From contig NZ_RBCI01000003.1 of the NCBI RefSeq assembly GCF_003628535.1, positions 124,001 to 188,000 on the forward strand: a stretch of DNA of 64,000 bases, given 5' to 3'. The notes beneath the pieces were generated by a model, which made no database searches, was not told where the DNA came from, and was given only the letters and a program-made list of their open reading frames with translations. Below are positions 1 through 64,000 of the stretch, piece by piece. The translations under genes and the position numbers were made by a program. This DNA is from Flavisolibacter nicotianae (lineage in GTDB: Bacteria; Bacteroidota; Bacteroidia; Chitinophagales; Chitinophagaceae). Numbering within the stretch: position 1 is the first letter of the stretch; each line of letters begins with the position of its first letter.

Positions 1-2037
1 CGTTTGTGTTGTAAAATGTGTACAGGAGCCATTGGTGACGATCAGCTTTACTTGGTACCGGCCGGTGCCTGCATAGACGTGCTCGGGGCTTGGCAGGGTG
101 GAGGTGCTGCCATCGCCGAATTCCCAATACCAGGTTTTTGGTCCTACCGACTGGTCCACGAACTTCTTGGTGAATTTGTTGGCGCAATCATTTTGAACAG
201 CGAAGTGCGCAAACGGCGGATTGACATAGACTGCGTTGGCGAGTGTCAGGGTATCGGGGCAGGTGTTGTTGAAAACGATCAACCGTACATTGTGCCAGCC
301 CGTGTCGCCGTACTGGTGCACCGGGTTTTGTTCCGTGGAGGTACCGCCATCGCCGAATTCCCAGAACCACTGGTCCACACGGCCGGTGCTTTTATCCGTG
401 AAAAATACTTTCTCATAGGGACACACGGTCACCGGCGTGCGGCCAAAGTCGGCATGGGGTTTTTCTCCCGTTCTCACAGCACGGGGCAACACGATCGAGT
501 CGGTACAGCCGGTGGCAGTCGTAAATACCAGGCTGACTGTGTAATTGCCTGCGACACTGTAGGTGTGCGAAGGCGTCGGGCTTGCAGACGTGGTGCCGTC
601 ACCGAAGCTCCAGCGATAGGTTGCCAGTGTTTGATTGCCCGAAACGGAAACCGCCGGTGTAATGGTCAGCGGTGTACAGCCGGTCTTTGGCAAACCGCTG
701 ATGGTGACCTTTGGCTTTTGCACCTGGATAAAATTCGTTTTGACAATCGTGTCGCTGCAGCCGCCATCATTGGTCACGACCAGGCGAATGGTGTAGTTGC
801 CTTCCTTGGAATAGGTGTGCGTAGGGTTGCTGCCGGTTGCATTGGTGCTGTCGCCAAAATCCCAGGTGTATTGGTAAGGGGTATTACTAGCCGGCGTTGA
901 GAACTGCACGGTGGCCGGCACCGAGCAATATGCTTGTTGCTGCACGGTAAAATCGGCTGACGGTGCAGCGGTAACCGTGACTGTTTTTTTCAGCGTGTCG
1001 GCGCAGCTGCCAAAATTGGCGATCAGTTGAACGGTGAACGTACCTGCGGTTGCATAGGTTTTTACCGGATTTAAAACAGTGGATGTAGTGCCGTCGCCAA
1101 AATTCCATTGTGCCGTTACCGGTACGGCGGGAGAGGTGCTGGTGAATTGTGCCGGCTTGCCTGCACAAAGCCCCCCATTGGTAAAAGCGGCTTTTGCCGC
1201 ACCGATTTTGAACAGGTCGGGTTTGACGGCCGTGTCGACGCAGCCTTGCGGGCTGGTGGCAACCAGGCTGACAGAATACGTGCCGTTCGTGCTGTAGGTG
1301 TGCGCAGGATTGCTCTCGCTGCTGGTGGCGCCGTCGCCAAAATTCCACAGGAACTGCAGCGGTCCCGGGCCGGTAGTACTGTTGGTGAATTGCACAGTAG
1401 CCGGTGCGGGACAGGAGCCTGGGTTGGTATTGGAAAAACCGGCTTTGACTCCATTGGCAATGCTGATGGCCTGCTCTTTTGTAAAGCTTTTACTGCAGCC
1501 AAAGGAATTGGTTACCCGCAGCGTGACGGAGTACGTACCGGCGGCCGTATACGTATGCACCGGGTTTTGCTGGTTTGCGATGGTGCCGTCACCAAAATCC
1601 CACTGCCAGGAAACCAGGCTGCCGCTACCCGGTGTGCTTTGATCGGAAAAGCTGACCGCCAGCGGAAAGCAGCCGGTGGATTTGTTGAAACGGAAATCAG
1701 CGAGGGGATTGTCGTAAACAGTGATGTACCGGCTTTTGACAACGGAATCTTTTCCCTGCGCATTGCTGACGACCAGCTTCACGGTGTAGGTGCCGGGATT
1801 GAAATACGTGGCCGACGGGTTTCGCAGGTACGACGTGACGCCGTTACCAAGATCCCACCGCCATTGCGTGGGGCTGCCCGATGAACTGTCGGAAAAATAA
1901 ATGGCAAGTGGCGAACAGCCAGAAACTGGTGTGGCGGAAAAGGCGGCCCTGATCTGTGCCGACGCGGTGGCGTTCAGGCAAAGAAGAAACAGGAGCACAA
2001 TAAGAGAACGACGATGGTTTGGCACCAAAGCATTCAT
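1..2037 (-). CDS. PKD-repeat secreted protein (3' end beyond the window)
   Basis: The frame is open from an ATG at 2037 down to base 1 with no stop, so the C-terminus lies outside the window; 679 residues are visible. An N-terminal basic stretch and a Leu-rich hydrophobic core ending near ASAQ look like a signal peptide. Eight PKD-type repeats of about 80 residues can be counted from their W-x-F-G-D-G cores, coded near 1850, 1590, 1335, 1095, 855, 605, 352 and 115; the first reads WDLGNG. PKD domains are beta-sandwich folds of extracellular Bacteroidota proteins, often surface adhesins or carriers of a C-terminal T9SS sorting domain; such a tail here is expected but not seen. The exact role is unknown. 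Confidence 0.9.
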   Translation of the reverse strand, partial: MNALVPNHRRSLIVLLFLLCLNATASAQIRAAFSATPVSGCSPLAIYFSDSSSGSPTQWRWDLGNGVTSYLRNPSATYFNPGTYTVKLVVSNAQGKDSVVKSRYITVYDNPLADFRFNKSTGCFPLAVSFSDQSTPGSGSLVSWQWDFGDGTIANQQNPVHTYTAAGTYSVTLRVTNSFGCSKSFTKEQAISIANGVKAGFSNTNPGSCPAPATVQFTNSTTGPGPLQFLWNFGDGATSSESNPAHTYSTNGTYSVSLVATSPQGCVDTAVKPDLFKIGAAKAAFTNGGLCAGKPAQFTSTSPAVPVTAQWNFGDGTTSTVLNPVKTYATAGTFTVQLIANFGSCADTLKKTVTVTAAPSADFTVQQQAYCSVPATVQFSTPASNTPYQYTWDFGDSTNATGSNPTHTYSKEGNYTIRLVVTNDGGCSDTIVKTNFIQVQKPKVTISGLPKTGCTPLTITPAVSVSGNQTLATYRWSFGDGTTSASPTPSHTYSVAGNYTVSLVFTTATGCTDSIVLPRAVRTGEKPHADFGRTPVTVCPYEKVFFTDKSTGRVDQWFWEFGDGGTSTEQNPVHQYGDTGWHNVRLIVFNNTCPDTLTLANAVYVNPPFAHFAVQNDCANKFTKKFVDQSVGPKTWYWEFGDGSTSTLPSPEHVYAGTGRYQVKLIVTNGSCTHFTTQT

Positions 2038-2230
2038 AGGATTTAGGCGTTTCGGTTAATTAGGATATTGATATGCGAGGGCAAGATAATATTCGATGCA
2101 GGAAATCGGAATATTTCCCGGTGTCTTTTTCGCTTTTCGCAAAAGATGGGGTGATTCTACTTTGTTATCAATCGTAAGATTACGTGCCGGTTTTGTCGCT
2201 AATTTCTGGCGCAGTGGACAGGAGATGTCC

Positions 2231-2238
2231 TAATTTTG
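2231..2238 (+). promoter_or_regulatory. Possible Bacteroidota -7 promoter element for the CBS-domain gene
   Basis: TAATTTTG matches the TAnnTTTG consensus of the Bacteroidota housekeeping sigma factor exactly and lies 38 bases before the ATG at 2277. I found no TTG-type -33 element at the usual spacing, so this is a weak call. Confidence 0.35.
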
Positions 2239-2276
2239 GTCGATTGTTTGCTAATTTACTCACCCTAAAGTTTTCT

Positions 2277-2735
2277 ATGCGTACAGTTCAAAACATTCTG
2301 GATTCGAAAGCAAAACCATTTAACCAGATCGCACCCGACACCCTGGTCATTGAAGCCCTGAATCTCTTAAATTCTCTCAACCTGAGTTACCTTGTCGTTT
2401 TGGACGGCGATCAATACAAAGGCATTTTTTCGGAACGTGACTACAGCCGCAAAGTGATCCTGAAAGGCCGCCACAGCGACAGTACCACCGTGGCGGAAGT
2501 GATGAGCACCGATATTCCCGTGATCGGGCTGGAGGACACGGCCGAACACTGCATGAACCTGATGGAGCAGTCAAAATCCCGCTACCTGCTGGCGTTTGAC
2601 GAAAACAAACGGCTGGCCGGCGTGGTCACAATTCATGATATCCTGCGGCTTGTGCTGAAAGACAAAGGCGAGGTCTTCGACCGCGAAATAGCCGGAAGGC
2701 TGGTTGATGAAGATGAAAGCGGTCGCGTATACTAA
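2277..2735 (+). CDS. CBS-domain pair protein
   Basis: This 152-residue cytoplasmic protein consists almost wholly of two CBS domains (about residues 8-65 and 72-130). The first contains the typical YLVVLDGDQYKGIFSERD strand-helix pattern, the second YLLAFDENKRLAGVVTIHD. Tandem CBS domains form a Bateman module that binds adenosyl ligands such as AMP, ATP or SAM; stand-alone members act as regulators of unknown partners. I chose ATG 2277 because homologous-looking sequence begins at MRTVQNIL, whereas the 31 residues of an upstream extension look like untranslated leader. The gene stands alone and is followed at once by a strong terminator. Confidence 0.9.
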   Translation: MRTVQNILDSKAKPFNQIAPDTLVIEALNLLNSLNLSYLVVLDGDQYKGIFSERDYSRKVILKGRHSDSTTVAEVMSTDIPVIGLEDTAEHCMNLMEQSKSRYLLAFDENKRLAGVVTIHDILRLVLKDKGEVFDREIAGRLVDEDESGRVY

Positions 2736-2770
2736 CACAGTGGTTTCCTTGCAATCACCAACATGGCTTC

Positions 2771-2804
2771 AAAAAAATGCACCAGTCACCTGGTGCATTT
2801 TTTT
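2771..2804 (+). terminator. Rho-independent terminator after the CBS gene
   Basis: The arms 2773-2785 and 2790-2802 form a 13-bp stem (core ATGCACCAG / CTGGTGCAT) with loop TCAC, and the 3' arm runs straight into a T tract. Confidence 0.9.
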
Positions 2805-2892
2805 GTGGCGCCTGTCGAAATGGGTTCGTATTTCTCCTAACCGTTTCAGCGCTATAACTGGATATTATGATAGTAAGATATTGATGGCAGAA

Positions 2893-2931
2893 AATATTCC
2901 AATATCCCAATATCTTAATACCCCAATATCT
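2893..2931. repeat. Degenerate 8-bp tandem repeat (AATATnCC type)
   Basis: Almost five units with an 8-base period: AATATTCC, AATATCCC, AATATCTT, AATACCCC, AATATCT. It lies between the CBS gene and a convergent DUF2141 gene. A similar motif recurs at 21393-21427, so it may belong to an interspersed intergenic repeat family. Confidence 0.6.
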
Positions 2932-3011
2932 ACCTGCCAGGCCACCGTAGTGAAAAGCTATTTGGCTTTAATCTCTTCTATCGACTCACTTTCTGAAATG
3001 GACAGGCTTTT

Positions 3012-3440
3012 CTACAGTAAGTAACGCAGCCTGATGACGAGGGAGGTGTCGGTAGCCGTACCGACGGCAAATTTATTTTCGTCGAAACGCGGTGCGGCAG
3101 CAAAGGGCAGTTTGTTTTTGGAGGCGCCATAGCCTTCGGTGGGAATGCCCATAAAGTTGGTATCGAACCGGTTGTTGCTGTTGGCATCGTGGATCACCGA
3201 AATGGCGTAAACACCGGCCGGGATGTTGTCAAAAACAGCCGTGGCGGTTTTGTTGGAAATAGTTGTCCGCAGGATGCGCAGCGGCGTGCCTTTCCCTGCA
3301 AATCCTTTTGCATTGTCGAAAAGACATACGAGACAAAGACCATTGTTGTTGTTGAAATCCGTTACCTGCACAGTAATCTTAGCCTGCGAAAACGACGCAA
3401 GCGGAACAGCGAGCAGCAGGAGGATGAACAAACTCTTCAT
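3012..3440 (-). CDS. DUF2141 domain secreted protein
   Basis: A 142-residue protein with an N-terminal signal peptide (KSLFILLLLAVPLASFSQ) and one DUF2141 domain. The family hallmark is visible in the second half: PAGVYAISVIHDANSNNRFD, then the MGIPTEGYGASKN segment. DUF2141 proteins are small exported beta-rich proteins of Bacteroidota and Proteobacteria without a proven function. I prefer the second ATG (3440), since the first would place five residues including a Cys before the signal peptide. It is transcribed alone and convergent with the CBS gene. Confidence 0.88.
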   Translation of the reverse strand: MKSLFILLLLAVPLASFSQAKITVQVTDFNNNNGLCLVCLFDNAKGFAGKGTPLRILRTTISNKTATAVFDNIPAGVYAISVIHDANSNNRFDTNFMGIPTEGYGASKNKLPFAAAPRFDENKFAVGTATDTSLVIRLRYLL

Positions 3441-3589
3441 ACAGTACCGGGACAAAAGTGCAACGGAAAGTACGGAAACCGGCCGGTTTCGTTTTTTTTA
3501 TCCTTTTCTTAAGTGGTGTTTGCGGTTGGCGCGGACTGCAGGCGCATCTTTAGCCAGCCGTTAACGTCTGATTTCGGTTCTTTGCAGCC

Positions 3590-4075
3590 ATGTCGGCCGA
3601 TCCCCTCCATAACTGGCAAAAGCGGAGCAAGGACAAGCAAAAGCTCCTGAAAAATTTTTTGGCAAAAGCCGATAAGAATAAAGTCCTGAAACAGCTTCCC
3701 GCTTTGCACGAAGAAGCATTCGAAAAGATCGATTGCCTGCAGTGCGCTGCCTGCTGCAAAAACTATTCACCCCGCTTCAAAACGCCGGATGTTAAGCGTA
3801 TCAGCAAACACCTGGGCCTGAAGGAAAGCGCTTTTATTGAAACCTATCTGCGGGTGGATGAAGACGGGGATTTTGTGGTGAAAACATCGCCCTGTCCATT
3901 CCTGGGTGCCGACAACTTCTGCTCCATCTATGACGTGCGTCCATCCGATTGTTCCCGCTTTCCCTATACCGATGAAGATGTGATCGTCAAGCGCCAAAGC
4001 CTGACGATGAAAAATGCCACGTTTTGTCCCATCACGTTTTACGTGCTGGAAAAGCTGGAACAGCAACTGCGATGA
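3590..4075 (+). CDS. YkgJ-family cysteine-cluster protein
   Basis: A 161-residue cytoplasmic protein of the YkgJ / UPF0153 family, thought to chelate zinc or an iron-sulphur centre. The cluster is clear: C49-x2-C52-x2-C55-C56 in the N-terminal half, then C102, C111, C121 and C136, with the typical CPFL and C-x-IYDVRPxxCSRFP segments. No enzymatic activity is established for the family. The next gene, a lipoprotein, starts about 50 bases downstream and could be co-transcribed. Confidence 0.9.
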   Translation: MSADPLHNWQKRSKDKQKLLKNFLAKADKNKVLKQLPALHEEAFEKIDCLQCAACCKNYSPRFKTPDVKRISKHLGLKESAFIETYLRVDEDGDFVVKTSPCPFLGADNFCSIYDVRPSDCSRFPYTDEDVIVKRQSLTMKNATFCPITFYVLEKLEQQLR

Positions 4076-4127
4076 TCGGCATTGCATGCCTTTTGTTGTT
4101 TTCCGAAAATTTTCCTTTTTTACCGGG

Positions 4128-4784
4128 ATGAATGCACGAACCGCCTTCCCTTTTTTTGCACTCGTTTGCCTGCTGAATCTTTCCTGTACTGCCGACTATT
4201 TTCACACGGCAAACGATGTATATCAAACCAGGGCTACCGTTTACCTGAAGAACGGTACTCAAAAGAATGGTGCACTGACCATCCAGTTGGAAAACGGTGT
4301 GGAAGCAAATCCGACCGCCATTTCACTCGTCGCCGCCGGCAGCCAGGAAGTGGAATACCTGGAGTTTGCGGATATCGATGCGTATGTTGTCAATGGAAGT
4401 ACTTATCTGCCCAAATACGTCAACCTGTACACGGCCGGGATCAACCACGGATTGTTCGTGAAACGACTTTCTGATTCTGCGTCAAAAATGCAGTTGTTCG
4501 AGCTGAAGCAAAGGCACAAGAGCAGCGATACCGGCGAGGAGAGAAGCCTTTATTTTATTTCAGTGCCTTCTCATTCGGCAACGGAGTTGATTGAGCTGCA
4601 CAGTGCCCTGCTTGTGCCTTCGTTTGAAACGAAAATGAGCGCCTTCGTTGCCGACTGTCCCGCACTGGCAACAAAAATTAAAAACAAGGGAAACGGCTAT
4701 TTCTACAATTTCATGACTCCCGAATTTAAAAAGATCGAAGTGGTGAAACGGATTATCCGGGAATACGAAGTTTGTACCAGGTGA
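4128..4784 (+). CDS. Lipoprotein of unknown function
   Basis: A 218-residue protein. ATG 4128 is chosen because it gives a proper lipoprotein signal: MNARTA, a hydrophobic core, and a lipobox LNLSC with the modified Cys at position 20. The longer reading frame from 4014 overlaps the previous gene in another frame and adds only improbable sequence. The mature part is mixed alpha/beta and contains the phrase VYLKNGTQKNGAL near its start, as in proteins that handle a fixed surface ligand, but I do not recognise a family. It probably faces the periplasm or the outer membrane inner leaflet. Confidence 0.8.
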   Translation: MNARTAFPFFALVCLLNLSCTADYFHTANDVYQTRATVYLKNGTQKNGALTIQLENGVEANPTAISLVAAGSQEVEYLEFADIDAYVVNGSTYLPKYVNLYTAGINHGLFVKRLSDSASKMQLFELKQRHKSSDTGEERSLYFISVPSHSATELIELHSALLVPSFETKMSAFVADCPALATKIKNKGNGYFYNFMTPEFKKIEVVKRIIREYEVCTR

Positions 4785-4821
4785 AATAATTTCAGTAATT
4801 TCTGTCTCTAAAACCACGCTT

Positions 4822-5112
4822 ATGCCACGTTATGTTATTGAACGGGAATTGCCCGGTGCCGGCAATCTATCTCAACAGGATCTGCAGGCAATTTCACAAA
4901 AGTCCTGCGGTGTCCTCGATACGCTTGGGCCCAAAATTCAGTGGGTAGAAAGTTATGTCACGGATGACAAAATTTACTGCATCTACCAGGCGCCCAACAA
5001 AGAGATTATTCAGCAGCATGCCGAAATGGGCGGCTTCCCGGCCAATCGCATCGAAGAGATCCGCAACGTGATCAGCCCTGTGACGGCGGAAACGGAAGCA
5101 GCAACAGTTTGA
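4822..5112 (+). CDS. DUF4242 protein
   Basis: A 96-residue protein that is essentially one DUF4242 domain: PRYVIERELPGAGNLS at the N-terminus, WVESYVTDDKIYCIYQAP in the middle and EIIQQHAEMGGFPANRI near the end. The family forms small ferredoxin-like dimers; one member (Streptomyces SCO4226) binds nickel, so metal binding is possible but unproven here. The gene is 37 bases after the lipoprotein gene and is followed by a perfect hairpin shared with the convergent gene. Confidence 0.88.
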   Translation: MPRYVIERELPGAGNLSQQDLQAISQKSCGVLDTLGPKIQWVESYVTDDKIYCIYQAPNKEIIQQHAEMGGFPANRIEEIRNVISPVTAETEAATV

Positions 5113-5130
5113 TCGCAAAACCAAAATGCA

Positions 5131-5164
5131 AAACGGCTGAAAGCAGGAATGCTTTCAGCCGTTT
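5131..5164. terminator. Bidirectional terminator
   Basis: A perfect 15-bp stem (5131-5145 with 5150-5164, core CGGCTGAAAGCA) and loop GGAA lie between two convergent genes. An A run on the left and a T run on the right make it usable from both strands. Confidence 0.9.
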
Positions 5165-5189
5165 GGTTTGGGTATATTTCTTTATCGTA

Positions 5190-6089
5190 TCAGGCTGCGG
5201 TCAGTTCTTCGTACGCGGCGGTCAACGGCCGGTCGATGCCCTGGCCCGTCCATTCGGTTACGCCGGGAATCGCGGTGTTCTTAATGAATTCTTCCTTGCT
5301 CACACCCCGCCTGATCTCCGTTTCGGCGAATTTCAAAACCTTGTCCAGGTAATCCTGGAATTTTTTCAGGTCTTCGGCTGTTCCGGTTTCTTCGCCGGCG
5401 TTGAGTGCGTGGCCAAAAACAAAAGCCGTGTCTTTGCCCGCTTTCTTCTGCACGGTTTCCAGTACGGTCATCCAGTTGCGCATGCTGGCGCCGGCCGACC
5501 GGTCCACAAAGGGATGGCGCTTGTTGAACACCAGGTCACCCATGTGCATGATATTGGCTTTTTCAAAATGATAAACCGCATCGCCGTTGGTGTGGCCCGG
5601 TCCAAAATAATAGCCCGTCAGTTTTTCGTCGCCCAGCTTCAGTTTCAGTTTGTCGTCGAATGTCTGGTCGGGGTAAAGTTGCTTGTCAACCGTTTTTTGT
5701 TTTTCGGCTGCAGCGGTTTGGTTGACCAGCGAGTTGCGGTGCGCCACCACGTGTTCGGCAAGTCCTTTAAAAGCAATGTTGCCCGAGGTGTGATCGCCAT
5801 GGTGATGTGTGTTGAGTAAATAGCGGAAGGGCGTTGTGTTTTGCTTTTTCAATTCGTCGATCAGGTGTGGTGCCGTGTCGGCAAACTGTGAGTCGATGAC
5901 AAGGATGCCATCGTTGGAGAGCAGGAAGCCGATGGTGCCGCCACGTTCTGTAAAGATGCCGACGTTGTTGCGCAGCATTTTGATGTTGAAGTCGGATGTT
6001 CTGAAAAAGGCGGCAAGGGCTTTCTGTTGAAACAGCAGGGAAGCGCCGGCAAGAACGCCGGACTGAAGGAGGAAGTTTCGTCTGTGCAT
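5190..6089 (-). CDS. Metallo-beta-lactamase-fold hydrolase, exported
   Basis: A 299-residue protein with an N-terminal RRNFLLQSG motif and hydrophobic stretch that suggest Tat-dependent export. The MBL signature H95-H-H97-G-D99-H100 is intact, followed by the PGHTNGDAVYHF segment, MGDLVF and the late FGHAL histidine, so both metals should be bound. Proteins of this type are annotated as periplasmic hydrolases, often loosely called cyclase or beta-lactamase-like; the substrate cannot be inferred. It is a single gene with its own terminator. Confidence 0.9.
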   Translation of the reverse strand: MHRRNFLLQSGVLAGASLLFQQKALAAFFRTSDFNIKMLRNNVGIFTERGGTIGFLLSNDGILVIDSQFADTAPHLIDELKKQNTTPFRYLLNTHHHGDHTSGNIAFKGLAEHVVAHRNSLVNQTAAAEKQKTVDKQLYPDQTFDDKLKLKLGDEKLTGYYFGPGHTNGDAVYHFEKANIMHMGDLVFNKRHPFVDRSAGASMRNWMTVLETVQKKAGKDTAFVFGHALNAGEETGTAEDLKKFQDYLDKVLKFAETEIRRGVSKEEFIKNTAIPGVTEWTGQGIDRPLTAAYEELTAA

Positions 6090-6357
6090 GAAGATGATTT
6101 TGGTTGGTCAATTTACGTTTTTTTACCGGGGAGAATAAGGAACGCAGGGCTTTCGCAAAGAGGATTTGTTTGGCCCGGATTTTAACGGATCAGTACTTCT
6201 GTGTTCTTCCATGCGATCTCTGAGAGAAATATCCCTGCTGCATAGAATTCCTGAACGCAGAAGTGTGCGACGCAACGAAAGCTTACGAGCGGCACAACAG
6301 CTGGGTCCCTAAAAATCTTTCTTTGCAGGTGCTTCGCCGGTTCTCTGCGCAACAACC

Positions 6358-7599
6358 TCAGTATTCAAACTTTCGCAGGGCCGGTGCCTTCAGCCAGTTG
6401 ATGATCACGACCACCAGCGTCATGGTGCCGCCAAAGAGAACAGCCGGCACGGCGCCGCCGAGAAGCTTTGCGGTGAAGCCGCTTTCGAACTGTCCCAGTT
6501 CGTTGGAAGAGTTGATGAACATCGAATTCACGGAACTGACACGGCCCCGCATTTCGTCGGGTGTGGTGAGTTGCAATACGGTGCTCCGGATGACCACGCT
6601 GATTCCATCCAGCATACCGGCGATCATCAGTGCGGCAAACGAAAGCCAATAGAGGCGGCTGAGACCGAAAATGATGATGCAGAGGCCAAATCCGCCTACC
6701 GCATAAAACAGTTTGTAGCCCTGCCTGCGGGAGATAGGCGACAGTGTCAGCGAAAAAATCATGATAACAGAACCAATGTCCATGGCGGCATTGAGCCAGC
6801 CAAAGCCCACCGGGCCAACGTGCAAAACGCGGTCGGCAAATTCCGGGATCAGGGCAACGGCGCCGCCAAACAGCACGGCAAACAGGTCGAGTGAAATGGC
6901 GCCGAGCAAGACCTTATGGCTGAATACAAAGCGGATGCCTTCCTTCACGCTGTCCCAGGTTTTTGTGGTTAAATTGGTGACGACGACCGGTTTCTTTTCA
7001 ATGCGGGAAAGCGCCAGCGATGCGGTAAAGGCAAGAAAAAAAATGACCGTGAAGGTATAGTGCGCCCCGATGCCGGCGATCAGGAAACCGGCCGATGCAT
7101 GTCCCAGGATCGACGCGGTCAGCCAGGAGGTTGACGACAGCGAGGCCGCGAAGCGCAGCACGTCCTTGGGAACCAGTTGCGCAATGATCGCGTTTGACGT
7201 TGGCCCCGCAAAGGCCCGGATGACACCGGAAAAAAAGATGATGACGTAAAAACAAAGCGCCGTGTTGGCGGTGCTCAGCCGGCTTTGCACCCAGGCCGAC
7301 GTGACAAAGACCAGGGCCGCAATACACACCGAATAGGAAAGGATCCCCCGCAGCAGGAGCGTTCGTTTGTCGGACCGGTCGATGATGTGACCGGCATAAA
7401 GGGCCAGCGAAAAAACAGGAATGAACTCCGACAGGCCGACAATGCCAATGGAGAACGAACTGCGGGTAAGATGGAACAACTGGTAGGCAACCACCGTCGC
7501 GACCATGCGCAGGGCCATGGTGTAGAAAAAGCGGCAGAAAAGGAACCAGCGGAATTCTTTATGGTTGAGGGGTGTTAAGCTCTGACGTTGAAACTGCAT
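6358..7599 (-). CDS. MFS transporter
   Basis: A 413-residue inner-membrane protein with about twelve hydrophobic segments. The loop between helices 2 and 3 reads AGHIIDRSDKR, a form of the MFS G-x3-D-x2-RR motif. The overall pattern resembles the EntS / MFS_3 group of exporters, but the substrate is unknown. It starts 21 bases after the stop of the PAP2 phosphatase gene, so both probably form a two-gene operon. The 268 bases downstream toward the MBL gene show no feature I can name. Confidence 0.88.
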   Translation of the reverse strand: MQFQRQSLTPLNHKEFRWFLFCRFFYTMALRMVATVVAYQLFHLTRSSFSIGIVGLSEFIPVFSLALYAGHIIDRSDKRTLLLRGILSYSVCIAALVFVTSAWVQSRLSTANTALCFYVIIFFSGVIRAFAGPTSNAIIAQLVPKDVLRFAASLSSTSWLTASILGHASAGFLIAGIGAHYTFTVIFFLAFTASLALSRIEKKPVVVTNLTTKTWDSVKEGIRFVFSHKVLLGAISLDLFAVLFGGAVALIPEFADRVLHVGPVGFGWLNAAMDIGSVIMIFSLTLSPISRRQGYKLFYAVGGFGLCIIIFGLSRLYWLSFAALMIAGMLDGISVVIRSTVLQLTTPDEMRGRVSSVNSMFINSSNELGQFESGFTAKLLGGAVPAVLFGGTMTLVVVIINWLKAPALRKFEY

Positions 7600-7620
7600 G
7601 GCGGTGCAAAGATGGGGAAC

Positions 7621-8271
7621 TTACGGAGATGCTTCGGTTCTTTTGGCCTTTTTCTTCCGGCGCCAGGCATCGTAAATCACCAGCGCCAGGTAGGCCGACA
7701 CCGTACCGATAACAATGCCTGCCAGCACATCAGTGGCGAAATGCTGCGCCAGGTAAACCCGCGAATAACCAACCAGGAAGGCCAGCAGGGGAAAGACATA
7801 AATGGCAAACTCTCGCCGAACCAGAAAAGCCAGGAGCAGGGCAAACGTAAAGGCCGTGCTGGTATGCCCCGAAGGAAAACTGTTGACATAATTGTCGCGG
7901 CCGGCCATCAGCGGAACAGCACGGGCCAGGTCGTGAAGCACACGGAGAGGTCGTGGTGCTTCCGCAAAGATCACCCGCTTGCCGAGGTGCGTGAGCAGGG
8001 TGCAGATGAGCAGCGATGCCAGTACCGCGATGAAAAAATCCCGCCGGTAAACCAGTACATACAAAAAAAGCGGGATCCAGATCAGTCCATCACCCAGGTA
8101 GGTGACGTAGTTAAAAAAATAATCGGCCTGCAAGGAGTAGTGCCCGTTAATCATCAGGAAGGATTGATCCTTTCCGTAGATGGCCACAAATACCGCGAGC
8201 AGGAGCGCAATGCCCAGGCTGAAAAAAACGGCTGTCCGGAAATGACGGTATTCTTCGTTCTGCAATTTCAT
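7621..8271 (-). CDS. PAP2-family membrane phosphatase
   Basis: A 216-residue integral membrane protein with about six helices. The PAP2 active-site blocks are present: a KR...RP segment at 98-108 (one or two residues longer than the canonical block), P133-S-G-H136, and S170-R171-x5-H177-x3-D181. Such enzymes hydrolyse lipid phosphates (undecaprenyl-diphosphate, phosphatidate, or lipid A phosphates) on the outer face of the inner membrane. ATG 8271 was chosen since the 22 residues upstream are Cys/Pro-rich and do not look like a membrane-protein N-terminus. It is the first gene of a pair with the MFS transporter. Confidence 0.9.
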   Translation of the reverse strand: MKLQNEEYRHFRTAVFFSLGIALLLAVFVAIYGKDQSFLMINGHYSLQADYFFNYVTYLGDGLIWIPLFLYVLVYRRDFFIAVLASLLICTLLTHLGKRVIFAEAPRPLRVLHDLARAVPLMAGRDNYVNSFPSGHTSTAFTFALLLAFLVRREFAIYVFPLLAFLVGYSRVYLAQHFATDVLAGIVIGTVSAYLALVIYDAWRRKKKAKRTEASP

Positions 8272-8342
8272 AGAAAAGGTCAAAGGTAGGCGAAGGCACG
8301 AGCCGGTGCGGCAGCAAGGTTGTGTAGGCACAGGCAATAAAA

Positions 8343-8367
8343 AACTCCCAACAGGCGGTTGGGAGTT
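8343..8367 (-). terminator. Terminator of the SprB-repeat gene
   Basis: A perfect 10-bp stem AACTCCCAAC / GTTGGGAGTT with loop AGGCG; on the minus strand it is followed by a run of T. It lies 25 bases past the stop of the upstream gene. Confidence 0.85.
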
Positions 8368-8391
8368 GTGGTTTAAAAAAGAGAGGTAAGC

Positions 8392-10035
8392 TTACTGGAT
8401 AATGACCTTGGTGGTTTGCACAGTTTTGTCGCTGACCACGCGGATGATATAGAGGCCTTTGGCCTTGTTGGAAAGGTTCATCTCCACGGTGCGGGTTTGT
8501 TCGGCATTCACCCGCTTTTGCTCCACCACCACGCCGCGGCTGTCAAGGACCTGCAGGTGGACGGCAGAGGAAGCGAACCGTTGCAGCTGCACCTGGAACT
8601 GCCCGTGGCTCGGGTTGGGATAGGCCACCACCAGCGGGGTTGCCCTTTCTGCAGTCTGCTGGTCCCTGCCTTTGACAAAGGGTACCCGGATCTCACAGGG
8701 TCCTACCAGTTTCACCATTCTTTGCACGGGATCCGACTGGCAACCCGTGGCGTCTTTGAGCCGCAAGGTATAGGTACCAGGCATCAGTCCCTGGAAGGAA
8801 TAGCCCGTCGCTGGTCCCTCTACGTAGGTCGCGCCGCCGTCGATGGAGTACTGGAACGGTGCGGTGCCCGAAGTGGGAATAATGGTGATCAGGCCGGGAC
8901 TGCCGCAGAAGGCGTCCAGCACAATGGTCAAATCGTTGCGGAAGGTGGGTGGAGTGCAGTGCGTGCACGGATATAACACCCTCACTTCTTTTGTCACGAC
9001 AGCCGACTCACAGCCACCGGCGTCTTTGAGGCGCAACCGGTACGTGCCCGCTGCCAGGCCCTGGAAGGAATAACCGGTCGAGGGACCTTCAACATACGTT
9101 GTACCCCCATCGATGGAATACTGGAACGGTGCCGTACCCGAAGTGGGAATGATGGTGATCAGCCCGTCGTTGCCACACTCGCTTGCATCCAGCACAATCG
9201 TCAAATCGTTGCGGAAGGTGGGTGGAGTGCAGGTGGCTAAGGGCTCACCATAAATAAAATCATCCATCACAACCAGGTCTGTTGAAGGAAGATTTTCAAT
9301 AACACCGGCACCCAAAGCAGCATTGCCTGCCGTGATTCGTACCCGTGCGATCATCGGTACCGGGTACGATACACCCAGAAAGGAAAAAGTTTCGTTGCCA
9401 GGGGCAGAAGGCACCTGGAATGTACCCAGCGAATTGTTGTTCCGGTCGAAAAGCTGGATGCTGGTTGAATTGGAAAGATCAACATCCGAAAAAACAACGC
9501 CAAAGCCGCGTGTCAGCGCCGGCGTAGCGGTGCCGGCCACAAAGAAGTTTACATCCATTATGTTGCTGTTCAGGGCGGTAAAGAGACGCAGTGGCGAAAA
9601 GGGGGCGAAGAGCGTTGGATAGGTTGGATTGATGGTACCAAATTCGGGTGGGGCAACCGCCGGGTTGGCGCTGACCTGGAAACCCGTTCCCGGCGTGGAA
9701 AAAACAACGCCCCGCGGCGAGTTGACATTGAAAAAGTTGGCGGGAAGGTTGTTGGGTGCCGACAGGGCATCGGGCACGCCGTCCCAGTTGATTTCGCGTC
9801 TGACACCGCCAAAGCTCCCGTTTGCTCCGGCTACAACGCCGCCTCCAAGTTCAGCTCTGAACTGGTCGCGGGCAGGTGTGATGGCGGCTGCCGAAGGCCC
9901 GGCTGCGATTGTTACCACCTGGCTGAAAACAGCGGCTGGCAGCAGGGAGAAGACCATGTAAAAGACGAGGCAGAAGATGACCGTGTGCGGCTGCAAATGC
10001 CGCTTCTCGGGGAACGATTGTAAAGCAGATTTCAT
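8392..10035 (-). CDS. Secreted SprB-repeat protein with T9SS sorting domain
   Basis: A 547-residue protein. ATG 10035 gives a long signal peptide ending near AAVFSQ; the 92-residue upstream extension of the frame is Cys-rich and unlikely to be translated. Residues about 40-260 form a beta-rich domain I do not recognise. Two near-identical 91-residue SprB-type repeats follow, each with the pattern TSGTAPFQYSIDGG...GYSFQGL...GTY.LRLKDA.GC. The last about 80 residues are a T9SS type A sorting domain (PNPSHGQFQVQL ... GLYIIRVVSDKTVQTTKVI). The protein is therefore probably exported across the outer membrane and attached to the cell surface or released. Confidence 0.9.
   Translation of the reverse strand: MKSALQSFPEKRHLQPHTVIFCLVFYMVFSLLPAAVFSQVVTIAAGPSAAAITPARDQFRAELGGGVVAGANGSFGGVRREINWDGVPDALSAPNNLPANFFNVNSPRGVVFSTPGTGFQVSANPAVAPPEFGTINPTYPTLFAPFSPLRLFTALNSNIMDVNFFVAGTATPALTRGFGVVFSDVDLSNSTSIQLFDRNNNSLGTFQVPSAPGNETFSFLGVSYPVPMIARVRITAGNAALGAGVIENLPSTDLVVMDDFIYGEPLATCTPPTFRNDLTIVLDASECGNDGLITIIPTSGTAPFQYSIDGGTTYVEGPSTGYSFQGLAAGTYRLRLKDAGGCESAVVTKEVRVLYPCTHCTPPTFRNDLTIVLDAFCGSPGLITIIPTSGTAPFQYSIDGGATYVEGPATGYSFQGLMPGTYTLRLKDATGCQSDPVQRMVKLVGPCEIRVPFVKGRDQQTAERATPLVVAYPNPSHGQFQVQLQRFASSAVHLQVLDSRGVVVEQKRVNAEQTRTVEMNLSNKAKGLYIIRVVSDKTVQTTKVIIQ
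8700..9240 (-). repeat. Two 273-bp direct repeats coding SprB domains
   Basis: The two units share long identical blocks; for example the stretch beginning TCAAATCGTTGCGG occurs at 8928 and at 9201, giving a period of 273 bases (91 codons). Near identity at DNA level points to a recent duplication or to ongoing gene conversion. Confidence 0.85.
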
Positions 10036-10449
10036 ATTGAAGGTTTTGTGTTTTGAGATGTAAGGAAGGCAGGAAAACGAAGGTGCAAACCCGGGAGGCG
10101 AGTGGCAGGCTGGCGCCGAGGATGCAACGGGCAGGCCGCTTTTGATGCAACACATCATATCCATAGTCAGTTCATTAAATGATGAATGGATATCAGATTT
10201 GCTTTTGGTATTTTTCGGGTAGGTAAGTGCGTGAAAGAAGAACAGCTTTAAATTAAGCAATCCCGTGAAGACTGCCAAGCAATAACGGCCGTGCGCAGAC
10301 TTACATCCCAAACAGATTAACCGTTGTGCAGGAAATGAAATGTTTGTCAGCAGAAACTAGTGAGTAGGAGTTGCTGGCGTTACTGTTTTATCAAATGACG
10401 TTTGTCAGGATTGGCAACAACAAAATTTGTGAAGGCACCAGCTACCCGG
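10036..10449. other. Intergenic region without recognised gene
   Basis: These 414 bases separate two minus-strand genes and should hold the promoter of the SprB-repeat gene. I see no TAnnTTTG match on the minus strand, no RNA gene and no terminator hairpin; only weak inverted symmetry near 10170-10190. Confidence 0.5.
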
Positions 10450-11415
10450 TTAGACCGTGATCTCCAGTGTTGCAGGTGTTTTTTCTTTTTGATAAACCTT
10501 CCGGACCTGGTAGGTTTTTTTGCTTTGCGATTCGTAGTAGGTGCGAACCGCAATTTCCGCCAGGATACCGATCGTAATCAACTGAATGCCGCCCAGCAAA
10601 AAAATCAGTCCGAGGATCAGCATTGGCTTTCCCCAGATGTCATGGCCGAGAATCTTCAACACCAGCAGGTAGGCATTGATCAGGATTCCAAGACCAAGCG
10701 AAATAAAGCCGATGGTGCCAAACAGGTGCATCGGCTTTTGCATATAGCGGCGGAAAAAAACCATTAGCACCAGGTCGGACAGAACGCGGAAGGTGCGGCC
10801 GATGCCGTATTTGCTTTTCCCGAATTTTCGCGGGTGGTGTTTCACATCCACCTGCGTAATGCGGGCTCCCTGCAGCTTGGCCAGCACCGGGATAAAGCGG
10901 TGCAATTCGCCGTAGAGGCCCAGGTCTTCGGCAATTTCTTTTTTGAAAATTTTCAGTGTACAGCCATAGTCCTTGATGTAAACGCCTGTCAGCCGGCGGA
11001 TAAGCGCATTGGCAATTTTACTCGGGATTTTGCGCAGCACCATGCCGTCTTTCCGGTTTTTGCGGTTGCCGGCAACCACGTCCCAGTCTTCGCGTTTCAG
11101 CAGGTCGAGCATGAACGGGATATCGGTTGGGTCATTTTGCAGGTCGCCGTCAAGCAGCGCCACATAGGTTCCGGTTGCATGGTCGATGCCCGCTGTCATA
11201 GCGGTACTTTGGCCGTAGTTCTTGCGCAGCTCTACGAGCACCGTCCTGTCATCGGCATTTTCCACGATGCGTTTGCGGGTTTGATCCGAAGAGCCGTCAT
11301 CAACCAGGATCAGTTCATAATCAAAATCCACCAGGGCACTGCGCACCGCGTCGAGAAGAGGCTTGATATTGTCCTCTTCATTCATCACCGGGATGACAAG
11401 CGAAAGTTCTTTCAT
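10450..11415 (-). CDS. Family 2 glycosyltransferase, polyprenyl-phosphate type
   Basis: A 321-residue protein with a GT-A catalytic domain: SLVIPVMNEEDNI at the start, the nucleotide-sugar motif DDGSSD (39-44), and the metal-binding LDGDLQNDP (88-96). Two hydrophobic helices at about 235-260 and 270-295 anchor it in the inner membrane. This layout is typical of the DPM1 / ArnC / GtrB-like enzymes that transfer a sugar from a nucleotide donor to undecaprenyl phosphate. The sugar cannot be inferred. The gene stands alone. Confidence 0.9.
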   Translation of the reverse strand: MKELSLVIPVMNEEDNIKPLLDAVRSALVDFDYELILVDDGSSDQTRKRIVENADDRTVLVELRKNYGQSTAMTAGIDHATGTYVALLDGDLQNDPTDIPFMLDLLKREDWDVVAGNRKNRKDGMVLRKIPSKIANALIRRLTGVYIKDYGCTLKIFKKEIAEDLGLYGELHRFIPVLAKLQGARITQVDVKHHPRKFGKSKYGIGRTFRVLSDLVLMVFFRRYMQKPMHLFGTIGFISLGLGILINAYLLVLKILGHDIWGKPMLILGLIFLLGGIQLITIGILAEIAVRTYYESQSKKTYQVRKVYQKEKTPATLEITV

Positions 11416-11644
11416 ACAAGCCGCAAAAGTAAGTGATTGGCTACAGATAGGATCCCGGCAGGAGGTTCAGAACGTTAACGGAAGGTTGAAGTTGTGCCAG
11501 TCATTTTGCCCTATTCTGCGCTGCGGTACTGCTAACAGAGTGGCCTGTTTCATTTTGCTGCATGATGCCCGCCAGGGAACGAAATGAGCGACTTCCCCGA
11601 AAGCAGCGGTTTCTGGCCACGCAAAATGCAGTTGTCCGATACAA

Positions 11645-11671
11645 AAAAGCTGCCCCAGTGGGACAGCTTTT
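11645..11671 (-). terminator. Terminator of the beta-barrel protein gene
   Basis: AAAAGCTG and CAGCTTTT pair as a stem extended by CCC/GGG across one mismatch, with loop AGT; on the minus strand the hairpin is followed by six T. Confidence 0.8.
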
Positions 11672-11690
11672 CAAGTCACGTTTGCCTGCT

Positions 11691-12365
11691 TTAAAACCGG
11701 TAGCCCAGGGAAAGGCCAAAGCCGGTGTTGCGGTACCGCGTTTTGTCGGATGTGTTGTCGCTGCCGGTATCCGGGTTGATGTCTTTCAGGCCCAGTTGCG
11801 CTTTCAGGTTCAGCGAAAGCTTGTTTGCAAATTCATAACCGGCCATGAAGTTGGCCCCTGCATCGGTCTTGCGCAATTGCACGGTGTTGCCCGGCACGGT
11901 GCCGTCGTATTTGTCTTTGTAAACCACGCTGGCCGAGCTGCCATCCGGGTTGGTAACGTTGCCGCCAAGACCAATACCCAAATAAGGTCCAAAGCCCAGC
12001 ATAAAATTGCCTGTTCCCAAAACGGGTTTGTACACAAGGCTAAGCGGGATGTCCAGGTAGTTTAAGGTCGTCTTGATACCGCCTTGCGTTTCGCTTCCTT
12101 TCTGGGTAAAGTCAACGCCGGGTTGCACGTAAACACCACCACCCAGCGGGATGGCCACATCCACGCCGCCACTGAAACCCGTGTGCAGTTTGTTGTTCAA
12201 TTCCGTTCCATTGGCTGTTTTCCCGTTAATGTTGTACATATTGGCGCCGGCATGAATTCCCACGGTGGTCCCGGTTTCTTTTGTCATCGACACTGATTTT
12301 TGCTGGGCTGTCGCCGTCAAAATCAAGGCGCTCAAGGCACCTGCTGTCATCACGATTTTTTTCAT
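11691..12365 (-). CDS. Outer-membrane beta-barrel protein (porin-like)
   Basis: A 224-residue protein with a signal peptide (KKIVMTAGALSALILTATAQ) and a mature part rich in alternating beta strands with aromatic ends, closing with GFGLSLGYRF, a typical C-terminal beta signal. The segments GIHAGANMYNINGK and VYVQPGVDFTQKGSE match the outer-membrane beta-barrel (OMP_b-brl_2 / PorT-like) group common in Bacteroidota. A function beyond an eight-strand barrel cannot be given. Confidence 0.88.
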   Translation of the reverse strand: MKKIVMTAGALSALILTATAQQKSVSMTKETGTTVGIHAGANMYNINGKTANGTELNNKLHTGFSGGVDVAIPLGGGVYVQPGVDFTQKGSETQGGIKTTLNYLDIPLSLVYKPVLGTGNFMLGFGPYLGIGLGGNVTNPDGSSASVVYKDKYDGTVPGNTVQLRKTDAGANFMAGYEFANKLSLNLKAQLGLKDINPDTGSDNTSDKTRYRNTGFGLSLGYRF

Positions 12366-12486
12366 AGCTTTTACTTGTTTACGATTGTTGGTTTGTATTC
12401 TTTAGTGATGTCCGTGGGACAGGCCATGGCCTGTCCCTGCTTGTTTTTACTTCGATCGTCGATATTCCTCGTCCATCTGCTGTTCG

Positions 12487-13161
12487 CTAGCGTTTGCTTG
12501 CTTCCCGCTTTGCATCCGCTTTCATTTTTTCGTTGGCCGTGATCACGAATTCAACGCGGCGGTTTTGCGACCGGCCATCCTCGGTGTCGTTGCTGGCAAT
12601 GGGATCGCTTTCGCCCATGCCTTTGGCGGATAAGCGGCTGCCCGCGATGCTGCGTGTGCGCAAATAACCAATGACGGCATTGGCCCTACGTTCGGAAAGC
12701 GCCTGGTTGTACGAATCGGTTCCCTTGCTGTCTGTGTGTCCAATCACTTCGATGTTGGTGTCGGGATAGTGGTTGAGCACATTCACTAGTTTGTCCAGAT
12801 TTCTTTGGGCGCTGCTACCCAGGTCTGCGCTGTTAAAGGCAAACAGGACTTTCTCTTTAAACTTGATAACGATGCCTTCTCCCTCCCTGCGCACTTCCGC
12901 ATCACCGAGAACCTTTTTCATTTCTTCGGCCTGCTGGTCCATCTTCTTGCCGATAATGGCGCCGGCCACACCGCCTACGGTTGCACCAATGATGGCACCC
13001 ATGGCCGTGTTGCCTGTTGCCTTGCCAATGACAGCGCCTATGGCGCCACCGCCGGCAGCGCCGATCACCGCACCTTTTTGACTGCGGCTGGCTGTTTTAC
13101 ATCCTGAAAGCAGCATTCCGAAAAGAGCAGTTGCCAGCGTAAGATTTCTGATAGTTTTCAT
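12487..13161 (-). CDS. OmpA-family lipoprotein with glycine zipper
   Basis: A 224-residue protein. ATG 13161 gives a lipoprotein signal with lipobox LLSGC; the 16-residue upstream extension is rejected. Residues about 28-75 form a glycine zipper (GAVIGAAGGGAIGAVIGKATG and a second GAIIGATVGGVAGAIIG run) that may insert into or oligomerise in a membrane. Residues about 100-215 form an OmpA C-terminal domain with LFAFNSADL, EVIGHTDSKGTDSYNQALSERRA and SQNRRVEFVI, which binds peptidoglycan. The protein probably links outer membrane and cell wall, like YiaD. Confidence 0.92.
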   Translation of the reverse strand: MKTIRNLTLATALFGMLLSGCKTASRSQKGAVIGAAGGGAIGAVIGKATGNTAMGAIIGATVGGVAGAIIGKKMDQQAEEMKKVLGDAEVRREGEGIVIKFKEKVLFAFNSADLGSSAQRNLDKLVNVLNHYPDTNIEVIGHTDSKGTDSYNQALSERRANAVIGYLRTRSIAGSRLSAKGMGESDPIASNDTEDGRSQNRRVEFVITANEKMKADAKREASKR

Positions 13162-13491
13162 GGTCGTTCTTTGGCCGGAAAGATTTCCAAACACCATACC
13201 ACTCAACAAGTAAAATCTGCCGGTGCAAAGGGTTTTTTAGAAAGCTTTAAGAGAATGTGAATAAATCGCAGGTTACCAACAGGGAGGTGAACGGTCGGGG
13301 AATGAATCATGAAAAAGGAGTAATGAGTAAGAGATCTTTTCATTCACCACGTATTGCTTGTCTGGCGCAGGAAAGAAAATTTATTTCTGGATTCGCTTTT
13401 CCTGCAAGAGCAGGGTAAGGAATGGATTGCACAAGCGGAAATAAAAAAAGGGGCTGCGACTGCAAGCCCCCCAGGTGGTTCTTCGCATAGG
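13162..13491. other. Intergenic region with a terminator
   Basis: These 330 bases between two minus-strand genes contain the terminator at 13443-13470 for the upstream gene. The rest, which should include the OmpA promoter, shows nothing I can name. Confidence 0.5.
13443..13470 (-). terminator. Terminator of the secreted-protein gene at 13492
   Basis: GGGGCT and AGCCCC pair around a short loop and, on the minus strand, are followed by seven T. Confidence 0.85.
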
Positions 13492-14070
13492 CTATTGTTG
13501 CGGTGTCGCAGGTGTTGCAACAGCAGCATCAGCTTTTGCTCCGGTATACAGAAAGCCTTTGTTTTTTTTTGAAGAGGCAGTCAGCACCGAGGTTGGATCC
13601 GCATCATTAAACGAGCGACCCAGAACGATGGTCAGTTCGTTGGTGTCGGGATTCACATAGAGTGTTCCTTCACTGATTGCTTTTCCGCCTTCGGTTGTTT
13701 GTGCCGGGATTTTATAGGTTGACGGCGCTTTTTTCATCAGGGCTTTGAACTTGCCTTGCGGCAGACCTTCTACCCATACAATGCCTTTGTTTGTTTCATC
13801 CAGCGCGATGGTTACACTGCCAGTGGATGAACCGGCTGCATTGAAGGTTCCGACTGCAGGGAAAATGAGGGCTGCTGTCAGCGTTTCGCTGGTCACCCCT
13901 TGCAGGCGTTCCGGGTGTGCTACATAAGCTTTTCCAATACTGGTATCAGCCAGGACGGTGCTATTGGCAGCGGTGTCATTTACAGGTTGGGTTTGTACAG
14001 GCGTCGTTGTTTGTGCATTGGTGACAACGCCAACGAATAGCGCCAGGGCCACAAGGGCTGTGTTTTTCAT
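13492..14070 (-). CDS. Secreted protein of unknown function
   Basis: A 192-residue protein with a clear signal peptide (KNTALVALALFVGVVTNAQ) followed by a Thr/Pro/Gln-rich linker. The middle (SSTGSVTIALDETNKGIVWVEGLPQGKFKALMKK) superficially resembles the C-terminal domain of RskA-type anti-sigma proteins, where a V-x-V-EGLP element is common, but there is no membrane helix or cytoplasmic part, so an anti-sigma role is not supported. The C-terminus is Ala/Pro/Gln-rich. I do not recognise the family. Confidence 0.78.
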   Translation of the reverse strand: MKNTALVALALFVGVVTNAQTTTPVQTQPVNDTAANSTVLADTSIGKAYVAHPERLQGVTSETLTAALIFPAVGTFNAAGSSTGSVTIALDETNKGIVWVEGLPQGKFKALMKKAPSTYKIPAQTTEGGKAISEGTLYVNPDTNELTIVLGRSFNDADPTSVLTASSKKNKGFLYTGAKADAAVATPATPQQ

Positions 14071-14237
14071 ATGTCTAATTTTTAGGGTTGAAAAAGGTGT
14101 TTGCCCTACTTACATAAAACTGTGCCAGAAAAGAAGAAAAGGTTAAAAACGTTCAATTTTTTTCGTTCGTGCCGAACCGGGTCCGGTGCAGGGAAACCCT
14201 TGCGTATCTTCGCTTTCCCCGATTGGAGAAGCTTTAC

Positions 14238-17105
14238 ATGAAAAAAACAAATGGCACGCCTGTGAACGGCAATCCGGAAGAAGAGTTTATTGAGGTATTT
14301 GGCGCCAAAGAGCACAACCTGAAGAACGTCGATATTTCCATTCCGAAAAATAAATTGGTGGTTATCACCGGGATCAGCGGCAGCGGTAAAAGTTCGCTGG
14401 CCTTCGATACCATTTTTGCAGAAGGACAACGCCGCTACATGGAAACCTTTGGCGCTTATGCCCGCCAGTTTATGGGCGAGATGGAACGTCCCGACGTGGA
14501 TAAGATCACCGGGCTTTCACCCGTGATTTCCATCGAGCAAAAGACCACGAATAAAAACCCGCGTTCTACCGTCGGCACGGTTACCGAGATCTACGATTTC
14601 CTGCGCCTGCTTTTTGCGCGGGCCAGCGAAGCCTATTCGTACAATACCGGGAAAAAAATGGTGCGCTGGAGCGAAGACGAGATTGTGAACAATATCATGG
14701 TGCGGTTCAACGGCGCCAAGATTTCCCTGCTGGCACCACTGGTACGTGGCCGTAAAGGCCATTACCGCGAACTCTTCGAGGAAGTGCGGAAAAAAGGATT
14801 CCTGAAAGTGCGTGTAGATGGTGAGATCAAGGACCTGGCGCCGAAGATGCAGGTTGACCGCTATAAAATTCACGACATCGAGCTGGTGGTGGACCGCCTG
14901 AAGGTGACCAAAGACATGCGCACCCGCATCAGCCAGAGCGTGCAGCAATCGCTGAAGCTTGGCAAGGACCTGATGTTTGTCGTGGCGGAAGACGGGAAAG
15001 GAGAGGCAACCTATTCGAAAGCGCTGATGTGCGAAGACACCGGCCTGTCGTACGAAGAGCCCTCACCCAATTCCTTTTCCTTTAACTCGCCGTACGGTGC
15101 CTGCCCAACCTGCAAGGGACTCGGACAGGTTTATACGGTCGACATGAAGGCGATCATTCCCGACGAGAGTTTAAGCATCAACGAAGGCGGTATTGCGCCG
15201 CTGGGCGGCGAGAGGGAAGCCTATGTCTTCCGGCAGGTGCAGCAACTGGCCCGCAAGGAAAAATTCAGCCTCGACAAACCAGTAAGTGAGTTGTCGCCAA
15301 AAGCACTCAACCTGGTTTTGTTTGGCAAGGCCGAAGGCGGTTCGGAAGAAGACCTGCAGTACGACGATGAAGAGCTCAACGACACGGTGTACAGCGGCGA
15401 ATTTGAAGGCGTGGTGAACCAGGTCAAACGGTGGTTTGCGACCAGCACCAGTGAAGCCATCCAGCGCTGGGCGGAAGGCTTTATGGAACTGACCACCTGC
15501 AAAACCTGCAACGGTACAAGGCTGAAAAAAGAAAGCCTGTGGTTCAAGGTGGATCAGAAGAACATTGCGGAGCTGAGCAACATGGACCTGACCGAGTTGC
15601 GGCAGTGGTTCACCGGCATCGAAAAGCGGCTAAGTGAAAAACAAAATGTGATCGCCAAAGAAATCAATAAAGAGATCCGCGACCGCCTGCAGTTTTTGCT
15701 GGATGTCGGCTTAACCTACCTGACCCTGAACAGGGCAACCCGGACACTGAGCGGCGGCGAATCACAACGCATTCGCCTGGCAACGCAGATCGGGTCGCAG
15801 CTGCAGGGGATTACCTATATCCTCGACGAACCATCGATCGGTTTGCACCAGCGCGACAACCATCGCCTCATCACAGCCCTGAAAAACCTGCGGGATATCG
15901 GCAACTCGGTGCTCGTGGTCGAACACGATAAAGACATTATGCTGGCTTCCGATCACCTGATCGATGTGGGGCCCAAAGCTGGTTATCATGGTGGACGGAT
16001 CATGGCACAGGGCACCCCGGGGGAAGTGCTTCAAAAAGATACACTCACGGCCCATTTCCTCAATGGCGAAAGAGAGATCGCGGTTCCGGACGAACGCAGA
16101 AAGGGAAACGGTAAAACCATCGAGATCAAAGGTGCCGGCGGCAATAATCTGAAGAACGTCAACGTAAAATTTCCGCTGGGAAAATTGATTGTTGTAACCG
16201 GTGTTAGCGGCAGCGGAAAATCAACCCTCATCAACGAAACGCTTTACCCGTTGCTGTCGACGCATTGCTACAACAGCAAGATGACACCGATGCCGTATAA
16301 ATCGGTAAAAGGGCTGGATGAAATTGACAAGGTGATCGAGATTGACCAATCACCGATCGGCCGTACACCGCGAAGCAACCCGGCAACGTATTGCGGGTTT
16401 TTTACCGAGATCAGGACTTTGTTTGCATCGATCCCGGAAGCCAAGATCCGCGGCTACAATGCCGGCCGTTTTTCGTTTAACGTAAAAAGTGGTCGTTGCG
16501 ACATGTGCGAGGGCAGCGGCCTGCGCACCATCGAAATGAATTTCCTGCCCGATGTGTATGTGCATTGCGAAAAATGCAACGGCAAACGCTACAACCGCGA
16601 GACGCTTGAGATCCGGTACAAGGGTAAGTCAATCGCCGATGTGCTGGATATGACGGTGGAAGAAGCGGTCGAGTTTTTCCAGGCCGTTCCTTTTATTCAC
16701 CGCAAGATCAAAGTGCTGGAAGACGTTGGCCTGGGATATATCACGCTGGGACAGTCAGCCGTTACATTGAGCGGGGGAGAAGCCCAACGGGTGAAACTGG
16801 CAACGGAACTGGCCAAACGCGACACGGGCAAAACCTTTTACATTCTCGATGAACCGACGACCGGCCTTCACTTTGAAGATATCCATCACCTGCTCGAAGT
16901 GCTGAATAAACTGGTGGACAGGGGAAATACGGTGCTGGTGATCGAACACAATATGGACGTGATCAAGGTGGCCGATCATATCATCGATCTCGGCCCGGAA
17001 GGCGGATCGGGCGGCGGGAAAATTTTGTTTGAAGGCACACCGGAAGAATTGCTGAAAGTAAAGGAAAGCTTCACCGGGCAGTTTTTGAAAGAGGAGCTGA
17101 AGTAA
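14238..17105 (+). CDS. uvrA: Excinuclease ABC subunit A
   Basis: A 955-residue ABC ATPase that recognises damaged DNA with UvrB in nucleotide excision repair. Both ATP sites are complete: Walker A G45-ISGSGKS and GVSGSGKS near 665, signatures LSGGESQRI and LSGGEAQRV, and Walker B LDEPSIGL / LDEPTTGL. The C-terminal zinc module has CDMC...CEKC. In the N-terminal zinc module the second Cys of the first pair is lost (MCEDTG where CxxCG is usual), although the partner CPTC is present. ATG 14238 follows a plausible leader; the frame extends 23 residues upstream without family similarity. It is monocistronic, with a terminator 65 bases downstream. Confidence 0.95.
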   Translation: MKKTNGTPVNGNPEEEFIEVFGAKEHNLKNVDISIPKNKLVVITGISGSGKSSLAFDTIFAEGQRRYMETFGAYARQFMGEMERPDVDKITGLSPVISIEQKTTNKNPRSTVGTVTEIYDFLRLLFARASEAYSYNTGKKMVRWSEDEIVNNIMVRFNGAKISLLAPLVRGRKGHYRELFEEVRKKGFLKVRVDGEIKDLAPKMQVDRYKIHDIELVVDRLKVTKDMRTRISQSVQQSLKLGKDLMFVVAEDGKGEATYSKALMCEDTGLSYEEPSPNSFSFNSPYGACPTCKGLGQVYTVDMKAIIPDESLSINEGGIAPLGGEREAYVFRQVQQLARKEKFSLDKPVSELSPKALNLVLFGKAEGGSEEDLQYDDEELNDTVYSGEFEGVVNQVKRWFATSTSEAIQRWAEGFMELTTCKTCNGTRLKKESLWFKVDQKNIAELSNMDLTELRQWFTGIEKRLSEKQNVIAKEINKEIRDRLQFLLDVGLTYLTLNRATRTLSGGESQRIRLATQIGSQLQGITYILDEPSIGLHQRDNHRLITALKNLRDIGNSVLVVEHDKDIMLASDHLIDVGPKAGYHGGRIMAQGTPGEVLQKDTLTAHFLNGEREIAVPDERRKGNGKTIEIKGAGGNNLKNVNVKFPLGKLIVVTGVSGSGKSTLINETLYPLLSTHCYNSKMTPMPYKSVKGLDEIDKVIEIDQSPIGRTPRSNPATYCGFFTEIRTLFASIPEAKIRGYNAGRFSFNVKSGRCDMCEGSGLRTIEMNFLPDVYVHCEKCNGKRYNRETLEIRYKGKSIADVLDMTVEEAVEFFQAVPFIHRKIKVLEDVGLGYITLGQSAVTLSGGEAQRVKLATELAKRDTGKTFYILDEPTTGLHFEDIHHLLEVLNKLVDRGNTVLVIEHNMDVIKVADHIIDLGPEGGSGGGKILFEGTPEELLKVKESFTGQFLKEELK

Positions 17106-17170
17106 GAGAAAAAGCCCTCCCTGCCTGCGTTCAATAAATGAGGTAACTATAGAAAGTGATCGTGGTTCTG

Positions 17171-17206
17171 AAACGGCGGTTTCCCCGGTAGGAGAAACCG
17201 CCGTTT
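17171..17206 (+). terminator. Terminator of uvrA
   Basis: A perfect 12-bp stem AAACGGCGGTTT / AAACCGCCGTTT with a 12-base loop, followed by T residues. Confidence 0.85.
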
Positions 17207-17722
17207 TGTGGGTTGCCTACTCGTCGACAACCAGCGGAAGTTGCGTGCTGCGAGCGGCCCACTAATAAGAACCTGTATGTTTTTCGTATTCCCATCTCGT
17301 TTCACCTGTCCTACACTGGTGTGGTCCGTCGATTTCGGTGGTTGCCTGGGGTCAATATCTTCACTTACACGAAAGGCTGGTACAAAAGTTTATCGATAGC
17401 GGTTTGCGTAAATTTTACCTGTATTTCCGGGTCGGTCCCCATAAACGATCATGTTTATGTGTAAACTTCAAAATAATCCACGCTGGTATGGTTGTTTTAT
17501 AATATCTTCCCTATTCTTGTGAAACCGTTTTCCATCTTCCTATTTCTAGACCGCTTTCCGTGTACCCGCCCGACAGTTCAAATTGATTTTATTTGAAGTA
17601 AAGAATTTATCTGTAATGACAGTCCACTTATATGTAAAAATGAGTGCGCTGTTCTGCAATGAATTTTATTGCTTGACCCTGTTGATTTAGTACTTGTAAG
17701 AATGCACCTTAAATACGACACT
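17207..17722. other. Long intergenic leader, no gene recognised
   Basis: About 515 bases lie between the uvrA terminator and the beta-helix gene. The first part has ordinary composition, and from about 17460 the sequence becomes clearly AT-rich, as expected for a promoter region. I found no exact TAnnTTTG element near the start, no tRNA, and no long inverted repeat. Confidence 0.5.
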
Positions 17723-20212
17723 ATGAGACTTGTTTTACTCGTCCTGCTCGCCTGCACCCTACTTTCTGCAAAAGCAAATACGTATTATTTTTCTTCGACT
17801 CTCGGTAACGATTCAAGAAATAAAAACCAGGCACAGAACCCGTCAACGCCCTGGAAAACGCTGTCGCAGCTGAATAGCTATATCGGAAATTTAAAGGATG
17901 GGGATTCTGTTTTATTCAAAAGGGGAGATGTTTTCTGGGGTTCAATTCAATTGGTTGGCGACGAAAAGAAAAAGAACAAAACGATCGTTTTTGGAGCGTA
18001 TGGCACCGGGGCCAAACCTGTGATTACAAGTTTGCAAAGTATTACGGCCTGGAAGGCGATTGGCGGCGGTATTTATGAAACCACCTTGACCAATGGTCCG
18101 GGCAGTCTCAACTTGGTTCTCTTGAATGGCAATATGCAGCCCATGGGCCGCTGGCCCCGGCTGGATGCGCCGAATGGCGGCTACCTCAATTTTCAATCGC
18201 ATGCAGATACGTCCTCCATCACAAGCAATGCCATAGCGGCTGCCAAAAATTTCGCCGGCGGCGAGGTTGTAATCCGCAAATACCAGTGGATTTTGGACAG
18301 GGGTACGGTAACGGCACAAACCTCCAATACGGTCAGCTATAAGCCTTTTGTGTCGCCGGCGCATCCGGGCATTACGTATGAACCCGTCAATGGCCATGGG
18401 TTCTTTTTTCAAAACCACGTCAATACCCTTTCACAATTGGGCGATTGGTGTTATGAGGCGGCTACTAAGAAACTCAAGATCTATTTTGGCAGTGCGGCAC
18501 CGACTGCGTTTGATGTAAAGGTTCCCCTGGCAGAATATTTAGTTGACATGTCCTATGCGGATAATGTCTCATTCGATGCCCTTGCGTTTAACGGTGCGAA
18601 TTCAAACAGCATCAATCTGTTCAAGTGTACCTATATTCGTTTTACCGGTTGCGATATTTCTAACTCTGGAGTAAATGCCATTAACGTCTCCCACATTATC
18701 GCTGTTTCAAAGGCTTCTGCTAACAGTAACATATCTTCTTCAAAAGATCCTCATTCTGTTCTCAATAAAACAAAATCCTTTTTAACAAGCATCGTCGCTT
18801 ATTCCAATCATCTAACGGTGCGTAACTGCACCATTACCAACACGAACAACAATGCGATCAACAGCAACAATTCTTCAGATTGGACGATTGAGAACAACGT
18901 GATCCGCAACACGGGTCTGATCCGGGGCATGGGGCTATCCGGGGATGCGCAGTATAACGCCATTCAGTATGTCAACTCCAATAGCGTGGTGCAGAATAAC
19001 GTCATTAAGAACACCGGCTATTTGGGCATTCACTTCATCGGTGACAGCACCGTTATCCGCAATAACTATATTGATAGCTTTTCACTGGTGAAAAGTGATG
19101 CCGGTGGTATTTATACCTATGGGGAAACAGGGAGGAACCGCAGCGTGGTGGGCAATATTGTGAGCAACGGCATTGGTGACCGCAACGGCATCGGCGATCC
19201 GGACCCAAATAACCTCTATGCAGGCCTGGTGCACGGCATCTACATGGATGGCAATTCCAGTAACGTTGCCATCGAAAACAACACTTGTTTTAACAACGTG
19301 TGCTCCGGATTATTCCTTGGCAGTTCCAATAACATATATGCCCGAAACAACCTGCTCTACAACAATACACGGACACAGCTCAAACTGGCCGATACCAAAG
19401 ATTACTTTTCCAACATCACCATTAAAAACAATATTCTTTTTGGCCGGGACTCTGCTCAACTCGTTTTGGATGCGGAAGCCTTAATGCACGGGCTTTATAA
19501 TTTTGGCTCCATTGACAGCAACTATTATTGCCGCCCTTTGTACGAACCCCAGGGGCTTGACAGCATTTTTGGCTATCCCCATGTTCCGACGTACTACAAC
19601 TATCCCGGCGGCGGAATTGTGCAGGCGTATAACAGAAACTTTTACTCGCTGGATGCCTGGCAAACCCTGGCCGGCAAAGTTGGTTGGGAGCAACATGCCC
19701 AAAAATCGCCTGTCAGCATTGATAACCTGGATAAGCTTCGCTTCGAGTACAATCCCACCCAAAGCCCTAAAGTAGTGACGCTGGATGCTGCTTACGTGGA
19801 TGCCCGTGGAAAAAGCTATAGCAACACACTCACCCTGGCACCTTATACAGCGGTGGTGCTCATTCAAACAGGTTACACCAGTCTCGCAGCGAAGAACACC
19901 GCAACCAATAAAATTGGTTTTGCCAACGAGCCTGAAAAGCAGGGATCAAAATCGATTAGTGTTGCTGTTTTTCCCAATCCGGTTAAAAACATAGCGAACA
20001 TAGAAGTGCTGCCAATCGAATCCGGTGCTGCTTCCCTGACTGTATTTGACCAGCAAGGCAGGTCTGTAAAACAATTGTTCAGCGGGAATGTAACGGCCGG
20101 AATGCAAAAACGGTTTGTTTTAAACCTGACTGGATTTTCGGGTGGCGTTTATTATTTGCGTTTTGTCAACAACGCAAAAACGGTGACAAAGCAAATTGCA
20201 TTGGCAAAGTAA
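17723..20212 (+). CDS. Secreted right-handed beta-helix protein with T9SS domain
   Basis: An 829-residue protein. ATG 17723 starts a clean signal peptide (RLVLLVLLACTLLSAKA). The mature N-terminus (YYFSSTLGNDSRNKNQAQNPSTPWKTLSQL) is the usual opening of Bacteroidota pectate-lyase-like proteins. From about 290 to 620 there are many short NN-x-I-x-N / IENN repeats (ENNVIRNTG, VQNNVIKNTG, IRNNYIDSF, IENNTCFNN), the coils of a right-handed parallel beta-helix (Beta_helix / NosD-like). The last about 80 residues are a T9SS sorting domain (VFPNPVKN ... GGVYYLRF). It probably binds or cleaves an extracellular polysaccharide; no substrate is inferable. Confidence 0.9.
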   Translation: MRLVLLVLLACTLLSAKANTYYFSSTLGNDSRNKNQAQNPSTPWKTLSQLNSYIGNLKDGDSVLFKRGDVFWGSIQLVGDEKKKNKTIVFGAYGTGAKPVITSLQSITAWKAIGGGIYETTLTNGPGSLNLVLLNGNMQPMGRWPRLDAPNGGYLNFQSHADTSSITSNAIAAAKNFAGGEVVIRKYQWILDRGTVTAQTSNTVSYKPFVSPAHPGITYEPVNGHGFFFQNHVNTLSQLGDWCYEAATKKLKIYFGSAAPTAFDVKVPLAEYLVDMSYADNVSFDALAFNGANSNSINLFKCTYIRFTGCDISNSGVNAINVSHIIAVSKASANSNISSSKDPHSVLNKTKSFLTSIVAYSNHLTVRNCTITNTNNNAINSNNSSDWTIENNVIRNTGLIRGMGLSGDAQYNAIQYVNSNSVVQNNVIKNTGYLGIHFIGDSTVIRNNYIDSFSLVKSDAGGIYTYGETGRNRSVVGNIVSNGIGDRNGIGDPDPNNLYAGLVHGIYMDGNSSNVAIENNTCFNNVCSGLFLGSSNNIYARNNLLYNNTRTQLKLADTKDYFSNITIKNNILFGRDSAQLVLDAEALMHGLYNFGSIDSNYYCRPLYEPQGLDSIFGYPHVPTYYNYPGGGIVQAYNRNFYSLDAWQTLAGKVGWEQHAQKSPVSIDNLDKLRFEYNPTQSPKVVTLDAAYVDARGKSYSNTLTLAPYTAVVLIQTGYTSLAAKNTATNKIGFANEPEKQGSKSISVAVFPNPVKNIANIEVLPIESGAASLTVFDQQGRSVKQLFSGNVTAGMQKRFVLNLTGFSGGVYYLRFVNNAKTVTKQIALAK

Positions 20213-20297
20213 ACGGTAAGTAAAACGCAAATAATAAATTTAGAACGCCGGCCCTGCACAGTGCCTGGCGCCTATTGAAAAACAGAAAAATTGTCCG

Positions 20298-20335
20298 AAG
20301 TAAAAAGGCGCCTGATCCAGGTTGCCTTTTTACTT
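20298..20335. terminator. Bidirectional terminator
   Basis: A perfect 12-bp stem AAGTAAAAAGGC / GCCTTTTTACTT with a 14-base loop lies between the convergent beta-helix and RNase Z genes. Confidence 0.8.
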
Positions 20336-20449
20336 TAGAATCTTCAAATGCCCTGTGTACGTGTAGAATGTAACCATTGGTTTATCGGTCACGGCTTTCC
20401 TGTCCGCAATGAGCCCCTGAAACAGGACTGTTTATCCTTCTCGCACATC

Positions 20450-21355
20450 TCAATGAATATTGTACGTAATGCCTTCCAGGGCCAGCTCGGTATCGGGAAA
20501 TACTTCTCTGGCCTCTTCGGCAAAGGCATCGAGTAAATTATACTTCGAAGAAAAATGCCCGATCAATAATTTTCCTACCATGGCCTTGCGGGCAATCAGG
20601 GCCGCCTGTTTCGTGGTGGTGTGAAACCGTTCTTCCGCTTTCTCCCGCATGCTGTCGAGATAGGTGGTTTCGTGGTAGATCATGTCGGCGCCATAAATGT
20701 GCGGGATAATGTTTTCATCGTACCGCGTATCGGCACAAAAGGCATATTTTTTACCGCGTTCGGGATTAGCGGTGACGTCGGTGTTTTTAATGCGAACGCC
20801 TTTTGGTGTGATGTAGTCGAGACCTGCCTGCAGGCTGGAATAGAAGGAAACGGGAATCTCGTGTTTGCGTACTTTGTCGATCAGAAGTTTTCGCTTGCCT
20901 TCTTTTTCTTCAAACAAAAAACCATAACACTCGATGCGGTGCGTGGTGCGAAAACACGAAATCCTGATCTTTTCGTTGTCGACCAAAACACCCGGTTCGG
21001 TCAGTGTATGAAAATAGAGCGGGTAGGAAAGCGTGGTGTTGGCAACCTTCAGTTGCACTTCGATAATCTGCTGCAGCGGTGAGGGTGCAAAAATGTGCAT
21101 CTCCTGTTTGTGCGAAAGCAGCGAAAAAGAATTGATCAATCCAATCAGGCCAAAATAATGATCGCCGTGCAGGTGCGAAATAAAGATGTGCGTGATCTTG
21201 CCGCGGCGGATCTTGTATTTGATCATCTGGATCTGTGTGCCCTCTCCGCAGTCGACGAGGTAGTTGGTTCCATCGTGCGAAACCACCTGGCTGGTCGGGT
21301 GACGATTGAAGGCCGGTACCGCCGAATTATTCCCCAATATCGTGACCGATAACAT
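20450..21355 (-). CDS. rnz: Ribonuclease Z
   Basis: A 301-residue metallo-beta-lactamase-fold endonuclease that matures the 3' ends of tRNA precursors. Features are ILGNNSAVP at the start, LVDCGEGTQIQM, the metal motif H61-L-H63-G-D65-H66, CADTRYDENI, the ADMIYHETTYL segment typical of RNase Z, and the late GHFSSKY histidine. The length fits the short bacterial form. The gene follows a fructosamine-kinase-like gene by 91 bases and may or may not share its transcript. Confidence 0.93.
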   Translation of the reverse strand: MLSVTILGNNSAVPAFNRHPTSQVVSHDGTNYLVDCGEGTQIQMIKYKIRRGKITHIFISHLHGDHYFGLIGLINSFSLLSHKQEMHIFAPSPLQQIIEVQLKVANTTLSYPLYFHTLTEPGVLVDNEKIRISCFRTTHRIECYGFLFEEKEGKRKLLIDKVRKHEIPVSFYSSLQAGLDYITPKGVRIKNTDVTANPERGKKYAFCADTRYDENIIPHIYGADMIYHETTYLDSMREKAEERFHTTTKQAALIARKAMVGKLLIGHFSSKYNLLDAFAEEAREVFPDTELALEGITYNIH

Positions 21356-21392
21356 GCGTTAAAAATACAGCGCAAATTGCAAGCAGGATAGG

Positions 21393-21427
21393 TGGATATT
21401 CGATAATGGGTTATTCGATATTGGGAC
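21393..21427. repeat. AT-rich ATATTCGATA repeat
   Basis: On the minus strand this reads as repeated CCAATATCGA / CCATTATCGA units of about 8 bases. It resembles the array at 2893-2931 and sits in the short gap upstream of rnz. Confidence 0.45.
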
Positions 21428-21446
21428 AGTATTCATTTAAGACCAG

Positions 21447-22316
21447 TCAGGTGAATTGTTCCAGCGTTCGTTCGATTTGCGGCAGGTACCCGGCGCCAAA
21501 AAGATAGAGGTGAATGAGCAGGGGGTAAAGGTTGCAGATTGCCCATTGCTCCCGGTAATTGGCGGGGAGGGGAAAGTGATACTGGTAGGCTTCGTAAAAC
21601 GGTTGGCGAAAGCCGCCGAAAAGCGTGGTTATCGCAAGGTCCACGGAACGGTGCCCGAAGTAAACGGCCGGATCGATTAATACCGGCTCGGACGATTGAT
21701 TGCACAAAAAATTCCCGCTCCATAAATCGCCGTGCAACAAGGAGGGTCTTTCTTCTTCAAAAAAGTTTCCAAGTTTTTTCTGCAGGGCTTCAAATTGTAA
21801 AAGGTGTTGGCTGTGTAACTGGTTTTTGGAAGCACATCGTTTTGTCATCGGCATCAATCGTTCTTCCACATAGAAGGCCGTCCAACTTTCGTGTTTTGCG
21901 TTCGATTGCGGCACGCTGCCCATGTAGTTGTCCGCTTCCAGTCCATATGATCCGCGGGTCACCCGGTGAAGGGCTGCCAGTTGTTCGCCAAACAGTTTCC
22001 AAAATCTTTCATTCTGTTCGCCTTCCTGTATCCACTCCAGCAGCAAAACCTGGTGGCCTTCTGTCTGTAAGCAGTCAATCACTCCGGGTGTTTTGATCTT
22101 GTTTTGTTGCGCAATGAGATCGAGGCCACTCTTTTCGCGGCTGAATAAGTGGGGAAATTTGGTAGCAGAATTGATTTTGCAAAAAAGCGTCTTTCCGGAA
22201 AATGACAGCCGATAGGTGTCGTTGATGCTCCCGCCACCGACCCGCTGCAACCGGAGATCAGTGATGGTCCCAAAGCGTTTAACAAGTGACTCTTGTAAAA
22301 TTATTTGCAGGCTCAA
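21447..22316 (-). CDS. Fructosamine-3-kinase-like protein
   Basis: A 289-residue protein of the fructosamine kinase / APH-like kinase fold. It shows RVGGGSINDTYRL at the N-terminus (glycine-rich loop), FCKIN (ATP-binding lysine), LLHGDLWSGN (catalytic Asp in the HGDLWSGN loop) and LIDPAVYFGHRSVDLA (metal-binding DPA). Known members phosphorylate ketosamines or ribulosamines and so help deglycate proteins. The frame begins with TTG at 22316; there is no in-frame ATG between the upstream stop and this point, so a TTG start is likely. Confidence 0.88.
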   Translation of the reverse strand: MSLQIILQESLVKRFGTITDLRLQRVGGGSINDTYRLSFSGKTLFCKINSATKFPHLFSREKSGLDLIAQQNKIKTPGVIDCLQTEGHQVLLLEWIQEGEQNERFWKLFGEQLAALHRVTRGSYGLEADNYMGSVPQSNAKHESWTAFYVEERLMPMTKRCASKNQLHSQHLLQFEALQKKLGNFFEEERPSLLHGDLWSGNFLCNQSSEPVLIDPAVYFGHRSVDLAITTLFGGFRQPFYEAYQYHFPLPANYREQWAICNLYPLLIHLYLFGAGYLPQIERTLEQFT

Positions 22317-22366
22317 GCTAACGTTTCTGTGATCCCGAAAATTCCATTCATCCTATCGATCCCGGT

Positions 22367-22747
22367 TTAGATTTCGTCCTCGTCAAGCAACTCCCTTTCA
22401 ATTTCTTCCATCTGCACAATATCGCCGGCTTCGCTTTCGGTAGGCGTGACGTTCATCAATTCAAGCAGGTCGATTTTGTCTAAGAAATCCTCCACATCCG
22501 CCGTTAATTCGCACACAACAAAGGAGGCGCTTTCTTCGTAAAACTTTTGCTGGGTGCGGACCAGCTTTTCGGCGGCTACTTCGCCAATAGATTTAACACC
22601 CTGCAGGCTGAGCACAACATTTCTTACCTTACCTTTAAGTAGTTCTTTCATCTGCCGGTCCAGCTCTTCTGCCATTGTAGCAGACATCTCCGGGGTTTCC
22701 ACCCTTATGACAGTAAATTTTTCTTTGGTATCAGTTTTGACTTCCAT
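22367..22747 (-). CDS. STAS-domain protein
   Basis: A 126-residue cytoplasmic protein whose first about 95 residues look like a STAS (anti-sigma-factor-antagonist-like) domain: KFTVIRVETPEMSATMAEELDRQMKELL, NVVLSLQGVKSIGEVAAEKLV, then a helix and SASFVVCELTADVEDFL. The segment LQGVKSIGE takes the place of the usual D-S-S-G phosphorylation loop, so the serine position is kept but the exact motif is not. The C-terminus is very acidic (EMEEIERELLDEDE). It is divergent from clpC, with only 84 bases between the starts. Confidence 0.75.
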   Translation of the reverse strand: MEVKTDTKEKFTVIRVETPEMSATMAEELDRQMKELLKGKVRNVVLSLQGVKSIGEVAAEKLVRTQQKFYEESASFVVCELTADVEDFLDKIDLLELMNVTPTESEAGDIVQMEEIERELLDEDEI

Positions 22748-22831
22748 ATTCGTTCATTGGCAGGCAAAGAAAGAGCCCGACCCTGCTCAAAAATATTTTT
22801 TATTATTGTACAAAGCATATAGGAGACTAAA

Positions 22832-25354
22832 ATGGATAATAATTTTTCCTCACAAGTAAAAGAGATCATCTCGTTCAGCCGGGAAGAAGCATTGCGTTTG
22901 GGCAATGACTTTATCGGCACGGAACATTTATTGCTAGGTCTCATTCGTGAGGGTGACAATACGGCGATTCGCATTTTGAAAAGCTTTAACGTCGACCTGT
23001 ACGAACTGCGCAAAGAAGTGGAGCTGGCCGTCAAGGATAAAACCGGGAAGAACATTGCCAACATCAATAGCCTTCCCCTGACCAAGCAAGCCGAGAAAGT
23101 GATCCGTGTAACCGTACTGGAAGCAAAAGCACTCAAAAGCCCCACCGTGGAGACCGAGCACCTGATGCTCTCCATCCTCAAGAACAAGGAAAACATTGCA
23201 ACGCAAATCTTAAATCAATTTGACGTGGATTACGACATCTTTAGACAGGAACTTGGCATGGTGAAATCCAACGACACCCGTGCCGAATACCAGGAAGAAA
23301 ATGACGACGACTTTGATGAAGAAAAAAAGTACTCGAGTGCAAAGTCTCGTCAGGCCGGTGCCACCAAGAGTAAAACGCCTGTATTGGACAACTTCGGCAG
23401 AGACATCACCAAGTTGGCTGAAACAGGGCAGTTGGATCCGATTATCGGCCGGGAAAAGGAAATCGAACGTGTGTCGCAAATTCTTTCCCGCCGGAAAAAG
23501 AACAACCCCATTCTCATTGGTGAGCCTGGTGTAGGTAAAACAGCGATCGTCGAAGGTCTTGCGCTTCGCATTGTGCAGCGCAAAGTATCACGGGTGCTGT
23601 TTGACAAACGAGTGATTTCGCTTGACCTGGCTGCCCTGGTGGCCGGTACCAAGTACCGCGGCCAGTTTGAAGAGCGGATGAAAGCGATTATGAACGAACT
23701 CGAAAAGAACCGCGACGTGATCCTCTTCATCGACGAAATTCATACGATCGTTGGTGCCGGTGGTGCTTCGGGTTCACTCGATGCGTCCAACATCTTCAAG
23801 CCGGCACTGGCCCGTGGCGAGCTCCAATGCATTGGCGCCTCCACACTGGACGAATACAGAATGTACATCGAAAAAGATGGCGCCCTGGACCGTCGTTTCC
23901 AAAAGGTTATGATCGATCCGCCATCGGTAGAAGATACCATTCAGATCCTGAACAACATCAAGTCGAAATACGAAGAGTACCACAACGTGGATTATAACCA
24001 GGAAGCGATTGATGCCTGCGTGAAGCTGAGCGACCGCTACATCACCGACCGCCTGTTGCCCGATAAAGCCATCGACGTGATGGACGAAGTCGGTGCACGG
24101 GTTCACCTGAAAAATATCAATGTTCCGCAGAACATCCTCGACCTGGAGAAGAAGATCGAAGATATCAAGTCTGAAAAGAACAGGGTGGTGAAGAGCCAGA
24201 AGTTTGAAGAAGCCGCGGCGTTGCGTGACACCGAAAAACGTCTAGGCGAAGAACTGGAAAAAGCAAAAGCGCAGTGGGAAGAGGAGAGCAAGCACAAGCG
24301 CTACCCCATTGGTGAAGAAGAGATTGCCGAAGTGATCAGCATGATGACCGGTATCCCTGTTCGCCGCATGGTGGAAGCAGAGACAGAGAAGCTGCGCAAG
24401 ATGGCCGATGAAATGAAAGGCATGGTGGTTGGTCAGGACGAAGCCATCAGCAAAGTGGTGAAAGCCATCCAGCGCAACCGCGTGGGTCTGAAAGATCCGA
24501 AGAAGCCGATTGGTACCTTCATCTTCCTGGGTCCGACCGGTGTGGGTAAAACCGAGCTGGCTCGTGCTTTGGCCCGTCATATGTTCGACAGCGAAGATGC
24601 CCTCATCCGCATCGACATGAGTGAATACATGGAAAAATTCACCGTATCGCGTTTGATCGGCGCGCCTCCCGGATACGTGGGTTACGAAGAAGGTGGTCAG
24701 CTCACAGAGCGAGTTCGCCGCAAGCCCTACAGCGTGATCCTGTTGGATGAAATTGAAAAGGCTCACCCCGATATCTACAACATCCTGTTGCAGGTGCTGG
24801 ACGATGGTCAACTCACCGATGGCCTTGGCCGCAAGGTGGACTTCAAGAACACGCTCATCATCATGACCTCAAACATTGGTGTTCGTCAGCTGAAAGACTT
24901 TGGTGCCGGTGTTGGTTTTGCCACACAAGCCAAAGTGCAGAACCAGGACGAAGCCAACAAGGCCGTGATCGAAAAAGCGCTGAAGCGGACCTTCTCGCCG
25001 GAGTTCCTGAACCGTATCGATGATGTGATCATCTTCAATTCACTGACGAAAGAGCACATCTTCGAGATCATCGACATCCTGATGAAAGGTGTCATGAAGC
25101 GCCTGACCAACCTGGGATTCAGCCTCGATCTTACCGAGGATGCCAAGAGCTTCCTTGCCGACAAAGGCTACGACCAGCAGTTTGGTGCCCGTCCGCTGCA
25201 CAGGGCGATCCAGAAATACCTGGAAGACCCGCTGGCAGAAGAGATCCTGAACATGAACATCAAAGCGGGTGACGTGCTTGAAGCCGGGCTGGATAAGGAA
25301 GCCGGAAAGATCACCTTCACCCTGAAAGGTGTTGAAGAAGAATCGAAAGCATAA
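22832..25354 (+). CDS. clpC: ATP-dependent Clp protease ATP-binding subunit ClpC
   Basis: An 840-residue Hsp100 unfoldase that feeds substrates to ClpP. Domains in order: N-terminal Clp_N double repeat (1-145; [23 protein letters not shown] and [15 protein letters not shown]), an acidic linker, AAA1 with GEPGVGKT and the [10 protein letters not shown] block, a UVR-type coiled middle segment (about 430-475, [13 protein letters not shown]), AAA2 with GPTGVGKT and [14 protein letters not shown], and the D2 small domain. The short M-domain and UVR motif mark it as ClpC rather than ClpB. A purine-rich RBS (AGGAG) precedes ATG 22832. It is monocistronic with a strong terminator. Confidence 0.95.
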
Positions 25355-25734
25355 AATCTGTTGCAGATAAAACTGAAATCCCGCCACATGGCGGGATTTT
25401 TTTTTGGCCATTTTCTGCAGAAGTACGCCGCTGCCTTTACGAAAGGCAAAACGCCTGGACCCAGGCAGGATAAGCATTGGCGTCGACAAAAAAAGTCCAC
25501 TCTTTTTTTGCTAAATCCACCACACTTCTTTCCTCGTATATAGCCGAAACAGGTCTTTCACATTTCATTAAGAAATTGGCAAAATTCTTGATAAGTGTTG
25601 GAAAACCGTAACCAGGCCTGGCAAATTGAGCGTCGCTGGGATTAAGACATCCAGCAGGCAAATGGTCCGTGAATCCTTGCGAGCCCAGTGTGTCAAGGCT
25701 AAACACCTTTCTTCACCCTTAACACAAAATCCAT
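25355..25734. other. Intergenic region: terminator, then leader of the metalloprotease gene
   Basis: The terminator of clpC occupies 25376-25406. The remaining 330 bases should hold the metalloprotease promoter; I found no clear -7 element and no RNA gene. Confidence 0.5.
25376..25406 (+). terminator. Terminator of clpC
   Basis: A perfect 10-bp stem AAATCCCGCC / GGCGGGATTT with loop ACAT, followed by about nine T. Confidence 0.93.
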
Positions 25735-28700
25735 ATGATGACAACTCTATCCCTGCGCAGGATTCTCATCCTGTGTGTGATCTCCCTTTTGTTCACCTCT
25801 GTCCAATCGCAAAAAACTCCGCAGCAAATCGATGAGCTGAAAAAGAAAGTACTTGCAGACCCGAAAGTTGCGGCCGTTGCTATTTCTGAAGAACGCCAGA
25901 CACCTTCCCTTATCCTGTTGAAAAGCAACGCCGGGTATACAAGAGACCAGGCACCCGTTGCGTTGCGCAACTACCTCGACCTGCGCACCGGAACAGATGA
26001 ACTGGTGGTGACAAAAACCAGCCAGTTGTCCGGACAACTGGAAGTGCTCGAATTACAACAGTTTTACAAAGGCGTCAAGGTTGAACACGCAAAATTTAAA
26101 GCGTTGGTGAAAAACGGTATCGTGCAGTTTTTCAACGGTGCCTGGTTTGCCATTCCCGCCACACTTGCCGCACAACCTTCGCTCAGCGAAAACGCCGCAC
26201 TTAGTTTTGCCAGGGCGAAAGTCGGCGCAAGGAAATACGCCTGGGAAGAGGTCGCGCAACGCATAGCGCAGGCAACCGATGCACGGGTGAAAGAAGCCTT
26301 GCAAAAAGAACTGGCCGACCTGACACCCAAAGGCGAACTGGTGGTCGTTAAAGATTTTACCCGAAGCGGTGTTGCCCAAACCAGGCTTGCTTACAAATTC
26401 AACATTTATGCGGCGGAACCGATTAGCCGTGCCTGGATTTATGTGGATGCGCAAAACGGCAAGGTCCTGCTGGTCGATAAGATCATCAAGCACATTACCG
26501 ATCCGACACCGGCCTCTGTCAGTGCTACCGTGCAAACACGTTATGCCGGTACGCAGGTGATCAAAACAAAATTGATCAGTGGAAATGATCCCAACAGTGG
26601 AACGACGCTTATCAGCAGCCATCCAACGACGGAACCGCTTTACCTTCCCGGCGCCAACACCTATGTACTGATCGACGACTCCCGTGGAAATGGCATCGAA
26701 ACCTATGACCTGAATGGCGTTGGTGGCCTGCCGTTGAGTGTCCCATCGTTGTATCTCCAGGGTAAATCGTTCACCGACGTTGACAACAACTGGACAACTG
26801 CCGAACACCATCGTTCACCGGCCAATGACGGCGCTTTCGAGGCCGAAAACGACGACATTGCCTGGGACGCCCATTGGGGTGCGGAGGTAGTGTACGACTA
26901 CTGGCTGGCAAAACACAACCGCCTGAGTTACGACGGAAACAACGCCAGGATCAAAAACTTTATTCATTATGGCCCTGCCTACGACAATGCTTTCTGGAAT
27001 GGAACGGCCATGACCTACGGTGATGGCTCGGGTCCAACGGCCGGCGGTTTTAAAGCGCTGACATCCCTGGATGTGTGCGGGCACGAGATAGGCCATGGTG
27101 TTTGTTCCAATACGGCGGACCTGGTATATGCCAACGAGTCTGGGGCCATGAACGAAGCCTTCAGCGACATTTGGGCGGCCTGTATCGAGCACTTTGCCAT
27201 GGTGCGCAGCGGCAGCACCGTGCCGTCAACAGCCTATCGTCCGTTTTACATCGGTGAACAGATCAGCGCAACTGCCGATAATCCCTTGCGGCGAATGGAC
27301 AATCCCAAAGCGCAAAGCAATCCCGACACCTATGGCGGGACCAACTGGGCCGATCCGAATTGCACGCCCAGCCTGGCCAATGACCAATGCGGCGTACACA
27401 CCAACAGCGGTGTGTTGAACCACTGGTTCTTCCTGCTGACAGCCGGATCGAAAAACGGCACCCGCCCGGCCGGTATGACTCCTAACCAATATTATTTCGC
27501 CGACTCTGACGATGAGATCAATGATCTTGGCAATGCCTATACGGTGAATGGAGTAGGCTTTGACGTGGCGGAAAACATCGCCTTTCTCACGGAGAGCATG
27601 CTGACATCGACGGCAACCTATGCCGAAGCGAGAGAGGTATCAATACAGGTGGCACAAGCCGTGAGTGGAGATCCGTGCAGCGCACTCGCAGAATCCGTAA
27701 CAAATGCCTGGTATGCGTGTGGTGTAGGCGCAAAGTTTGTAAAGCCCTGCACAGTGAAGTACGGGTTCATTTACCAGCCCGGAACAACCGTCAGCGAATC
27801 GTCAAACACACAGGGTTGCAATACCACCAGATCCATCAATGTGCCCGTCTTGCTGCCGGCTAATTCTACAGCGTCGGTTACAGTAAGCGGAACGGCCACA
27901 AAAGGCGTTGATTATACATTGTCGGCCACATCGCTGAGCAACACGTCGGCAACGAACAGCAAGCAAAACCTGGTGGTGACGATCAACAACGATGGTGTTG
28001 TGGAAAGCGATGAAACCATCAACCTGAAACTTGCCATAACCAACGTGGGTACAAACCCGGTCAATGCATCATACACCATCATCATTACAAACGACGACGT
28101 GGTACCGACGATCGGCAATACCGAAGTTACCCTGCTCAACGAAACCTTCACAAGAGCGGATGGTTTTGAAGACCCCGACGGCTGGACCGAAACCTTGCAG
28201 GTTCGTGAGACCAGCGGCGACCCGGCCGCCACAGGAAAAAACCAGTGGGGCGTGTTTGGCAACCAGTTGGCCATCACCGGTAAAGAAGGATTGACGGATA
28301 CGAAGTTGGCGAATGGTACCTACAACAATCTCAGTGAAAGCAATACCATCATTCGGTCGCCCCTGCTCGATGCCCGTGGTCTGAGCCTGGTCAACGTGAA
28401 GTTTGATTACACGGTGCAGGGCGAAGTGGATGCGGCGAGCGGATCTACCGACATCGAAAACCTGCCGGTATTTGATTACATGGCGGTGCTGTATTCACTC
28501 GATGGCGTGAACTTCGTCGAACTCAATACCGGCGACTTCAAGCAGTTTGCCTCTGCAACGCCGGCGAGTGGTACGTTCACAGGGCTGTTGCCCGTTTCGC
28601 TCAGCAACAAGCAGTTTTACCTTGCCTTCCGCTGGAGCAACGACGCGAACGCCGGCGGTCCGGTAAGTGTACAAATTGATAACCTGGTCGTAAAAGGTGC

Positions 28701-29523
28701 GCCGCGTAAAATTGAGAACGATCTGAATCAGAATGGTCGCGAAAACCTCGGCGCCGGTTACGATGTTTATTTCTACAGCCTGCAGGACGGTGAAGTATTG
28801 GGCCGGGTTAAAAACAATTCGGCCAAAGACTTTGGCTGCACGAATGTGTATGTTGAAAAAACCGGCGCAGGTGCCTTTAACCTGTACCAGGGTAATGATG
28901 GTTTGCAGAAAGTGGCCGACAAGATAATACGGATCGAAACAAGCCTGATCTACAAGCAGTCCACAACAGTCACCCTTTACTACACCGAAGCGCAATTGCA
29001 GGCGCTGGAAAATGCCACCGGGCACCCGCGAACGGCGTTCAGCCTGTACCAGGTGGATGCGGCTTCGTACGCAGCGGCATCAGCACAGAACACGAAGAAG
29101 TATGCGGCTACGTATACAGCAATACCAGGCGTAGGTGGCTATTATACCATCAGCTTTAACGACAAGGCAAACGGTTCGTATGCATTGGGCTATCCTGTCT
29201 CGGTCTTTGGTACAACGGTTGGCGCATCCGTTGCAAGGCCTGAGGAGCAAACGGCATCTTCTGGCTGGCAGTTTGGTAACATCTATCCAAACCCGGGCAA
29301 TGGTGCGGCAACGATCACCGTAACGGCACCGAAGGCGCAAAGAGTGGCCGTTGATGTGATCAATGTTTCGGGGCAGGTGCTTTCGAGCCGCACGCAACAA
29401 ATGACCGAAGGTCTCAACAAGCTGGCGATGCCCGTTGAGCGGTTGACGACCGGTTCTTACCTGATCCGGTTCACCGATGCCGAAGGCAAAATCCTGAACA
29501 CCCAGCAATACACGAGAAACTAA
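25735..29523 (+). CDS. Secreted M4-family (thermolysin-like) metalloprotease with T9SS domain
   Basis: A 1262-residue protein. After a signal peptide (ends near VQSQ) comes a propeptide of FTP/PepSY type (about 60-250). The catalytic domain has H450-E451-I-G-H454, the third zinc ligand E474 in GAMNEAFSD (24 residues after H450, as in thermolysin) and the late catalytic H555 in VHTNSGVLNHW. A Calx-beta-like domain follows at about 690-785 (TVSGTATKGVDYTL ... INLKLAITNVG), then a beta-sandwich region resembling a carbohydrate- or adhesion-type module, and a T9SS sorting domain (IYPNPGNGAATITV ... GSYLIRFTDAEG). It should be an extracellular or surface endopeptidase activated by propeptide removal. 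Confidence 0.93.
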   Translation: MMTTLSLRRILILCVISLLFTSVQSQKTPQQIDELKKKVLADPKVAAVAISEERQTPSLILLKSNAGYTRDQAPVALRNYLDLRTGTDELVVTKTSQLSGQLEVLELQQFYKGVKVEHAKFKALVKNGIVQFFNGAWFAIPATLAAQPSLSENAALSFARAKVGARKYAWEEVAQRIAQATDARVKEALQKELADLTPKGELVVVKDFTRSGVAQTRLAYKFNIYAAEPISRAWIYVDAQNGKVLLVDKIIKHITDPTPASVSATVQTRYAGTQVIKTKLISGNDPNSGTTLISSHPTTEPLYLPGANTYVLIDDSRGNGIETYDLNGVGGLPLSVPSLYLQGKSFTDVDNNWTTAEHHRSPANDGAFEAENDDIAWDAHWGAEVVYDYWLAKHNRLSYDGNNARIKNFIHYGPAYDNAFWNGTAMTYGDGSGPTAGGFKALTSLDVCGHEIGHGVCSNTADLVYANESGAMNEAFSDIWAACIEHFAMVRSGSTVPSTAYRPFYIGEQISATADNPLRRMDNPKAQSNPDTYGGTNWADPNCTPSLANDQCGVHTNSGVLNHWFFLLTAGSKNGTRPAGMTPNQYYFADSDDEINDLGNAYTVNGVGFDVAENIAFLTESMLTSTATYAEAREVSIQVAQAVSGDPCSALAESVTNAWYACGVGAKFVKPCTVKYGFIYQPGTTVSESSNTQGCNTTRSINVPVLLPANSTASVTVSGTATKGVDYTLSATSLSNTSATNSKQNLVVTINNDGVVESDETINLKLAITNVGTNPVNASYTIIITNDDVVPTIGNTEVTLLNETFTRADGFEDPDGWTETLQVRETSGDPAATGKNQWGVFGNQLAITGKEGLTDTKLANGTYNNLSESNTIIRSPLLDARGLSLVNVKFDYTVQGEVDAASGSTDIENLPVFDYMAVLYSLDGVNFVELNTGDFKQFASATPASGTFTGLLPVSLSNKQFYLAFRWSNDANAGGPVSVQIDNLVVKGAPRKIENDLNQNGRENLGAGYDVYFYSLQDGEVLGRVKNNSAKDFGCTNVYVEKTGAGAFNLYQGNDGLQKVADKIIRIETSLIYKQSTTVTLYYTEAQLQALENATGHPRTAFSLYQVDAASYAAASAQNTKKYAATYTAIPGVGGYYTISFNDKANGSYALGYPVSVFGTTVGASVARPEEQTASSGWQFGNIYPNPGNGAATITVTAPKAQRVAVDVINVSGQVLSSRTQQMTEGLNKLAMPVERLTTGSYLIRFTDAEGKILNTQQYTRN

Positions 29524-29537
29524 GCTTTCTCTTCCGT

Positions 29538-29570
29538 AAAAAGCTGCTACAATTAGTAGCAGCTTTTTTT
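29538..29570 (+). terminator. Terminator of the metalloprotease gene
   Basis: A 13-bp perfect stem AAAAAGCTGCTAC / GTAGCAGCTTTTT with loop AATTA and a T tail. Confidence 0.93.
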
Positions 29571-29611
29571 GTTGGTATAGACGAGAGTCGTGAATTTTGT
29601 CCTGTTGAGTC

Positions 29612-30298
29612 ATGAAAAAAATTATCATCACCATAGACGGATGGTCATCCTGCGGAAAGAGCACGTTGGCAAAGCAATTGGCAAAGGCGTTGAACTATGT
29701 GTACGTGGACAGTGGCGCCATGTATCGTGCTATTACCTTGTATTTCCTGCGGAATCACGTGGACTGGACCGATAAGAAAGAAGTGGAAAAAGCATTGAAG
29801 GCAATTTCGCTTGAATTTAATTACAACGATAAGTTGCAGCAGTCGGAAATCTATCTCAACGGCGAAAACGTGGAATACGTGATCCGCGACCTTGTGGTTG
29901 CCGAAAAAGTCAGTGACGTTGCCGCCATCAAAGAAGTTCGTGACTTTGCCGTGGCACAACAAAAGAAAATGGGCAGGCACCGCGGCATCGTGATGGACGG
30001 ACGCGACATCGGCACGGTGGTATTCCCCGACGCGGAATTAAAAATCTTTATGACAGCCGACAATGCTGTTCGTGTTGAACGCCGCTTCAAAGAATTATAC
30101 GAGAAGAACCCGGCGATCACCCTGGATGAAGTAAAGACCAACCTCGAAATGCGTGATTACATCGACTCGCACCGGGATGTAAGCCCGCTGCGGCAAGCCG
30201 ATGATGCCCGCATTCTCGACAACACCAATCTGACAGAAAAGGAGCAGTTTCAGAAAGCCCTGAAATGGGCGCATCAGTTGAAGGTGCCGGCAGCGTGA
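29612..30298 (+). CDS. cmk: Cytidylate kinase
   Basis: A 228-residue nucleoside monophosphate kinase that converts CMP and dCMP to the diphosphates. The P-loop is at the start (IDGWSSCGKST), followed by the CMP-binding VDSGAMYRAITLYFL, the MDGRDIGTVVFPDAELKIFMTA block diagnostic of Cmk, and the lid region with RDYIDSHRDVSPLRQADDARILDNTN. The length is that of the short bacterial form. Monocistronic with its own shared terminator. Confidence 0.96.
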   Translation: MKKIIITIDGWSSCGKSTLAKQLAKALNYVYVDSGAMYRAITLYFLRNHVDWTDKKEVEKALKAISLEFNYNDKLQQSEIYLNGENVEYVIRDLVVAEKVSDVAAIKEVRDFAVAQQKKMGRHRGIVMDGRDIGTVVFPDAELKIFMTADNAVRVERRFKELYEKNPAITLDEVKTNLEMRDYIDSHRDVSPLRQADDARILDNTNLTEKEQFQKALKWAHQLKVPAA

Positions 30299-30345
30299 TG
30301 ATCAGTGATGAGTGGGCCGTTTATAGCATAAACATTTTTTCATAA

Positions 30346-30378
30346 AAAAAACCTCCTGAGTATTTCAGGAGGTTTTTT
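30346..30378. terminator. Bidirectional terminator between cmk and yidC
   Basis: A 14-bp perfect stem AAAAAACCTCCTGA / TCAGGAGGTTTTTT with a 5-base loop, flanked by A and T runs, lies between two convergent genes. Confidence 0.93.
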
Positions 30379-30405
30379 ATTTAGAAACGTTTCATTATTG
30401 ATCAC

Positions 30406-32253
30406 TCATTTTCTTTTCTGCTGTTGCTGGATTTGTTTCTGCTGGTCCTGCATTTGCTCCAGGCGCTCCTGCCATTTGGATTTTGTTTTTGGTTTCTTGC
30501 GGTTTTCCTCCATGCGGGCCAGGATCTTATCGTGGTTGATGATATAGGTCTGGATGACGAACTGCAGCGCCAGGGTGATGATATTGGAAACCGTGTAGTA
30601 CCAGGTCAAACCCGCCGGCAGCTTGTTGAACACAAACAGCAGGACAAAGGGGAAGAAATACGGCATGTATTTCAAAACCGGGTTGCCCTGGTCGGGTGTA
30701 GAGGCCATGCTGTACAGCGAGATCAGGAACGAGGTTGTAACCGCCGTGATTGTGAACAGGCTAACGTGATCGCCATACAATGGAATGGTAAACGGCAGGT
30801 GGAAAATGGAGTCGTATTGCGACAGGTCATTTGCCCACAGAAAGCCTTGTCCACGCAATGCTACGTTGGAATTAAAGAAACTATACAGCGCAAAGAAGAT
30901 CGGGATCTGGAACAGCGCCGGTATACAGCCACCTAGCGGGTTCACACCGGCTTCGCGGAACAGTTTCATTTGTTCCATGCTCATCGCCTGCTGATCGCTG
31001 CCGTACTTGGCTTTCAGTTGGTCGATCTCGGGGCGGAGCACTTTCATTTTTGCCCCGCTCAGGTAGCTGCTGTAGGTCAGCGGCGAAATTACCAGGCGGA
31101 TCAAAAGTGTGAGCAGCAGGATCACGATACCGTAATTCTTCGTAAAGCTGCTAAAGAAATTGAAGGCCGGGATAACGATCCAGCGGTTGATGTATTTGAC
31201 AAAGGCAAAGATGCCGCTGCCCAGGTCCACCATGTCCTCCATATCATTGCCATATTGCTTGAGGACCTTGTAGTCGTTGGGGCCGAAATAAAGGGAGAGG
31301 GGCACGGTGGCAGTTTGCGTGTTTTGCAGGGGCACCTGCATGTTGGCGGTTGCCTGCACCACGGTTTTGCTGCTATCAGCGGGTGCCGACCAGATCAGGT
31401 TGCCGCCGCTGAAACCGGTTTTCGATACCAGCGTTGTGTTGAAAAACTGCTGCTTTACGCCAACCCAGTCCACCTTTCCAGTAAACTCCTTGCTGCCACC
31501 ACCGGGTGCGATATGGTTATCAAAATCGCCTTTGAAGCGGTAACCGACTTTCGACTGTCCGCGTTCATAGGTGATATCCTTTTGCTGTTGTATGGCATGG
31601 TTTTGCCAGGTCAGGTTCAGCACATTGGAGCCAAGGAGCTGCTGCACGCCGTTAACAAGGATGGTGAAATCGATCATATAATTGTGTGGCTTCACCACAA
31701 AGCGGTGAACGATTTCATGTCCTTCAGCTGAATGAAGCTTGTAGCTGACGATCGTGCTGTCGGGACTTTCGGTTTTTTCGGCGCCGGCAAAATAAAGCCC
31801 TGCTACACCGGCCGACCTATTGGGAGCGACAGCTACATTGTAGTTGATCTTGTCCGAATCGGAAGCGGCCATTTTTACATCGTTGCCATCGGGTCCCTTG
31901 AAACCTTTCAGTTCAACACCTTTCAGTTGACCACCGTGGTTGGTGAACACAACTTTCATCAGGTCAGTGTTCACTTCCGTTGTGGCTTCCGTTCCGCTCA
32001 GCGATTGCAGAAGGCCCACGCTGTCGGCGGCCGTCGCGACGGGTTGTGCAGTGGTGCCGGGTTGCGGATTGGTTTTATAGTTGAGAATAGAGTCCTGGGC
32101 TCTTTTGGTGCTGTCCTGGACCCGCAACTGCTCCTCTTTTTGCTTTTTCTCGGCGAGGAAGCGGTTCTGTTCTTTGGAATTGTAATAGAAAAAGGCAAAG
32201 AACAGGATTGCCAGGACAATAAAACCAATGACATTATTGCGTTCAAACTTCAT
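30406..32253 (-). CDS. yidC: Membrane protein insertase YidC
   Basis: A 615-residue inner-membrane insertase. ATG 32253 begins KFERNNVIGFIVLAILFFAFF, the first transmembrane helix. A large periplasmic domain follows (about 90-350), then the conserved insertase core starting NYGIVILLLTLLIRLVISPLTY, with the MSMEQMKLFREAGVNPLGGCIP cytoplasmic hairpin and QIPIFFALYSFF. The C-terminal tail is strongly basic and Gln-rich, as expected for co-translational ribosome contact in Bacteroidota. YidC works alone or with SecYEG. The 8-residue upstream extension is rejected. Confidence 0.96.
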   Translation of the reverse strand: MKFERNNVIGFIVLAILFFAFFYYNSKEQNRFLAEKKQKEEQLRVQDSTKRAQDSILNYKTNPQPGTTAQPVATAADSVGLLQSLSGTEATTEVNTDLMKVVFTNHGGQLKGVELKGFKGPDGNDVKMAASDSDKINYNVAVAPNRSAGVAGLYFAGAEKTESPDSTIVSYKLHSAEGHEIVHRFVVKPHNYMIDFTILVNGVQQLLGSNVLNLTWQNHAIQQQKDITYERGQSKVGYRFKGDFDNHIAPGGGSKEFTGKVDWVGVKQQFFNTTLVSKTGFSGGNLIWSAPADSSKTVVQATANMQVPLQNTQTATVPLSLYFGPNDYKVLKQYGNDMEDMVDLGSGIFAFVKYINRWIVIPAFNFFSSFTKNYGIVILLLTLLIRLVISPLTYSSYLSGAKMKVLRPEIDQLKAKYGSDQQAMSMEQMKLFREAGVNPLGGCIPALFQIPIFFALYSFFNSNVALRGQGFLWANDLSQYDSIFHLPFTIPLYGDHVSLFTITAVTTSFLISLYSMASTPDQGNPVLKYMPYFFPFVLLFVFNKLPAGLTWYYTVSNIITLALQFVIQTYIINHDKILARMEENRKKPKTKSKWQERLEQMQDQQKQIQQQQKRK

Positions 32254-32375
32254 TCGATCCTTGTTTAAAGGCCGCAAAGATAGCAGATGCCTGCGAGTTT
32301 TGGGGGGTGGGATCGGCGAGCGACGGGGTTAAACAGGGTGAACCGGGGATTTAAGAAGAATTTAGGAACATAAGG

Positions 32376-32408
32376 AGGTTGAGGTTGAGGTTAAGGTTAA
32401 GGTTAAGG
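32376..32408. repeat. Hexamer tandem repeat AGGTTG / AGGTTA
   Basis: Two AGGTTG units are followed by three AGGTTA units and a partial copy, a simple repeat of 33 bases. Confidence 0.85.
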
Positions 32409-32425
32409 AGAGAATACCGAAGAGG

Positions 32426-32541
32426 CGAACAAGGAAGGCAGAATTTCAAAGGAACGTTCCTGCTCAACTCTTCCAAATCGCGGCCGCTTGAAAGTTGAAT
32501 GGACTAAACCTAACCCGTCTAAAATTTGCCTTCCTTGTTCG
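32426..32541. repeat. Spaced 15-bp inverted repeat
   Basis: CGAACAAGGAAGGCA at 32426-32440 returns as its exact reverse complement at 32527-32541, with 86 bases between. The arms continue in AT-rich, partly matching sequence. It could be the ends of a tiny non-autonomous element. Confidence 0.75.
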
Positions 32542-32594
32542 GATGCTGCGGTTTAAAAACGTCGTCTGTTCAGCGGTTCCTTGTTCCCTGTTCC

Positions 32595-33455
32595 CTAGCC
32601 ATTCACGATTTCGCCCCCGTTCGGATGCAAAACCTGGCCGGTGAAATACGAGCTGTCCTGGGAAGCAAGGAAAAGGTAGCAGGTCGCCACTTCAGCCGGC
32701 TGGCCGGCACGGCCCATCGGAACATCGGAACCAAAGGTTTTGACCTTTTCTTCGTCAAACGACCCGACGATGAGCGGGGTCCAGATCGGGCCCGGCGCAA
32801 CAGCATTGACCCGGATACCTTTTTCCACCAATTGTGCGCTGAGGCTGCGGGTGAAGGTAACAATGGCGCCTTTGGTGGCGGAATAATCCAGCAGCGACTT
32901 GCTGCCACGGTAGGCTGTGACGGAAGTTGTATTGATGATGGCAGCACCCTCTTTGAGGTGCTTCAGCGCATATTTTGTAAACCAGAACATGGAGAAAATA
33001 TTGGTTTCAAACGTTTCTCTTAATTGCTCGGTGCTGATGTCTTCAATCGATTCTTTTTCCGTTTGCGTTGCCGCATTGTTGACCAGGATGTCCAGCTTTC
33101 CCAGTTGACGCACGGTTTCTTCCACGGCTTTTTGGCAAAACGATTCATCGCGGATATTGCCGGGTAGCAACACGCATTTCCGTCCCTGCTCTTCCACGTC
33201 TTTGCGAACGGCTTCCGCATCCGGGTGCTCGCTCAGGTACACGATGGCTACATCTGCACCTTCCTGTGCAAACAGTCGGGCCGTAGCGCCGCCGATGCCG
33301 CTGTCACCGCCGGTGATCAGGGCCACTTTGCCATCGAGTTTCTTCTTCGCTTCCGGGCGTTCCGAAACGGGCTTGGGTTTCATGTTTTGTTCAATGCCGG
33401 GCATTGGCTGTTCCTGCGGCGGACGAACTTCCTTCGGATCGCTTCCTTTTTGCAT
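32595..33455 (-). CDS. Short-chain dehydrogenase/reductase (YghA/YdaD-like)
   Basis: A 286-residue SDR with an N-terminal extension (about 40 residues, Pro/Glu-rich, MPGIEQNMKPKP) before the Rossmann fold, as in the stress-related YghA/YdaD group. It shows TGGDSGIGGA (48-57), the NNAATQT structural motif, the catalytic serine in NTTSVTAYRG and YSATKGA (Tyr and Lys). The late PLIVGSFDEEKVKTFGSDVPMGRAGQPAEVA segment is typical of the group. Substrate is unknown; oxidation or reduction of a small carbonyl with NAD(P) is expected. ATG 33455 is used; the 27-residue upstream frame is untypical. Confidence 0.9.
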   Translation of the reverse strand: MQKGSDPKEVRPPQEQPMPGIEQNMKPKPVSERPEAKKKLDGKVALITGGDSGIGGATARLFAQEGADVAIVYLSEHPDAEAVRKDVEEQGRKCVLLPGNIRDESFCQKAVEETVRQLGKLDILVNNAATQTEKESIEDISTEQLRETFETNIFSMFWFTKYALKHLKEGAAIINTTSVTAYRGSKSLLDYSATKGAIVTFTRSLSAQLVEKGIRVNAVAPGPIWTPLIVGSFDEEKVKTFGSDVPMGRAGQPAEVATCYLFLASQDSSYFTGQVLHPNGGEIVNG

Positions 33456-33537
33456 AAGCCAAAATTTATTGTCGGTACAGAAATTTTTATACCATCGTAT
33501 TAGTGCAACCCTTATTTTTGCTGCCGCTTTCAGCAAT

Positions 33538-35130
<1,593 letters not shown>

Positions 35131-35427
35131 GTTCGGTACTTATCGGTATGACTTTGGTTTGCTGTTTTACTTTTTCACTTACCCTAACGATGACTTCTGC
35201 CATTGCATAGAGCCACGTTCTTATCTGTTCGAGTTCTCCATCACTGTACTGCCTTTCTTTGTCGTTCCAAATTTTTCGAAGCTCCGCTAAGGGCACCTTG
35301 TCTGGAAAAATTTCTTCTTTCGTTTCTAGATCAATGAGTTTGGCGTTCATAGGAGTTGATGTATCAAAGGTATAAAATGTTGATTATCAATGAGAATAGT
35401 ATAATTTATGGGGCATCTTCCAAAAGG

Positions 35428-36135
35428 TTAAGAACTTGTTTTTAGTGATTTCAAGACTTCTTTTACCGCATCGTCAATCAACTTAACCAGTTTCTTTGAG
35501 TTGTCACTATCAGTTTTTATGGCAGCTAAACTCATAAGTTGCGTTTTATGGCTTCCTTCTACCCAATCAATGACGGTCGGGAAATGGTAAGCCAAGACGG
35601 GTTCGTCGGTAAGACCTTGAAGGAGATGATAGGTCTGTAAATCATCCCTTAGCTTTTGTGGCAAACTGCTTTCGAACTTTGGAAATAGAAGAGTAGCCGC
35701 CTCATACAATAATTTGGTAGGAATGCGTGGTTGGTTGAAGTCTAAAACTTGCACAAGTTCATGGCCTGTTTTTAAAACGGCAAGCCGAAGCTTTGGCTTC
35801 AAATAGGTTTCCAGCGTTTGGTGAATAGAAAGCGAGTACAAGTCATATTTCCGCTTTAAACCTTTTAACTCATAGCCTTCTTCATTCCCGGTTGCTTCGG
35901 AACGGATGATTTTTGTCAACACCTTTTCTTCAAAGCGCATAAGTTCCAACGGCACCTCTTTCAGCGTCTTGTAGTACAGCCCGTACCGGCTTTTAAGCTG
36001 CATGTTCTTCCGGTTGTACGTCACCTGCAAATAGAGCGGGTAGAGTTTCTTTCCTTTTTCGTCAGTTGCCGGTTCCAAGGCCTGGTTCAGAAAGAACTTG
36101 ACGGTAATCTTTTTTTCTTTTAGTGCGCCACTCAT
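35428..36135 (-). CDS. Hypothetical protein with an arm-DNA-binding-like N-terminus
   Basis: A 235-residue soluble protein. The first about 55 residues (ITVKFFLNQALEPATDEKGKKLYPLYLQVTYNRK and RYGLYY) resemble the arm-type DNA-binding domain found before Bacteroidota tyrosine recombinases, while no integrase catalytic residues (R-H-R-Y) follow. The remainder is helical and unfamiliar. It may be a DNA-binding accessory protein of the mobile element or a remodelled recombinase fragment. It is divergent from the gene at 36342. Confidence 0.65.
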   Translation of the reverse strand: MSGALKEKKITVKFFLNQALEPATDEKGKKLYPLYLQVTYNRKNMQLKSRYGLYYKTLKEVPLELMRFEEKVLTKIIRSEATGNEEGYELKGLKRKYDLYSLSIHQTLETYLKPKLRLAVLKTGHELVQVLDFNQPRIPTKLLYEAATLLFPKFESSLPQKLRDDLQTYHLLQGLTDEPVLAYHFPTVIDWVEGSHKTQLMSLAAIKTDSDNSKKLVKLIDDAVKEVLKSLKTSS

Positions 36136-36186
36136 GCCACGAAAATAGAAATGTTATTTTATTATTCAAAAAATAATAACAAATCA

Positions 36187-36194
36187 TATCTTTG
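36187..36194 (+). promoter_or_regulatory. Candidate -7 element upstream of the 36342 gene
   Basis: TATCTTTG is an exact TAnnTTTG match. Just upstream lies the inverted repeat TTATTATT / AATAATAA (36159-36166 and 36172-36179) that might be a regulator site. No clear TTG -33 box is seen. The ATG is 148 bases downstream, after two imperfect copies (15 of 18 bases) of ATTAGGGTAGCATTAGAC. Confidence 0.5.
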
Positions 36195-36341
36195 AACCCG
36201 ATGGAGCAAAGAAACAGCAAGGTTTCAAACAGGATAGAATTAGGGTAGCATTAGACGCCATTTGTCTTCGTTAAGGTTCCGATTAGAGTACCATTAGATG
36301 ACAATGCCGCAGCCATTGAAAACAAACATAAATCACATACT

Positions 36342-36821
36342 ATGAATGCCGAAAACACATCAAAAACGGACAGGGAAAAACGGAGAAGAGAACACCGGAG
36401 CTTTAATAACCCCTCAAGGCAACTTTCAGATAATGAACTAACCCTGCAATCGCAGTACGCATTACTCAAAGAAGCGTACATAGAGATGCAAAAGCTGCAA
36501 ATTGAAAATGCCGCACTGAAAGAAAAGCTACATCAGTATGAATGTCCCGATGACGGCTACCGGAAAGATTGGACTTGGGTGGCAAAGATTGTTTTCATCT
36601 TAGAAAAGGCAGAAAGGCCATTGGCAACAAAAGAAATCATTGAACGGCTTGAGAAAAGAGAACCAACGTTGAAAGACCATCACGACAAAGGAAAATTCTT
36701 TTCCGCTTTTCTCAACCTTGCCCTGAAACACGGCCGCATCCAACGGGAAAAACGAAAAGGCGAACGAGGTTATTATTACTTCATAGAACAAACCCGCTTG
36801 TTAGACAAGTGTAATCCATAG
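36342..36821 (+). CDS. Hypothetical winged-helix-like protein
   Basis: A 159-residue protein in two parts: a charged N-terminal region with a coiled-coil (LSDNELTLQSQYALLKEAYIEMQKLQIENAALKEKL), then, after a linker, a C-terminal part that looks like a winged helix (AKIVFILEKAERPLATKEIIERL ... SAFLNLALKHGRIQREKRKGERGYYYFIE) related in pattern to HARE-HTH-type domains. It could be a DNA-binding regulator of the element or of the adjacent restriction system, which is convergent with it. Function unproven. Confidence 0.7.
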   Translation: MNAENTSKTDREKRRREHRSFNNPSRQLSDNELTLQSQYALLKEAYIEMQKLQIENAALKEKLHQYECPDDGYRKDWTWVAKIVFILEKAERPLATKEIIERLEKREPTLKDHHDKGKFFSAFLNLALKHGRIQREKRKGERGYYYFIEQTRLLDKCNP

Positions 36822-36868
36822 AGCATATTTTAAAAAGATTAGATGGCACTGTATTCATTAGCTTCCAT

Positions 36869-39800
36869 TCATTCAGCCCCGGAAATATCCCAAAACCGGT
36901 TGAAAAACGCTCTCAGCTTCTCTATCACCGTTTCTCGCTTTTGCGTCCTTTCTCCAGTAGGTGTAAACCGTGAAACCGGCGGCAGGATTTTGGCGATGCT
37001 TGTGCCTGTTGTTTGTACATAACCATCCCTGAAAGCGTTGGTGATGAATTTATGGGTTTCTCCGCTATCCAGATTTTCGTCCCTGATAATCTGGTCCAAT
37101 TCTTCTCTTTTCTTCTCATCAACAAAGCTTTGCCAGTTGTCGGTGACGTCTGTTCCTGGCGTAAGCGATTGAATGAATTTCTGGATCAGGTCTTTTTTAT
37201 TTCGCAATTCAACACTTGAATCAATTGCTTTGTTGATGCTGATTATAATTTCCTTGTCTTTTTGATTCCCAGCATGGTATCTCTTGATTAATTCCAGGAT
37301 GTAGTCAATGTTAATCTCCACCTGTTTGATTAATTCCATTTCAAACACAATATCATCATTCACATTTTCGGCGTCTCCGCCAGCCCTGCTCCGGAACTCG
37401 TGGTAGAGGTTGATGTACATGCTATGATAATCCTGTACGTCTCTTTCGCTCAATATCTCCCTACCGGCAAATTCATCAAATGTCGAAAGGATGTTCTTCA
37501 CTCTTAAAATGGAACCATAGAGCCGAATGAACTCTTTCTGCCTTTGCTCTCCGATAATGGGTTCACCAACCGGAAACTTCGTTATGAGTTCATTGACCAG
37601 CGTAACGTAACCGGGAATATTTTTCGCCCCGTCTTGATACCCGTTGTAATACTCATCAAAAGTTTTTAGTAGCACGATGCCGCCTGCTTCTTTATCGCCA
37701 AACAGGGCAATGCTTTCGTTTGTCGCTTTTTCCAGGTTGCGGAAGCAAACAATATTGCCAAACGTCTTCACCGAGTTCAAAATTCGGTTGGTTCTGGAAT
37801 AAGCCTGCAACAAGCCATGCAACCGTAAATTCTTGTCAACCCACAACGTGTTCAGGGTAGTGGCATCAAAGCCGGTCAAAAACATATTGACGACAATGAG
37901 CAAATCAATCTCCCGGTTCTTCATCCGGAGAGATACATCCTTATAGTAATTCTGAAACTTATCGGCAGACGTATCGTAGTTCGTCTTGAACATTAAATTA
38001 TAATCCGCTATCGCTGCATCTAGAAAGTCTCTGTCTGTTGCACTGAGCTGTTCTGTGCTTTCCGAGTTTTCATCATCAATAACGCCATCGTCGTCGTCCG
38101 CATCATTTACACCAAAGCTGAAAATGGTGGCAATTTTGAGACGTGAGATTTCTGGCAGCGATGCCTGTTGTGTCTTAAACTCGTTGTAGTAGATTTTGGC
38201 AAAGTCAATGGAGGCGACAGCAAAAATGGAATTGAAGCCGCTCAGCCGGATTTTTTGTTTTACTTCTTCCACCTTGACACGGTCTCCTGCCGTCGCTACT
38301 TCGTAAACATTCTTCAGTGAAGTGAAGCTATACGGCTTGCTATTGCGCTTTGTTTTCTGGTCAAAATGGCCCAGAATGTAGGTCACAATGTTGCTGATAC
38401 GCTTTGGTTCTGCCAATGCCCTTTCCCGGTCAATGTCCCACACCTTTTGGTCTTTGATGTTCTCCTGTTCTTTCATTGTTCGTATGTAATCAATACGAAA
38501 CGGCAGCACGTTTTTATCGTTGATGGCGTCAACTATGGTGTAGGTATGCAGCTTTTTGCCAAAGGCTTGTTCGGTGGTTTTTAAATCGGGCCGGTTGTTG
38601 TTGCTGGCGTTTTTGGCAAAAATGGGTGTGCCGGTAAACCCAAATAAAAAGTATTTCTTGAATGCCTTGGTGATGGCGGTGTGCATATCGCCAAACTGGG
38701 AGCGGTGGCATTCATCAAAAATGATAACGATTGGCTGGCTAAAGGCAGCATGGCTCTTTTCCTTCTTAATGAGGATGGAAAGCTTTTGAATGGTGGTGAT
38801 GATGATGCTTGCCTTTTGGTCGGAGAGTTGCTTTTTTAGGATGGAAGTGTTGGTATTGCTGTTGGCTGCCCCTTTTTCAAACTTGTCGTATTCCTTCATG
38901 GTTTGGTAGTCCAGGTCTTTGCGGTCCACCACAAACAATACTTTTTCAACAAAGGGCAACTTGCTGGCTAATTGGGCTGTTTTAAACGAGGTGAGTGTTT
39001 TGCCACTTCCGGTGGTGTGCCAGATATAACCGCCGCCGTCAATCGTTCCGTAGGCTTTGTAATTGTTGGCCACATTTATCTTACTTAGAATGCGTTCGGT
39101 GGCAACAATCTGGTAAGGACGCATGGCCAACAACAGTTTGTCCGTTGTAAATACGCAGTAGCGGGTAAGTATGTTTAATAAACTGTGCTTGGCAAAAAAG
39201 GTACGGCCAAAATCCATTAAATCGGTGATGGGACGATTGTTTGCATCGGCCCACCAGCTTGTAAACTCATAACTATTGCTGGTGCGCTGTTTGTTTTTCT
39301 TTACGGCATTTTGGCTTTGCTCTTTGATGTGCGAAAACCTTGTGGTGTTGCTGTAATACTTGGTATAGGTGCCGTTGGAGATAACAAAGAGTTGCACGTA
39401 CTCAAACAATCCTGAACCGCTCCAAAAGCTTTCCCGGTTGTAGCGATTGATTTGATTGAAGGCTTCTTTTATATCAACGCCACGTTTTTTTAGCTCAATA
39501 TGCACGAGAGGCAAGCCGTTTACCAGCACGGTAACGTCGTAACAATTGGGTCGTTTGCCATCCGCCACCTCGTATTGGTTGATGACCTGTAAATGATTGT
39601 TGTGAATGTTGGCTTTGTCCAGCAGGTAAATGTTTTTTACCGTGCCGTCGTCACGGGTTAAGAGTTGTACATGGTCTTCCTGAATCAGCGTTGTTTTTTC
39701 TTCGATGCCGCTGTTTTGGTTAGCGATTTTACTTCGGAAGAAATGGTTCCATTCGTTATCGGTAAACGTGTAATCGTTTAACCGCTCTACTTGCTGGCGA

Positions 39801-39988
39801 AGGTTGGTGGTGAGTGCCGCTTCGCTGGTGATGGGCAGGTATTCGTAAGCCTGTGTTTGTAGCAGGCCAATGAAAGCCTTTTCCAAGGCATCTTCTGTTT
39901 GGTAGGCGGTTTCTCTTTTGTAAGGCGAACTGTATTCGGCAACAACGGTACTCTCCGGGTTTTCGGCTACAAGGTTGTACTTATCCAT
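36869..39988 (-). CDS. hsdR: Type I restriction endonuclease subunit R
   Basis: A 1039-residue motor and nuclease subunit. The N-terminal PD-(D/E)xK nuclease shows D151 in CYDVTVLVNG and E165-L-K167 in VHIELKKRG. The SF2 translocase has HTTGSGKT (motif I), IIFDECHRSQ (motif II) and GFTGTPIF (motif III), then MFLTGFDATTLNTLWVDK and QAYSRTNRI later. A helical C-terminus contacts HsdM. The subunit cleaves unmodified DNA at a distance from the recognition site. The gene overlaps hsdS by 8 bases and ends the M-S-R operon. Confidence 0.95.
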   Translation of the reverse strand: MDKYNLVAENPESTVVAEYSSPYKRETAYQTEDALEKAFIGLLQTQAYEYLPITSEAALTTNLRQQVERLNDYTFTDNEWNHFFRSKIANQNSGIEEKTTLIQEDHVQLLTRDDGTVKNIYLLDKANIHNNHLQVINQYEVADGKRPNCYDVTVLVNGLPLVHIELKKRGVDIKEAFNQINRYNRESFWSGSGLFEYVQLFVISNGTYTKYYSNTTRFSHIKEQSQNAVKKNKQRTSNSYEFTSWWADANNRPITDLMDFGRTFFAKHSLLNILTRYCVFTTDKLLLAMRPYQIVATERILSKINVANNYKAYGTIDGGGYIWHTTGSGKTLTSFKTAQLASKLPFVEKVLFVVDRKDLDYQTMKEYDKFEKGAANSNTNTSILKKQLSDQKASIIITTIQKLSILIKKEKSHAAFSQPIVIIFDECHRSQFGDMHTAITKAFKKYFLFGFTGTPIFAKNASNNNRPDLKTTEQAFGKKLHTYTIVDAINDKNVLPFRIDYIRTMKEQENIKDQKVWDIDRERALAEPKRISNIVTYILGHFDQKTKRNSKPYSFTSLKNVYEVATAGDRVKVEEVKQKIRLSGFNSIFAVASIDFAKIYYNEFKTQQASLPEISRLKIATIFSFGVNDADDDDGVIDDENSESTEQLSATDRDFLDAAIADYNLMFKTNYDTSADKFQNYYKDVSLRMKNREIDLLIVVNMFLTGFDATTLNTLWVDKNLRLHGLLQAYSRTNRILNSVKTFGNIVCFRNLEKATNESIALFGDKEAGGIVLLKTFDEYYNGYQDGAKNIPGYVTLVNELITKFPVGEPIIGEQRQKEFIRLYGSILRVKNILSTFDEFAGREILSERDVQDYHSMYINLYHEFRSRAGGDAENVNDDIVFEMELIKQVEINIDYILELIKRYHAGNQKDKEIIISINKAIDSSVELRNKKDLIQKFIQSLTPGTDVTDNWQSFVDEKKREELDQIIRDENLDSGETHKFITNAFRDGYVQTTGTSIAKILPPVSRFTPTGERTQKRETVIEKLRAFFNRFWDISGAE

Positions 39989-41144
39989 TGCTCACATTTT
40001 TAAAGGTGAGGAGCTTGTTTCGGTAGTATTCATATTGCCGGCGGCGGGCTTCTATTTCAGCCGGTAAACCAATGGAAATATCATTGACCAAGGCATCAAA
40101 CTTGTCTAAGATGGAAACGATTTTCTCCTGTTCAGAAAGAGGTAGAATTGGTATTAGATAGCTTTCAAAATCCGTAGCCCTGACATGCGGAACGCCGCTT
40201 CCTTTCTTCGTTGAGTGTATTTTGTCTTGGTCTTTCTTAAGGAAATAATAAACAAACTTAGTCTTGAGTAAAGTATTCTCTGGATGGATACTAAAAGCAT
40301 CCGTGAGGAATAATGGCTCATTCCAATAACTTACAAGTCCGCAATAGGCACCAGACCTTGCAACAACTATTATTTCTCCGTTTCTGTTAAACTCGTTATG
40401 ATAATAAATTGGGGTTGGACCATTTGCAACAACAGGAAATTCACCAGAAATTGTTTCTTTTTTTGTTATCGCAGTACCACGTTGAATTTTCGCAATCTCG
40501 CCAAGCGTTTTCCATTCCACGTTTTTTGCCTCGCAACTCAATAAAGCGTTTCTATAGTGCTCGTATTGCGTTTTACGAGCTTCCAGCTCCGCTTCCAGCT
40601 CCGCTTCTAATAACTTAAACTTATCTAAAATGCTTACGATTTCATTTTGAATTTCCAGCGGCGGAACTGGAATTTGAAATTTTCTTAAAACACTGTCTGA
40701 AATGGCTGGATAGCTCGTGCCTTGTTCGTTGGCTTCGACATACTCATAGAATGAAGGCGTTCCTAATAAATGAAAAAGAAAATTAGTTAGAACGATATTA
40801 TTGTCAGGACGCAGAACACAGTAGCCAGTGCTACAAATCTGCCTATCGTATTGTAATGGAATAATTGCATAACGCTTCAGCATTGGGCGAGTAGTGCCGA
40901 ATATAACATCACCTTCTTGAACTATCTGCTGTGCACGACTTGGTGCTGTTTCTGAATTGATGGATGTTATATCAACGATAGAGTGAGTTGTCCGATCTAC
41001 AGAAGTAAGGTCAATGTATTTAAATTCTTCACCTGTGTTTTCAGACCAGCGAATATTCTTTGTTTTCAAAACAACCTCACCGATTGGTTTAAACTCCACA
41101 CCGTCAGGACAAAATTGTTCAATCAATTCATCAACCCTATTCAT
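39981..41144 (-). CDS. hsdS: Type I restriction-modification specificity subunit S
   Basis: A 387-residue DNA-specificity subunit with two target-recognition domains (about 5-165 and 210-340), each followed by a conserved spacer helix (VPPLEIQNEIVSILDKFKLLEAE and LPLSEQEKIVSILDKFDALVND). The central helix contains a fourfold-residue repeat LEAE-LEAE-LEAR (two complete 12-bp DNA units). In EcoR124-type enzymes the number of such units sets the spacing between the two half-sites. The two TRDs are unlike each other, as expected for a bipartite asymmetric target that cannot be read from sequence. Confidence 0.95.
   Translation of the reverse strand: MNRVDELIEQFCPDGVEFKPIGEVVLKTKNIRWSENTGEEFKYIDLTSVDRTTHSIVDITSINSETAPSRAQQIVQEGDVIFGTTRPMLKRYAIIPLQYDRQICSTGYCVLRPDNNIVLTNFLFHLLGTPSFYEYVEANEQGTSYPAISDSVLRKFQIPVPPLEIQNEIVSILDKFKLLEAELEAELEARKTQYEHYRNALLSCEAKNVEWKTLGEIAKIQRGTAITKKETISGEFPVVANGPTPIYYHNEFNRNGEIIVVARSGAYCGLVSYWNEPLFLTDAFSIHPENTLLKTKFVYYFLKKDQDKIHSTKKGSGVPHVRATDFESYLIPILPLSEQEKIVSILDKFDALVNDISIGLPAEIEARRRQYEYYRNKLLTFKNVSNG
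40579..40607 (-). repeat. 12-bp tandem repeat in the hsdS spacer helix
   Basis: GAAGCGGAGCTG occurs twice in tandem on the coding strand, followed by a third partial GAAGC. It codes E-A-E-L units. A gain or loss of one unit keeps the frame and lengthens or shortens the helix by four residues. Confidence 0.88.
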
Positions 41145-42703
41145 AAGCTTCCTCCCTCCAAATCCGCTACAATTTCATCAATGGCAATACGCAGTTTGTT
41201 TTGCTTGATTACAATTTCAGCAATGTGCGCATTCAGCTTTTGGATGTCCACAACTTCAGTATTGTTTTCGCCTTCTACATAACTGCTTACGGCAATGTTG
41301 TAATCGTTGTCCGCAATGTCCTTGTTCAAAACTAGGGCCGCAAAATGGTCAACATCTTTCCGTTCGATGTAGGCATTCAGTATTTTCTTGCGGTAGGTTT
41401 CCGTTAGCTTGTTCTTGTTGCCTATCCGCACAAATTCGGCAGAGGCATCAATAAACAACGTGGCATTGTCCTTCTTGCTTTTCTTCAACACCACAATGCA
41501 GGTGGCGATGGTGGTACCAAAGAAAAGGTCGGGCGGCAACTGTATAACGGCATCGATGTAGTTGTTGTCAACAAGGTATTTGCGGATTTTTTGTTCGGCA
41601 CCACCCCGGTACAACACACCCGGAAATTCTACAATAGCCGCCGTTCCCGATGTAGAAAGCCAGTGCAGCATGTGCAGGGTAAACGCCAGGTCGGCTTTGC
41701 TCTTCGGCGCTAAAACACCGGCCTGCGAAAAGCGAGGGTCGTTTATGAGGAGCGGGTTGGCATCACCTTCCCATTTGATAGAGTAGGGCGGATTGGAAAC
41801 AATGGCATCAAAGGGTTCATCGTCCCAATGTTTCGGGTCAAGCAAGGTATCGCCGTGTGCAATATCAAATTTCTCGTAGTTAATGTCGTGGAGAAACATG
41901 TTGATGCGGCAAAGGTTGTAGGTAGTAATGTTTACTTCCTGTCCGTAAAAGCCTTGTCGCACGTTTTCTTTGCCCAGCACTTTGGCAAACTTCAAGAGCA
42001 AGGAGCCCGAACCACAGGCGGGGTCGTACACTTTGTTCACTTGCTTTTTGCCTACAACGGTAATTTCTGCCAGCAGTTCCGATACTTCCTGTGGCGTAAA
42101 AAACTCGCCACCCGATTTGCCTGCGCTGCTGGCATACATGGTCATTAAAAACTCGTAGGCATCGCCAAAGGCGTCAATGGTGTTCTCTTGATAGTCTCCA
42201 AGTTTCAATTCGCCAATCGCATCCAGGATTTTGCGTAGCTGGTCGTTTCGCCGTTGTACGGTGCCGCCCAGTTTGTTGCTGTTAACGTCTATGTCATCAA
42301 ACAATCCTTTCAGGTCGTCTTCGCTTTCGGTGCCTTTTGCCGAAGCTTCGATGTGCTTAAAAACACGGCTTAATGTTTCGTTGAGGTTCTCGTCGGTCTT
42401 TGCTTTTTTGCGAACGTTCACGAACAGCTCTGATGGTAAAATGTAAAAGCCTTTTTCTTTTACCGTATCGGGCCGGCCAAATTCGGCTTCGGCATCGGCG
42501 ATGGCGGCGTAATTAAAATCTTTATTGCCCGTTCTTGCCTCTTCTTTGTTGATGTAAGCTGTCAGGTTTTCGGAGATAAACCGGTAAAACAGCATTCCTA
42601 AAACGTAAGATTTAAAATCCCAGCCATCAACACTTCCACGCAGGTCATTTGCTATCTGCCAGATGGTCCGGTGCAGTTCTTCCCTTTCCCTTTCTTTCGC
42701 CAT
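41141..42703 (-). CDS. hsdM: Type I restriction-modification methyltransferase subunit M
   Basis: A 520-residue N6-adenine methyltransferase. An N-terminal helical domain (residues 1-150) precedes the SAM-binding motif DPACGSGSLLL and the catalytic motif N304-P-P-Y307. The AVIQLPPDLFFGTTIATCIVVLKKSK block is typical of HsdM. It modifies the site chosen by HsdS and forms the M2S core with it. The stop overlaps the hsdS start by the sequence ATGA, so translation is coupled. It is the first gene of the operon and is divergent from the ECF sigma gene. Confidence 0.96.
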   Translation of the reverse strand: MAKEREREELHRTIWQIANDLRGSVDGWDFKSYVLGMLFYRFISENLTAYINKEEARTGNKDFNYAAIADAEAEFGRPDTVKEKGFYILPSELFVNVRKKAKTDENLNETLSRVFKHIEASAKGTESEDDLKGLFDDIDVNSNKLGGTVQRRNDQLRKILDAIGELKLGDYQENTIDAFGDAYEFLMTMYASSAGKSGGEFFTPQEVSELLAEITVVGKKQVNKVYDPACGSGSLLLKFAKVLGKENVRQGFYGQEVNITTYNLCRINMFLHDINYEKFDIAHGDTLLDPKHWDDEPFDAIVSNPPYSIKWEGDANPLLINDPRFSQAGVLAPKSKADLAFTLHMLHWLSTSGTAAIVEFPGVLYRGGAEQKIRKYLVDNNYIDAVIQLPPDLFFGTTIATCIVVLKKSKKDNATLFIDASAEFVRIGNKNKLTETYRKKILNAYIERKDVDHFAALVLNKDIADNDYNIAVSSYVEGENNTEVVDIQKLNAHIAEIVIKQNKLRIAIDEIVADLEGGSL

Positions 42704-43015
42704 TGTTTTGGTTGTTTGTATTTCCTTTATAAAAGGGTGAAAATAAGAATTTAAGGAAACTATTTTCCTGAGAATATGGAGTTTCCCGTTCTCTTCGTTC
42801 GCTTATTGCTATTCACTCCTCACTATAACCTGCAGCAGGCTATCAGGATCACACTTGTGTTTTGCCTAAGAAGGTATTTTGGTGGGAGAGTAGAACCTGA
42901 AAACGAAAACCTTTCACGTCATGTTCAGTGCGGGAATTTGCGGCTTTTTGGACAGAAAACTTCAGGTTTTCTATGGTGTTCTATAAAATGCCAACTTTGT
43001 TCGAAGCTTTTGAAA
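42704..43015. other. Divergent intergenic region between hsdM and the sigma gene
   Basis: These 312 bases should contain the two outward promoters. I found no exact TAnnTTTG match for either side. The frame of the sigma gene extends back to 42776 with no family similarity, so most of it is unlikely to be translated. Confidence 0.5.
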
Positions 43016-43567
43016 ATGACCACTTCCAAACAAGACTTCATTCAGTTCGTGAAAACCCACACAAAGGAGTTGTTTGCCTATACTTTTTCGAAGGTGCAGC
43101 AAAAAGAGGTGGCAGAAGACTTGGTACAGGAAATGTTTCTTTCAGCTTATCAATCGTATGATAGCTTCCAGGGGAAAAGCAGCGTAAAAACCTGGCTGTT
43201 TTCTATTCTCAAACGAAAGATTGCAGATCATTACCGTTTACGATACAAGAACAGTAATGAAGTTTCGTCTGGAATTATAGGAGATTTTTTCGATGAAAAT
43301 CATCGCTGGAGACCAGAACACAGGCCTAAAGAATGGCCCGACGAAAAGGACCTGCTTGATGATCCTGAGTTTTCAAAATCCCTGTCAGAATGCTTTAAAA
43401 ACCTACCCGAGAAATGGTCATCTGCTATTCGACTGAAATATCTTGAAGAACATGATGCAGATGGCATTTGCAATCAGCTTGAAATAAGCAAGTCAAATTT
43501 TTGGCAGATTATCCACAGGGCTAAATTATCGTTAAGAAATTGTTTGGAATTAAAATGGTTTAAATGA
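43016..43567 (+). CDS. ECF-type RNA polymerase sigma factor
   Basis: A 183-residue sigma-70 family protein of extracytoplasmic-function type. Region 2 is at about 10-75 (HTKELFAYTFSKVQQKEVAEDLVQEMFLSAYQSYDSFQGKSSVKTWLFSIL, split here only for reading) and region 4 at about 125-175, with an HTH ending SKSNFWQIIHRAKLSLRNCLE. There are 30-40 unusual residues between the domains. Together with the Cys/His-containing small protein two genes downstream it forms a plausible sigma / anti-sigma pair. Targets are unknown. ATG 43016 is chosen because similarity starts there. Confidence 0.9.
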   Translation: MTTSKQDFIQFVKTHTKELFAYTFSKVQQKEVAEDLVQEMFLSAYQSYDSFQGKSSVKTWLFSILKRKIADHYRLRYKNSNEVSSGIIGDFFDENHRWRPEHRPKEWPDEKDLLDDPEFSKSLSECFKNLPEKWSSAIRLKYLEEHDADGICNQLEISKSNFWQIIHRAKLSLRNCLELKWFK

Positions 43568-43633
43568 TTATTGAAATTTCTTTGTCAGGATTAAAATAAC
43601 TGTGCGACTATTCATGAAACAAAACTCTTTGTC

Positions 43634-44095
43634 ATGAAAAATAAAATTGCACAAACAATAGTAGCAGGGTTGATTGCCACAGCAGTAATGACTGTTGTAG
43701 GATTAATGGCTCCGTACATGGGCCTTCCCAGGATGAATCCAGCCGAAATGCTATCCGGTATGATGGGTGTTCCGCTAATGGTGGGTTATTTAATGCACTG
43801 CATGATCGGGATCATGTTTGCAGCAGCATACATCTATTTCTTTAACCCAAAAGTTCATATAGAAAGTAAATTTTTGAAGGGAATAGTATTCGGCTTTGCA
43901 GTTTTTGTATTTGCGCAACTTATGATGTTACTCATTGGAATGATGATGCCAATGCCGGAGATGGGCGATAAAATGCTAATGATGATTGGTTCGCTAATCG
44001 GCCATTTGATATTTGGAATAGTGGTAGCTTTGATCGTTCCCAACCAATCTATTTCCACCTCAAAAAATAGAGTACAAACAACTCACGCCTATTAA
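43634..44095 (+). CDS. Four-helix membrane protein of unknown function
   Basis: A 153-residue inner-membrane protein with four hydrophobic segments (about 8-28, 45-68, 83-105, 115-137), unusually rich in Met (MLSGMMGVPLMVGYLMH, MMLLIGMMMPMPEMG). The pattern matches the DUF6789-type family seen near stress and metal genes. A role in metal sensing or transport is only a guess from the methionines and the neighbours. It follows the sigma gene by 66 bases and precedes the anti-sigma-like gene by 1 base. Confidence 0.75.
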   Translation: MKNKIAQTIVAGLIATAVMTVVGLMAPYMGLPRMNPAEMLSGMMGVPLMVGYLMHCMIGIMFAAAYIYFFNPKVHIESKFLKGIVFGFAVFVFAQLMMLLIGMMMPMPEMGDKMLMMIGSLIGHLIFGIVVALIVPNQSISTSKNRVQTTHAY

Positions 44096-44096
44096 T

Positions 44097-44345
44097 ATGA
44101 ATTTAATGAATGCCACGATGTTGTCTTGTATTAAGGCAACAGAATTAATGGAACAAAAAGAATTGATGCCGCTAAGCCTTTTGCAAAAGGTTCAACTACA
44201 AATGCATGTAGCCATGTGCTCAGGTTGCAGAAACTACATGAAACAGACGGCCTTGATAAACAAGCTGCTCAACAAAACGTTCAATTCAGTCTTGCAAACC
44301 GATACGGCAACATTGGAAGAAAAAATTCTTTCGAAAATTTCGTAG
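44097..44345 (+). CDS. Small zinc-binding anti-sigma-like protein
   Basis: An 82-residue protein with H-V-A-M-C-S-G-C (HxxxCxxC), the core of zinc-binding anti-sigma (ZAS) domains, preceded by a helix beginning CIKATELMEQKE, the typical opening of small anti-sigma factors in Bacteroidota. There is no membrane segment, so it would be a soluble, perhaps redox- or metal-responsive, partner of the ECF sigma factor two genes upstream. No experimental pairing is known. Confidence 0.8.
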   Translation: MNLMNATMLSCIKATELMEQKELMPLSLLQKVQLQMHVAMCSGCRNYMKQTALINKLLNKTFNSVLQTDTATLEEKILSKIS

Positions 44346-44419
44346 CAACTGTTGTCAGGAACCGGCCATTTTTACGACAATTGTTTAAATCAATTTTAAA
44401 ACAATCAAAATTTAGAGGA

Positions 44420-44776
44420 ATGAGAAAACTACTCTTGCTTCTGACAATTGTCTTCGGGCTTTCCGCCGCCTCCTTTGCACAAAAGTCCACCAAGATGAAA
44501 ATGAAGGATGGGGTGATGATGGTGGATAACAAAACCATGCTCTGCAAAGCCGGAAAATGTTCGCCGCTCACCACTGTTTACACTTGCTCTGATAAGTGTA
44601 AGGTTTCGCCAGACGGTACAGTTACAAAGCCTGATGGCTCAACAATGAAGCTTGAAAACGGCTATGAGATTTCCAAAACTGGAAAAGTTACCATGATCCC
44701 ACACGGTCAATCAGGGCACGTTTGTGGACCCAACTGCCCGATGATGAAGGAAAAGATGAAAGGAAAAACGAAGTAA
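44420..44776 (+). CDS. Secreted DUF6799-like protein
   Basis: A 118-residue exported protein; ATG 44420 follows an AGAGGA ribosome site and starts a signal peptide (RKLLLLLTIVFGLSAASFAQ). The mature part contains MKMKDGVMMVDNKTMLCKAGKCSPL and CGPNCPMMKEKMKGK: Met, Cys, His and Lys-rich, which suggests metal binding. The KDGVMMVDNK pattern is that of the DUF6799 domain. It ends the sigma operon and is followed by a strong terminator. Confidence 0.78.
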   Translation: MRKLLLLLTIVFGLSAASFAQKSTKMKMKDGVMMVDNKTMLCKAGKCSPLTTVYTCSDKCKVSPDGTVTKPDGSTMKLENGYEISKTGKVTMIPHGQSGHVCGPNCPMMKEKMKGKTK

Positions 44777-44802
44777 CTCCCACGAGCCAAAAGATGAACT
44801 TG

Positions 44803-44837
44803 CTTATGCCACAACCAATCTTGTGGCATAAGTGTTT
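44803..44837 (+). terminator. Terminator between sigma operon and arsenosugar operon
   Basis: A perfect 12-bp stem CTTATGCCACAA / TTGTGGCATAAG with loop CCAATC and a T-rich tail. Confidence 0.9.
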
Positions 44838-44864
44838 TTAAAGATTAACCAAATACGAAAACCA

Positions 44865-45200
44865 ATGAGTGAACATTATTACAATTCCAAGGACCTGGCA
44901 AAGTTTGGTAACATAGCAGACTTTCAGAAAGAACTGGGCGAAAAATTCTTCTCTTATTACAGCGAAGTGTTTAAAGACAGTGAGCTATCAGCAAGGGAGA
45001 AATCATTGATAGCATTGGCAGTAGCCCATGCAGTGCAATGTCCTTATTGCATTGACGCCTATAGCAGCGATGCCTTTGAAAAGGGATGGAGCGAAGGGCA
45101 GATGATGGAAGCTGTACATGTAGCGGCTGCCATACGAGGCGGTGCTTCTTTGGTGCATGGTGTGCAGATGATGAATAAGGTGAAAGAAATAGCAATGTAA
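44865..45200 (+). CDS. Arsenosugar-associated peroxidase-like (AhpD fold) protein
   Basis: A 111-residue AhpD / carboxymuconolactone-decarboxylase-fold protein. A redox pair C59-P-Y-C62 follows H55 (AHAVQCPYCIDAY), as in AhpD; the local context AVAHAVQCPYCIDAYSSDAF matches the peroxidase-like family that accompanies radical SAM enzyme ArsS. It may detoxify or reduce thiol-bound arsenic intermediates, but no activity is proven. The stop overlaps the arsS start by one base, so the pair is translationally coupled. It is the first gene of the long operon. Confidence 0.85.
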   Translation: MSEHYYNSKDLAKFGNIADFQKELGEKFFSYYSEVFKDSELSAREKSLIALAVAHAVQCPYCIDAYSSDAFEKGWSEGQMMEAVHVAAAIRGGASLVHGVQMMNKVKEIAM

Positions 45201-46249
45201 TGAGATCATTAAAAGCACAACATAGTTCCCTTGCCGATGCCCATGAGCAAGTGGCGATTATAGAACGTGGAAGAACGGGAGATTTTGCATTGGTTCCGTT
45301 CCAGCAAAACCTGGAAGGCTCCAATCTATATCCGTTGAAACCTACAGAAGTTCAAATCTTTCAGGTGAACATTGGCAAAATGTGCAATCAGGTATGTAAA
45401 CATTGCCATGTAGATGCAGGTCCTGACAGAAAAGAAATTATGACCAGAGAAACGATGCAGCGATGCCTTGATGTGTTGCAGGCGAACGATCAATTGCAGA
45501 CAGTTGATATTACCGGGGGAGCGCCGGAGATGAACCCCGACTTTCGCTGGTTTGTAGAAGAAGTTTCAAAACTAAAAAGGAATATTATTGTTCGATGCAA
45601 TCTCACGATAATTCTTGCCAACAAGAAGTATCATGACCTGCCACTTTTCTATAAAGAGCACAACGCTGAAGTTGTTTCTTCCCTTCCCTTTTATACACAA
45701 GATAGAACGGACAGACAGCGTGGCAATGGTGTGTTTGAGGACAGCATCAAAGCATTGCAAATGCTCAATGACGTCGGCTATGGAAAGGAAGGAACCGATT
45801 TGCAGTTAAATCTTGTGTACAATCCTGCTGGTGCATTTTTACCACCGTCGCAACAGGCGTTAGAAAAGGAATACAAGCAGGCCTTGAAGCAACGGTTTGG
45901 TATAGACTTCAATAATCTGTACGTCATCACCAATATGCCCATTAGCCGCTATCTGGATTATTTGCTCACCAGTGGAAACTATGAGGCCTACATGGAAAAA
46001 TTGGTGAACGCTTACAATCCTGTTGCAGCATTAAATGTCATGTGCCGCAACACTATTTCAGTTGGCTGGGATGGTTATTTATACGATTGTGATTTTAACC
46101 AGATGCTGGAATTGAAAGTACATTGCCAAGGTCAACACATTAGCGACTTCAATATCGCAGATTTAAACAACAGGGAAATTATTACAGGACAGCATTGTTA
46201 CGGTTGTACCGCAGGTTCGGGTTCAAGTTGTGGCGGTGCTGTGGCTTAA
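45200..46249 (+). CDS. arsS: Arsenosugar biosynthesis radical SAM protein ArsS
   Basis: A 349-residue radical SAM enzyme with the cluster motif C62-x3-C66-x2-C69 (CNQVCKHC), the GGE-like motif DITGGAPEMNP, and the diagnostic DUF3641 C-terminus with HCYGCTAGSGSSCGG. In known pathways ArsS joins a 5'-deoxyadenosyl group to dimethylarsenite, making the precursor of arsenosugars. Family members were formerly named for possible selenocysteine; here all such positions read as ordinary Cys codons and no in-frame TGA is present. The start overlaps the preceding stop by one base. Confidence 0.93.
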   Translation: MRSLKAQHSSLADAHEQVAIIERGRTGDFALVPFQQNLEGSNLYPLKPTEVQIFQVNIGKMCNQVCKHCHVDAGPDRKEIMTRETMQRCLDVLQANDQLQTVDITGGAPEMNPDFRWFVEEVSKLKRNIIVRCNLTIILANKKYHDLPLFYKEHNAEVVSSLPFYTQDRTDRQRGNGVFEDSIKALQMLNDVGYGKEGTDLQLNLVYNPAGAFLPPSQQALEKEYKQALKQRFGIDFNNLYVITNMPISRYLDYLLTSGNYEAYMEKLVNAYNPVAALNVMCRNTISVGWDGYLYDCDFNQMLELKVHCQGQHISDFNIADLNNREIITGQHCYGCTAGSGSSCGGAVA

Positions 46250-46259
46250 AACAAAGAAT

Positions 46260-47228
46260 ATGTCATATTTAGAAACAACGAAGAATATATACAAAGAGGC
46301 GGCAGAAAAGCCGCAGGTAGGCTTGTGTTGCACCACAACACCTGTATGGCAGTTACCAGGATTGTCTATTCCAAACAGGATGCTGCAAATGAATTATGGT
46401 TGCGGCAGTACCGTTCATCCCCGTGACCTTGTAAACAATCCCAACGTTTTGTATGTAGGTGTTGGCGGCGGAATGGAATTACTTCAATTTGCTTATTTCA
46501 GCAGGCAGCTTAATGGAGTTACAGGAGTAGATGTTGTGGATGAAATGTTAGAGGCTTGTAAAGAAAACTTTAGAGAAGCAGAAAAACAAAACCCGTGGTT
46601 TCGTTCTGGATTCGTCAACCTTATAAAAGGCAATGCACTGCATTTACCGGTTGAAGATAATAGCATTGATGTAGCTGCACAAAACTGTTTATTCAACATC
46701 TTCAAAAGGGATGATTTACACACGGCTTTAATGGAAATGTACAGGGTGCTAAAGCGACACGGAAGACTGGTTTTATCAGACCCGGTTTGTGAGCAGGAAA
46801 TCCCTGAGCAACTCAAAGAAGATGAACGTTTGCGGGCATTGTGTTTAAGCGGTTCGCTGCCATTGAGCGAGTATGTAAAAATGATTACGGATGTTGGCTT
46901 TGGTATGGTTGAAATAAGAGCCAAACGTCCTTACAGGATTTTAGCTCCTGTTAATTATGATACGGACGAATTGATTTACATAGAAAGTGTGGAGGTATGT
47001 GCGATAAAAGACCCCATGCCGCCAGACGGTCCTTGTATGTTCACAGGAAAGGCAGCCATTTACTACGGTCAGCTGGACTATTTTGATGACGAGAAAGGGC
47101 ATGTCTTGTTACGTAATCAGCCGTTAGCTGTTTGTGATAAAACAGCGCGAGCTTTAGCAGCTTTGAAGAGAGATGATATTTTTATTTCAAACAGTACCTA
47201 CTTCTATGACGGCGGTGGTTGTTGTTAA
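46260..47228 (+). CDS. arsM: Arsenosugar biosynthesis arsenite methyltransferase ArsM
   Basis: A 322-residue SAM-dependent methyltransferase. Motif I is VLYVGVGGGMELLQF, followed by GVDVVDEMLEACKENF and DVAAQNCLFNIF. Cysteines suited to As(III) binding include C23-C24, the C in YGCGS and the C-terminal GGGCC. ArsM of this type makes di- and trimethyl arsenicals from arsenite; the C-terminal double Cys is characteristic of the arsenosugar-linked form. ATG 46260 starts 11 bases after the arsS stop; a longer frame would overlap arsS. Confidence 0.92.
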   Translation: MSYLETTKNIYKEAAEKPQVGLCCTTTPVWQLPGLSIPNRMLQMNYGCGSTVHPRDLVNNPNVLYVGVGGGMELLQFAYFSRQLNGVTGVDVVDEMLEACKENFREAEKQNPWFRSGFVNLIKGNALHLPVEDNSIDVAAQNCLFNIFKRDDLHTALMEMYRVLKRHGRLVLSDPVCEQEIPEQLKEDERLRALCLSGSLPLSEYVKMITDVGFGMVEIRAKRPYRILAPVNYDTDELIYIESVEVCAIKDPMPPDGPCMFTGKAAIYYGQLDYFDDEKGHVLLRNQPLAVCDKTARALAALKRDDIFISNSTYFYDGGGCC

Positions 47229-47248
47229 ACCAACTTCTTGAAAACAAA

Positions 47249-48058
47249 ATGGAGCAATTCATCAAAGCAAAGGACTTTCTAAATTCCAAAGGCATTGCCA
47301 ATGCTGAAATAGGCATTGTATTGGGCACAGGGTTGCATCAGCTATTGAACCATGTGGATGTAAAGCAAACCATTCCTTATGCAGAAATACCCAACTTCCC
47401 TGTTTCAACCGTAGAATTTCACAAAGGCCATTTGATTTTTGGAACAATAGTAGGAAAAAACGTTCTGATCATGCAGGGCCGCTTCCATGCTTATGAAGGC
47501 TACACCATGCAGCAGATTGTGTTTCCGATAAGAGTAATGAAATTATTAGGCATCGAATACCTATTCTTATCCAATGCAGCGGGTGGCATTAACCTGAATT
47601 TTAAAAAAGGAGATTTGGTGTTGATTGATGACCACATCAACCTGCTTTCAGGCAATCCGCTAAGTGGAAAGAATTACGATGAATTGGGAAGTCGTTTTCC
47701 TGACATGAGCGAACCGTATGACCTGCAATTGAAAAGTCTGTTGCAGCGAAAAGCAAATGAATTAAGGATAGATTTAAAGAAAGGCGTCTACGCCGCGGTG
47801 CATGGTCCTAACCTTGAAACTAAAGCAGAATACCGTTACTTAAAGATCATTGGTGCGGATATGGTGGGCATGTCCACTGTACCGGAAGTAATTGCCGCTG
47901 TTCACATGCAGTTGCCCTGTGTTGGCGTTTCGGTTATCACGGATGAATGTGACCCTGAGAATCTAAAACCTGTAAACATTGCAGAAATTATAGAAATAGC
48001 AGGCAAGGCAGACAGCAAACTTTCGCGATTGTTCATTGAAGCAATAAAAGGATTATGA
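47249..48058 (+). CDS. Purine nucleoside phosphorylase (family 2)
   Basis: A 269-residue PNP of the trimeric family: GIVLGTGLHQL (phosphate loop), GRFHAYEGYTMQQIVFPIRVMKLLGI, LSNAAGGIN, VHGPNLETKAEYR (with base-binding Glu) and VGMSTVPEVIAA. The usual role is phosphorolysis of inosine or guanosine. In an arsenosugar operon it could instead remove adenine from 5'-deoxy-5'-dimethylarsinoyl-adenosine to release the arsenosugar core; that assignment follows from context. It starts 20 bases after arsM. Confidence 0.9.
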   Translation: MEQFIKAKDFLNSKGIANAEIGIVLGTGLHQLLNHVDVKQTIPYAEIPNFPVSTVEFHKGHLIFGTIVGKNVLIMQGRFHAYEGYTMQQIVFPIRVMKLLGIEYLFLSNAAGGINLNFKKGDLVLIDDHINLLSGNPLSGKNYDELGSRFPDMSEPYDLQLKSLLQRKANELRIDLKKGVYAAVHGPNLETKAEYRYLKIIGADMVGMSTVPEVIAAVHMQLPCVGVSVITDECDPENLKPVNIAEIIEIAGKADSKLSRLFIEAIKGL

Positions 48059-48654
48059 AGAAAGAAGCCTTGGTCATATTCACCAAAAACCCGGAAGCAG
48101 GTAAAGTTAAAACAAGGCTTGCCGCTACAATAGGCAATGATGCGGCACTTGCTGTTTACAAGGAATTGCTGTGGCGTACTATTGCGGCAACACAGTATTT
48201 GCCTGTCGACAAGTTTGTCTACTATTCAAATCATGCAGAACAGGAAGATGTATGGAATACCAATCAATACTATAAAGAGGTTCAGCAGGGAAGTGATTTG
48301 GGAGAGAGAATGAAGAACGCCTTTGCCTCCATTTTTAGTAAAGGGTATACTAAGGCTGTCATAATCGGAACGGATTGCCCAGCATTGAATGAAAATATTG
48401 TTCAGGGTGCATTTGGCAAACTGGCTGACGTTGATGTAGTCGTTGGTCCTGCCTACGACGGCGGTTATTATCTTCTTGGCATGAAACGTTGCTACCATCT
48501 TCTCTTTGAGAATATGAATTGGAGCACCGCAAATGTTTTACCTGAAACGATAAGCCGGTGCAAAAATGAAGGTTTGTTGTTTCAGCTCCTTCAAACATTG
48601 CATGATGTGGATGAGGAAAAGGATTTGGGCGCCTTAAATCTCGTAACGCCATGA
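48055..48654 (+). CDS. TIGR04282-type arsenosugar biosynthesis glycosyltransferase-like protein
   Basis: A 199-residue protein of the DUF2064 / CofC-like nucleotidyltransferase fold, TIGR04282 group. It shows FTKNPEAGKVKTRLA (nucleotide-binding loop), GTDCPALNENIV (metal-binding Asp), VVGPAYDGGYYLLG and ENMNWST. The family name says it accompanies arsenosugar biosynthesis; activation of a sugar (nucleotide transfer) is as likely as glycosyl transfer. It overlaps the PNP stop (ATGA) and is followed at once by the next gene. Confidence 0.88.
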   Translation: MKKEALVIFTKNPEAGKVKTRLAATIGNDAALAVYKELLWRTIAATQYLPVDKFVYYSNHAEQEDVWNTNQYYKEVQQGSDLGERMKNAFASIFSKGYTKAVIIGTDCPALNENIVQGAFGKLADVDVVVGPAYDGGYYLLGMKRCYHLLFENMNWSTANVLPETISRCKNEGLLFQLLQTLHDVDEEKDLGALNLVTP

Positions 48655-49037
48655 AAGCGCAGCTCCTATTTGTTTACAATGCAAACAGCGGTTTATTCAG
48701 TACAATGACCGACTTTGCTCATAAGATTTTATCGCCTTCAACGTATCAATGCCAATTGTGTGCATTGACCTATGGGAACTTTACCGTAAAGCGGGACTGG
48801 AAAACATTCATTGAACGTCTGACAATAGAAACGGCTTTTCTCCACAAAGACGAATTCGAAAAGCAGTACGGATTACAATCTGCTTTGCCGGCTGTTTTTC
48901 TTTCAACGGCTAGTACACTTCATGAATCAATCACCAAACAACAAATAGAGCGCTGTCATTCATTGGAAGAACTGAAAAACGTAGTAACACAAAAAATACA
49001 GCAGCATGTTCAGCATCATCATTCCAACATACAATGA
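48651..49037 (+). CDS. Conserved-looking protein of unknown function in the arsenosugar operon
   Basis: A 128-residue soluble protein. It begins QLLFVYNANSGLFSTMTDFAHKILSPSTYQCQLCALTYG and later has TIETAFLHKDEFEKQ, a helix and a His-rich tail (HVQHHHSNIQ). I do not recognise a domain. The start overlaps the previous stop by four bases (ATGA), and its 3' end overlaps the next gene by 32 bases, which points to a real, coupled gene. Possible Cys pair QLCAL is the only metal-suited site. Confidence 0.75.
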   Translation: MKAQLLFVYNANSGLFSTMTDFAHKILSPSTYQCQLCALTYGNFTVKRDWKTFIERLTIETAFLHKDEFEKQYGLQSALPAVFLSTASTLHESITKQQIERCHSLEELKNVVTQKIQQHVQHHHSNIQ

Positions 49038-49701
49038 AGCTGACCAGATTGCACAAACGATCAGCAAAACACATGCGGCTAATGGCAAGTATGAAGCTGA
49101 AATCATTGTAGTAGACGGATGCAGCACTGACGGGACTGAGGACATTGCCGAAACAACCGGTGTAACAGTAGTAAGGAGTGAGAGAAAAGGAAGAGCAGCA
49201 CAAATGAATAAAGGTGCTTCAGTTGCTAAATATGATATTCTTTACTTCCTACATGCCGACAGTACCCCGCCTCATGATTTTACAGGCCAGATATTACAAG
49301 CCTTACAAAGGGGTGCAAAGAGCGGTTGCTTTCGCCTTGCTTTTGACTATGACCATTGGTTTTTAAAAGCCAATACATGGTTCACCCGGTTTGATGTAAA
49401 TGCTGTTCGCTTTGGAGATCAGAGCTTGTTTGTTGCAAAAGAGGTGTTTGAGCAGGCAGGTGGATTTAGAGAAGACTTGCTATTGATGGAAGACCAGGAG
49501 ATCATACACCGGATAAAGAGACAAGGAAAGTTCAAAGTGTTGAATGATTATGTGATTACGTCTGCAAGAAAATACCTGGAGAATGGCGTGTACAGAATGC
49601 AGGGTATTTTTTACCGCATCTGGGCGCTTTATTATATGGGCTATTCGCAGCAGGAACTCCAAGAGGTTTACAGAAAACTGATCAAGAACCATAAGTTGTA
49701 G
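49006..49701 (+). CDS. TIGR04283-type arsenosugar biosynthesis glycosyltransferase
   Basis: A 231-residue GT-A fold glycosyltransferase: FSIIIPTYNEADQI, VVDGCSTDGT (nucleotide-binding), FLHADSTPP (metal-binding DxD-like), RFGDQSLFV and LLMEDQEIIHRI. The TIGR04283 family is the sugar-transfer member of arsenosugar clusters. It would attach a sugar to, or modify, the dimethylarsinoyl-ribose core; donor unknown. The start lies 32 bases inside the preceding gene. Confidence 0.9.
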   Translation: MFSIIIPTYNEADQIAQTISKTHAANGKYEAEIIVVDGCSTDGTEDIAETTGVTVVRSERKGRAAQMNKGASVAKYDILYFLHADSTPPHDFTGQILQALQRGAKSGCFRLAFDYDHWFLKANTWFTRFDVNAVRFGDQSLFVAKEVFEQAGGFREDLLLMEDQEIIHRIKRQGKFKVLNDYVITSARKYLENGVYRMQGIFYRIWALYYMGYSQQELQEVYRKLIKNHKL

Positions 49702-49703
49702 TT

Positions 49704-50402
49704 ATGATAAGCATTGTTATTCCTACATTCAACGAAGAAAACTTTATTGAAAAGACTTTGATCCGACTGAGTGCATTGAAGAAAGAGGCTGATTTCGAAA
49801 TTATCGTTACTGATGGAAAAAGCACTGACAGAACTACGACACTGGCTGGTACTTATGCAAAAGTTGTAACTGCGGATAAGGGGAAAGGAAGGCAATTGAA
49901 TGCCGGTGCAAATCATGCAACGGGTGACATATTGTTTTTTGTTCACGCAGACATGTATCTGCCTGGTGGAGCTTTAAATAAAATTGAACAAGTGATCAAT
50001 ATTGACGGGTATGACGGCGGGGGATTTGTTAATGAGTTCTCTTCCCATAACAGGAAAATAAAACGTCTTAGTAGCTTGCTCAGTACTTTATTGATAAACA
50101 GATCCAGCAGGAACAAAAATATCTTTTATGGAGACAATGGAATATTCGTAAGAAAGGATGTTTTTCACTCATTAGGAGGCTTTAAAGAAATCCCTATTAT
50201 GGAAGATTATGACTTTTCATTTCGATTGAAATCCTCATATAAGGTTTATGAAATTATTCAACCACCGCTTATTGTTGATCCAAGAAGGTTGCTGAAGGAC
50301 GGTTGTGCAAAAACAATCATGAAGTGGATACTTATTAAAAAGTTTTACCTGATGGGTGTACCACCCCATAAACTTACGGCGTGGTATAAGGATACCAGAT
50401 AA
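49704..50402 (+). CDS. Second TIGR04283-like glycosyltransferase
   Basis: A 232-residue GT-A glycosyltransferase with the same layout as its neighbour: ISIVIPTFNEENFI, VTDGKSTDRT, FVHADMYLP, FYGDNGIFV and IPIMEDYDFSF. The two are diverged paralogues (same order of motifs, modest identity). Its presence suggests that two sugars are added, or that the two enzymes work on different acceptors. It starts two bases after the stop of the first. Confidence 0.88.
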   Translation: MISIVIPTFNEENFIEKTLIRLSALKKEADFEIIVTDGKSTDRTTTLAGTYAKVVTADKGKGRQLNAGANHATGDILFFVHADMYLPGGALNKIEQVINIDGYDGGGFVNEFSSHNRKIKRLSSLLSTLLINRSSRNKNIFYGDNGIFVRKDVFHSLGGFKEIPIMEDYDFSFRLKSSYKVYEIIQPPLIVDPRRLLKDGCAKTIMKWILIKKFYLMGVPPHKLTAWYKDTR

Positions 50403-50408
50403 TTTAAA

Positions 50409-51845
50409 ATGGCAAAAAATTACTACGATATTATTGTTATTGGCGCGGGTTCAGGTGGTTTAAGCGTAGGCTTAACGATGAATAAGTTTGGCTTCAAAGT
50501 ATTGATGCTGGCCAAATCCGATAAGGATATTGGCGGTGATTGCCTTAATGACGGATGTGTTCCAAGTAAAGCATTTATACATGTATCAAGATTGTTACAC
50601 AATGCCAAACAGGCAACAGCATTTGGTTTGACAATTAATGGAAACCCAGATATTGGAAAAGGAATAGAATATGTTTATAGTAAACAGGAATTAATTCGCA
50701 AACATGAGAATGCAAAATGGCTGGAAGAGCAGGGAGTAACTGTTGAATTAGGTGAAGCGAAATTTTCAGGCAAAAATGAAGTTGAGATAAATGGTAAGAA
50801 ATACAGCGCGAAGAATATTGTGATAACCACCGGGTCAAGGCCGAGAAAATTAAATGTGCCGGGTGTCGAGTTGGTAAAGTATTATGATAATGAAAGCATT
50901 TTCTATGTTGATAGCTTACCTGACAATATTCTAGTAGTTGGTGGCGGCCCTATCGGAATTGAAATTGCCCAGGCATTGAGGCGTTTTGATAAAAAGGTAA
51001 CGGTGGTTCATCACGGCCAGAACATTTTAGAGCATGATGATAAAAGAGTTACCTCTATCCTCCTGAAACAATTACAACAGGAAGGAATAGAATTTATATT
51101 TTCTGCTACTCTCCAAAGTTTCACATCAGCACAAGAAGCGGTTGTAAAATTAAAGGATAACACAACAAAAAATTTGTTTTTTGAAGCTGTGTTTGTGGGT
51201 ATAGGTCGGGAATTGCTGTTAGAACCCCTTCAATTGCAGAATGCAGGAATTGAAGTCAGGGAAAATAAGATTGTTGTAGATGATCATTTGCGCACAACCA
51301 ACAAAAACATTTTTGTATGCGGTGATATCGCCGGGAACCTTGCCTTCTCCCATGCAGCCGAATTTCATGCCCGCATATTAGTTAACAATTTTCTTTCACC
51401 GATTAAAAAGAAGCTGAATAACGATCATTTTTCATGGGTAACCTTTACTGATCCTGAAATTGCAACCTTTGGTATAAACGAAAAGGAACTCAAGAAAAGA
51501 AAGATTAACTATGAAACCCTGGAAACAGATTTCAGTCACGATGATCGGGCGGTTGTCGATAATTATCAGTACGGGAAAGTCATTCTGTTTATCAGCAAAG
51601 GAAAGTTTTATAAAAAAGGAAGAGTATTGGGAGGCACCATGATTGCTCCACACGCAGGTGAGGTTATCCAGGAATTAATATTGGCTAACACGCAAAAGCT
51701 ATCTGTGGACGCTATTTTTAATAAGATTTATCCTTACCCGGTATCATCCAGGATAAATCAGGGGGTAATTACTCAGCTTAAGGAAAAGCAGTTAACAAAT
51801 AAGATTAAGAAGTTGTTACAATGGGCTTACAAGCTATTTGGATAA
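50409..51845 (+). CDS. FAD-dependent disulfide oxidoreductase, MerA/Lpd-like
   Basis: A 478-residue flavoprotein: FAD-binding IGAGSGGLSVG (11-21), redox disulfide C45-LNDG-C50, NADH-binding VVGGGPIGIEIAQ, and VCGDIAG near 310. The dimerisation domain lacks the C-terminal vicinal cysteines of true MerA (it ends AYKLFG), so it is not a mercury reductase in the strict sense. In this operon it may keep arsenic or its protein thiols reduced; related proteins are common in arsenosugar clusters. It starts six bases after the glycosyltransferase gene. Confidence 0.85.
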   Translation: MAKNYYDIIVIGAGSGGLSVGLTMNKFGFKVLMLAKSDKDIGGDCLNDGCVPSKAFIHVSRLLHNAKQATAFGLTINGNPDIGKGIEYVYSKQELIRKHENAKWLEEQGVTVELGEAKFSGKNEVEINGKKYSAKNIVITTGSRPRKLNVPGVELVKYYDNESIFYVDSLPDNILVVGGGPIGIEIAQALRRFDKKVTVVHHGQNILEHDDKRVTSILLKQLQQEGIEFIFSATLQSFTSAQEAVVKLKDNTTKNLFFEAVFVGIGRELLLEPLQLQNAGIEVRENKIVVDDHLRTTNKNIFVCGDIAGNLAFSHAAEFHARILVNNFLSPIKKKLNNDHFSWVTFTDPEIATFGINEKELKKRKINYETLETDFSHDDRAVVDNYQYGKVILFISKGKFYKKGRVLGGTMIAPHAGEVIQELILANTQKLSVDAIFNKIYPYPVSSRINQGVITQLKEKQLTNKIKKLLQWAYKLFG

Positions 51846-51926
51846 TAAAGTCTAATACAATAGCACAACGGGATATAAAGTCAAAGGAGTTAATTAGAAA
51901 TTCAAAAAATAAATACAAGCAAGCAA

Positions 51927-52250
51927 ATGGAATGGTGGGAAGCTTTTAAGGAGTGGTTTTTAAGTTTGGGTAACAAATACAATGTCAATCCATACATATT
52001 TGGCGGCATATATATAGGTGCTATTCCATTCTTTTTCCTGAGCCTTGGCTGGACTATTAAGAAAATCAGGAAAAAGAAGTCTTTTGTATTGCCTTTATTG
52101 CTAACATCCTTCTTTTTTATCTCCGCTTACCTGTATCTTCTTTTTGTTGGAAAAAATATTCCTGTGTGGGTTTATGTTTTTATCGGAATTATGATTGCTT
52201 ATGGCGTTTATTCAACATTTATCAAGATAAAATCAGCGTCGAAAAACTAA
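51927..52250 (+). CDS. Three-helix membrane protein of unknown function
   Basis: A 107-residue inner-membrane protein with hydrophobic helices at about 23-43, 53-72 and 79-97, separated by a KKIRKKK cytoplasmic loop. It has no recognised domain, and no conserved polar residues mark a catalytic site. It is preceded by an 81-base gap, the largest within the operon, so an internal promoter is possible. Confidence 0.7.
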   Translation: MEWWEAFKEWFLSLGNKYNVNPYIFGGIYIGAIPFFFLSLGWTIKKIRKKKSFVLPLLLTSFFFISAYLYLLFVGKNIPVWVYVFIGIMIAYGVYSTFIKIKSASKN

Positions 52251-52256
52251 TTAATT

Positions 52257-52937
52257 ATGAAGCCCGTTATACTATTTGATGTAAACGAGACGATGTTAAA
52301 CATGTCTCCTTTGAAGAAAAAAATAAACAGACTGTTAGGCAGCAGCAAAGGATTTCGTATTTGGTTCGGAATGTTATTGCAATATTCTCTGGTGGATAAT
52401 TGTACCGACAATTACCATGATTTTGCAAGTACTGCTTCTGCCACACTTGATATGGCAGCAAAAACTTTAATGGCAGACCTGGATGAAAAAGAAAAAAAGG
52501 CAGCGTTGCAATCCATCAAAGAACTACCTGCATATGATGATGTTCCGAAAGGACTGAAATTACTGAAAGAAAATGGCTTTCGATTAGCCACACTTACAAA
52601 TTCTTCCACAAACACATTGGTTGCACAACTGCAATATGCTGAACTCACCGAATATTTCGAAGCTACCTTAAGTATAGATACAATTAAGAAATATAAACCT
52701 TCTTTAGAAACTTATAAATGGGCAGCGGATCAACTGTCGGCAGATGTTTCGGAAGCCATACTAGTGGCGGCACATGGCTGGGACATTGCAGGTGCTCTGC
52801 AGGCAGGTTTACAGGCAGCATTCATAGAACGCAAAGGACAATCAGTATATCCGCTTGCTCCAAAACCAACATTTACAGGTAAAGACTTTGTGGATATCGC
52901 CAAACAAATTATCTCACGTTATAAACAGGAACGATGA
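52257..52937 (+). CDS. HAD-superfamily haloacid-dehalogenase-type hydrolase
   Basis: A 226-residue HAD protein. The nucleophile is D8 in LFDVNETML, the second motif is LTNSSTNT, the lysine lies in KKYKPSLETYKWA and the acid motif in VAAHGWDIAGALQAG. The DVNET sequence groups it with (S)-2-haloacid dehalogenases and related phosphatases. In an arsenosugar operon it might remove a phosphate left by phosphorolysis; that is inference. The stop overlaps the next start by four bases. Confidence 0.85.
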   Translation: MKPVILFDVNETMLNMSPLKKKINRLLGSSKGFRIWFGMLLQYSLVDNCTDNYHDFASTASATLDMAAKTLMADLDEKEKKAALQSIKELPAYDDVPKGLKLLKENGFRLATLTNSSTNTLVAQLQYAELTEYFEATLSIDTIKKYKPSLETYKWAADQLSADVSEAILVAAHGWDIAGALQAGLQAAFIERKGQSVYPLAPKPTFTGKDFVDIAKQIISRYKQER

Positions 52938-54007
52938 AGCCAAATGACGATAATGCAAAGCTGCCTTCAGACCAGCGACCCTTTAGAGTATTAATTATTT
53001 CCGGATCTGACAGAAGGCAATATAATTGCCCCGGTGTTGATAGTAAATCAAGAACTCTCATGCTGAAGATGGCCGAAATGCTTCCGCAGGATTGGGAAAT
53101 AGATTATGAAGACTTAGGGAATGTGTATGCAAGGGCAAGAATACAAAGTTGTAATGCATGTGTTTCAACTTCAATGGCTTTATGTGTATGGCCCTGCAAC
53201 TGTTATGAAAAGTATAGTAGCAAGGAGCCTGACCTGATGTGGAATTTAGATCTTTATTCACGGCTTGATATGGCTGATGCCTGGGCGATTATTGGTCCGG
53301 TAAACTGGTATAGCTGCAGCAGTAATTTAAAACTGATGTTTGACAGGTTAGTATGCATGAACGGGGGCAACCCTGATGAAAAGACCATTGACCACAAGAA
53401 CCCCGAAAAGGCAATGGCTCTGGAACATACCGGAGAATGGAAGGCATTAAGCTTAAATCATCTTGAAGGAAGAACCGCAGCTTTCTTTTGCTATGGTGAT
53501 GAAGGAGGAGATGAAATGGATGAAACAGGAAGACCCAAAGTATTACAACATAAAAATTATTTTAATCCTGATGACGAACCTTTTGAAAATGAAAGAAACG
53601 CTTATGCACCTTTGGTTTGGCAATGCCGCTATGGCGGTGTGGAAGTGCCCGACCAGCTTTGGAAGCACTGCACGACAGGAAAAGGAAAAAAGTATAGCGA
53701 CAACCAGGCAGAAGACATGATTAAAGAAGACGAATTTATTTCGACATTTAATACATGGGTAAAAAGCTTTGCAGGGTTTGTACAACAAAAAGGAAAGGTT
53801 CCACCCAACAAATACAGGGCTTTTGGTTATAAACCTCCAAAACACCTATGGGCAAGTGTAGAAGATGGTATCCGTTATTTCAGGATGATGGTTGGAAAAG
53901 CACCGAAAGGTTCATCACCGCAAATTCAGGATGATTTAGATTTGAATAATGATGCTACCTGGCATACAAAGAAAGGCGAAGGCGAAAAACTAAGAGGCGA
54001 TGATTAA
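52934..54007 (+). CDS. Flavodoxin-fold NAD(P)H-dependent oxidoreductase
   Basis: A 357-residue protein with an N-terminal flavodoxin-like / FMN-reductase fold: FRVLIISGSDRRQYNCPGVDSKSRTLMLKMAE, then CNACVSTSMALCVWPCNCYEKY and IIGPVNWYSCSSNLKLMFDRLVC. Five cysteines lie between 105 and 125-like positions of that block, an unusual density for the family. The C-terminal about 130 residues are a helical extension without recognised domain (ASVEDGIRYFRMM). It could supply reducing power for the operon's chemistry; substrate unknown. Confidence 0.8.
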   Translation: MKPNDDNAKLPSDQRPFRVLIISGSDRRQYNCPGVDSKSRTLMLKMAEMLPQDWEIDYEDLGNVYARARIQSCNACVSTSMALCVWPCNCYEKYSSKEPDLMWNLDLYSRLDMADAWAIIGPVNWYSCSSNLKLMFDRLVCMNGGNPDEKTIDHKNPEKAMALEHTGEWKALSLNHLEGRTAAFFCYGDEGGDEMDETGRPKVLQHKNYFNPDDEPFENERNAYAPLVWQCRYGGVEVPDQLWKHCTTGKGKKYSDNQAEDMIKEDEFISTFNTWVKSFAGFVQQKGKVPPNKYRAFGYKPPKHLWASVEDGIRYFRMMVGKAPKGSSPQIQDDLDLNNDATWHTKKGEGEKLRGDD

Positions 54008-54845
54008 AGCCATCTTTGATACATATGGCACACCCTTACTAATAGCGCTATTTGCTATACTCTTTTTGGTTGAAAGCAAATTTCAATTACGAAAAAGAGT
54101 TCATAACAGGTGGAAAAGGATGTTTATCAATTTAATTGTTTCCATTCCTGCATTTGCATTACTTCGGCTTCTTTTTATTCCGTTGATGGTTTGGCTGGCA
54201 GTCCAAAATCAAACATGGCAGTTCGGAGTAAACTACCTGTATGAAAGTTCATTTGCAGGGAAAGCAGTTGTTAGTTTTTTACTGCTCGATTACAGCATTT
54301 ATATCTGGCACATATTGCTGCATAAGCTGCCTATCCTTTGGCGCTTTCATTTAGTGCATCATACAGATTTAGATTTAGATGTTACTACAGCATTTCGTTT
54401 CCACTTTGGTGAAATGATTGGCTCCATCTTTTATCGTGGTGCTGCTATTTTGGTTATAGGTGCTTCACCATTGATGGTATTGATTTATGAAATTGTATTT
54501 GAAGCTGCGACCCAGTTTCATCATAGCAATATGAAGCTGCCATACAGATTTGAAAAAATACTGAACTACATTATTGTAACACCACGCATGCACGGCATTC
54601 ATCATTCTATGATTAAGAAAGAAACAGATAGTAATTACTCGGTTATCTTTTCTTTCTGGGATAGGATACATAAAACAGTGCGGCTGAATGTTCACCAAAA
54701 TGAAATAGTAACTGGTGTGCCTTCGTATGCAGACGAAAGGGAACTTACAATAGGCAAGTTATGGATCCTCCCATTCAAGTCAATCAGACAGTGGAAAGAC
54801 AGCGAAAGGCAGACTGACAAAAAATTCAACCAGCTAAAAAAGTAA
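54000..54845 (+). CDS. Sterol-desaturase / fatty-acid-hydroxylase superfamily membrane protein
   Basis: A 281-residue membrane protein with about four helices and the di-iron histidine boxes HILLHKLPILWRFHLVHHTD and HGIHHS (plus the HH within FEAATQFHHSN), the hallmark of the fatty acid hydroxylase superfamily. Such enzymes hydroxylate or desaturate acyl chains or sterols using O2. Its place in an arsenosugar operon, overlapping the previous gene by 8 bases, is unusual and hints at lipid modification. Confidence 0.88.
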   Translation: MIKAIFDTYGTPLLIALFAILFLVESKFQLRKRVHNRWKRMFINLIVSIPAFALLRLLFIPLMVWLAVQNQTWQFGVNYLYESSFAGKAVVSFLLLDYSIYIWHILLHKLPILWRFHLVHHTDLDLDVTTAFRFHFGEMIGSIFYRGAAILVIGASPLMVLIYEIVFEAATQFHHSNMKLPYRFEKILNYIIVTPRMHGIHHSMIKKETDSNYSVIFSFWDRIHKTVRLNVHQNEIVTGVPSYADERELTIGKLWILPFKSIRQWKDSERQTDKKFNQLKK

Positions 54846-54847
54846 AC

Positions 54848-55408
54848 ATGGCAAGAATTAGTGTTGTGCAATATGAACAGGCAGAGGGTGAGCTAAAAAG
54901 CATCTATGATGATCTGATGGAAGAGCGAGGGAAGTTATCTGAAGTGTTGAAGATACAGAGTTTACACCCTGAAACAATTAAAAGCCATACACAGCTTTAC
55001 CTGGACATTATGTTAACCCAATCGCCGCTAACAAGAGCGGAAAGAGAATTAATTGCTACAGTTGTTTCTGTAATTAACGGGTGCAATTATTGTCAGATAC
55101 ATCATTCGACTGCGTTAAATGCTTATTGGAAAGACCAGGAACGCATCAATAAATTGTTGAAAGACTATAAATTGGCAAGCTTATCAAGCAAAGAGATGGT
55201 TATGTGTGACTTTGCAGTACATCTAACGAAAAATCCATCCGAACATGAGAAAAACAACTACACTGAAACCCTTAAAGAGGTTGGATTGGACGATAGGTCA
55301 ATACTCGATCTTGTGTTGGTTATATCGTACTTCAACTTTGTTAATCGGACTGTACTGGCATTGGGTGTGCAATTGGAACAAGACAAGGGTGAAGGGTACA
55401 TATACTAA
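54848..55408 (+). CDS. AhpD-like / carboxymuconolactone-decarboxylase-family peroxidase-related protein
   Basis: A 186-residue AhpD-fold protein with the redox motif E67-x11-C79-N-Y-C82-x3-H86 (ELIATVVSVINGCNYCQIHH), matching the TIGR01926-type peroxidase-related group. It probably reduces peroxides or acts as a thiol-dependent oxidoreductase. It ends the operon, two bases after the hydroxylase stop, and is the second AhpD-fold protein of the unit besides that at 44865; the two are not close in sequence. Confidence 0.85.
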   Translation: MARISVVQYEQAEGELKSIYDDLMEERGKLSEVLKIQSLHPETIKSHTQLYLDIMLTQSPLTRAERELIATVVSVINGCNYCQIHHSTALNAYWKDQERINKLLKDYKLASLSSKEMVMCDFAVHLTKNPSEHEKNNYTETLKEVGLDDRSILDLVLVISYFNFVNRTVLALGVQLEQDKGEGYIY

Positions 55409-55580
55409 TTGTCTTGAAGGCCCAACATTCAAATCAGTTTTTACGTGCTGTGTTTGGAGTTCAGAAACGACGCCTGAAAGTGGTACTTGTCACTTCTTCT
55501 TGCCAACTAATATGATCAGCTAAAAAGCGGTCATAAGGAAGAAGTAGGTCAGAATATTATATGATAGTTAACACTAAGGT

Positions 55581-55602
55581 TATTTAAGCAATTGCTTAAA
55601 TA
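55581..55602. promoter_or_regulatory. Perfect 22-bp palindrome, likely ArsR-family operator
   Basis: TATTTAAGCAA is followed directly by its exact reverse complement. The site lies 16 bases before the ArsR-family start codon. Perfect or near-perfect AT-rich palindromes with an AAGCAA-like core are typical operators of SmtB/ArsR regulators, so self-regulation and repression of the mercury genes is likely. Confidence 0.75.
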
Positions 55603-55606
55603 GTTA

Positions 55607-55614
55607 TACCTTTA
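55607..55614 (+). promoter_or_regulatory. Possible -7 element of the mercury operon
   Basis: TACCTTTA differs from TAnnTTTG at the last base. It ends four bases before the ATG at 55619, so transcription from it would give a nearly leaderless message. No TTG -33 box is seen at the usual distance. The call is weak. Confidence 0.35.
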
Positions 55615-55618
55615 GGCT

Positions 55619-55993
55619 ATGAGCACAACTTGTATTAGACCGTATGCTGACAACATTCTAATAGGAGAATGTAAAAAGAAACTCCAAAAAGCTATATCCT
55701 CATTTGATAAGCTAAGCCAGGTATTAAGCCTTGCAGCTAATGATGTACGATTAAAAATACTCTATCTGCTGGACGAAGAAGGCGAACTATGTGTATGTGA
55801 TTTGGCGGACATCTTAGAAATGACCATTCCCGCCGTATCGCAGCATCTTAGAAAATTAAAGGATGGCAATGTTCTACAAACCCGTAGGGCTGGGCAGACC
55901 ATTTTTTATTCTTTGAAGGCAGAACATTTAGAAATAATCAAACCCTTGTTTGAACACATAGCAATTGCTAACCGAAAAAAGCAAAAAGCATGA
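55619..55993 (+). CDS. ArsR/SmtB-family metal-responsive repressor
   Basis: A 124-residue winged-helix regulator. The metal-binding motif ELCVCDLA (C58 and C60) is exactly the CadC/ArsR alpha-3 motif, and N-terminal C5 and C18 could complete a CadC-like site for soft metals. The recognition helix reads TIPAVSQHLRKLKDGNVLQTRRAGQTIFYSL. Although the gene heads a mercury operon, it is ArsR-like, not MerR-like, as is known for several non-proteobacterial mercury operons. It represses until metal binds. It overlaps the next start by four bases. Confidence 0.92.
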   Translation: MSTTCIRPYADNILIGECKKKLQKAISSFDKLSQVLSLAANDVRLKILYLLDEEGELCVCDLADILEMTIPAVSQHLRKLKDGNVLQTRRAGQTIFYSLKAEHLEIIKPLFEHIAIANRKKQKA

Positions 55994-56616
55994 AACAGGA
56001 AACAACATCTAAAGCAGTTACAGGCGTAGGCATATTTGCTGCAATAGCGGCATCACTTTGTTGTATCACACCTGTATTAGCCTTATTTGCTGGTTTTAGT
56101 AGTGCAGCTTCATCCTTATCATGGTTAGAGCCTGCACGTCCATTTTTAATTGGTTTGGCAATAGCAGCATTAGGCTTTGCCTGGTATCGTTCACTACGCT
56201 CAAAAACCGATACAACGTGCGGTACTGAAGGTAGTTGTCAGGTGGAAAAGAAAAACTTTCTTGCTTCAAAAACCTTCCTGATTGTTATCACAATAGCTGC
56301 TATTGCCTTAATAGCATTCCCATACTATGCTAAAATCTTTTATCCAAAGCCACAGAAGCAAAATATAGTAGTAGTTGAAAGCAATAACATTCAGTCAGCC
56401 TCATTCACAATTAAAGGCATGACTTGCCAGGGATGTGAAACAGAGGTAAATAATGAATTGCACAAGGTGCCCGGTGTAATTGATGCAGAAACCCATTACG
56501 CAAAATGTACCAGCGTTGTAAGGTATGATAAAACTAAGGCAACAGCAGATCAATTGAAAAACGCTATTGCAAAAACAGGTTATGAAGTGACGAATTATCA
56601 ACTTTTAAATCAATAA
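55990..56616 (+). CDS. merTP: MerT-MerP fusion mercury transport protein
   Basis: A 208-residue membrane protein. The MerT part (1-120) has three helices, with the vicinal C24-C25 of the first helix (ASLCCITPVL) and a second pair C77, C83 in the cytoplasmic loop. A heavy-metal-associated (HMA) domain follows, with G-M-T-C146-x2-C149 (MTCQGC), the MerP part. The fusion therefore captures Hg(II) outside and hands it through the membrane toward MerA. MerTP fusions are known; it overlaps the regulator by four bases. Confidence 0.93.
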   Translation: MKQETTSKAVTGVGIFAAIAASLCCITPVLALFAGFSSAASSLSWLEPARPFLIGLAIAALGFAWYRSLRSKTDTTCGTEGSCQVEKKNFLASKTFLIVITIAAIALIAFPYYAKIFYPKPQKQNIVVVESNNIQSASFTIKGMTCQGCETEVNNELHKVPGVIDAETHYAKCTSVVRYDKTKATADQLKNAIAKTGYEVTNYQLLNQ

Positions 56617-56618
56617 AT

Positions 56619-58049
56619 ATGGACTGTTGCAATGTTGATACAAAAAATAAGTTTGACCTTATTATTATAGGCGGCGGTTCAGCAGCATTTGCCGCAGCAA
56701 TTCATGCCGATAGCATGAAACTATCAACTTTAATAATTAATGATGGTTTGCCATTAGGCGGCACTTGTGTGAACGTAGGTTGTGTTCCATCTAAGTTTTT
56801 AATAAGAGCCGCAGAAAGCATTCATCGTGCTGCTGCTTTAAACTTTGATGGTGTTACAACAGCTAAGCCTACTATCAATTTTGCTAAAATCATTAAACAA
56901 AAAGAAGATTTGGTAAAAGACCTGCAACAGCACAAGTATATTGACCTGTTACCGGGTTTGCAGTATGTGAAAGTAATAGAAGGCAGAGCAAAGTTTGAAG
57001 AGAAAAATAAAGTTGAAGTAAATGGAGAAGTATACGAAGGTGCTAAAATAATTATTGCAACAGGCGCCACGACACATATTCCCGATATTGATGGCATCTA
57101 CGATGTGCCTTACTTAACAAGCAAAACACTTTTTGAGTTAGAACAACAACCACAATCACTTATCATTTTAGGTGCAGGTTATATTGCTCTTGAAATTGCA
57201 CAGGCTTATCAAAGAATGGGTACTAAGGTTACAATAATTCAACGATCACAGAGTGTTTTGTCAAAAGAAACAAAAGATATTACTAACGAATTAGAAAAAC
57301 TTCTAACTGCTGAAGGGATAACAATACATACAGGTTCAACAGTCAACAAAGTTTGGAAAGAAAGGAACAAAATCAAGGTGTTTTACACTAACGCACAGAA
57401 GGAGACTGATATACTTGAAGCAACTCATATTGTAGTGGCAACAGGCACAAAGGGAAATACAGCAGATTTAGATTTAGGAAAAATTGGGATAGAAATTACA
57501 GAAAAGGGGTTGATTAAAGTAGATGATTTATTAAAAACAAGCGCAGAAGATGTATTTGCTATTGGTGATGTTACCACCAATCCTCCTTTTGTTTATACAG
57601 CAGCGTACGAAGGAGGCAAAGCAGTTGTTAATGCTTTTAAATTACATCAAAAGCAAACGGACTTTTCTGTTCTGCCTTGGGTTGTATTTACTGATCCCCA
57701 GATAGCAGGAGTAGGAATAGATGAAAGAGAGGCAGAAGAAAAAGGCATTCCTCACCAGGTAACCACATTTTATTTAAAAGATATACCCAGAAGCATTGTA
57801 GCATTAGACACAAGGGGTTTTATCAAGCTGATCAGAAATCCTGAAAATGATTTGCTTTTAGGGGCAAGAATTGTAGCTCCCGAAGGTGGAGAACTTCTAA
57901 TGCAACTAAGCCTGATGATAAAATATAAAATACCATTGAAAGAAATTGTAGGTATGTTTCACCCTTACCTTACTTTGTCCGAAGGTGTTAAATTAGCTGT
58001 AATGTCCTTTACTACTGATGTGAAGAATATGAGTTGTTGTGCAAGCTAG
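56619..58049 (+). CDS. merA: Mercuric reductase
   Basis: A 476-residue FAD/NADPH disulfide oxidoreductase reducing Hg(II) to volatile Hg(0). It has FAD-binding IIGGGSAAFAAA, redox disulfide C50-VNVG-C55 (GTCVNVGCVPSK), NADPH-binding LGAGYIALEIAQ, and the C-terminal vicinal C473-C474 (MSCCAS) that bind mercury, which mark it as true MerA. The N-terminal HMA domain of many MerA proteins is absent; the MerTP HMA may take over that function. The start MDCC has two further cysteines. It begins two bases after merTP. Confidence 0.96.
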   Translation: MDCCNVDTKNKFDLIIIGGGSAAFAAAIHADSMKLSTLIINDGLPLGGTCVNVGCVPSKFLIRAAESIHRAAALNFDGVTTAKPTINFAKIIKQKEDLVKDLQQHKYIDLLPGLQYVKVIEGRAKFEEKNKVEVNGEVYEGAKIIIATGATTHIPDIDGIYDVPYLTSKTLFELEQQPQSLIILGAGYIALEIAQAYQRMGTKVTIIQRSQSVLSKETKDITNELEKLLTAEGITIHTGSTVNKVWKERNKIKVFYTNAQKETDILEATHIVVATGTKGNTADLDLGKIGIEITEKGLIKVDDLLKTSAEDVFAIGDVTTNPPFVYTAAYEGGKAVVNAFKLHQKQTDFSVLPWVVFTDPQIAGVGIDEREAEEKGIPHQVTTFYLKDIPRSIVALDTRGFIKLIRNPENDLLLGARIVAPEGGELLMQLSLMIKYKIPLKEIVGMFHPYLTLSEGVKLAVMSFTTDVKNMSCCAS

Positions 58050-58091
58050 ATTTTTAGATTGGCTTAAACATTGTAGCTTTATACAAGATAA

Positions 58092-58481
58092 ATGAAAAAA
58101 GTTTCCGTCATATTACTTCTTTGCATTTACACATTGGCAACAATGGGTTTTAGCCTGAAGGAGTTTTATTGCTGCGGAAAATTAAAATCAATAACGGTTG
58201 CCTTTGCCGATAACGGAAAGACAAGTTGTAAAAATGGCAATAGCCAGGACGATAATTGTTGTAAGAATAAATTCCAATATTTTAAGATAAAGGATAATCA
58301 TGTAACCGCTGCTCATGTCAGCGTTCCGGTTCTTCATTCCATCGGCTTTGAACTTTATTATGCTTCTTTTGAGCATATCGTTTTTGCTTCTCAAAAACCC
58401 GCCATTGCCTACCAAAGCCATGCACCGCCGATGCACACTGGCGTTCCTGTATATATTTCCAACTGCGTTTTCAGAATTTGA
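58092..58481 (+). CDS. HYC_CC_PP-family small exported protein
   Basis: A 129-residue exported protein with a signal peptide (KKVSVILLLCIYTLATMGFS). The mature part has EFYCCGKL, GKTSCKNGNSQDDNCCKNK and a Pro/His-rich end with HAPPMHTGVPVYISNC, fitting the HYC_CC_PP family of Bacteroidota metal operons. Cysteine pairs and the His suggest periplasmic Hg or Cu binding; no activity is known. It is 42 bases after merA and is followed by a hairpin. Confidence 0.85.
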   Translation: MKKVSVILLLCIYTLATMGFSLKEFYCCGKLKSITVAFADNGKTSCKNGNSQDDNCCKNKFQYFKIKDNHVTAAHVSVPVLHSIGFELYYASFEHIVFASQKPAIAYQSHAPPMHTGVPVYISNCVFRI

Positions 58482-58530
58482 TTTACTCTACTCCTGTTAA
58501 AGGCATACCTCTTGTTATGCCCATACGTCT

Positions 58531-58560
58531 TTGGGTGCATTAACCCAATTTTTCTATTTT
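58531..58560 (+). terminator. Probable terminator after the mercury operon
   Basis: TTGGGT and ACCCAA pair with loop GCATTA and are followed by a long T-rich stretch. The stem is short. Confidence 0.65.
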
Positions 58561-58643
58561 TTATTTTCTAATCCTGTTTACCGGCAACCATGTTGCCCCG
58601 GTAAACACATCGTTAATTATTTCATTTAATAAAACATACAATC

Positions 58644-58901
58644 ATGAAAAATTTATTTTTTATCGCAGCTATTATTTTATCAATTGCTTTTGTATTTACA
58701 GCCTGTTCAGATAACAAAAGCAAAGCAAAAACAGAGCAGTTAGCAAAAGATGAAATTTACACCTGCACCATGCATAACGAAGTAATGAGCGACCACCCCA
58801 GTGAATGCCCCAAGTGTGGTATGAAGCTGGTGAAACAAAAGATGACTGCCGAACAGGAGAAGATGATGAAAGAAGGCACCTATGTTAAGCCAAAAGAATA
58901 A
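58644..58901 (+). CDS. Heavy-metal-binding-domain (HMBD) lipoprotein
   Basis: An 85-residue lipoprotein with lipobox FTAC (C21). The rest is one HMBD (YHS-like, DUF-type) of pattern YTCTMHNEVMSDHPSECPKCGMKLV, which has the CxMH...CPxCGM arrangement shared with the N-terminus of the P-type ATPase downstream. It likely binds Cu or related metal in the periplasm. It is the first gene of the copper set. Confidence 0.9.
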   Translation: MKNLFFIAAIILSIAFVFTACSDNKSKAKTEQLAKDEIYTCTMHNEVMSDHPSECPKCGMKLVKQKMTAEQEKMMKEGTYVKPKE

Positions 58902-58971
58902 TACTGCAAGGGCAACAGCTAATCTGAAGACCGGGCAACAGCGGACCTGAAGAAAATTTAAAACGATTGTT

Positions 58972-59274
58972 ATGACTGAACAAAAGTATGAAAACTGTAT
59001 TGCCGCATGTGAGGCATGTGCAGAAGCCTGTGACACCTGTGCGGCACATAGCAACGGTAAACCCGGCATGGAACAATGCGAAACATTATGCAGGGAATGT
59101 GCGGACGCCTGCCGTAAATGCGCAGCAGATTGCAATCCGAAAACCATGCAACAGTGTGCCGATGCCTGTCGCCGCTGTGCAGAAGAATGCGAAAAGCACA
59201 ACAATGAGCATTGCAAAAAATGCGCAGAAGAATGCCGTAAGTGTGAAACAGAATGCAGAAAGATGGTAGCCTGA
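58972..59274 (+). CDS. Four-helix-bundle copper storage-like protein, 20 Cys
   Basis: A 100-residue protein with 20 cysteines, spaced mostly in C-x2-C and C-x3-C steps along four helices (CIAACEACAEACDTC ... CRECADACRKCAADC ... CADACRRCAEEC ... CKKCAEECRKCETEC). This is the DUF326 / Csp copper storage family, where thiolates inside the bundle bind many Cu(I). No signal peptide is visible, so a cytosolic (Csp3-like) form is likely. Confidence 0.92.
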   Translation: MTEQKYENCIAACEACAEACDTCAAHSNGKPGMEQCETLCRECADACRKCAADCNPKTMQQCADACRRCAEECEKHNNEHCKKCAEECRKCETECRKMVA

Positions 59275-59345
59275 TTTCAATTGACAGGCTATCGGTTAAC
59301 TAACTGGCAGCCTGTTAATTTTTAAGTTACACTAAACAAAAAATT

Positions 59346-61790
59346 ATGCATGAACATAAAACCTCCACACAGAAACCGGTTGATGCCAGTGGCATTAAGT
59401 ACGCTTGCCCCATGCACTGCGAAGGCGACAAAACCTATGATAGTCCCGGCAAGTGTCCTGTGTGTGGTATGAACTTGGTGCCGGTGCAGGAAGTAGGAAA
59501 TAAAAAAAATGAAAATAAGCAGCACGATAAACATCAAACTGCTAACGGTAACACCGGCAAATACTATTGCCCCATGCACTGCGAAGGCGATAAGACTTAT
59601 AACAAACCGGGCGACTGCCCTGTTTGCGGAATGCGTTTAGTAAAAGAACCAACAGCATCTTCACATGCAACAGCAAAGACGCAATACACCTGCCCCATGC
59701 ATCCGCAAATCATCAGGGATGTACCGGGTTCATGCCCCATTTGCGGAATGGATTTAGTGCCCATGCAACCAGTTGAAGAAGATGAGGACAAGGCTTATAA
59801 AGAACTGTTGAAGAAGTTCAAAATAGCCGTACTGTTCACCCTACCTATACTTCTGATTGCCATGTCGGATATGTTGCCAAACAATCCGCTGCATTCGCTT
59901 TTCGGTCAGCCTGTTTGGAACTGGATACAATTTGCGTTATCGCTTCCGGTGGTGTTCTATGCCACCTGGATGTTTTTTAAAAGAGCCTGGACTTCTATTG
60001 TAACATGGAACTTAAACATGTTTACACTCATCGGCATCGGCACCGGAGTTGCCTTCCTGTTTAGTGTAATTGCCATGTTGTTCCCCCATATTTTTCCTGC
60101 CCAGTTCAAAACAGAAAGCGGAACTGTGTTTGTATATTTTGAAGCAACAACGGTAATTCTTACGCTAATTTTATTAGGTCAACTTTTGGAAGCAAGAGCA
60201 CATAGCCGAACGAGCGGGGCTATTAAAGCCTTACTGAAATTAGTGCCATCGGAAGCAACACTGATTAGCAACGGCGAAGAAAAAGTAATTCCCATTGACC
60301 AGATAAAAAGTGGCGACCATTTACGGATTAAACCGGGAGAAAAAATTCCGGTTGATGGAAAATTAGTACAGGGTGAAGCCAGCATTGACGAAGCGATGAT
60401 AACCGGCGAACCTGTTCCTGTTGATAAAAGGGTAAATGATAAAGTAACGTCAGGTACAATAAATACCACTTCTTCCTTTGTAATGGAAGCTGAAATAGTA
60501 GGCGCTGAAACCTTGCTTTCACAAATCATTCAATTGGTGAATGATGCCAGTCGCTCAAGAGCACCCATTCAAAAGTTAGCAGACAAAATATCCAAATACT
60601 TTGTTCCAATAGTAGTCATTGTTTCAGTACTCACATTCTTTGCATGGGTATTGTTTGGTCCCGAACCAAGGTATGTATATGCTTTTGTAAATGCCATTGC
60701 CGTATTGATTATTGCCTGTCCCTGTGCTTTGGGCTTGGCTACGCCAATGTCGGTAATGGTGGGTGTAGGCAGAGGCGCTCAATCAGGTGTTTTGATTAAG
60801 AATGCCGAAGCATTGGAAAAGATGAATAAGGTTGATACGCTTATCATTGATAAAACGGGCACTATCACCGAAGGCAAACCTTCTTTAGAAAAAGTAATAG
60901 CAACAGAAGGATATAATGAAGACGGTTTATTGCAACAAATAAGCTCACTGAATAAGCAAAGTGAACATCCTTTAGCAACCGCTGTCGTGAAATATGCCAA
61001 TGAAAAGAAGGTGAAATTATCTGATGTAAAGGATTTTAATACCGTTGCCGGCAAAGGGGTTGTAGGAACAGTGGATGATAAAAAAATTGCATTGGGCAAT
61101 GCAAAGCTGATGGAAGAAATTAAAACTACTATCCCTGAAAGCCTTTTAACACAGGTGCATGAAGAACAGGTATTGGGCAAAACGGTTTCTTTCATTTCAG
61201 TGGATGGTAAGGCAGCAGGCTATATTACGATTACAGACAAAATAAAAGAAACCAGTAAAGCCGCCATTGCAGAATTGCTCGAAAATAATATTGAAGTAAT
61301 CATGCTTACCGGTGATAATGCCAACACAGCAAAAACGGTGGCGAATGAGTTGAACCTATCGGGTTATAAAGCAGAATTTTTACCACAAGACAAATTGAAC
61401 GAAGTAAAATGGTTGCAGACAGAAGGTAAAAAAGTAGCAGTGGCCGGCGATGGCATTAACGATGCGCCGGCGTTGGCACAGGCCGATGTGGGCATTGGCA
61501 TGGGTACAGGAACGGACGTAGCCATAGAAAGCGCAGCAATAACTTTAGTGAAAGGCGATTTACAAGGCATTGCCAAAGCAGAGAAGTTGAGTAAAGCAGT
61601 GATGCGGAACATCAAACAAAACTTGTTCTTTGCTTTTATCTATAACGTTATCGGGGTGCCTGTTGCCGCAGGAATACTGTTTCCATTCTTCGGCATTTTG
61701 TTATCACCCATGATTGCGGCTGCAGCCATGAGCGTTAGCTCTGTTTCCGTTATCGCCAATTCCCTGAGATTACGAAGTGTAAAATTGTAA
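59346..61790 (+). CDS. Copper-translocating P-type ATPase with three HMBD repeats
   Basis: An 814-residue P1B-type ATPase. Instead of HMA domains it has three HMBD repeats in the first about 150 residues (CPMHCEGDKTYDSPGKCPVCGM, the near copy with NKPGDCPVCGM, and CPMHPQIIRDVPGSCPICGM). The translocation motif C458-P-C460 (ACPCALGLATP) and phosphorylation site D502-K-T-G-T are intact, with TGE in TGEPVPV and GDGINDAPAL. The motif points to Cu export from the cytoplasm. The first two HMBDs are a recent-looking 162-base tandem duplication. Confidence 0.94.
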   Translation: MHEHKTSTQKPVDASGIKYACPMHCEGDKTYDSPGKCPVCGMNLVPVQEVGNKKNENKQHDKHQTANGNTGKYYCPMHCEGDKTYNKPGDCPVCGMRLVKEPTASSHATAKTQYTCPMHPQIIRDVPGSCPICGMDLVPMQPVEEDEDKAYKELLKKFKIAVLFTLPILLIAMSDMLPNNPLHSLFGQPVWNWIQFALSLPVVFYATWMFFKRAWTSIVTWNLNMFTLIGIGTGVAFLFSVIAMLFPHIFPAQFKTESGTVFVYFEATTVILTLILLGQLLEARAHSRTSGAIKALLKLVPSEATLISNGEEKVIPIDQIKSGDHLRIKPGEKIPVDGKLVQGEASIDEAMITGEPVPVDKRVNDKVTSGTINTTSSFVMEAEIVGAETLLSQIIQLVNDASRSRAPIQKLADKISKYFVPIVVIVSVLTFFAWVLFGPEPRYVYAFVNAIAVLIIACPCALGLATPMSVMVGVGRGAQSGVLIKNAEALEKMNKVDTLIIDKTGTITEGKPSLEKVIATEGYNEDGLLQQISSLNKQSEHPLATAVVKYANEKKVKLSDVKDFNTVAGKGVVGTVDDKKIALGNAKLMEEIKTTIPESLLTQVHEEQVLGKTVSFISVDGKAAGYITITDKIKETSKAAIAELLENNIEVIMLTGDNANTAKTVANELNLSGYKAEFLPQDKLNEVKWLQTEGKKVAVAGDGINDAPALAQADVGIGMGTGTDVAIESAAITLVKGDLQGIAKAEKLSKAVMRNIKQNLFFAFIYNVIGVPVAAGILFPFFGILLSPMIAAAAMSVSSVSVIANSLRLRSVKL
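59403..59780 (+). repeat. Three HMBD coding repeats, the first two near identical
   Basis: TGCCCCATGCACTGCGAAGG occurs at 59406 and again at 59568 (period 162 bases), and a third diverged copy begins near 59693. Confidence 0.8.
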
Positions 61791-61795
61791 AACAA

Positions 61796-63226
61796 ATGGA
61801 AAACATGACATGGCTTTCAATCATACCACCTCTTCTAACCATTGCTATTGCAATCTGGTCAAAGAAAATTATTCCTTCTCTTTTAATTGGCTTATTAGTG
61901 GGAAGTTATCTGCTAAACCCCACTGTTGCAGGTGGTGTAGAAACAGCAGTTGACCAGATTGTAAAAACCCTGACAGACAAAGAAAATCTACAGGTTATCC
62001 TGTTCCTGTATCTGTTCAGTGGATTGATAGCCTTGATAAAAAATTCAGGTGGTATAAAGGCTTTTTCCCACGTAGCAGAAAAGTATATCAAAAGCAAAAA
62101 AGGAGTATTTGTTACTTTATGGGCACTCCTTCCTGTCACCTTTATTGACTGTGGCTTTAGGGTAGTTGGTGCAGGTTCTATTACACGTTCTCTTGCCGAA
62201 AAGAATAAGATAGCCCGGGAACGCCTTGCGTTTATGCTAAACAATACAGCAAGCCCGGTAGTGGAACTTATTCCTATTGCTACAACGTTTGTAGGTTTTA
62301 ATGTAGCTATAATTAGCCAGGGCTTGAAGGCTGCAGGTAACCAGCAAAGCGGTTCTGCATATTCTATTTGGTTAAAAGCAATTCCATTTGAATATTTCAG
62401 CATTGTGGTAATACTAATCACTTTTCTTTCCATCTTTTTTCAGTTCAACAAACCGGAAAATGTTCAAAATAAATCTCAAACCAAAAAAGCGAATGGTAGG
62501 ATGGATATGAAGATGGACATGGAAGAAGCAGAGCCTGTTCTAAAACCACGGGTGCTTAATCTTGTTTTTCCAATGGTATCCGTTATCGTTTTAAGTCTCT
62601 TCTTCTTTTGGTTTTTTGGAAAAAATCAATCTGCTAATACTTCAATTATTTCTGCGATAACAAATACGCAGCCGAACAAAGCAATGCTTGTTGCATTGTT
62701 GATTACAATACTCATCTCGTCGGTATTTTATTTCTTTCAAAAATATAATTTGAAAAAAATGACCGCCGATATTATCTCAGGCGGAAATGAGATCATGACC
62801 ACTTTAGCCATCCTTGCAATAGCATGGTCATTAGCCGGAGTATCACAGCAATTAGGACTAAGTAATTTTATTCAGCAACAGGTTGGCAATTCACTACCGG
62901 ATTGGAGTGTTCCCGTTTTGCTTTTTCTTCTATCTAGTGCTGTAACTTACTTTATTGGTTCAGGTTGGGGAGCGGCATCTTTAATCATGCCTTTCGCGAT
63001 ACCGCTTGCAGTGTCGGTTGGTGTGGCTATTCCATTGTGCGTAGCAGCAGTTCTAACTGGCGGCACATTTGGCGATGTTACTTCACCTGTGGCGGGAATG
63101 ACAAATATGTCTTCCAACATAGCACATGCCGACCATTCCAAATACATAAAATATGCTAACCCTTATAATTTTATTGCAGCAGGAATAGCAACCGTTTTGT
63201 TTTTAGTCACAGGACTATTTCAATAA
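61796..63226 (+). CDS. NhaC-family Na+/H+ antiporter-like protein
   Basis: A 476-residue integral membrane protein with about eleven hydrophobic segments and the NhaC family arrangement: LTIAIAIWSKKIIPSLLIGLLVGSYLL near the start, the IDCGFRVVGAGSITRSLAEKNKIARERLAF loop, NNTASPVVELIPIATTFVGFN, and the late GSGWGAASLIMPFAIPLA and TGGTFGDVTSPVAGMTNMSS. Between the copper ATPase and the RND pump it may supply proton or sodium exchange for the efflux reaction, or may itself carry a metal; both are inferences. It starts six bases after the ATPase stop. Confidence 0.88.
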   Translation: MENMTWLSIIPPLLTIAIAIWSKKIIPSLLIGLLVGSYLLNPTVAGGVETAVDQIVKTLTDKENLQVILFLYLFSGLIALIKNSGGIKAFSHVAEKYIKSKKGVFVTLWALLPVTFIDCGFRVVGAGSITRSLAEKNKIARERLAFMLNNTASPVVELIPIATTFVGFNVAIISQGLKAAGNQQSGSAYSIWLKAIPFEYFSIVVILITFLSIFFQFNKPENVQNKSQTKKANGRMDMKMDMEEAEPVLKPRVLNLVFPMVSVIVLSLFFFWFFGKNQSANTSIISAITNTQPNKAMLVALLITILISSVFYFFQKYNLKKMTADIISGGNEIMTTLAILAIAWSLAGVSQQLGLSNFIQQQVGNSLPDWSVPVLLFLLSSAVTYFIGSGWGAASLIMPFAIPLAVSVGVAIPLCVAAVLTGGTFGDVTSPVAGMTNMSSNIAHADHSKYIKYANPYNFIAAGIATVLFLVTGLFQ

Positions 63227-63253
63227 TAGTCAGAAATAAAAAATTTAGACATA

Positions 63254-64000
63254 ATGGTTCAGAAACTAATAGAAGTATCACTTCACAATCGCTACATCGT
63301 GTTGCTGTTAGCAGCAGGACTTTTTGTGTGGGGTATCTTTTCTATTCAAAAAAATCCCATTGATGCCATTCCCGATTTGTCCGAAAACCAGGTGATTGTT
63401 TTTACAGAATGGTCAGGCAGGGGACCGCAAATTATGGAAGACCAGGTCACCTACCCTTTGGTAAGTAATCTTCAGGGCATACCCAAAGTAAAAAACATAC
63501 GTGGCACGTCCATGTTCGGGATGAGTTTTGTTTACATCATTTTTGAAGACAATGTGGATGTGTATTGGGCACGTACACGAGTGCTGGAAAGATTGAATTA
63601 TGCACAGCGGTTATTGCCGCAGGATGTAACACCAACATTGGGTCCTGATGGAACCGGTGTGGGTCATGTGTTTTGGTACACACTCGATGCAAAACAAATG
63701 GATTTAGGCGAGCAACGGGCTTTGCAGGACTGGTATGTAAAATTCGCATTGCAGACGGTTCCCGGCGTGGCAGAAGTAGCTTCTTTTGGCGGTTTTGAAA
63801 AACAATACCAGGTAATTATTGACCCTGTGAAATTGCAGTATTACAACCTGTCAATGATGGATGTAATGAAGCAGGTAAAAGCCAATAACAATGATGTGGG
63901 CGGCAGAAAGTTTGAAATGTCTGATATGGCATACATCATACGAGGGCTGGGCTACATAAAAAATAAAGCAGATGTTGAAAACATTGCCGTGTCCAATATC
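63254..64000 (+). CDS. CusA/CzcA-type RND efflux pump, 5' part only
   Basis: Only the first 249 residues are inside the window. They begin with a helix (VQKLIEVSLHNRYIVLLLAAGLFVWGIF) and then the RND pore opening: NPIDAIPDLSENQVIVFTEWSGRGPQIMEDQVTYPLVSNLQGIPKVKNIRGTSMFGMSFVYIIFED (split by the reader), and DVYWARTRVLERLNYAQRLLPQDVTPTLGPDGTGVGHVFWY. This is the heavy-metal (CusA) group of RND inner-membrane pumps, likely for Cu or Ag. The rest, and probably CusB and an outer-membrane factor, should follow outside. Confidence 0.93.
   Translation, partial: MVQKLIEVSLHNRYIVLLLAAGLFVWGIFSIQKNPIDAIPDLSENQVIVFTEWSGRGPQIMEDQVTYPLVSNLQGIPKVKNIRGTSMFGMSFVYIIFEDNVDVYWARTRVLERLNYAQRLLPQDVTPTLGPDGTGVGHVFWYTLDAKQMDLGEQRALQDWYVKFALQTVPGVAEVASFGGFEKQYQVIIDPVKLQYYNLSMMDVMKQVKANNNDVGGRKFEMSDMAYIIRGLGYIKNKADVENIAVSNI

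What the first reader, a model, noticed from the sequence alone, without database searches (positions are those of the whole stretch)
44865..55408. Long, tightly coupled 14-gene operon built around arsenosugar biosynthesis
ArsS, ArsM, a peroxidase-like AhpD protein, TIGR04282 and two TIGR04283-type transferases are the known markers of arsenosugar clusters. Here they are joined, with mostly 1-8 base overlaps or short gaps and all on one strand, by a PNP, an unknown 128-residue protein, a MerA-like flavoprotein, a small membrane protein, a HAD hydrolase, a flavodoxin-fold protein, a fatty-acid-hydroxylase-like protein and a second AhpD protein. The chemistry orders itself: methylate arsenite, add deoxyadenosyl, remove adenine, add or modify sugar, then finish. 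This extended set, on a presumed mobile island, is the best candidate for an incompletely described pathway in this window.
Basis: partly seen in the sequence, partly recalled or inferred. Interest (0 to 1): 0.85.

Follow-up and report, generated by a model that had tools for sequence, protein, structure and literature searches.

The report
Extended arsenosugar operon on an island
A 14-gene bacterial operon combines the known genes that turn arsenic into an arsenic-containing sugar with extra redox and lipid-type enzymes, several of which travel with the same core genes in other species, which gives testable candidates for the unknown later steps of this pathway.

Summary
Fourteen same-strand genes (44865-55408) sit on a low-GC island in a Chitinophagaceae genome. 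Five NCBIfam arsenosugar families pass their cut-offs: TIGR04169, ArsS, ArsM, TIGR04282 and TIGR04283 (two copies). The exact 14-gene set was found in none of 122 other ArsS loci, but much of the extension recurs. A cysteine-rich flavodoxin-like protein ("fmn", 73-84% identical) is within 10 kb of ArsS in 8 of its 12 copies found, usually as TIGR04283-fmn-hydroxylase. A MerA-like flavoprotein with a small membrane protein occupies the same slot in a Pedobacter and faces an arsM-containing cluster in another Chitinophagaceae. The 128-residue unknown looks like a thioredoxin and is fused to TIGR04282 in one genome. The PNP is a second copy, distinct from the housekeeping PNP. The HAD dehalogenase was in no other locus examined; the second AhpD only as a 24% match.

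Best reading: arsenosugar biosynthesis carried past ArsS (phosphorolysis, nucleotidyl activation, glycosyl transfer, lipid hydroxylation) with its own thiol/flavin redox supply. Steps after ArsS are inferred. Seven of eight ArsS-linked fmn loci lack the arsenosugar ArsM, and four Sphingobacteriaceae genomes with ArsS showed no ArsM-like match above 36 bits; unexplained.

The parts
33544..35130 (-). large serine recombinase at the tRNA-Ala (33538-33612) edge of the island
   Evidence: PF00239, PF07508, PF13408; tRNA; GC step
42776..43567 (+). ECF-type sigma factor, upstream unit; relatives with an anti-sigma gene lie near arsenosugar genes in L047 and L171
43634..44095 (+). DUF6789 membrane protein; 58% relative beside ahpD1-arsS in L220
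44097..44345 (+). anti-sigma factor
   Evidence: NF052368
44802..44839 (+). strong hairpin plus U-run (terminator or attenuator) before the operon
44865..45200 (+). AhpD1, arsenosugar-associated peroxidase-like protein, CPYC
   Evidence: TIGR04169; within 5 kb of ArsS in 99 of 123 loci
45200..46249 (+). ArsS radical SAM (CNQVCKHC)
   Evidence: TIGR04167; motif
46260..47228 (+). ArsM, arsenosugar type
   Evidence: NF038099
47249..48058 (+). second purine nucleoside phosphorylase (TDECDP loop)
48055..48654 (+). TIGR04282 CofC-like nucleotidyltransferase fold (GKVKTRL)
   Evidence: PDB 3cgx match
48651..49037 (+). 128-aa thioredoxin-like protein, invariant CxxC and P80
   Evidence: fused to TIGR04282 in L150
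49006..49701 (+). TIGR04283 GT2 family transferase, copy a
49704..50402 (+). TIGR04283 GT2 family transferase, copy b (33% identical to a)
50409..51845 (+). MerA/Lpd-like FAD disulfide oxidoreductase (CLNDGC), not MerA
   Evidence: relatives L012, L170, L221, L172
51927..52250 (+). small membrane protein, next to the MerA-like gene
   Evidence: 73-75% relatives G419, G440, G776; 71% in L221
52257..52937 (+). HAD, haloacid dehalogenase type II (DVNET)
   Evidence: TIGR01428; PDB 7arp
52934..54007 (+). cysteine-rich flavodoxin-like FMN reductase family protein ('fmn')
   Evidence: PF03358; 12 copies in 11 genomes
54000..54845 (+). membrane di-iron hydroxylase family (PF04116, His boxes), 'fah'
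54848..55408 (+). AhpD2, TIGR01926 peroxidase-related, CNYC
55619..58049 (+). ArsR/SmtB regulator, MerTP and true MerA: a following, probably separate mercury unit

Best explanation
This is an arsenosugar biosynthesis operon whose extra genes carry the pathway beyond ArsS and supply its reductant. (1) ArsM makes dimethylarsinous acid and (2) ArsS adds the 5'-deoxyadenosyl group; both are reported for cyanobacterial relatives, not shown here. (3) The second PNP removes adenine with phosphate, giving 5-dimethylarsinoyl-ribose-1-phosphate (inferred). (4) TIGR04282, a CofC-like nucleotidyltransferase, activates that sugar phosphate to an NDP-sugar (inferred). (5) TIGR04283 transferases move it to a glycerol or glycerolipid acceptor at the membrane (inferred). 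(6) The PF04116 hydroxylase modifies the lipid part (inferred, weakest). Thiol and flavin proteins (AhpD1, the thioredoxin-like 128-aa protein, the MerA/Lpd-like flavoprotein with its membrane partner, and fmn) keep arsenic trivalent and thiols reduced; MerA-like plus small membrane protein and fmn take the same slot between TIGR04283 and the hydroxylase in different genomes and may be alternatives. The window joins both versions, and arsM, in one operon.
For: Cut-off family hits for the core. fmn copies: ArsS within 10 kb in 8 of 12, TIGR04283 in the locus in 10 of 12, hydroxylase in 9 of 12; G560 and G561, whose fmn copies are unlinked to ArsS, hold an ArsS cluster elsewhere. Close hydroxylase relatives in 11 other ArsS loci, all within 5 kb of ArsS and none further out in an outer band of nearly equal total length; six of these 11 were fetched because they carry fmn, the other five (L008, L012, L036, L210, L221) come from the 116 loci not fetched for it. 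MerA-like-small membrane protein-hydroxylase directly after TIGR04283 in L012, and the pair facing an ArsM-bearing cluster in L221. TIGR04282 fused to the thioredoxin-like protein in one ORF in L150. PNP: six of seven own-family genomes examined carry two PNPs, the ArsS type and another at 49-50% identity, and the two types mostly separate in the tree. A PF01553-type acyltransferase lies within 5 kb of ArsS in 9 of 123 loci (one member checked), in keeping with a lipid product.
Against: No product, activity or transcript is known. Only 1 of the 116 ArsS loci not fetched for it has fmn and 5 have the close hydroxylase, so these steps are optional. A looser search of the 80 scan loci also finds distant PF04116-like genes (37-59 bits), four within 5 kb and three beyond, so the bare family is not specific. 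fmn is not confined to ArsS clusters: the two G560 copies have no intact cluster gene beside them (a broken small-membrane-protein fragment, about 32%, lies next to one), and a proteobacterial relative with the same cysteine pattern lies in a non-arsenic context. The MerA-like gene also sits in a mer operon (L172). HAD, TIGR04283b and AhpD2 have no supporting neighbourhood. The Asp at the PNP base-binding loop is shared by housekeeping PNPs, so it does not show adenine specificity, and one small ArsS-type PNP group falls on the housekeeping side of the tree. The fmn model is poor (mean pLDDT 49.9). Seven of eight ArsS-linked fmn genomes have no arsenosugar ArsM over cut-off.
Confidence: 0.55

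Rival explanations
1. Core arsenosugar operon plus hitchhikers: genes from the MerA-like one onward are island cargo (metal and redox stress genes) inserted behind the core and not part of the pathway.
For: The island also carries ArsR-MerTP-MerA, a heavy-metal P-type ATPase and an RND efflux set. The MerA-like gene occurs in a mer operon in L172. HAD was found in no other locus examined, AhpD2 only at 24% in L119, TIGR04283b only as a partial 31% match in L172.
Against: fmn, hydroxylase, MerA-like and the small membrane protein recur beside ArsS or TIGR04283 in two families with conserved order, and overlaps or short gaps run through the extension apart from one 81-nt gap.
Confidence: 0.25
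2. Arsenic detoxification without a defined end product: ArsM and ArsS make organoarsenicals for export, and the flavin and AhpD proteins are oxidative-stress protection.
For: Metal-resistance setting of the island; AhpD1 is the most constant neighbour (99 of 123).
Against: Activated-sugar enzymes (TIGR04282, TIGR04283) and the PNP recur (64, 34 and 47 of 123), which plain resistance does not need; none of the 14 proteins has an above-threshold exporter family hit.
Confidence: 0.15
3. In fmn-type clusters ArsS acts on something other than ArsM product made in the cell, such as scavenged methylarsenicals that the flavin protein first reduces; the window is a recent fusion of this type with an ArsM type.
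For: Arsenosugar ArsM over cut-off in 1 of 8 genomes with ArsS-linked fmn against 12 of 21 ArsS-positive fmn-negative genomes that I chose (Fisher p 0.044). Sphingobacteriaceae G418, G419, G496, G517 have ArsS but no ArsM-like match above 36 bits; the G418 and G419 matches look like UbiE by eye.
Against: With the three genomes whose fmn is unlinked (G835 and G561 have ArsM, G560 not over cut-off) the contrast is 3 of 11 against 12 of 21, p 0.15. Small, related, hand-picked sample. ArsM is also below cut-off in 9 of 21 fmn-negative genomes. G419 lacks ArsM but has the MerA-like pair, not a linked fmn. G006 has canonical-looking ArsM genes elsewhere; similar-scoring matches in G790, G766 and G701 were not inspected. 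Completeness of the Sphingobacteriaceae genomes is not told.
Confidence: 0.15

Closest known systems
Arsenosugar biosynthesis cluster (NCBIfam set TIGR04167/ArsS, NF038099/ArsM, TIGR04169, TIGR04282, TIGR04283); Synechocystis ArsM-ArsS pathway
   Same: All five families present above cut-off in one operon; the first two steps presumably the same
   Different: The window adds a PNP, a thioredoxin-like protein, MerA-like plus membrane protein, HAD, fmn, hydroxylase, a second TIGR04283 and a second AhpD; I saw no description of these as a set in the papers found
Arsinothricin cluster (arsQML, PMC8552651, passages read)
   Same: A radical SAM enzyme and an ArsM make C-As bonds
   Different: There ArsL transfers 3-amino-3-carboxypropyl; here the radical SAM is ArsS (456.8 bits). 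The window ArsM is far below the arsinothricin ArsM cut-off (101.5 against 500)
ArsH (organoarsenical-oxidising FMN protein; function recalled)
   Same: fmn is of the same broad flavodoxin-like FMN reductase family; ArsH 2q62 is among the weak fold matches (E 0.28)
   Different: fmn matches no NCBIfam model at E 0.01, has a long extra C-terminal part and nine cysteines invariant in 12 homologues
Lpd-AhpD thiol peroxidase relay (recalled)
   Same: An Lpd/MerA-type flavoprotein and CxxC AhpD proteins in one operon
   Different: No AhpC or SucB partner in the operon; substrate unknown

Membership tests
Arsenosugar biosynthesis cluster | ArsS TIGR04167 above cut-off with CxxxCxxC | tested here: met
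   456.8/300 bits; CNQVCKHC at 62
Arsenosugar biosynthesis cluster | ArsM of the arsenosugar type in the same operon | tested here: met
   NF038099 556.5/400 bits
Arsenosugar biosynthesis cluster | TIGR04169, TIGR04282 and TIGR04283 partners | tested here: met
Arsenosugar biosynthesis cluster | production of an arsenosugar | not testable with these tools
   needs LC-ICP-MS on the host or an expression strain
Mercuric reductase MerA (for 50409-51845) | TIGR02053 above cut-off and C-terminal cysteine pair | tested here: not met
   283.1 against 454.45; ends KLFG, whereas the MerA at 56619-58049 scores 493 and ends SCCAS
ArsH (for 52934-54007) | match to any NCBIfam family model (an ArsH model is recalled as one of them) | tested here: not met
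   0 families at E 0.01
Thioredoxin fold (for 48651-49037) | CxxC, proline before strand 3, thioredoxin-like topology | tested here: inconclusive
   C34, C37, P80 invariant in 4 of 4; model pLDDT 73; most of the 50 best fold hits shown are thioredoxin-like but the best E is only 0.009
Haloacid dehalogenase type II (for 52257-52937) | TIGR01428 above cut-off | tested here: met
   155.9/125.4; PDB 7arp E 2.5e-56
Integrative genomic island | site-specific recombinase at an edge and a composition step | tested here: met
   serine recombinase at tRNA-Ala; GC 39-44% from about 36 to 76 kb against 47-54% outside (4-kb blocks)
Integrative genomic island | direct repeats (att) at both ends | tested here: inconclusive
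   left edge 33301-33800 shares 14-mers downstream only at 41156, not near the far end; no 16-mer of the tRNA elsewhere in the stretches searched; a short core would be missed

The most novel reading that the evidence does not exclude
The operon encodes a complete route from arsenite to a membrane arsenosugar lipid: a second, pathway-specific PNP yields arsenoribose-1-phosphate, TIGR04282 makes an NDP-arsenoribose, TIGR04283 moves it to a glycerolipid and a di-iron hydroxylase finishes it, with two interchangeable flavin modules. In Sphingobacteriaceae the same late module runs without ArsM, on scavenged methylarsenic or another substrate.
Probability: 0.22. Interest if true: 0.8.

Novelty: new variant of a known kind. 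Interest (0 to 1): 0.6.

Why it matters
As far as the papers I could see go, arsenosugar synthesis is described only to ArsM and ArsS; how adenine is lost and the sugar is completed or attached to lipid is open. One operon that holds a phosphorylase, a nucleotidyltransferase, glycosyltransferases and a membrane hydroxylase, with several linkages repeated in other genomes, turns that open question into defined enzyme assays. The recurrence of ArsS clusters without a detected ArsM raises the question of where their arsenic substrate comes from.

Tried and rejected
Considered and rejected: (a) PNP adenine specificity from the Asp at the N243-equivalent position (recalled from human PNP mutants): housekeeping PNPs carry it too. 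(b) The cysteine pattern of fmn as an arsenic-specific trait: a Sinorhizobium relative outside any arsenic context has it. (c) fmn anti-correlated with ArsM as a rule: p 0.044 for linked fmn only, 0.15 with all 11 fmn genomes; kept only as a lead. (d) Different origins for the front and back of the operon: gene trees of 12-16 rows have too few supported branches. (e) A Bacteroidota-type promoter before the operon: none matched in the short stretches scanned, and only 25 nt lie between the U-run and the first ATG. (f) att repeats: none at both ends. (g) Plasmid carriage of fmn: only distant partial matches in 101 plasmid records, none covering 80%. (h) More distant relatives of the small membrane protein (30-51%): of 27 such matches, 12 loci were fetched (L173-L184) and no other operon gene was found in them.

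Literature: seven searches. Passages only were read in PMC12159101, PMC8552651, PMC8801600, PMC13171826 and PMC12608789. Xue et al. 2019 (PMC6467767) is not held; it and Cheng et al. 2021 were seen only as citations.

Full report
What is there. The window holds 14 consecutive + strand ORFs from 44865 to 55408, with six overlapping junctions and gaps of 2-20 nt elsewhere apart from one of 81 nt (ArsM taken from ATG 46260). The five NCBIfam arsenosugar families pass their curated cut-offs, TIGR04283 twice. The rest are a PNP, a 128-aa protein and a 107-aa membrane protein without a significant family, a MerA/Lpd-like flavoprotein, a type II haloacid dehalogenase, a PF03358 protein ("fmn"), a PF04116 hydroxylase ("fah") and a TIGR01926 AhpD.

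Setting. GC falls to 39-44% between about 36 and 76 kb in window numbering, against 47-54% in 4-kb blocks outside; the operon is 40.1% and window 1-33500 is 50.9%. The left edge has a large serine recombinase at tRNA-Ala, then a type I restriction set, a sigma/anti-sigma unit, the operon, ArsR-MerTP-MerA, a P-type ATPase and RND efflux genes. No att repeat was found. The host family is Chitinophagaceae, inferred because two contigs of genomes in the host's family have exactly the lengths of named records, Chitinophagaceae bacterium IBVUCB2 (2260640 nt) and a Thermoflavifilum MAG (261221 nt). A 13-bp hairpin with a U-run ends 25 nt before the first ATG: either it ends the sigma unit or the operon is read through it. 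I found no promoter.

Does the set recur? Genes within 5 kb of ArsS (in brackets, loci with one further out): AhpD1 99 (0), TIGR04282 64 (5), ArsM 47 (5), PNP 47 (0), TIGR04283 34 (12), DUF547 31 (5), a rhodanese 20 (0), a glyoxalase-family protein 13 (4), fah 11 (1, the window), a PHO4 transporter 9 (1), an acyltransferase 9 (1), an SDR 8 (3), fmn 7 (1, the window) (Pfam names of the genes that the window lacks rest on one member each, the glyoxalase on a gene of L220). Close fah relatives occur in 11 other loci, all within 5 kb, although the outer band is nearly as long (1.03 against 1.14 Mb). Leaving out the six fmn-chosen loci, fah is in 5 of 116 and fmn in 1 of 116. A looser search of the 80 scan loci adds seven distant PF04116-like genes, four within 5 kb and three beyond.

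fmn. Full-length relatives were found in 11 genomes (12 copies), own included: 2 of 58 relatives (own and G006; a third, G017, holds only a 23-residue remnant), 1 of 396 in the order sample (own), 1 of 3 in the genus of G418, 5 of 251 in the Sphingobacteriaceae sample and 5 of 294 in the own-family sample, own included. These samples overlap. ArsS itself is in 144 of 396 (142 over cut-off). Of the 12 copies, 8 have ArsS within 10 kb, 10 have TIGR04283 in the locus and 9 have fah. The usual order is ahpD1-arsS-(pnp)-TIGR04282-(128-aa)-TIGR04283-fmn-fah; in G006 fah is inverted, and no ahpD1 was seen in L148 and L150 (in L150 the contig ends just past arsS). The two copies in G560 have no intact cluster gene beside them; one lies 1.2 kb from its contig start and next to a broken fragment of the small membrane protein. 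G560 and G561 have an ArsS cluster elsewhere; ArsS was not looked for genome-wide in G835. The protein is 73-84% identical to the window's across two families, with nine invariant cysteines including CxxC...CxxxCxC. A Sinorhizobium relative shares about half the protein and this cysteine pattern without arsenic neighbours, so the fold is older than its use here. Its model is poor; weak fold matches (best E 0.044) are mostly FMN reductases and NQO1-type proteins, with ArsH among them.

MerA-like and small membrane protein. In Pedobacter changchengzhani (L012) the order is TIGR04283-MerA-like-membrane protein-fah. L170 (G440) shows MerA-like-membrane protein-fah at a contig end, and L171 (G776) has the membrane protein beside pnp-TIGR04282-TIGR04283 and a sigma/anti-sigma pair. 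In L221 (G397) ahpD1-arsS-arsM-pnp-TIGR04282-TIGR04283-fah faces membrane protein-MerA-like. L172 has the MerA-like gene in a mer operon with a broken membrane-protein gene. So this pair and fmn take the same slot in different genomes, and the window holds both.

The 128-aa protein. Relatives lie beside TIGR04283 in L149 (51%) and near ArsS in L047 (38%), broken in L119; in L150 it is fused to TIGR04282 in one 327-aa ORF. C34, C37 and P80 are invariant in four sequences. The model (pLDDT 73) resembles thioredoxins, with weak E-values. I read it as thioredoxin-like; this is not proven.

PNP. Own-family genomes G000, G006, G766, G701, G790 and G835 have an ArsS-type PNP and a second PNP at 49-50% identity, G776 only the first; G517, G496, G418, G419, G440, G560 and G561 have one PNP. 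In G701, G790 and G835 the ArsS-type PNP is not in the fmn locus. The tree separates most ArsS-linked PNPs, largely TDECDP/TDDCDP though several Flavobacteriaceae differ, from both housekeeping groups, but a three-row TDECDP group (L094, L114, L045) falls on the housekeeping side of the midpoint root.

ArsM. The arsenosugar ArsM is over cut-off in only 1 of 8 genomes with ArsS-linked fmn (the window's own), and in 12 of 21 ArsS-positive genomes without fmn that I chose (p 0.044). With the three unlinked fmn genomes (G835 and G561 over cut-off, G560 not) it is 3 of 11, p 0.15. Four Sphingobacteriaceae genomes with ArsS (G418, G419, G496, G517) have no ArsM-like match above 36 bits; two were looked at and resemble UbiE by eye. 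G006 has canonical-looking ArsM genes elsewhere, one beside a gene that looks like an arsenite efflux gene; both names are by eye, not from a family scan. The sample is small and related.

Mechanism. Known or near-known: ArsM methylation and ArsS adenosylation (as summarised in passages of PMC12159101 and PMC8552651). Inferred from families: phosphorolysis by PNP; nucleotidyl activation by TIGR04282, whose GKVKTRL motif and match to 3cgx fit a nucleotidyltransferase fold; GT2 transfer by TIGR04283; oxidation of a membrane substrate by the PF04116 protein, which has HxxxH/HxxHH boxes. The CxxC proteins and flavoproteins fit a relay that keeps arsenic trivalent. HAD and the second copies of TIGR04283 and AhpD have no supported role.

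Verdict. The extended operon is real and much of the extension recurs, but as optional modules on a known core, so it is a new variant of a known kind. In seven literature searches of the open library I found no description of the extension; most subscription papers are not held, so this is weak evidence of absence.

Noticed in passing
L220:7854-8975, L205:7894-9015, L219:4767-5747: PHO4-type phosphate transporter genes lie near arsS in 9 of 123 loci (within 5 kb) and, by sequence resemblance, beside arsM in L205; perhaps an arsenate uptake route. PF01384 was checked on the L219 member only.
   Followed up: partly
L209:6093-7256: A PF01553 acyltransferase family lies within 5 kb of ArsS in 9 of 123 loci, hinting at a lipid product.
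   Followed up: partly
window 63254-64000, continuing in L120:254-3486: A heavy-metal RND pump gene is split into two ORFs that overlap by 4 nt (AcrB-family profile 2-422, then 421-1019), either a real split or a frameshift; left as is.
   Followed up: no
window 55580-55603: A palindromic stretch lies just before arsR, a likely ArsR operator (seen by eye, placed).
   Followed up: no
L119:2805-2873: In G017 only the last 23 residues of fmn are found, between TIGR04283 and an AhpD-like gene, on a 3.7-kb contig: a decayed or misassembled copy.
   Followed up: no
L021:8755-9531, L052:10995-11600: DUF547 (31 of 123 loci) and a rhodanese-domain protein (20 of 123) are frequent ArsS neighbours; the families found held no window protein between 38 and 60 kb.
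   Followed up: partly
window 42776-44776: Sigma factor, DUF6789, anti-sigma and DUF6799 genes upstream; sigma/anti-sigma pairs also occur near arsenosugar genes in L047 and L171 and about 6 kb away in L053.
   Followed up: partly
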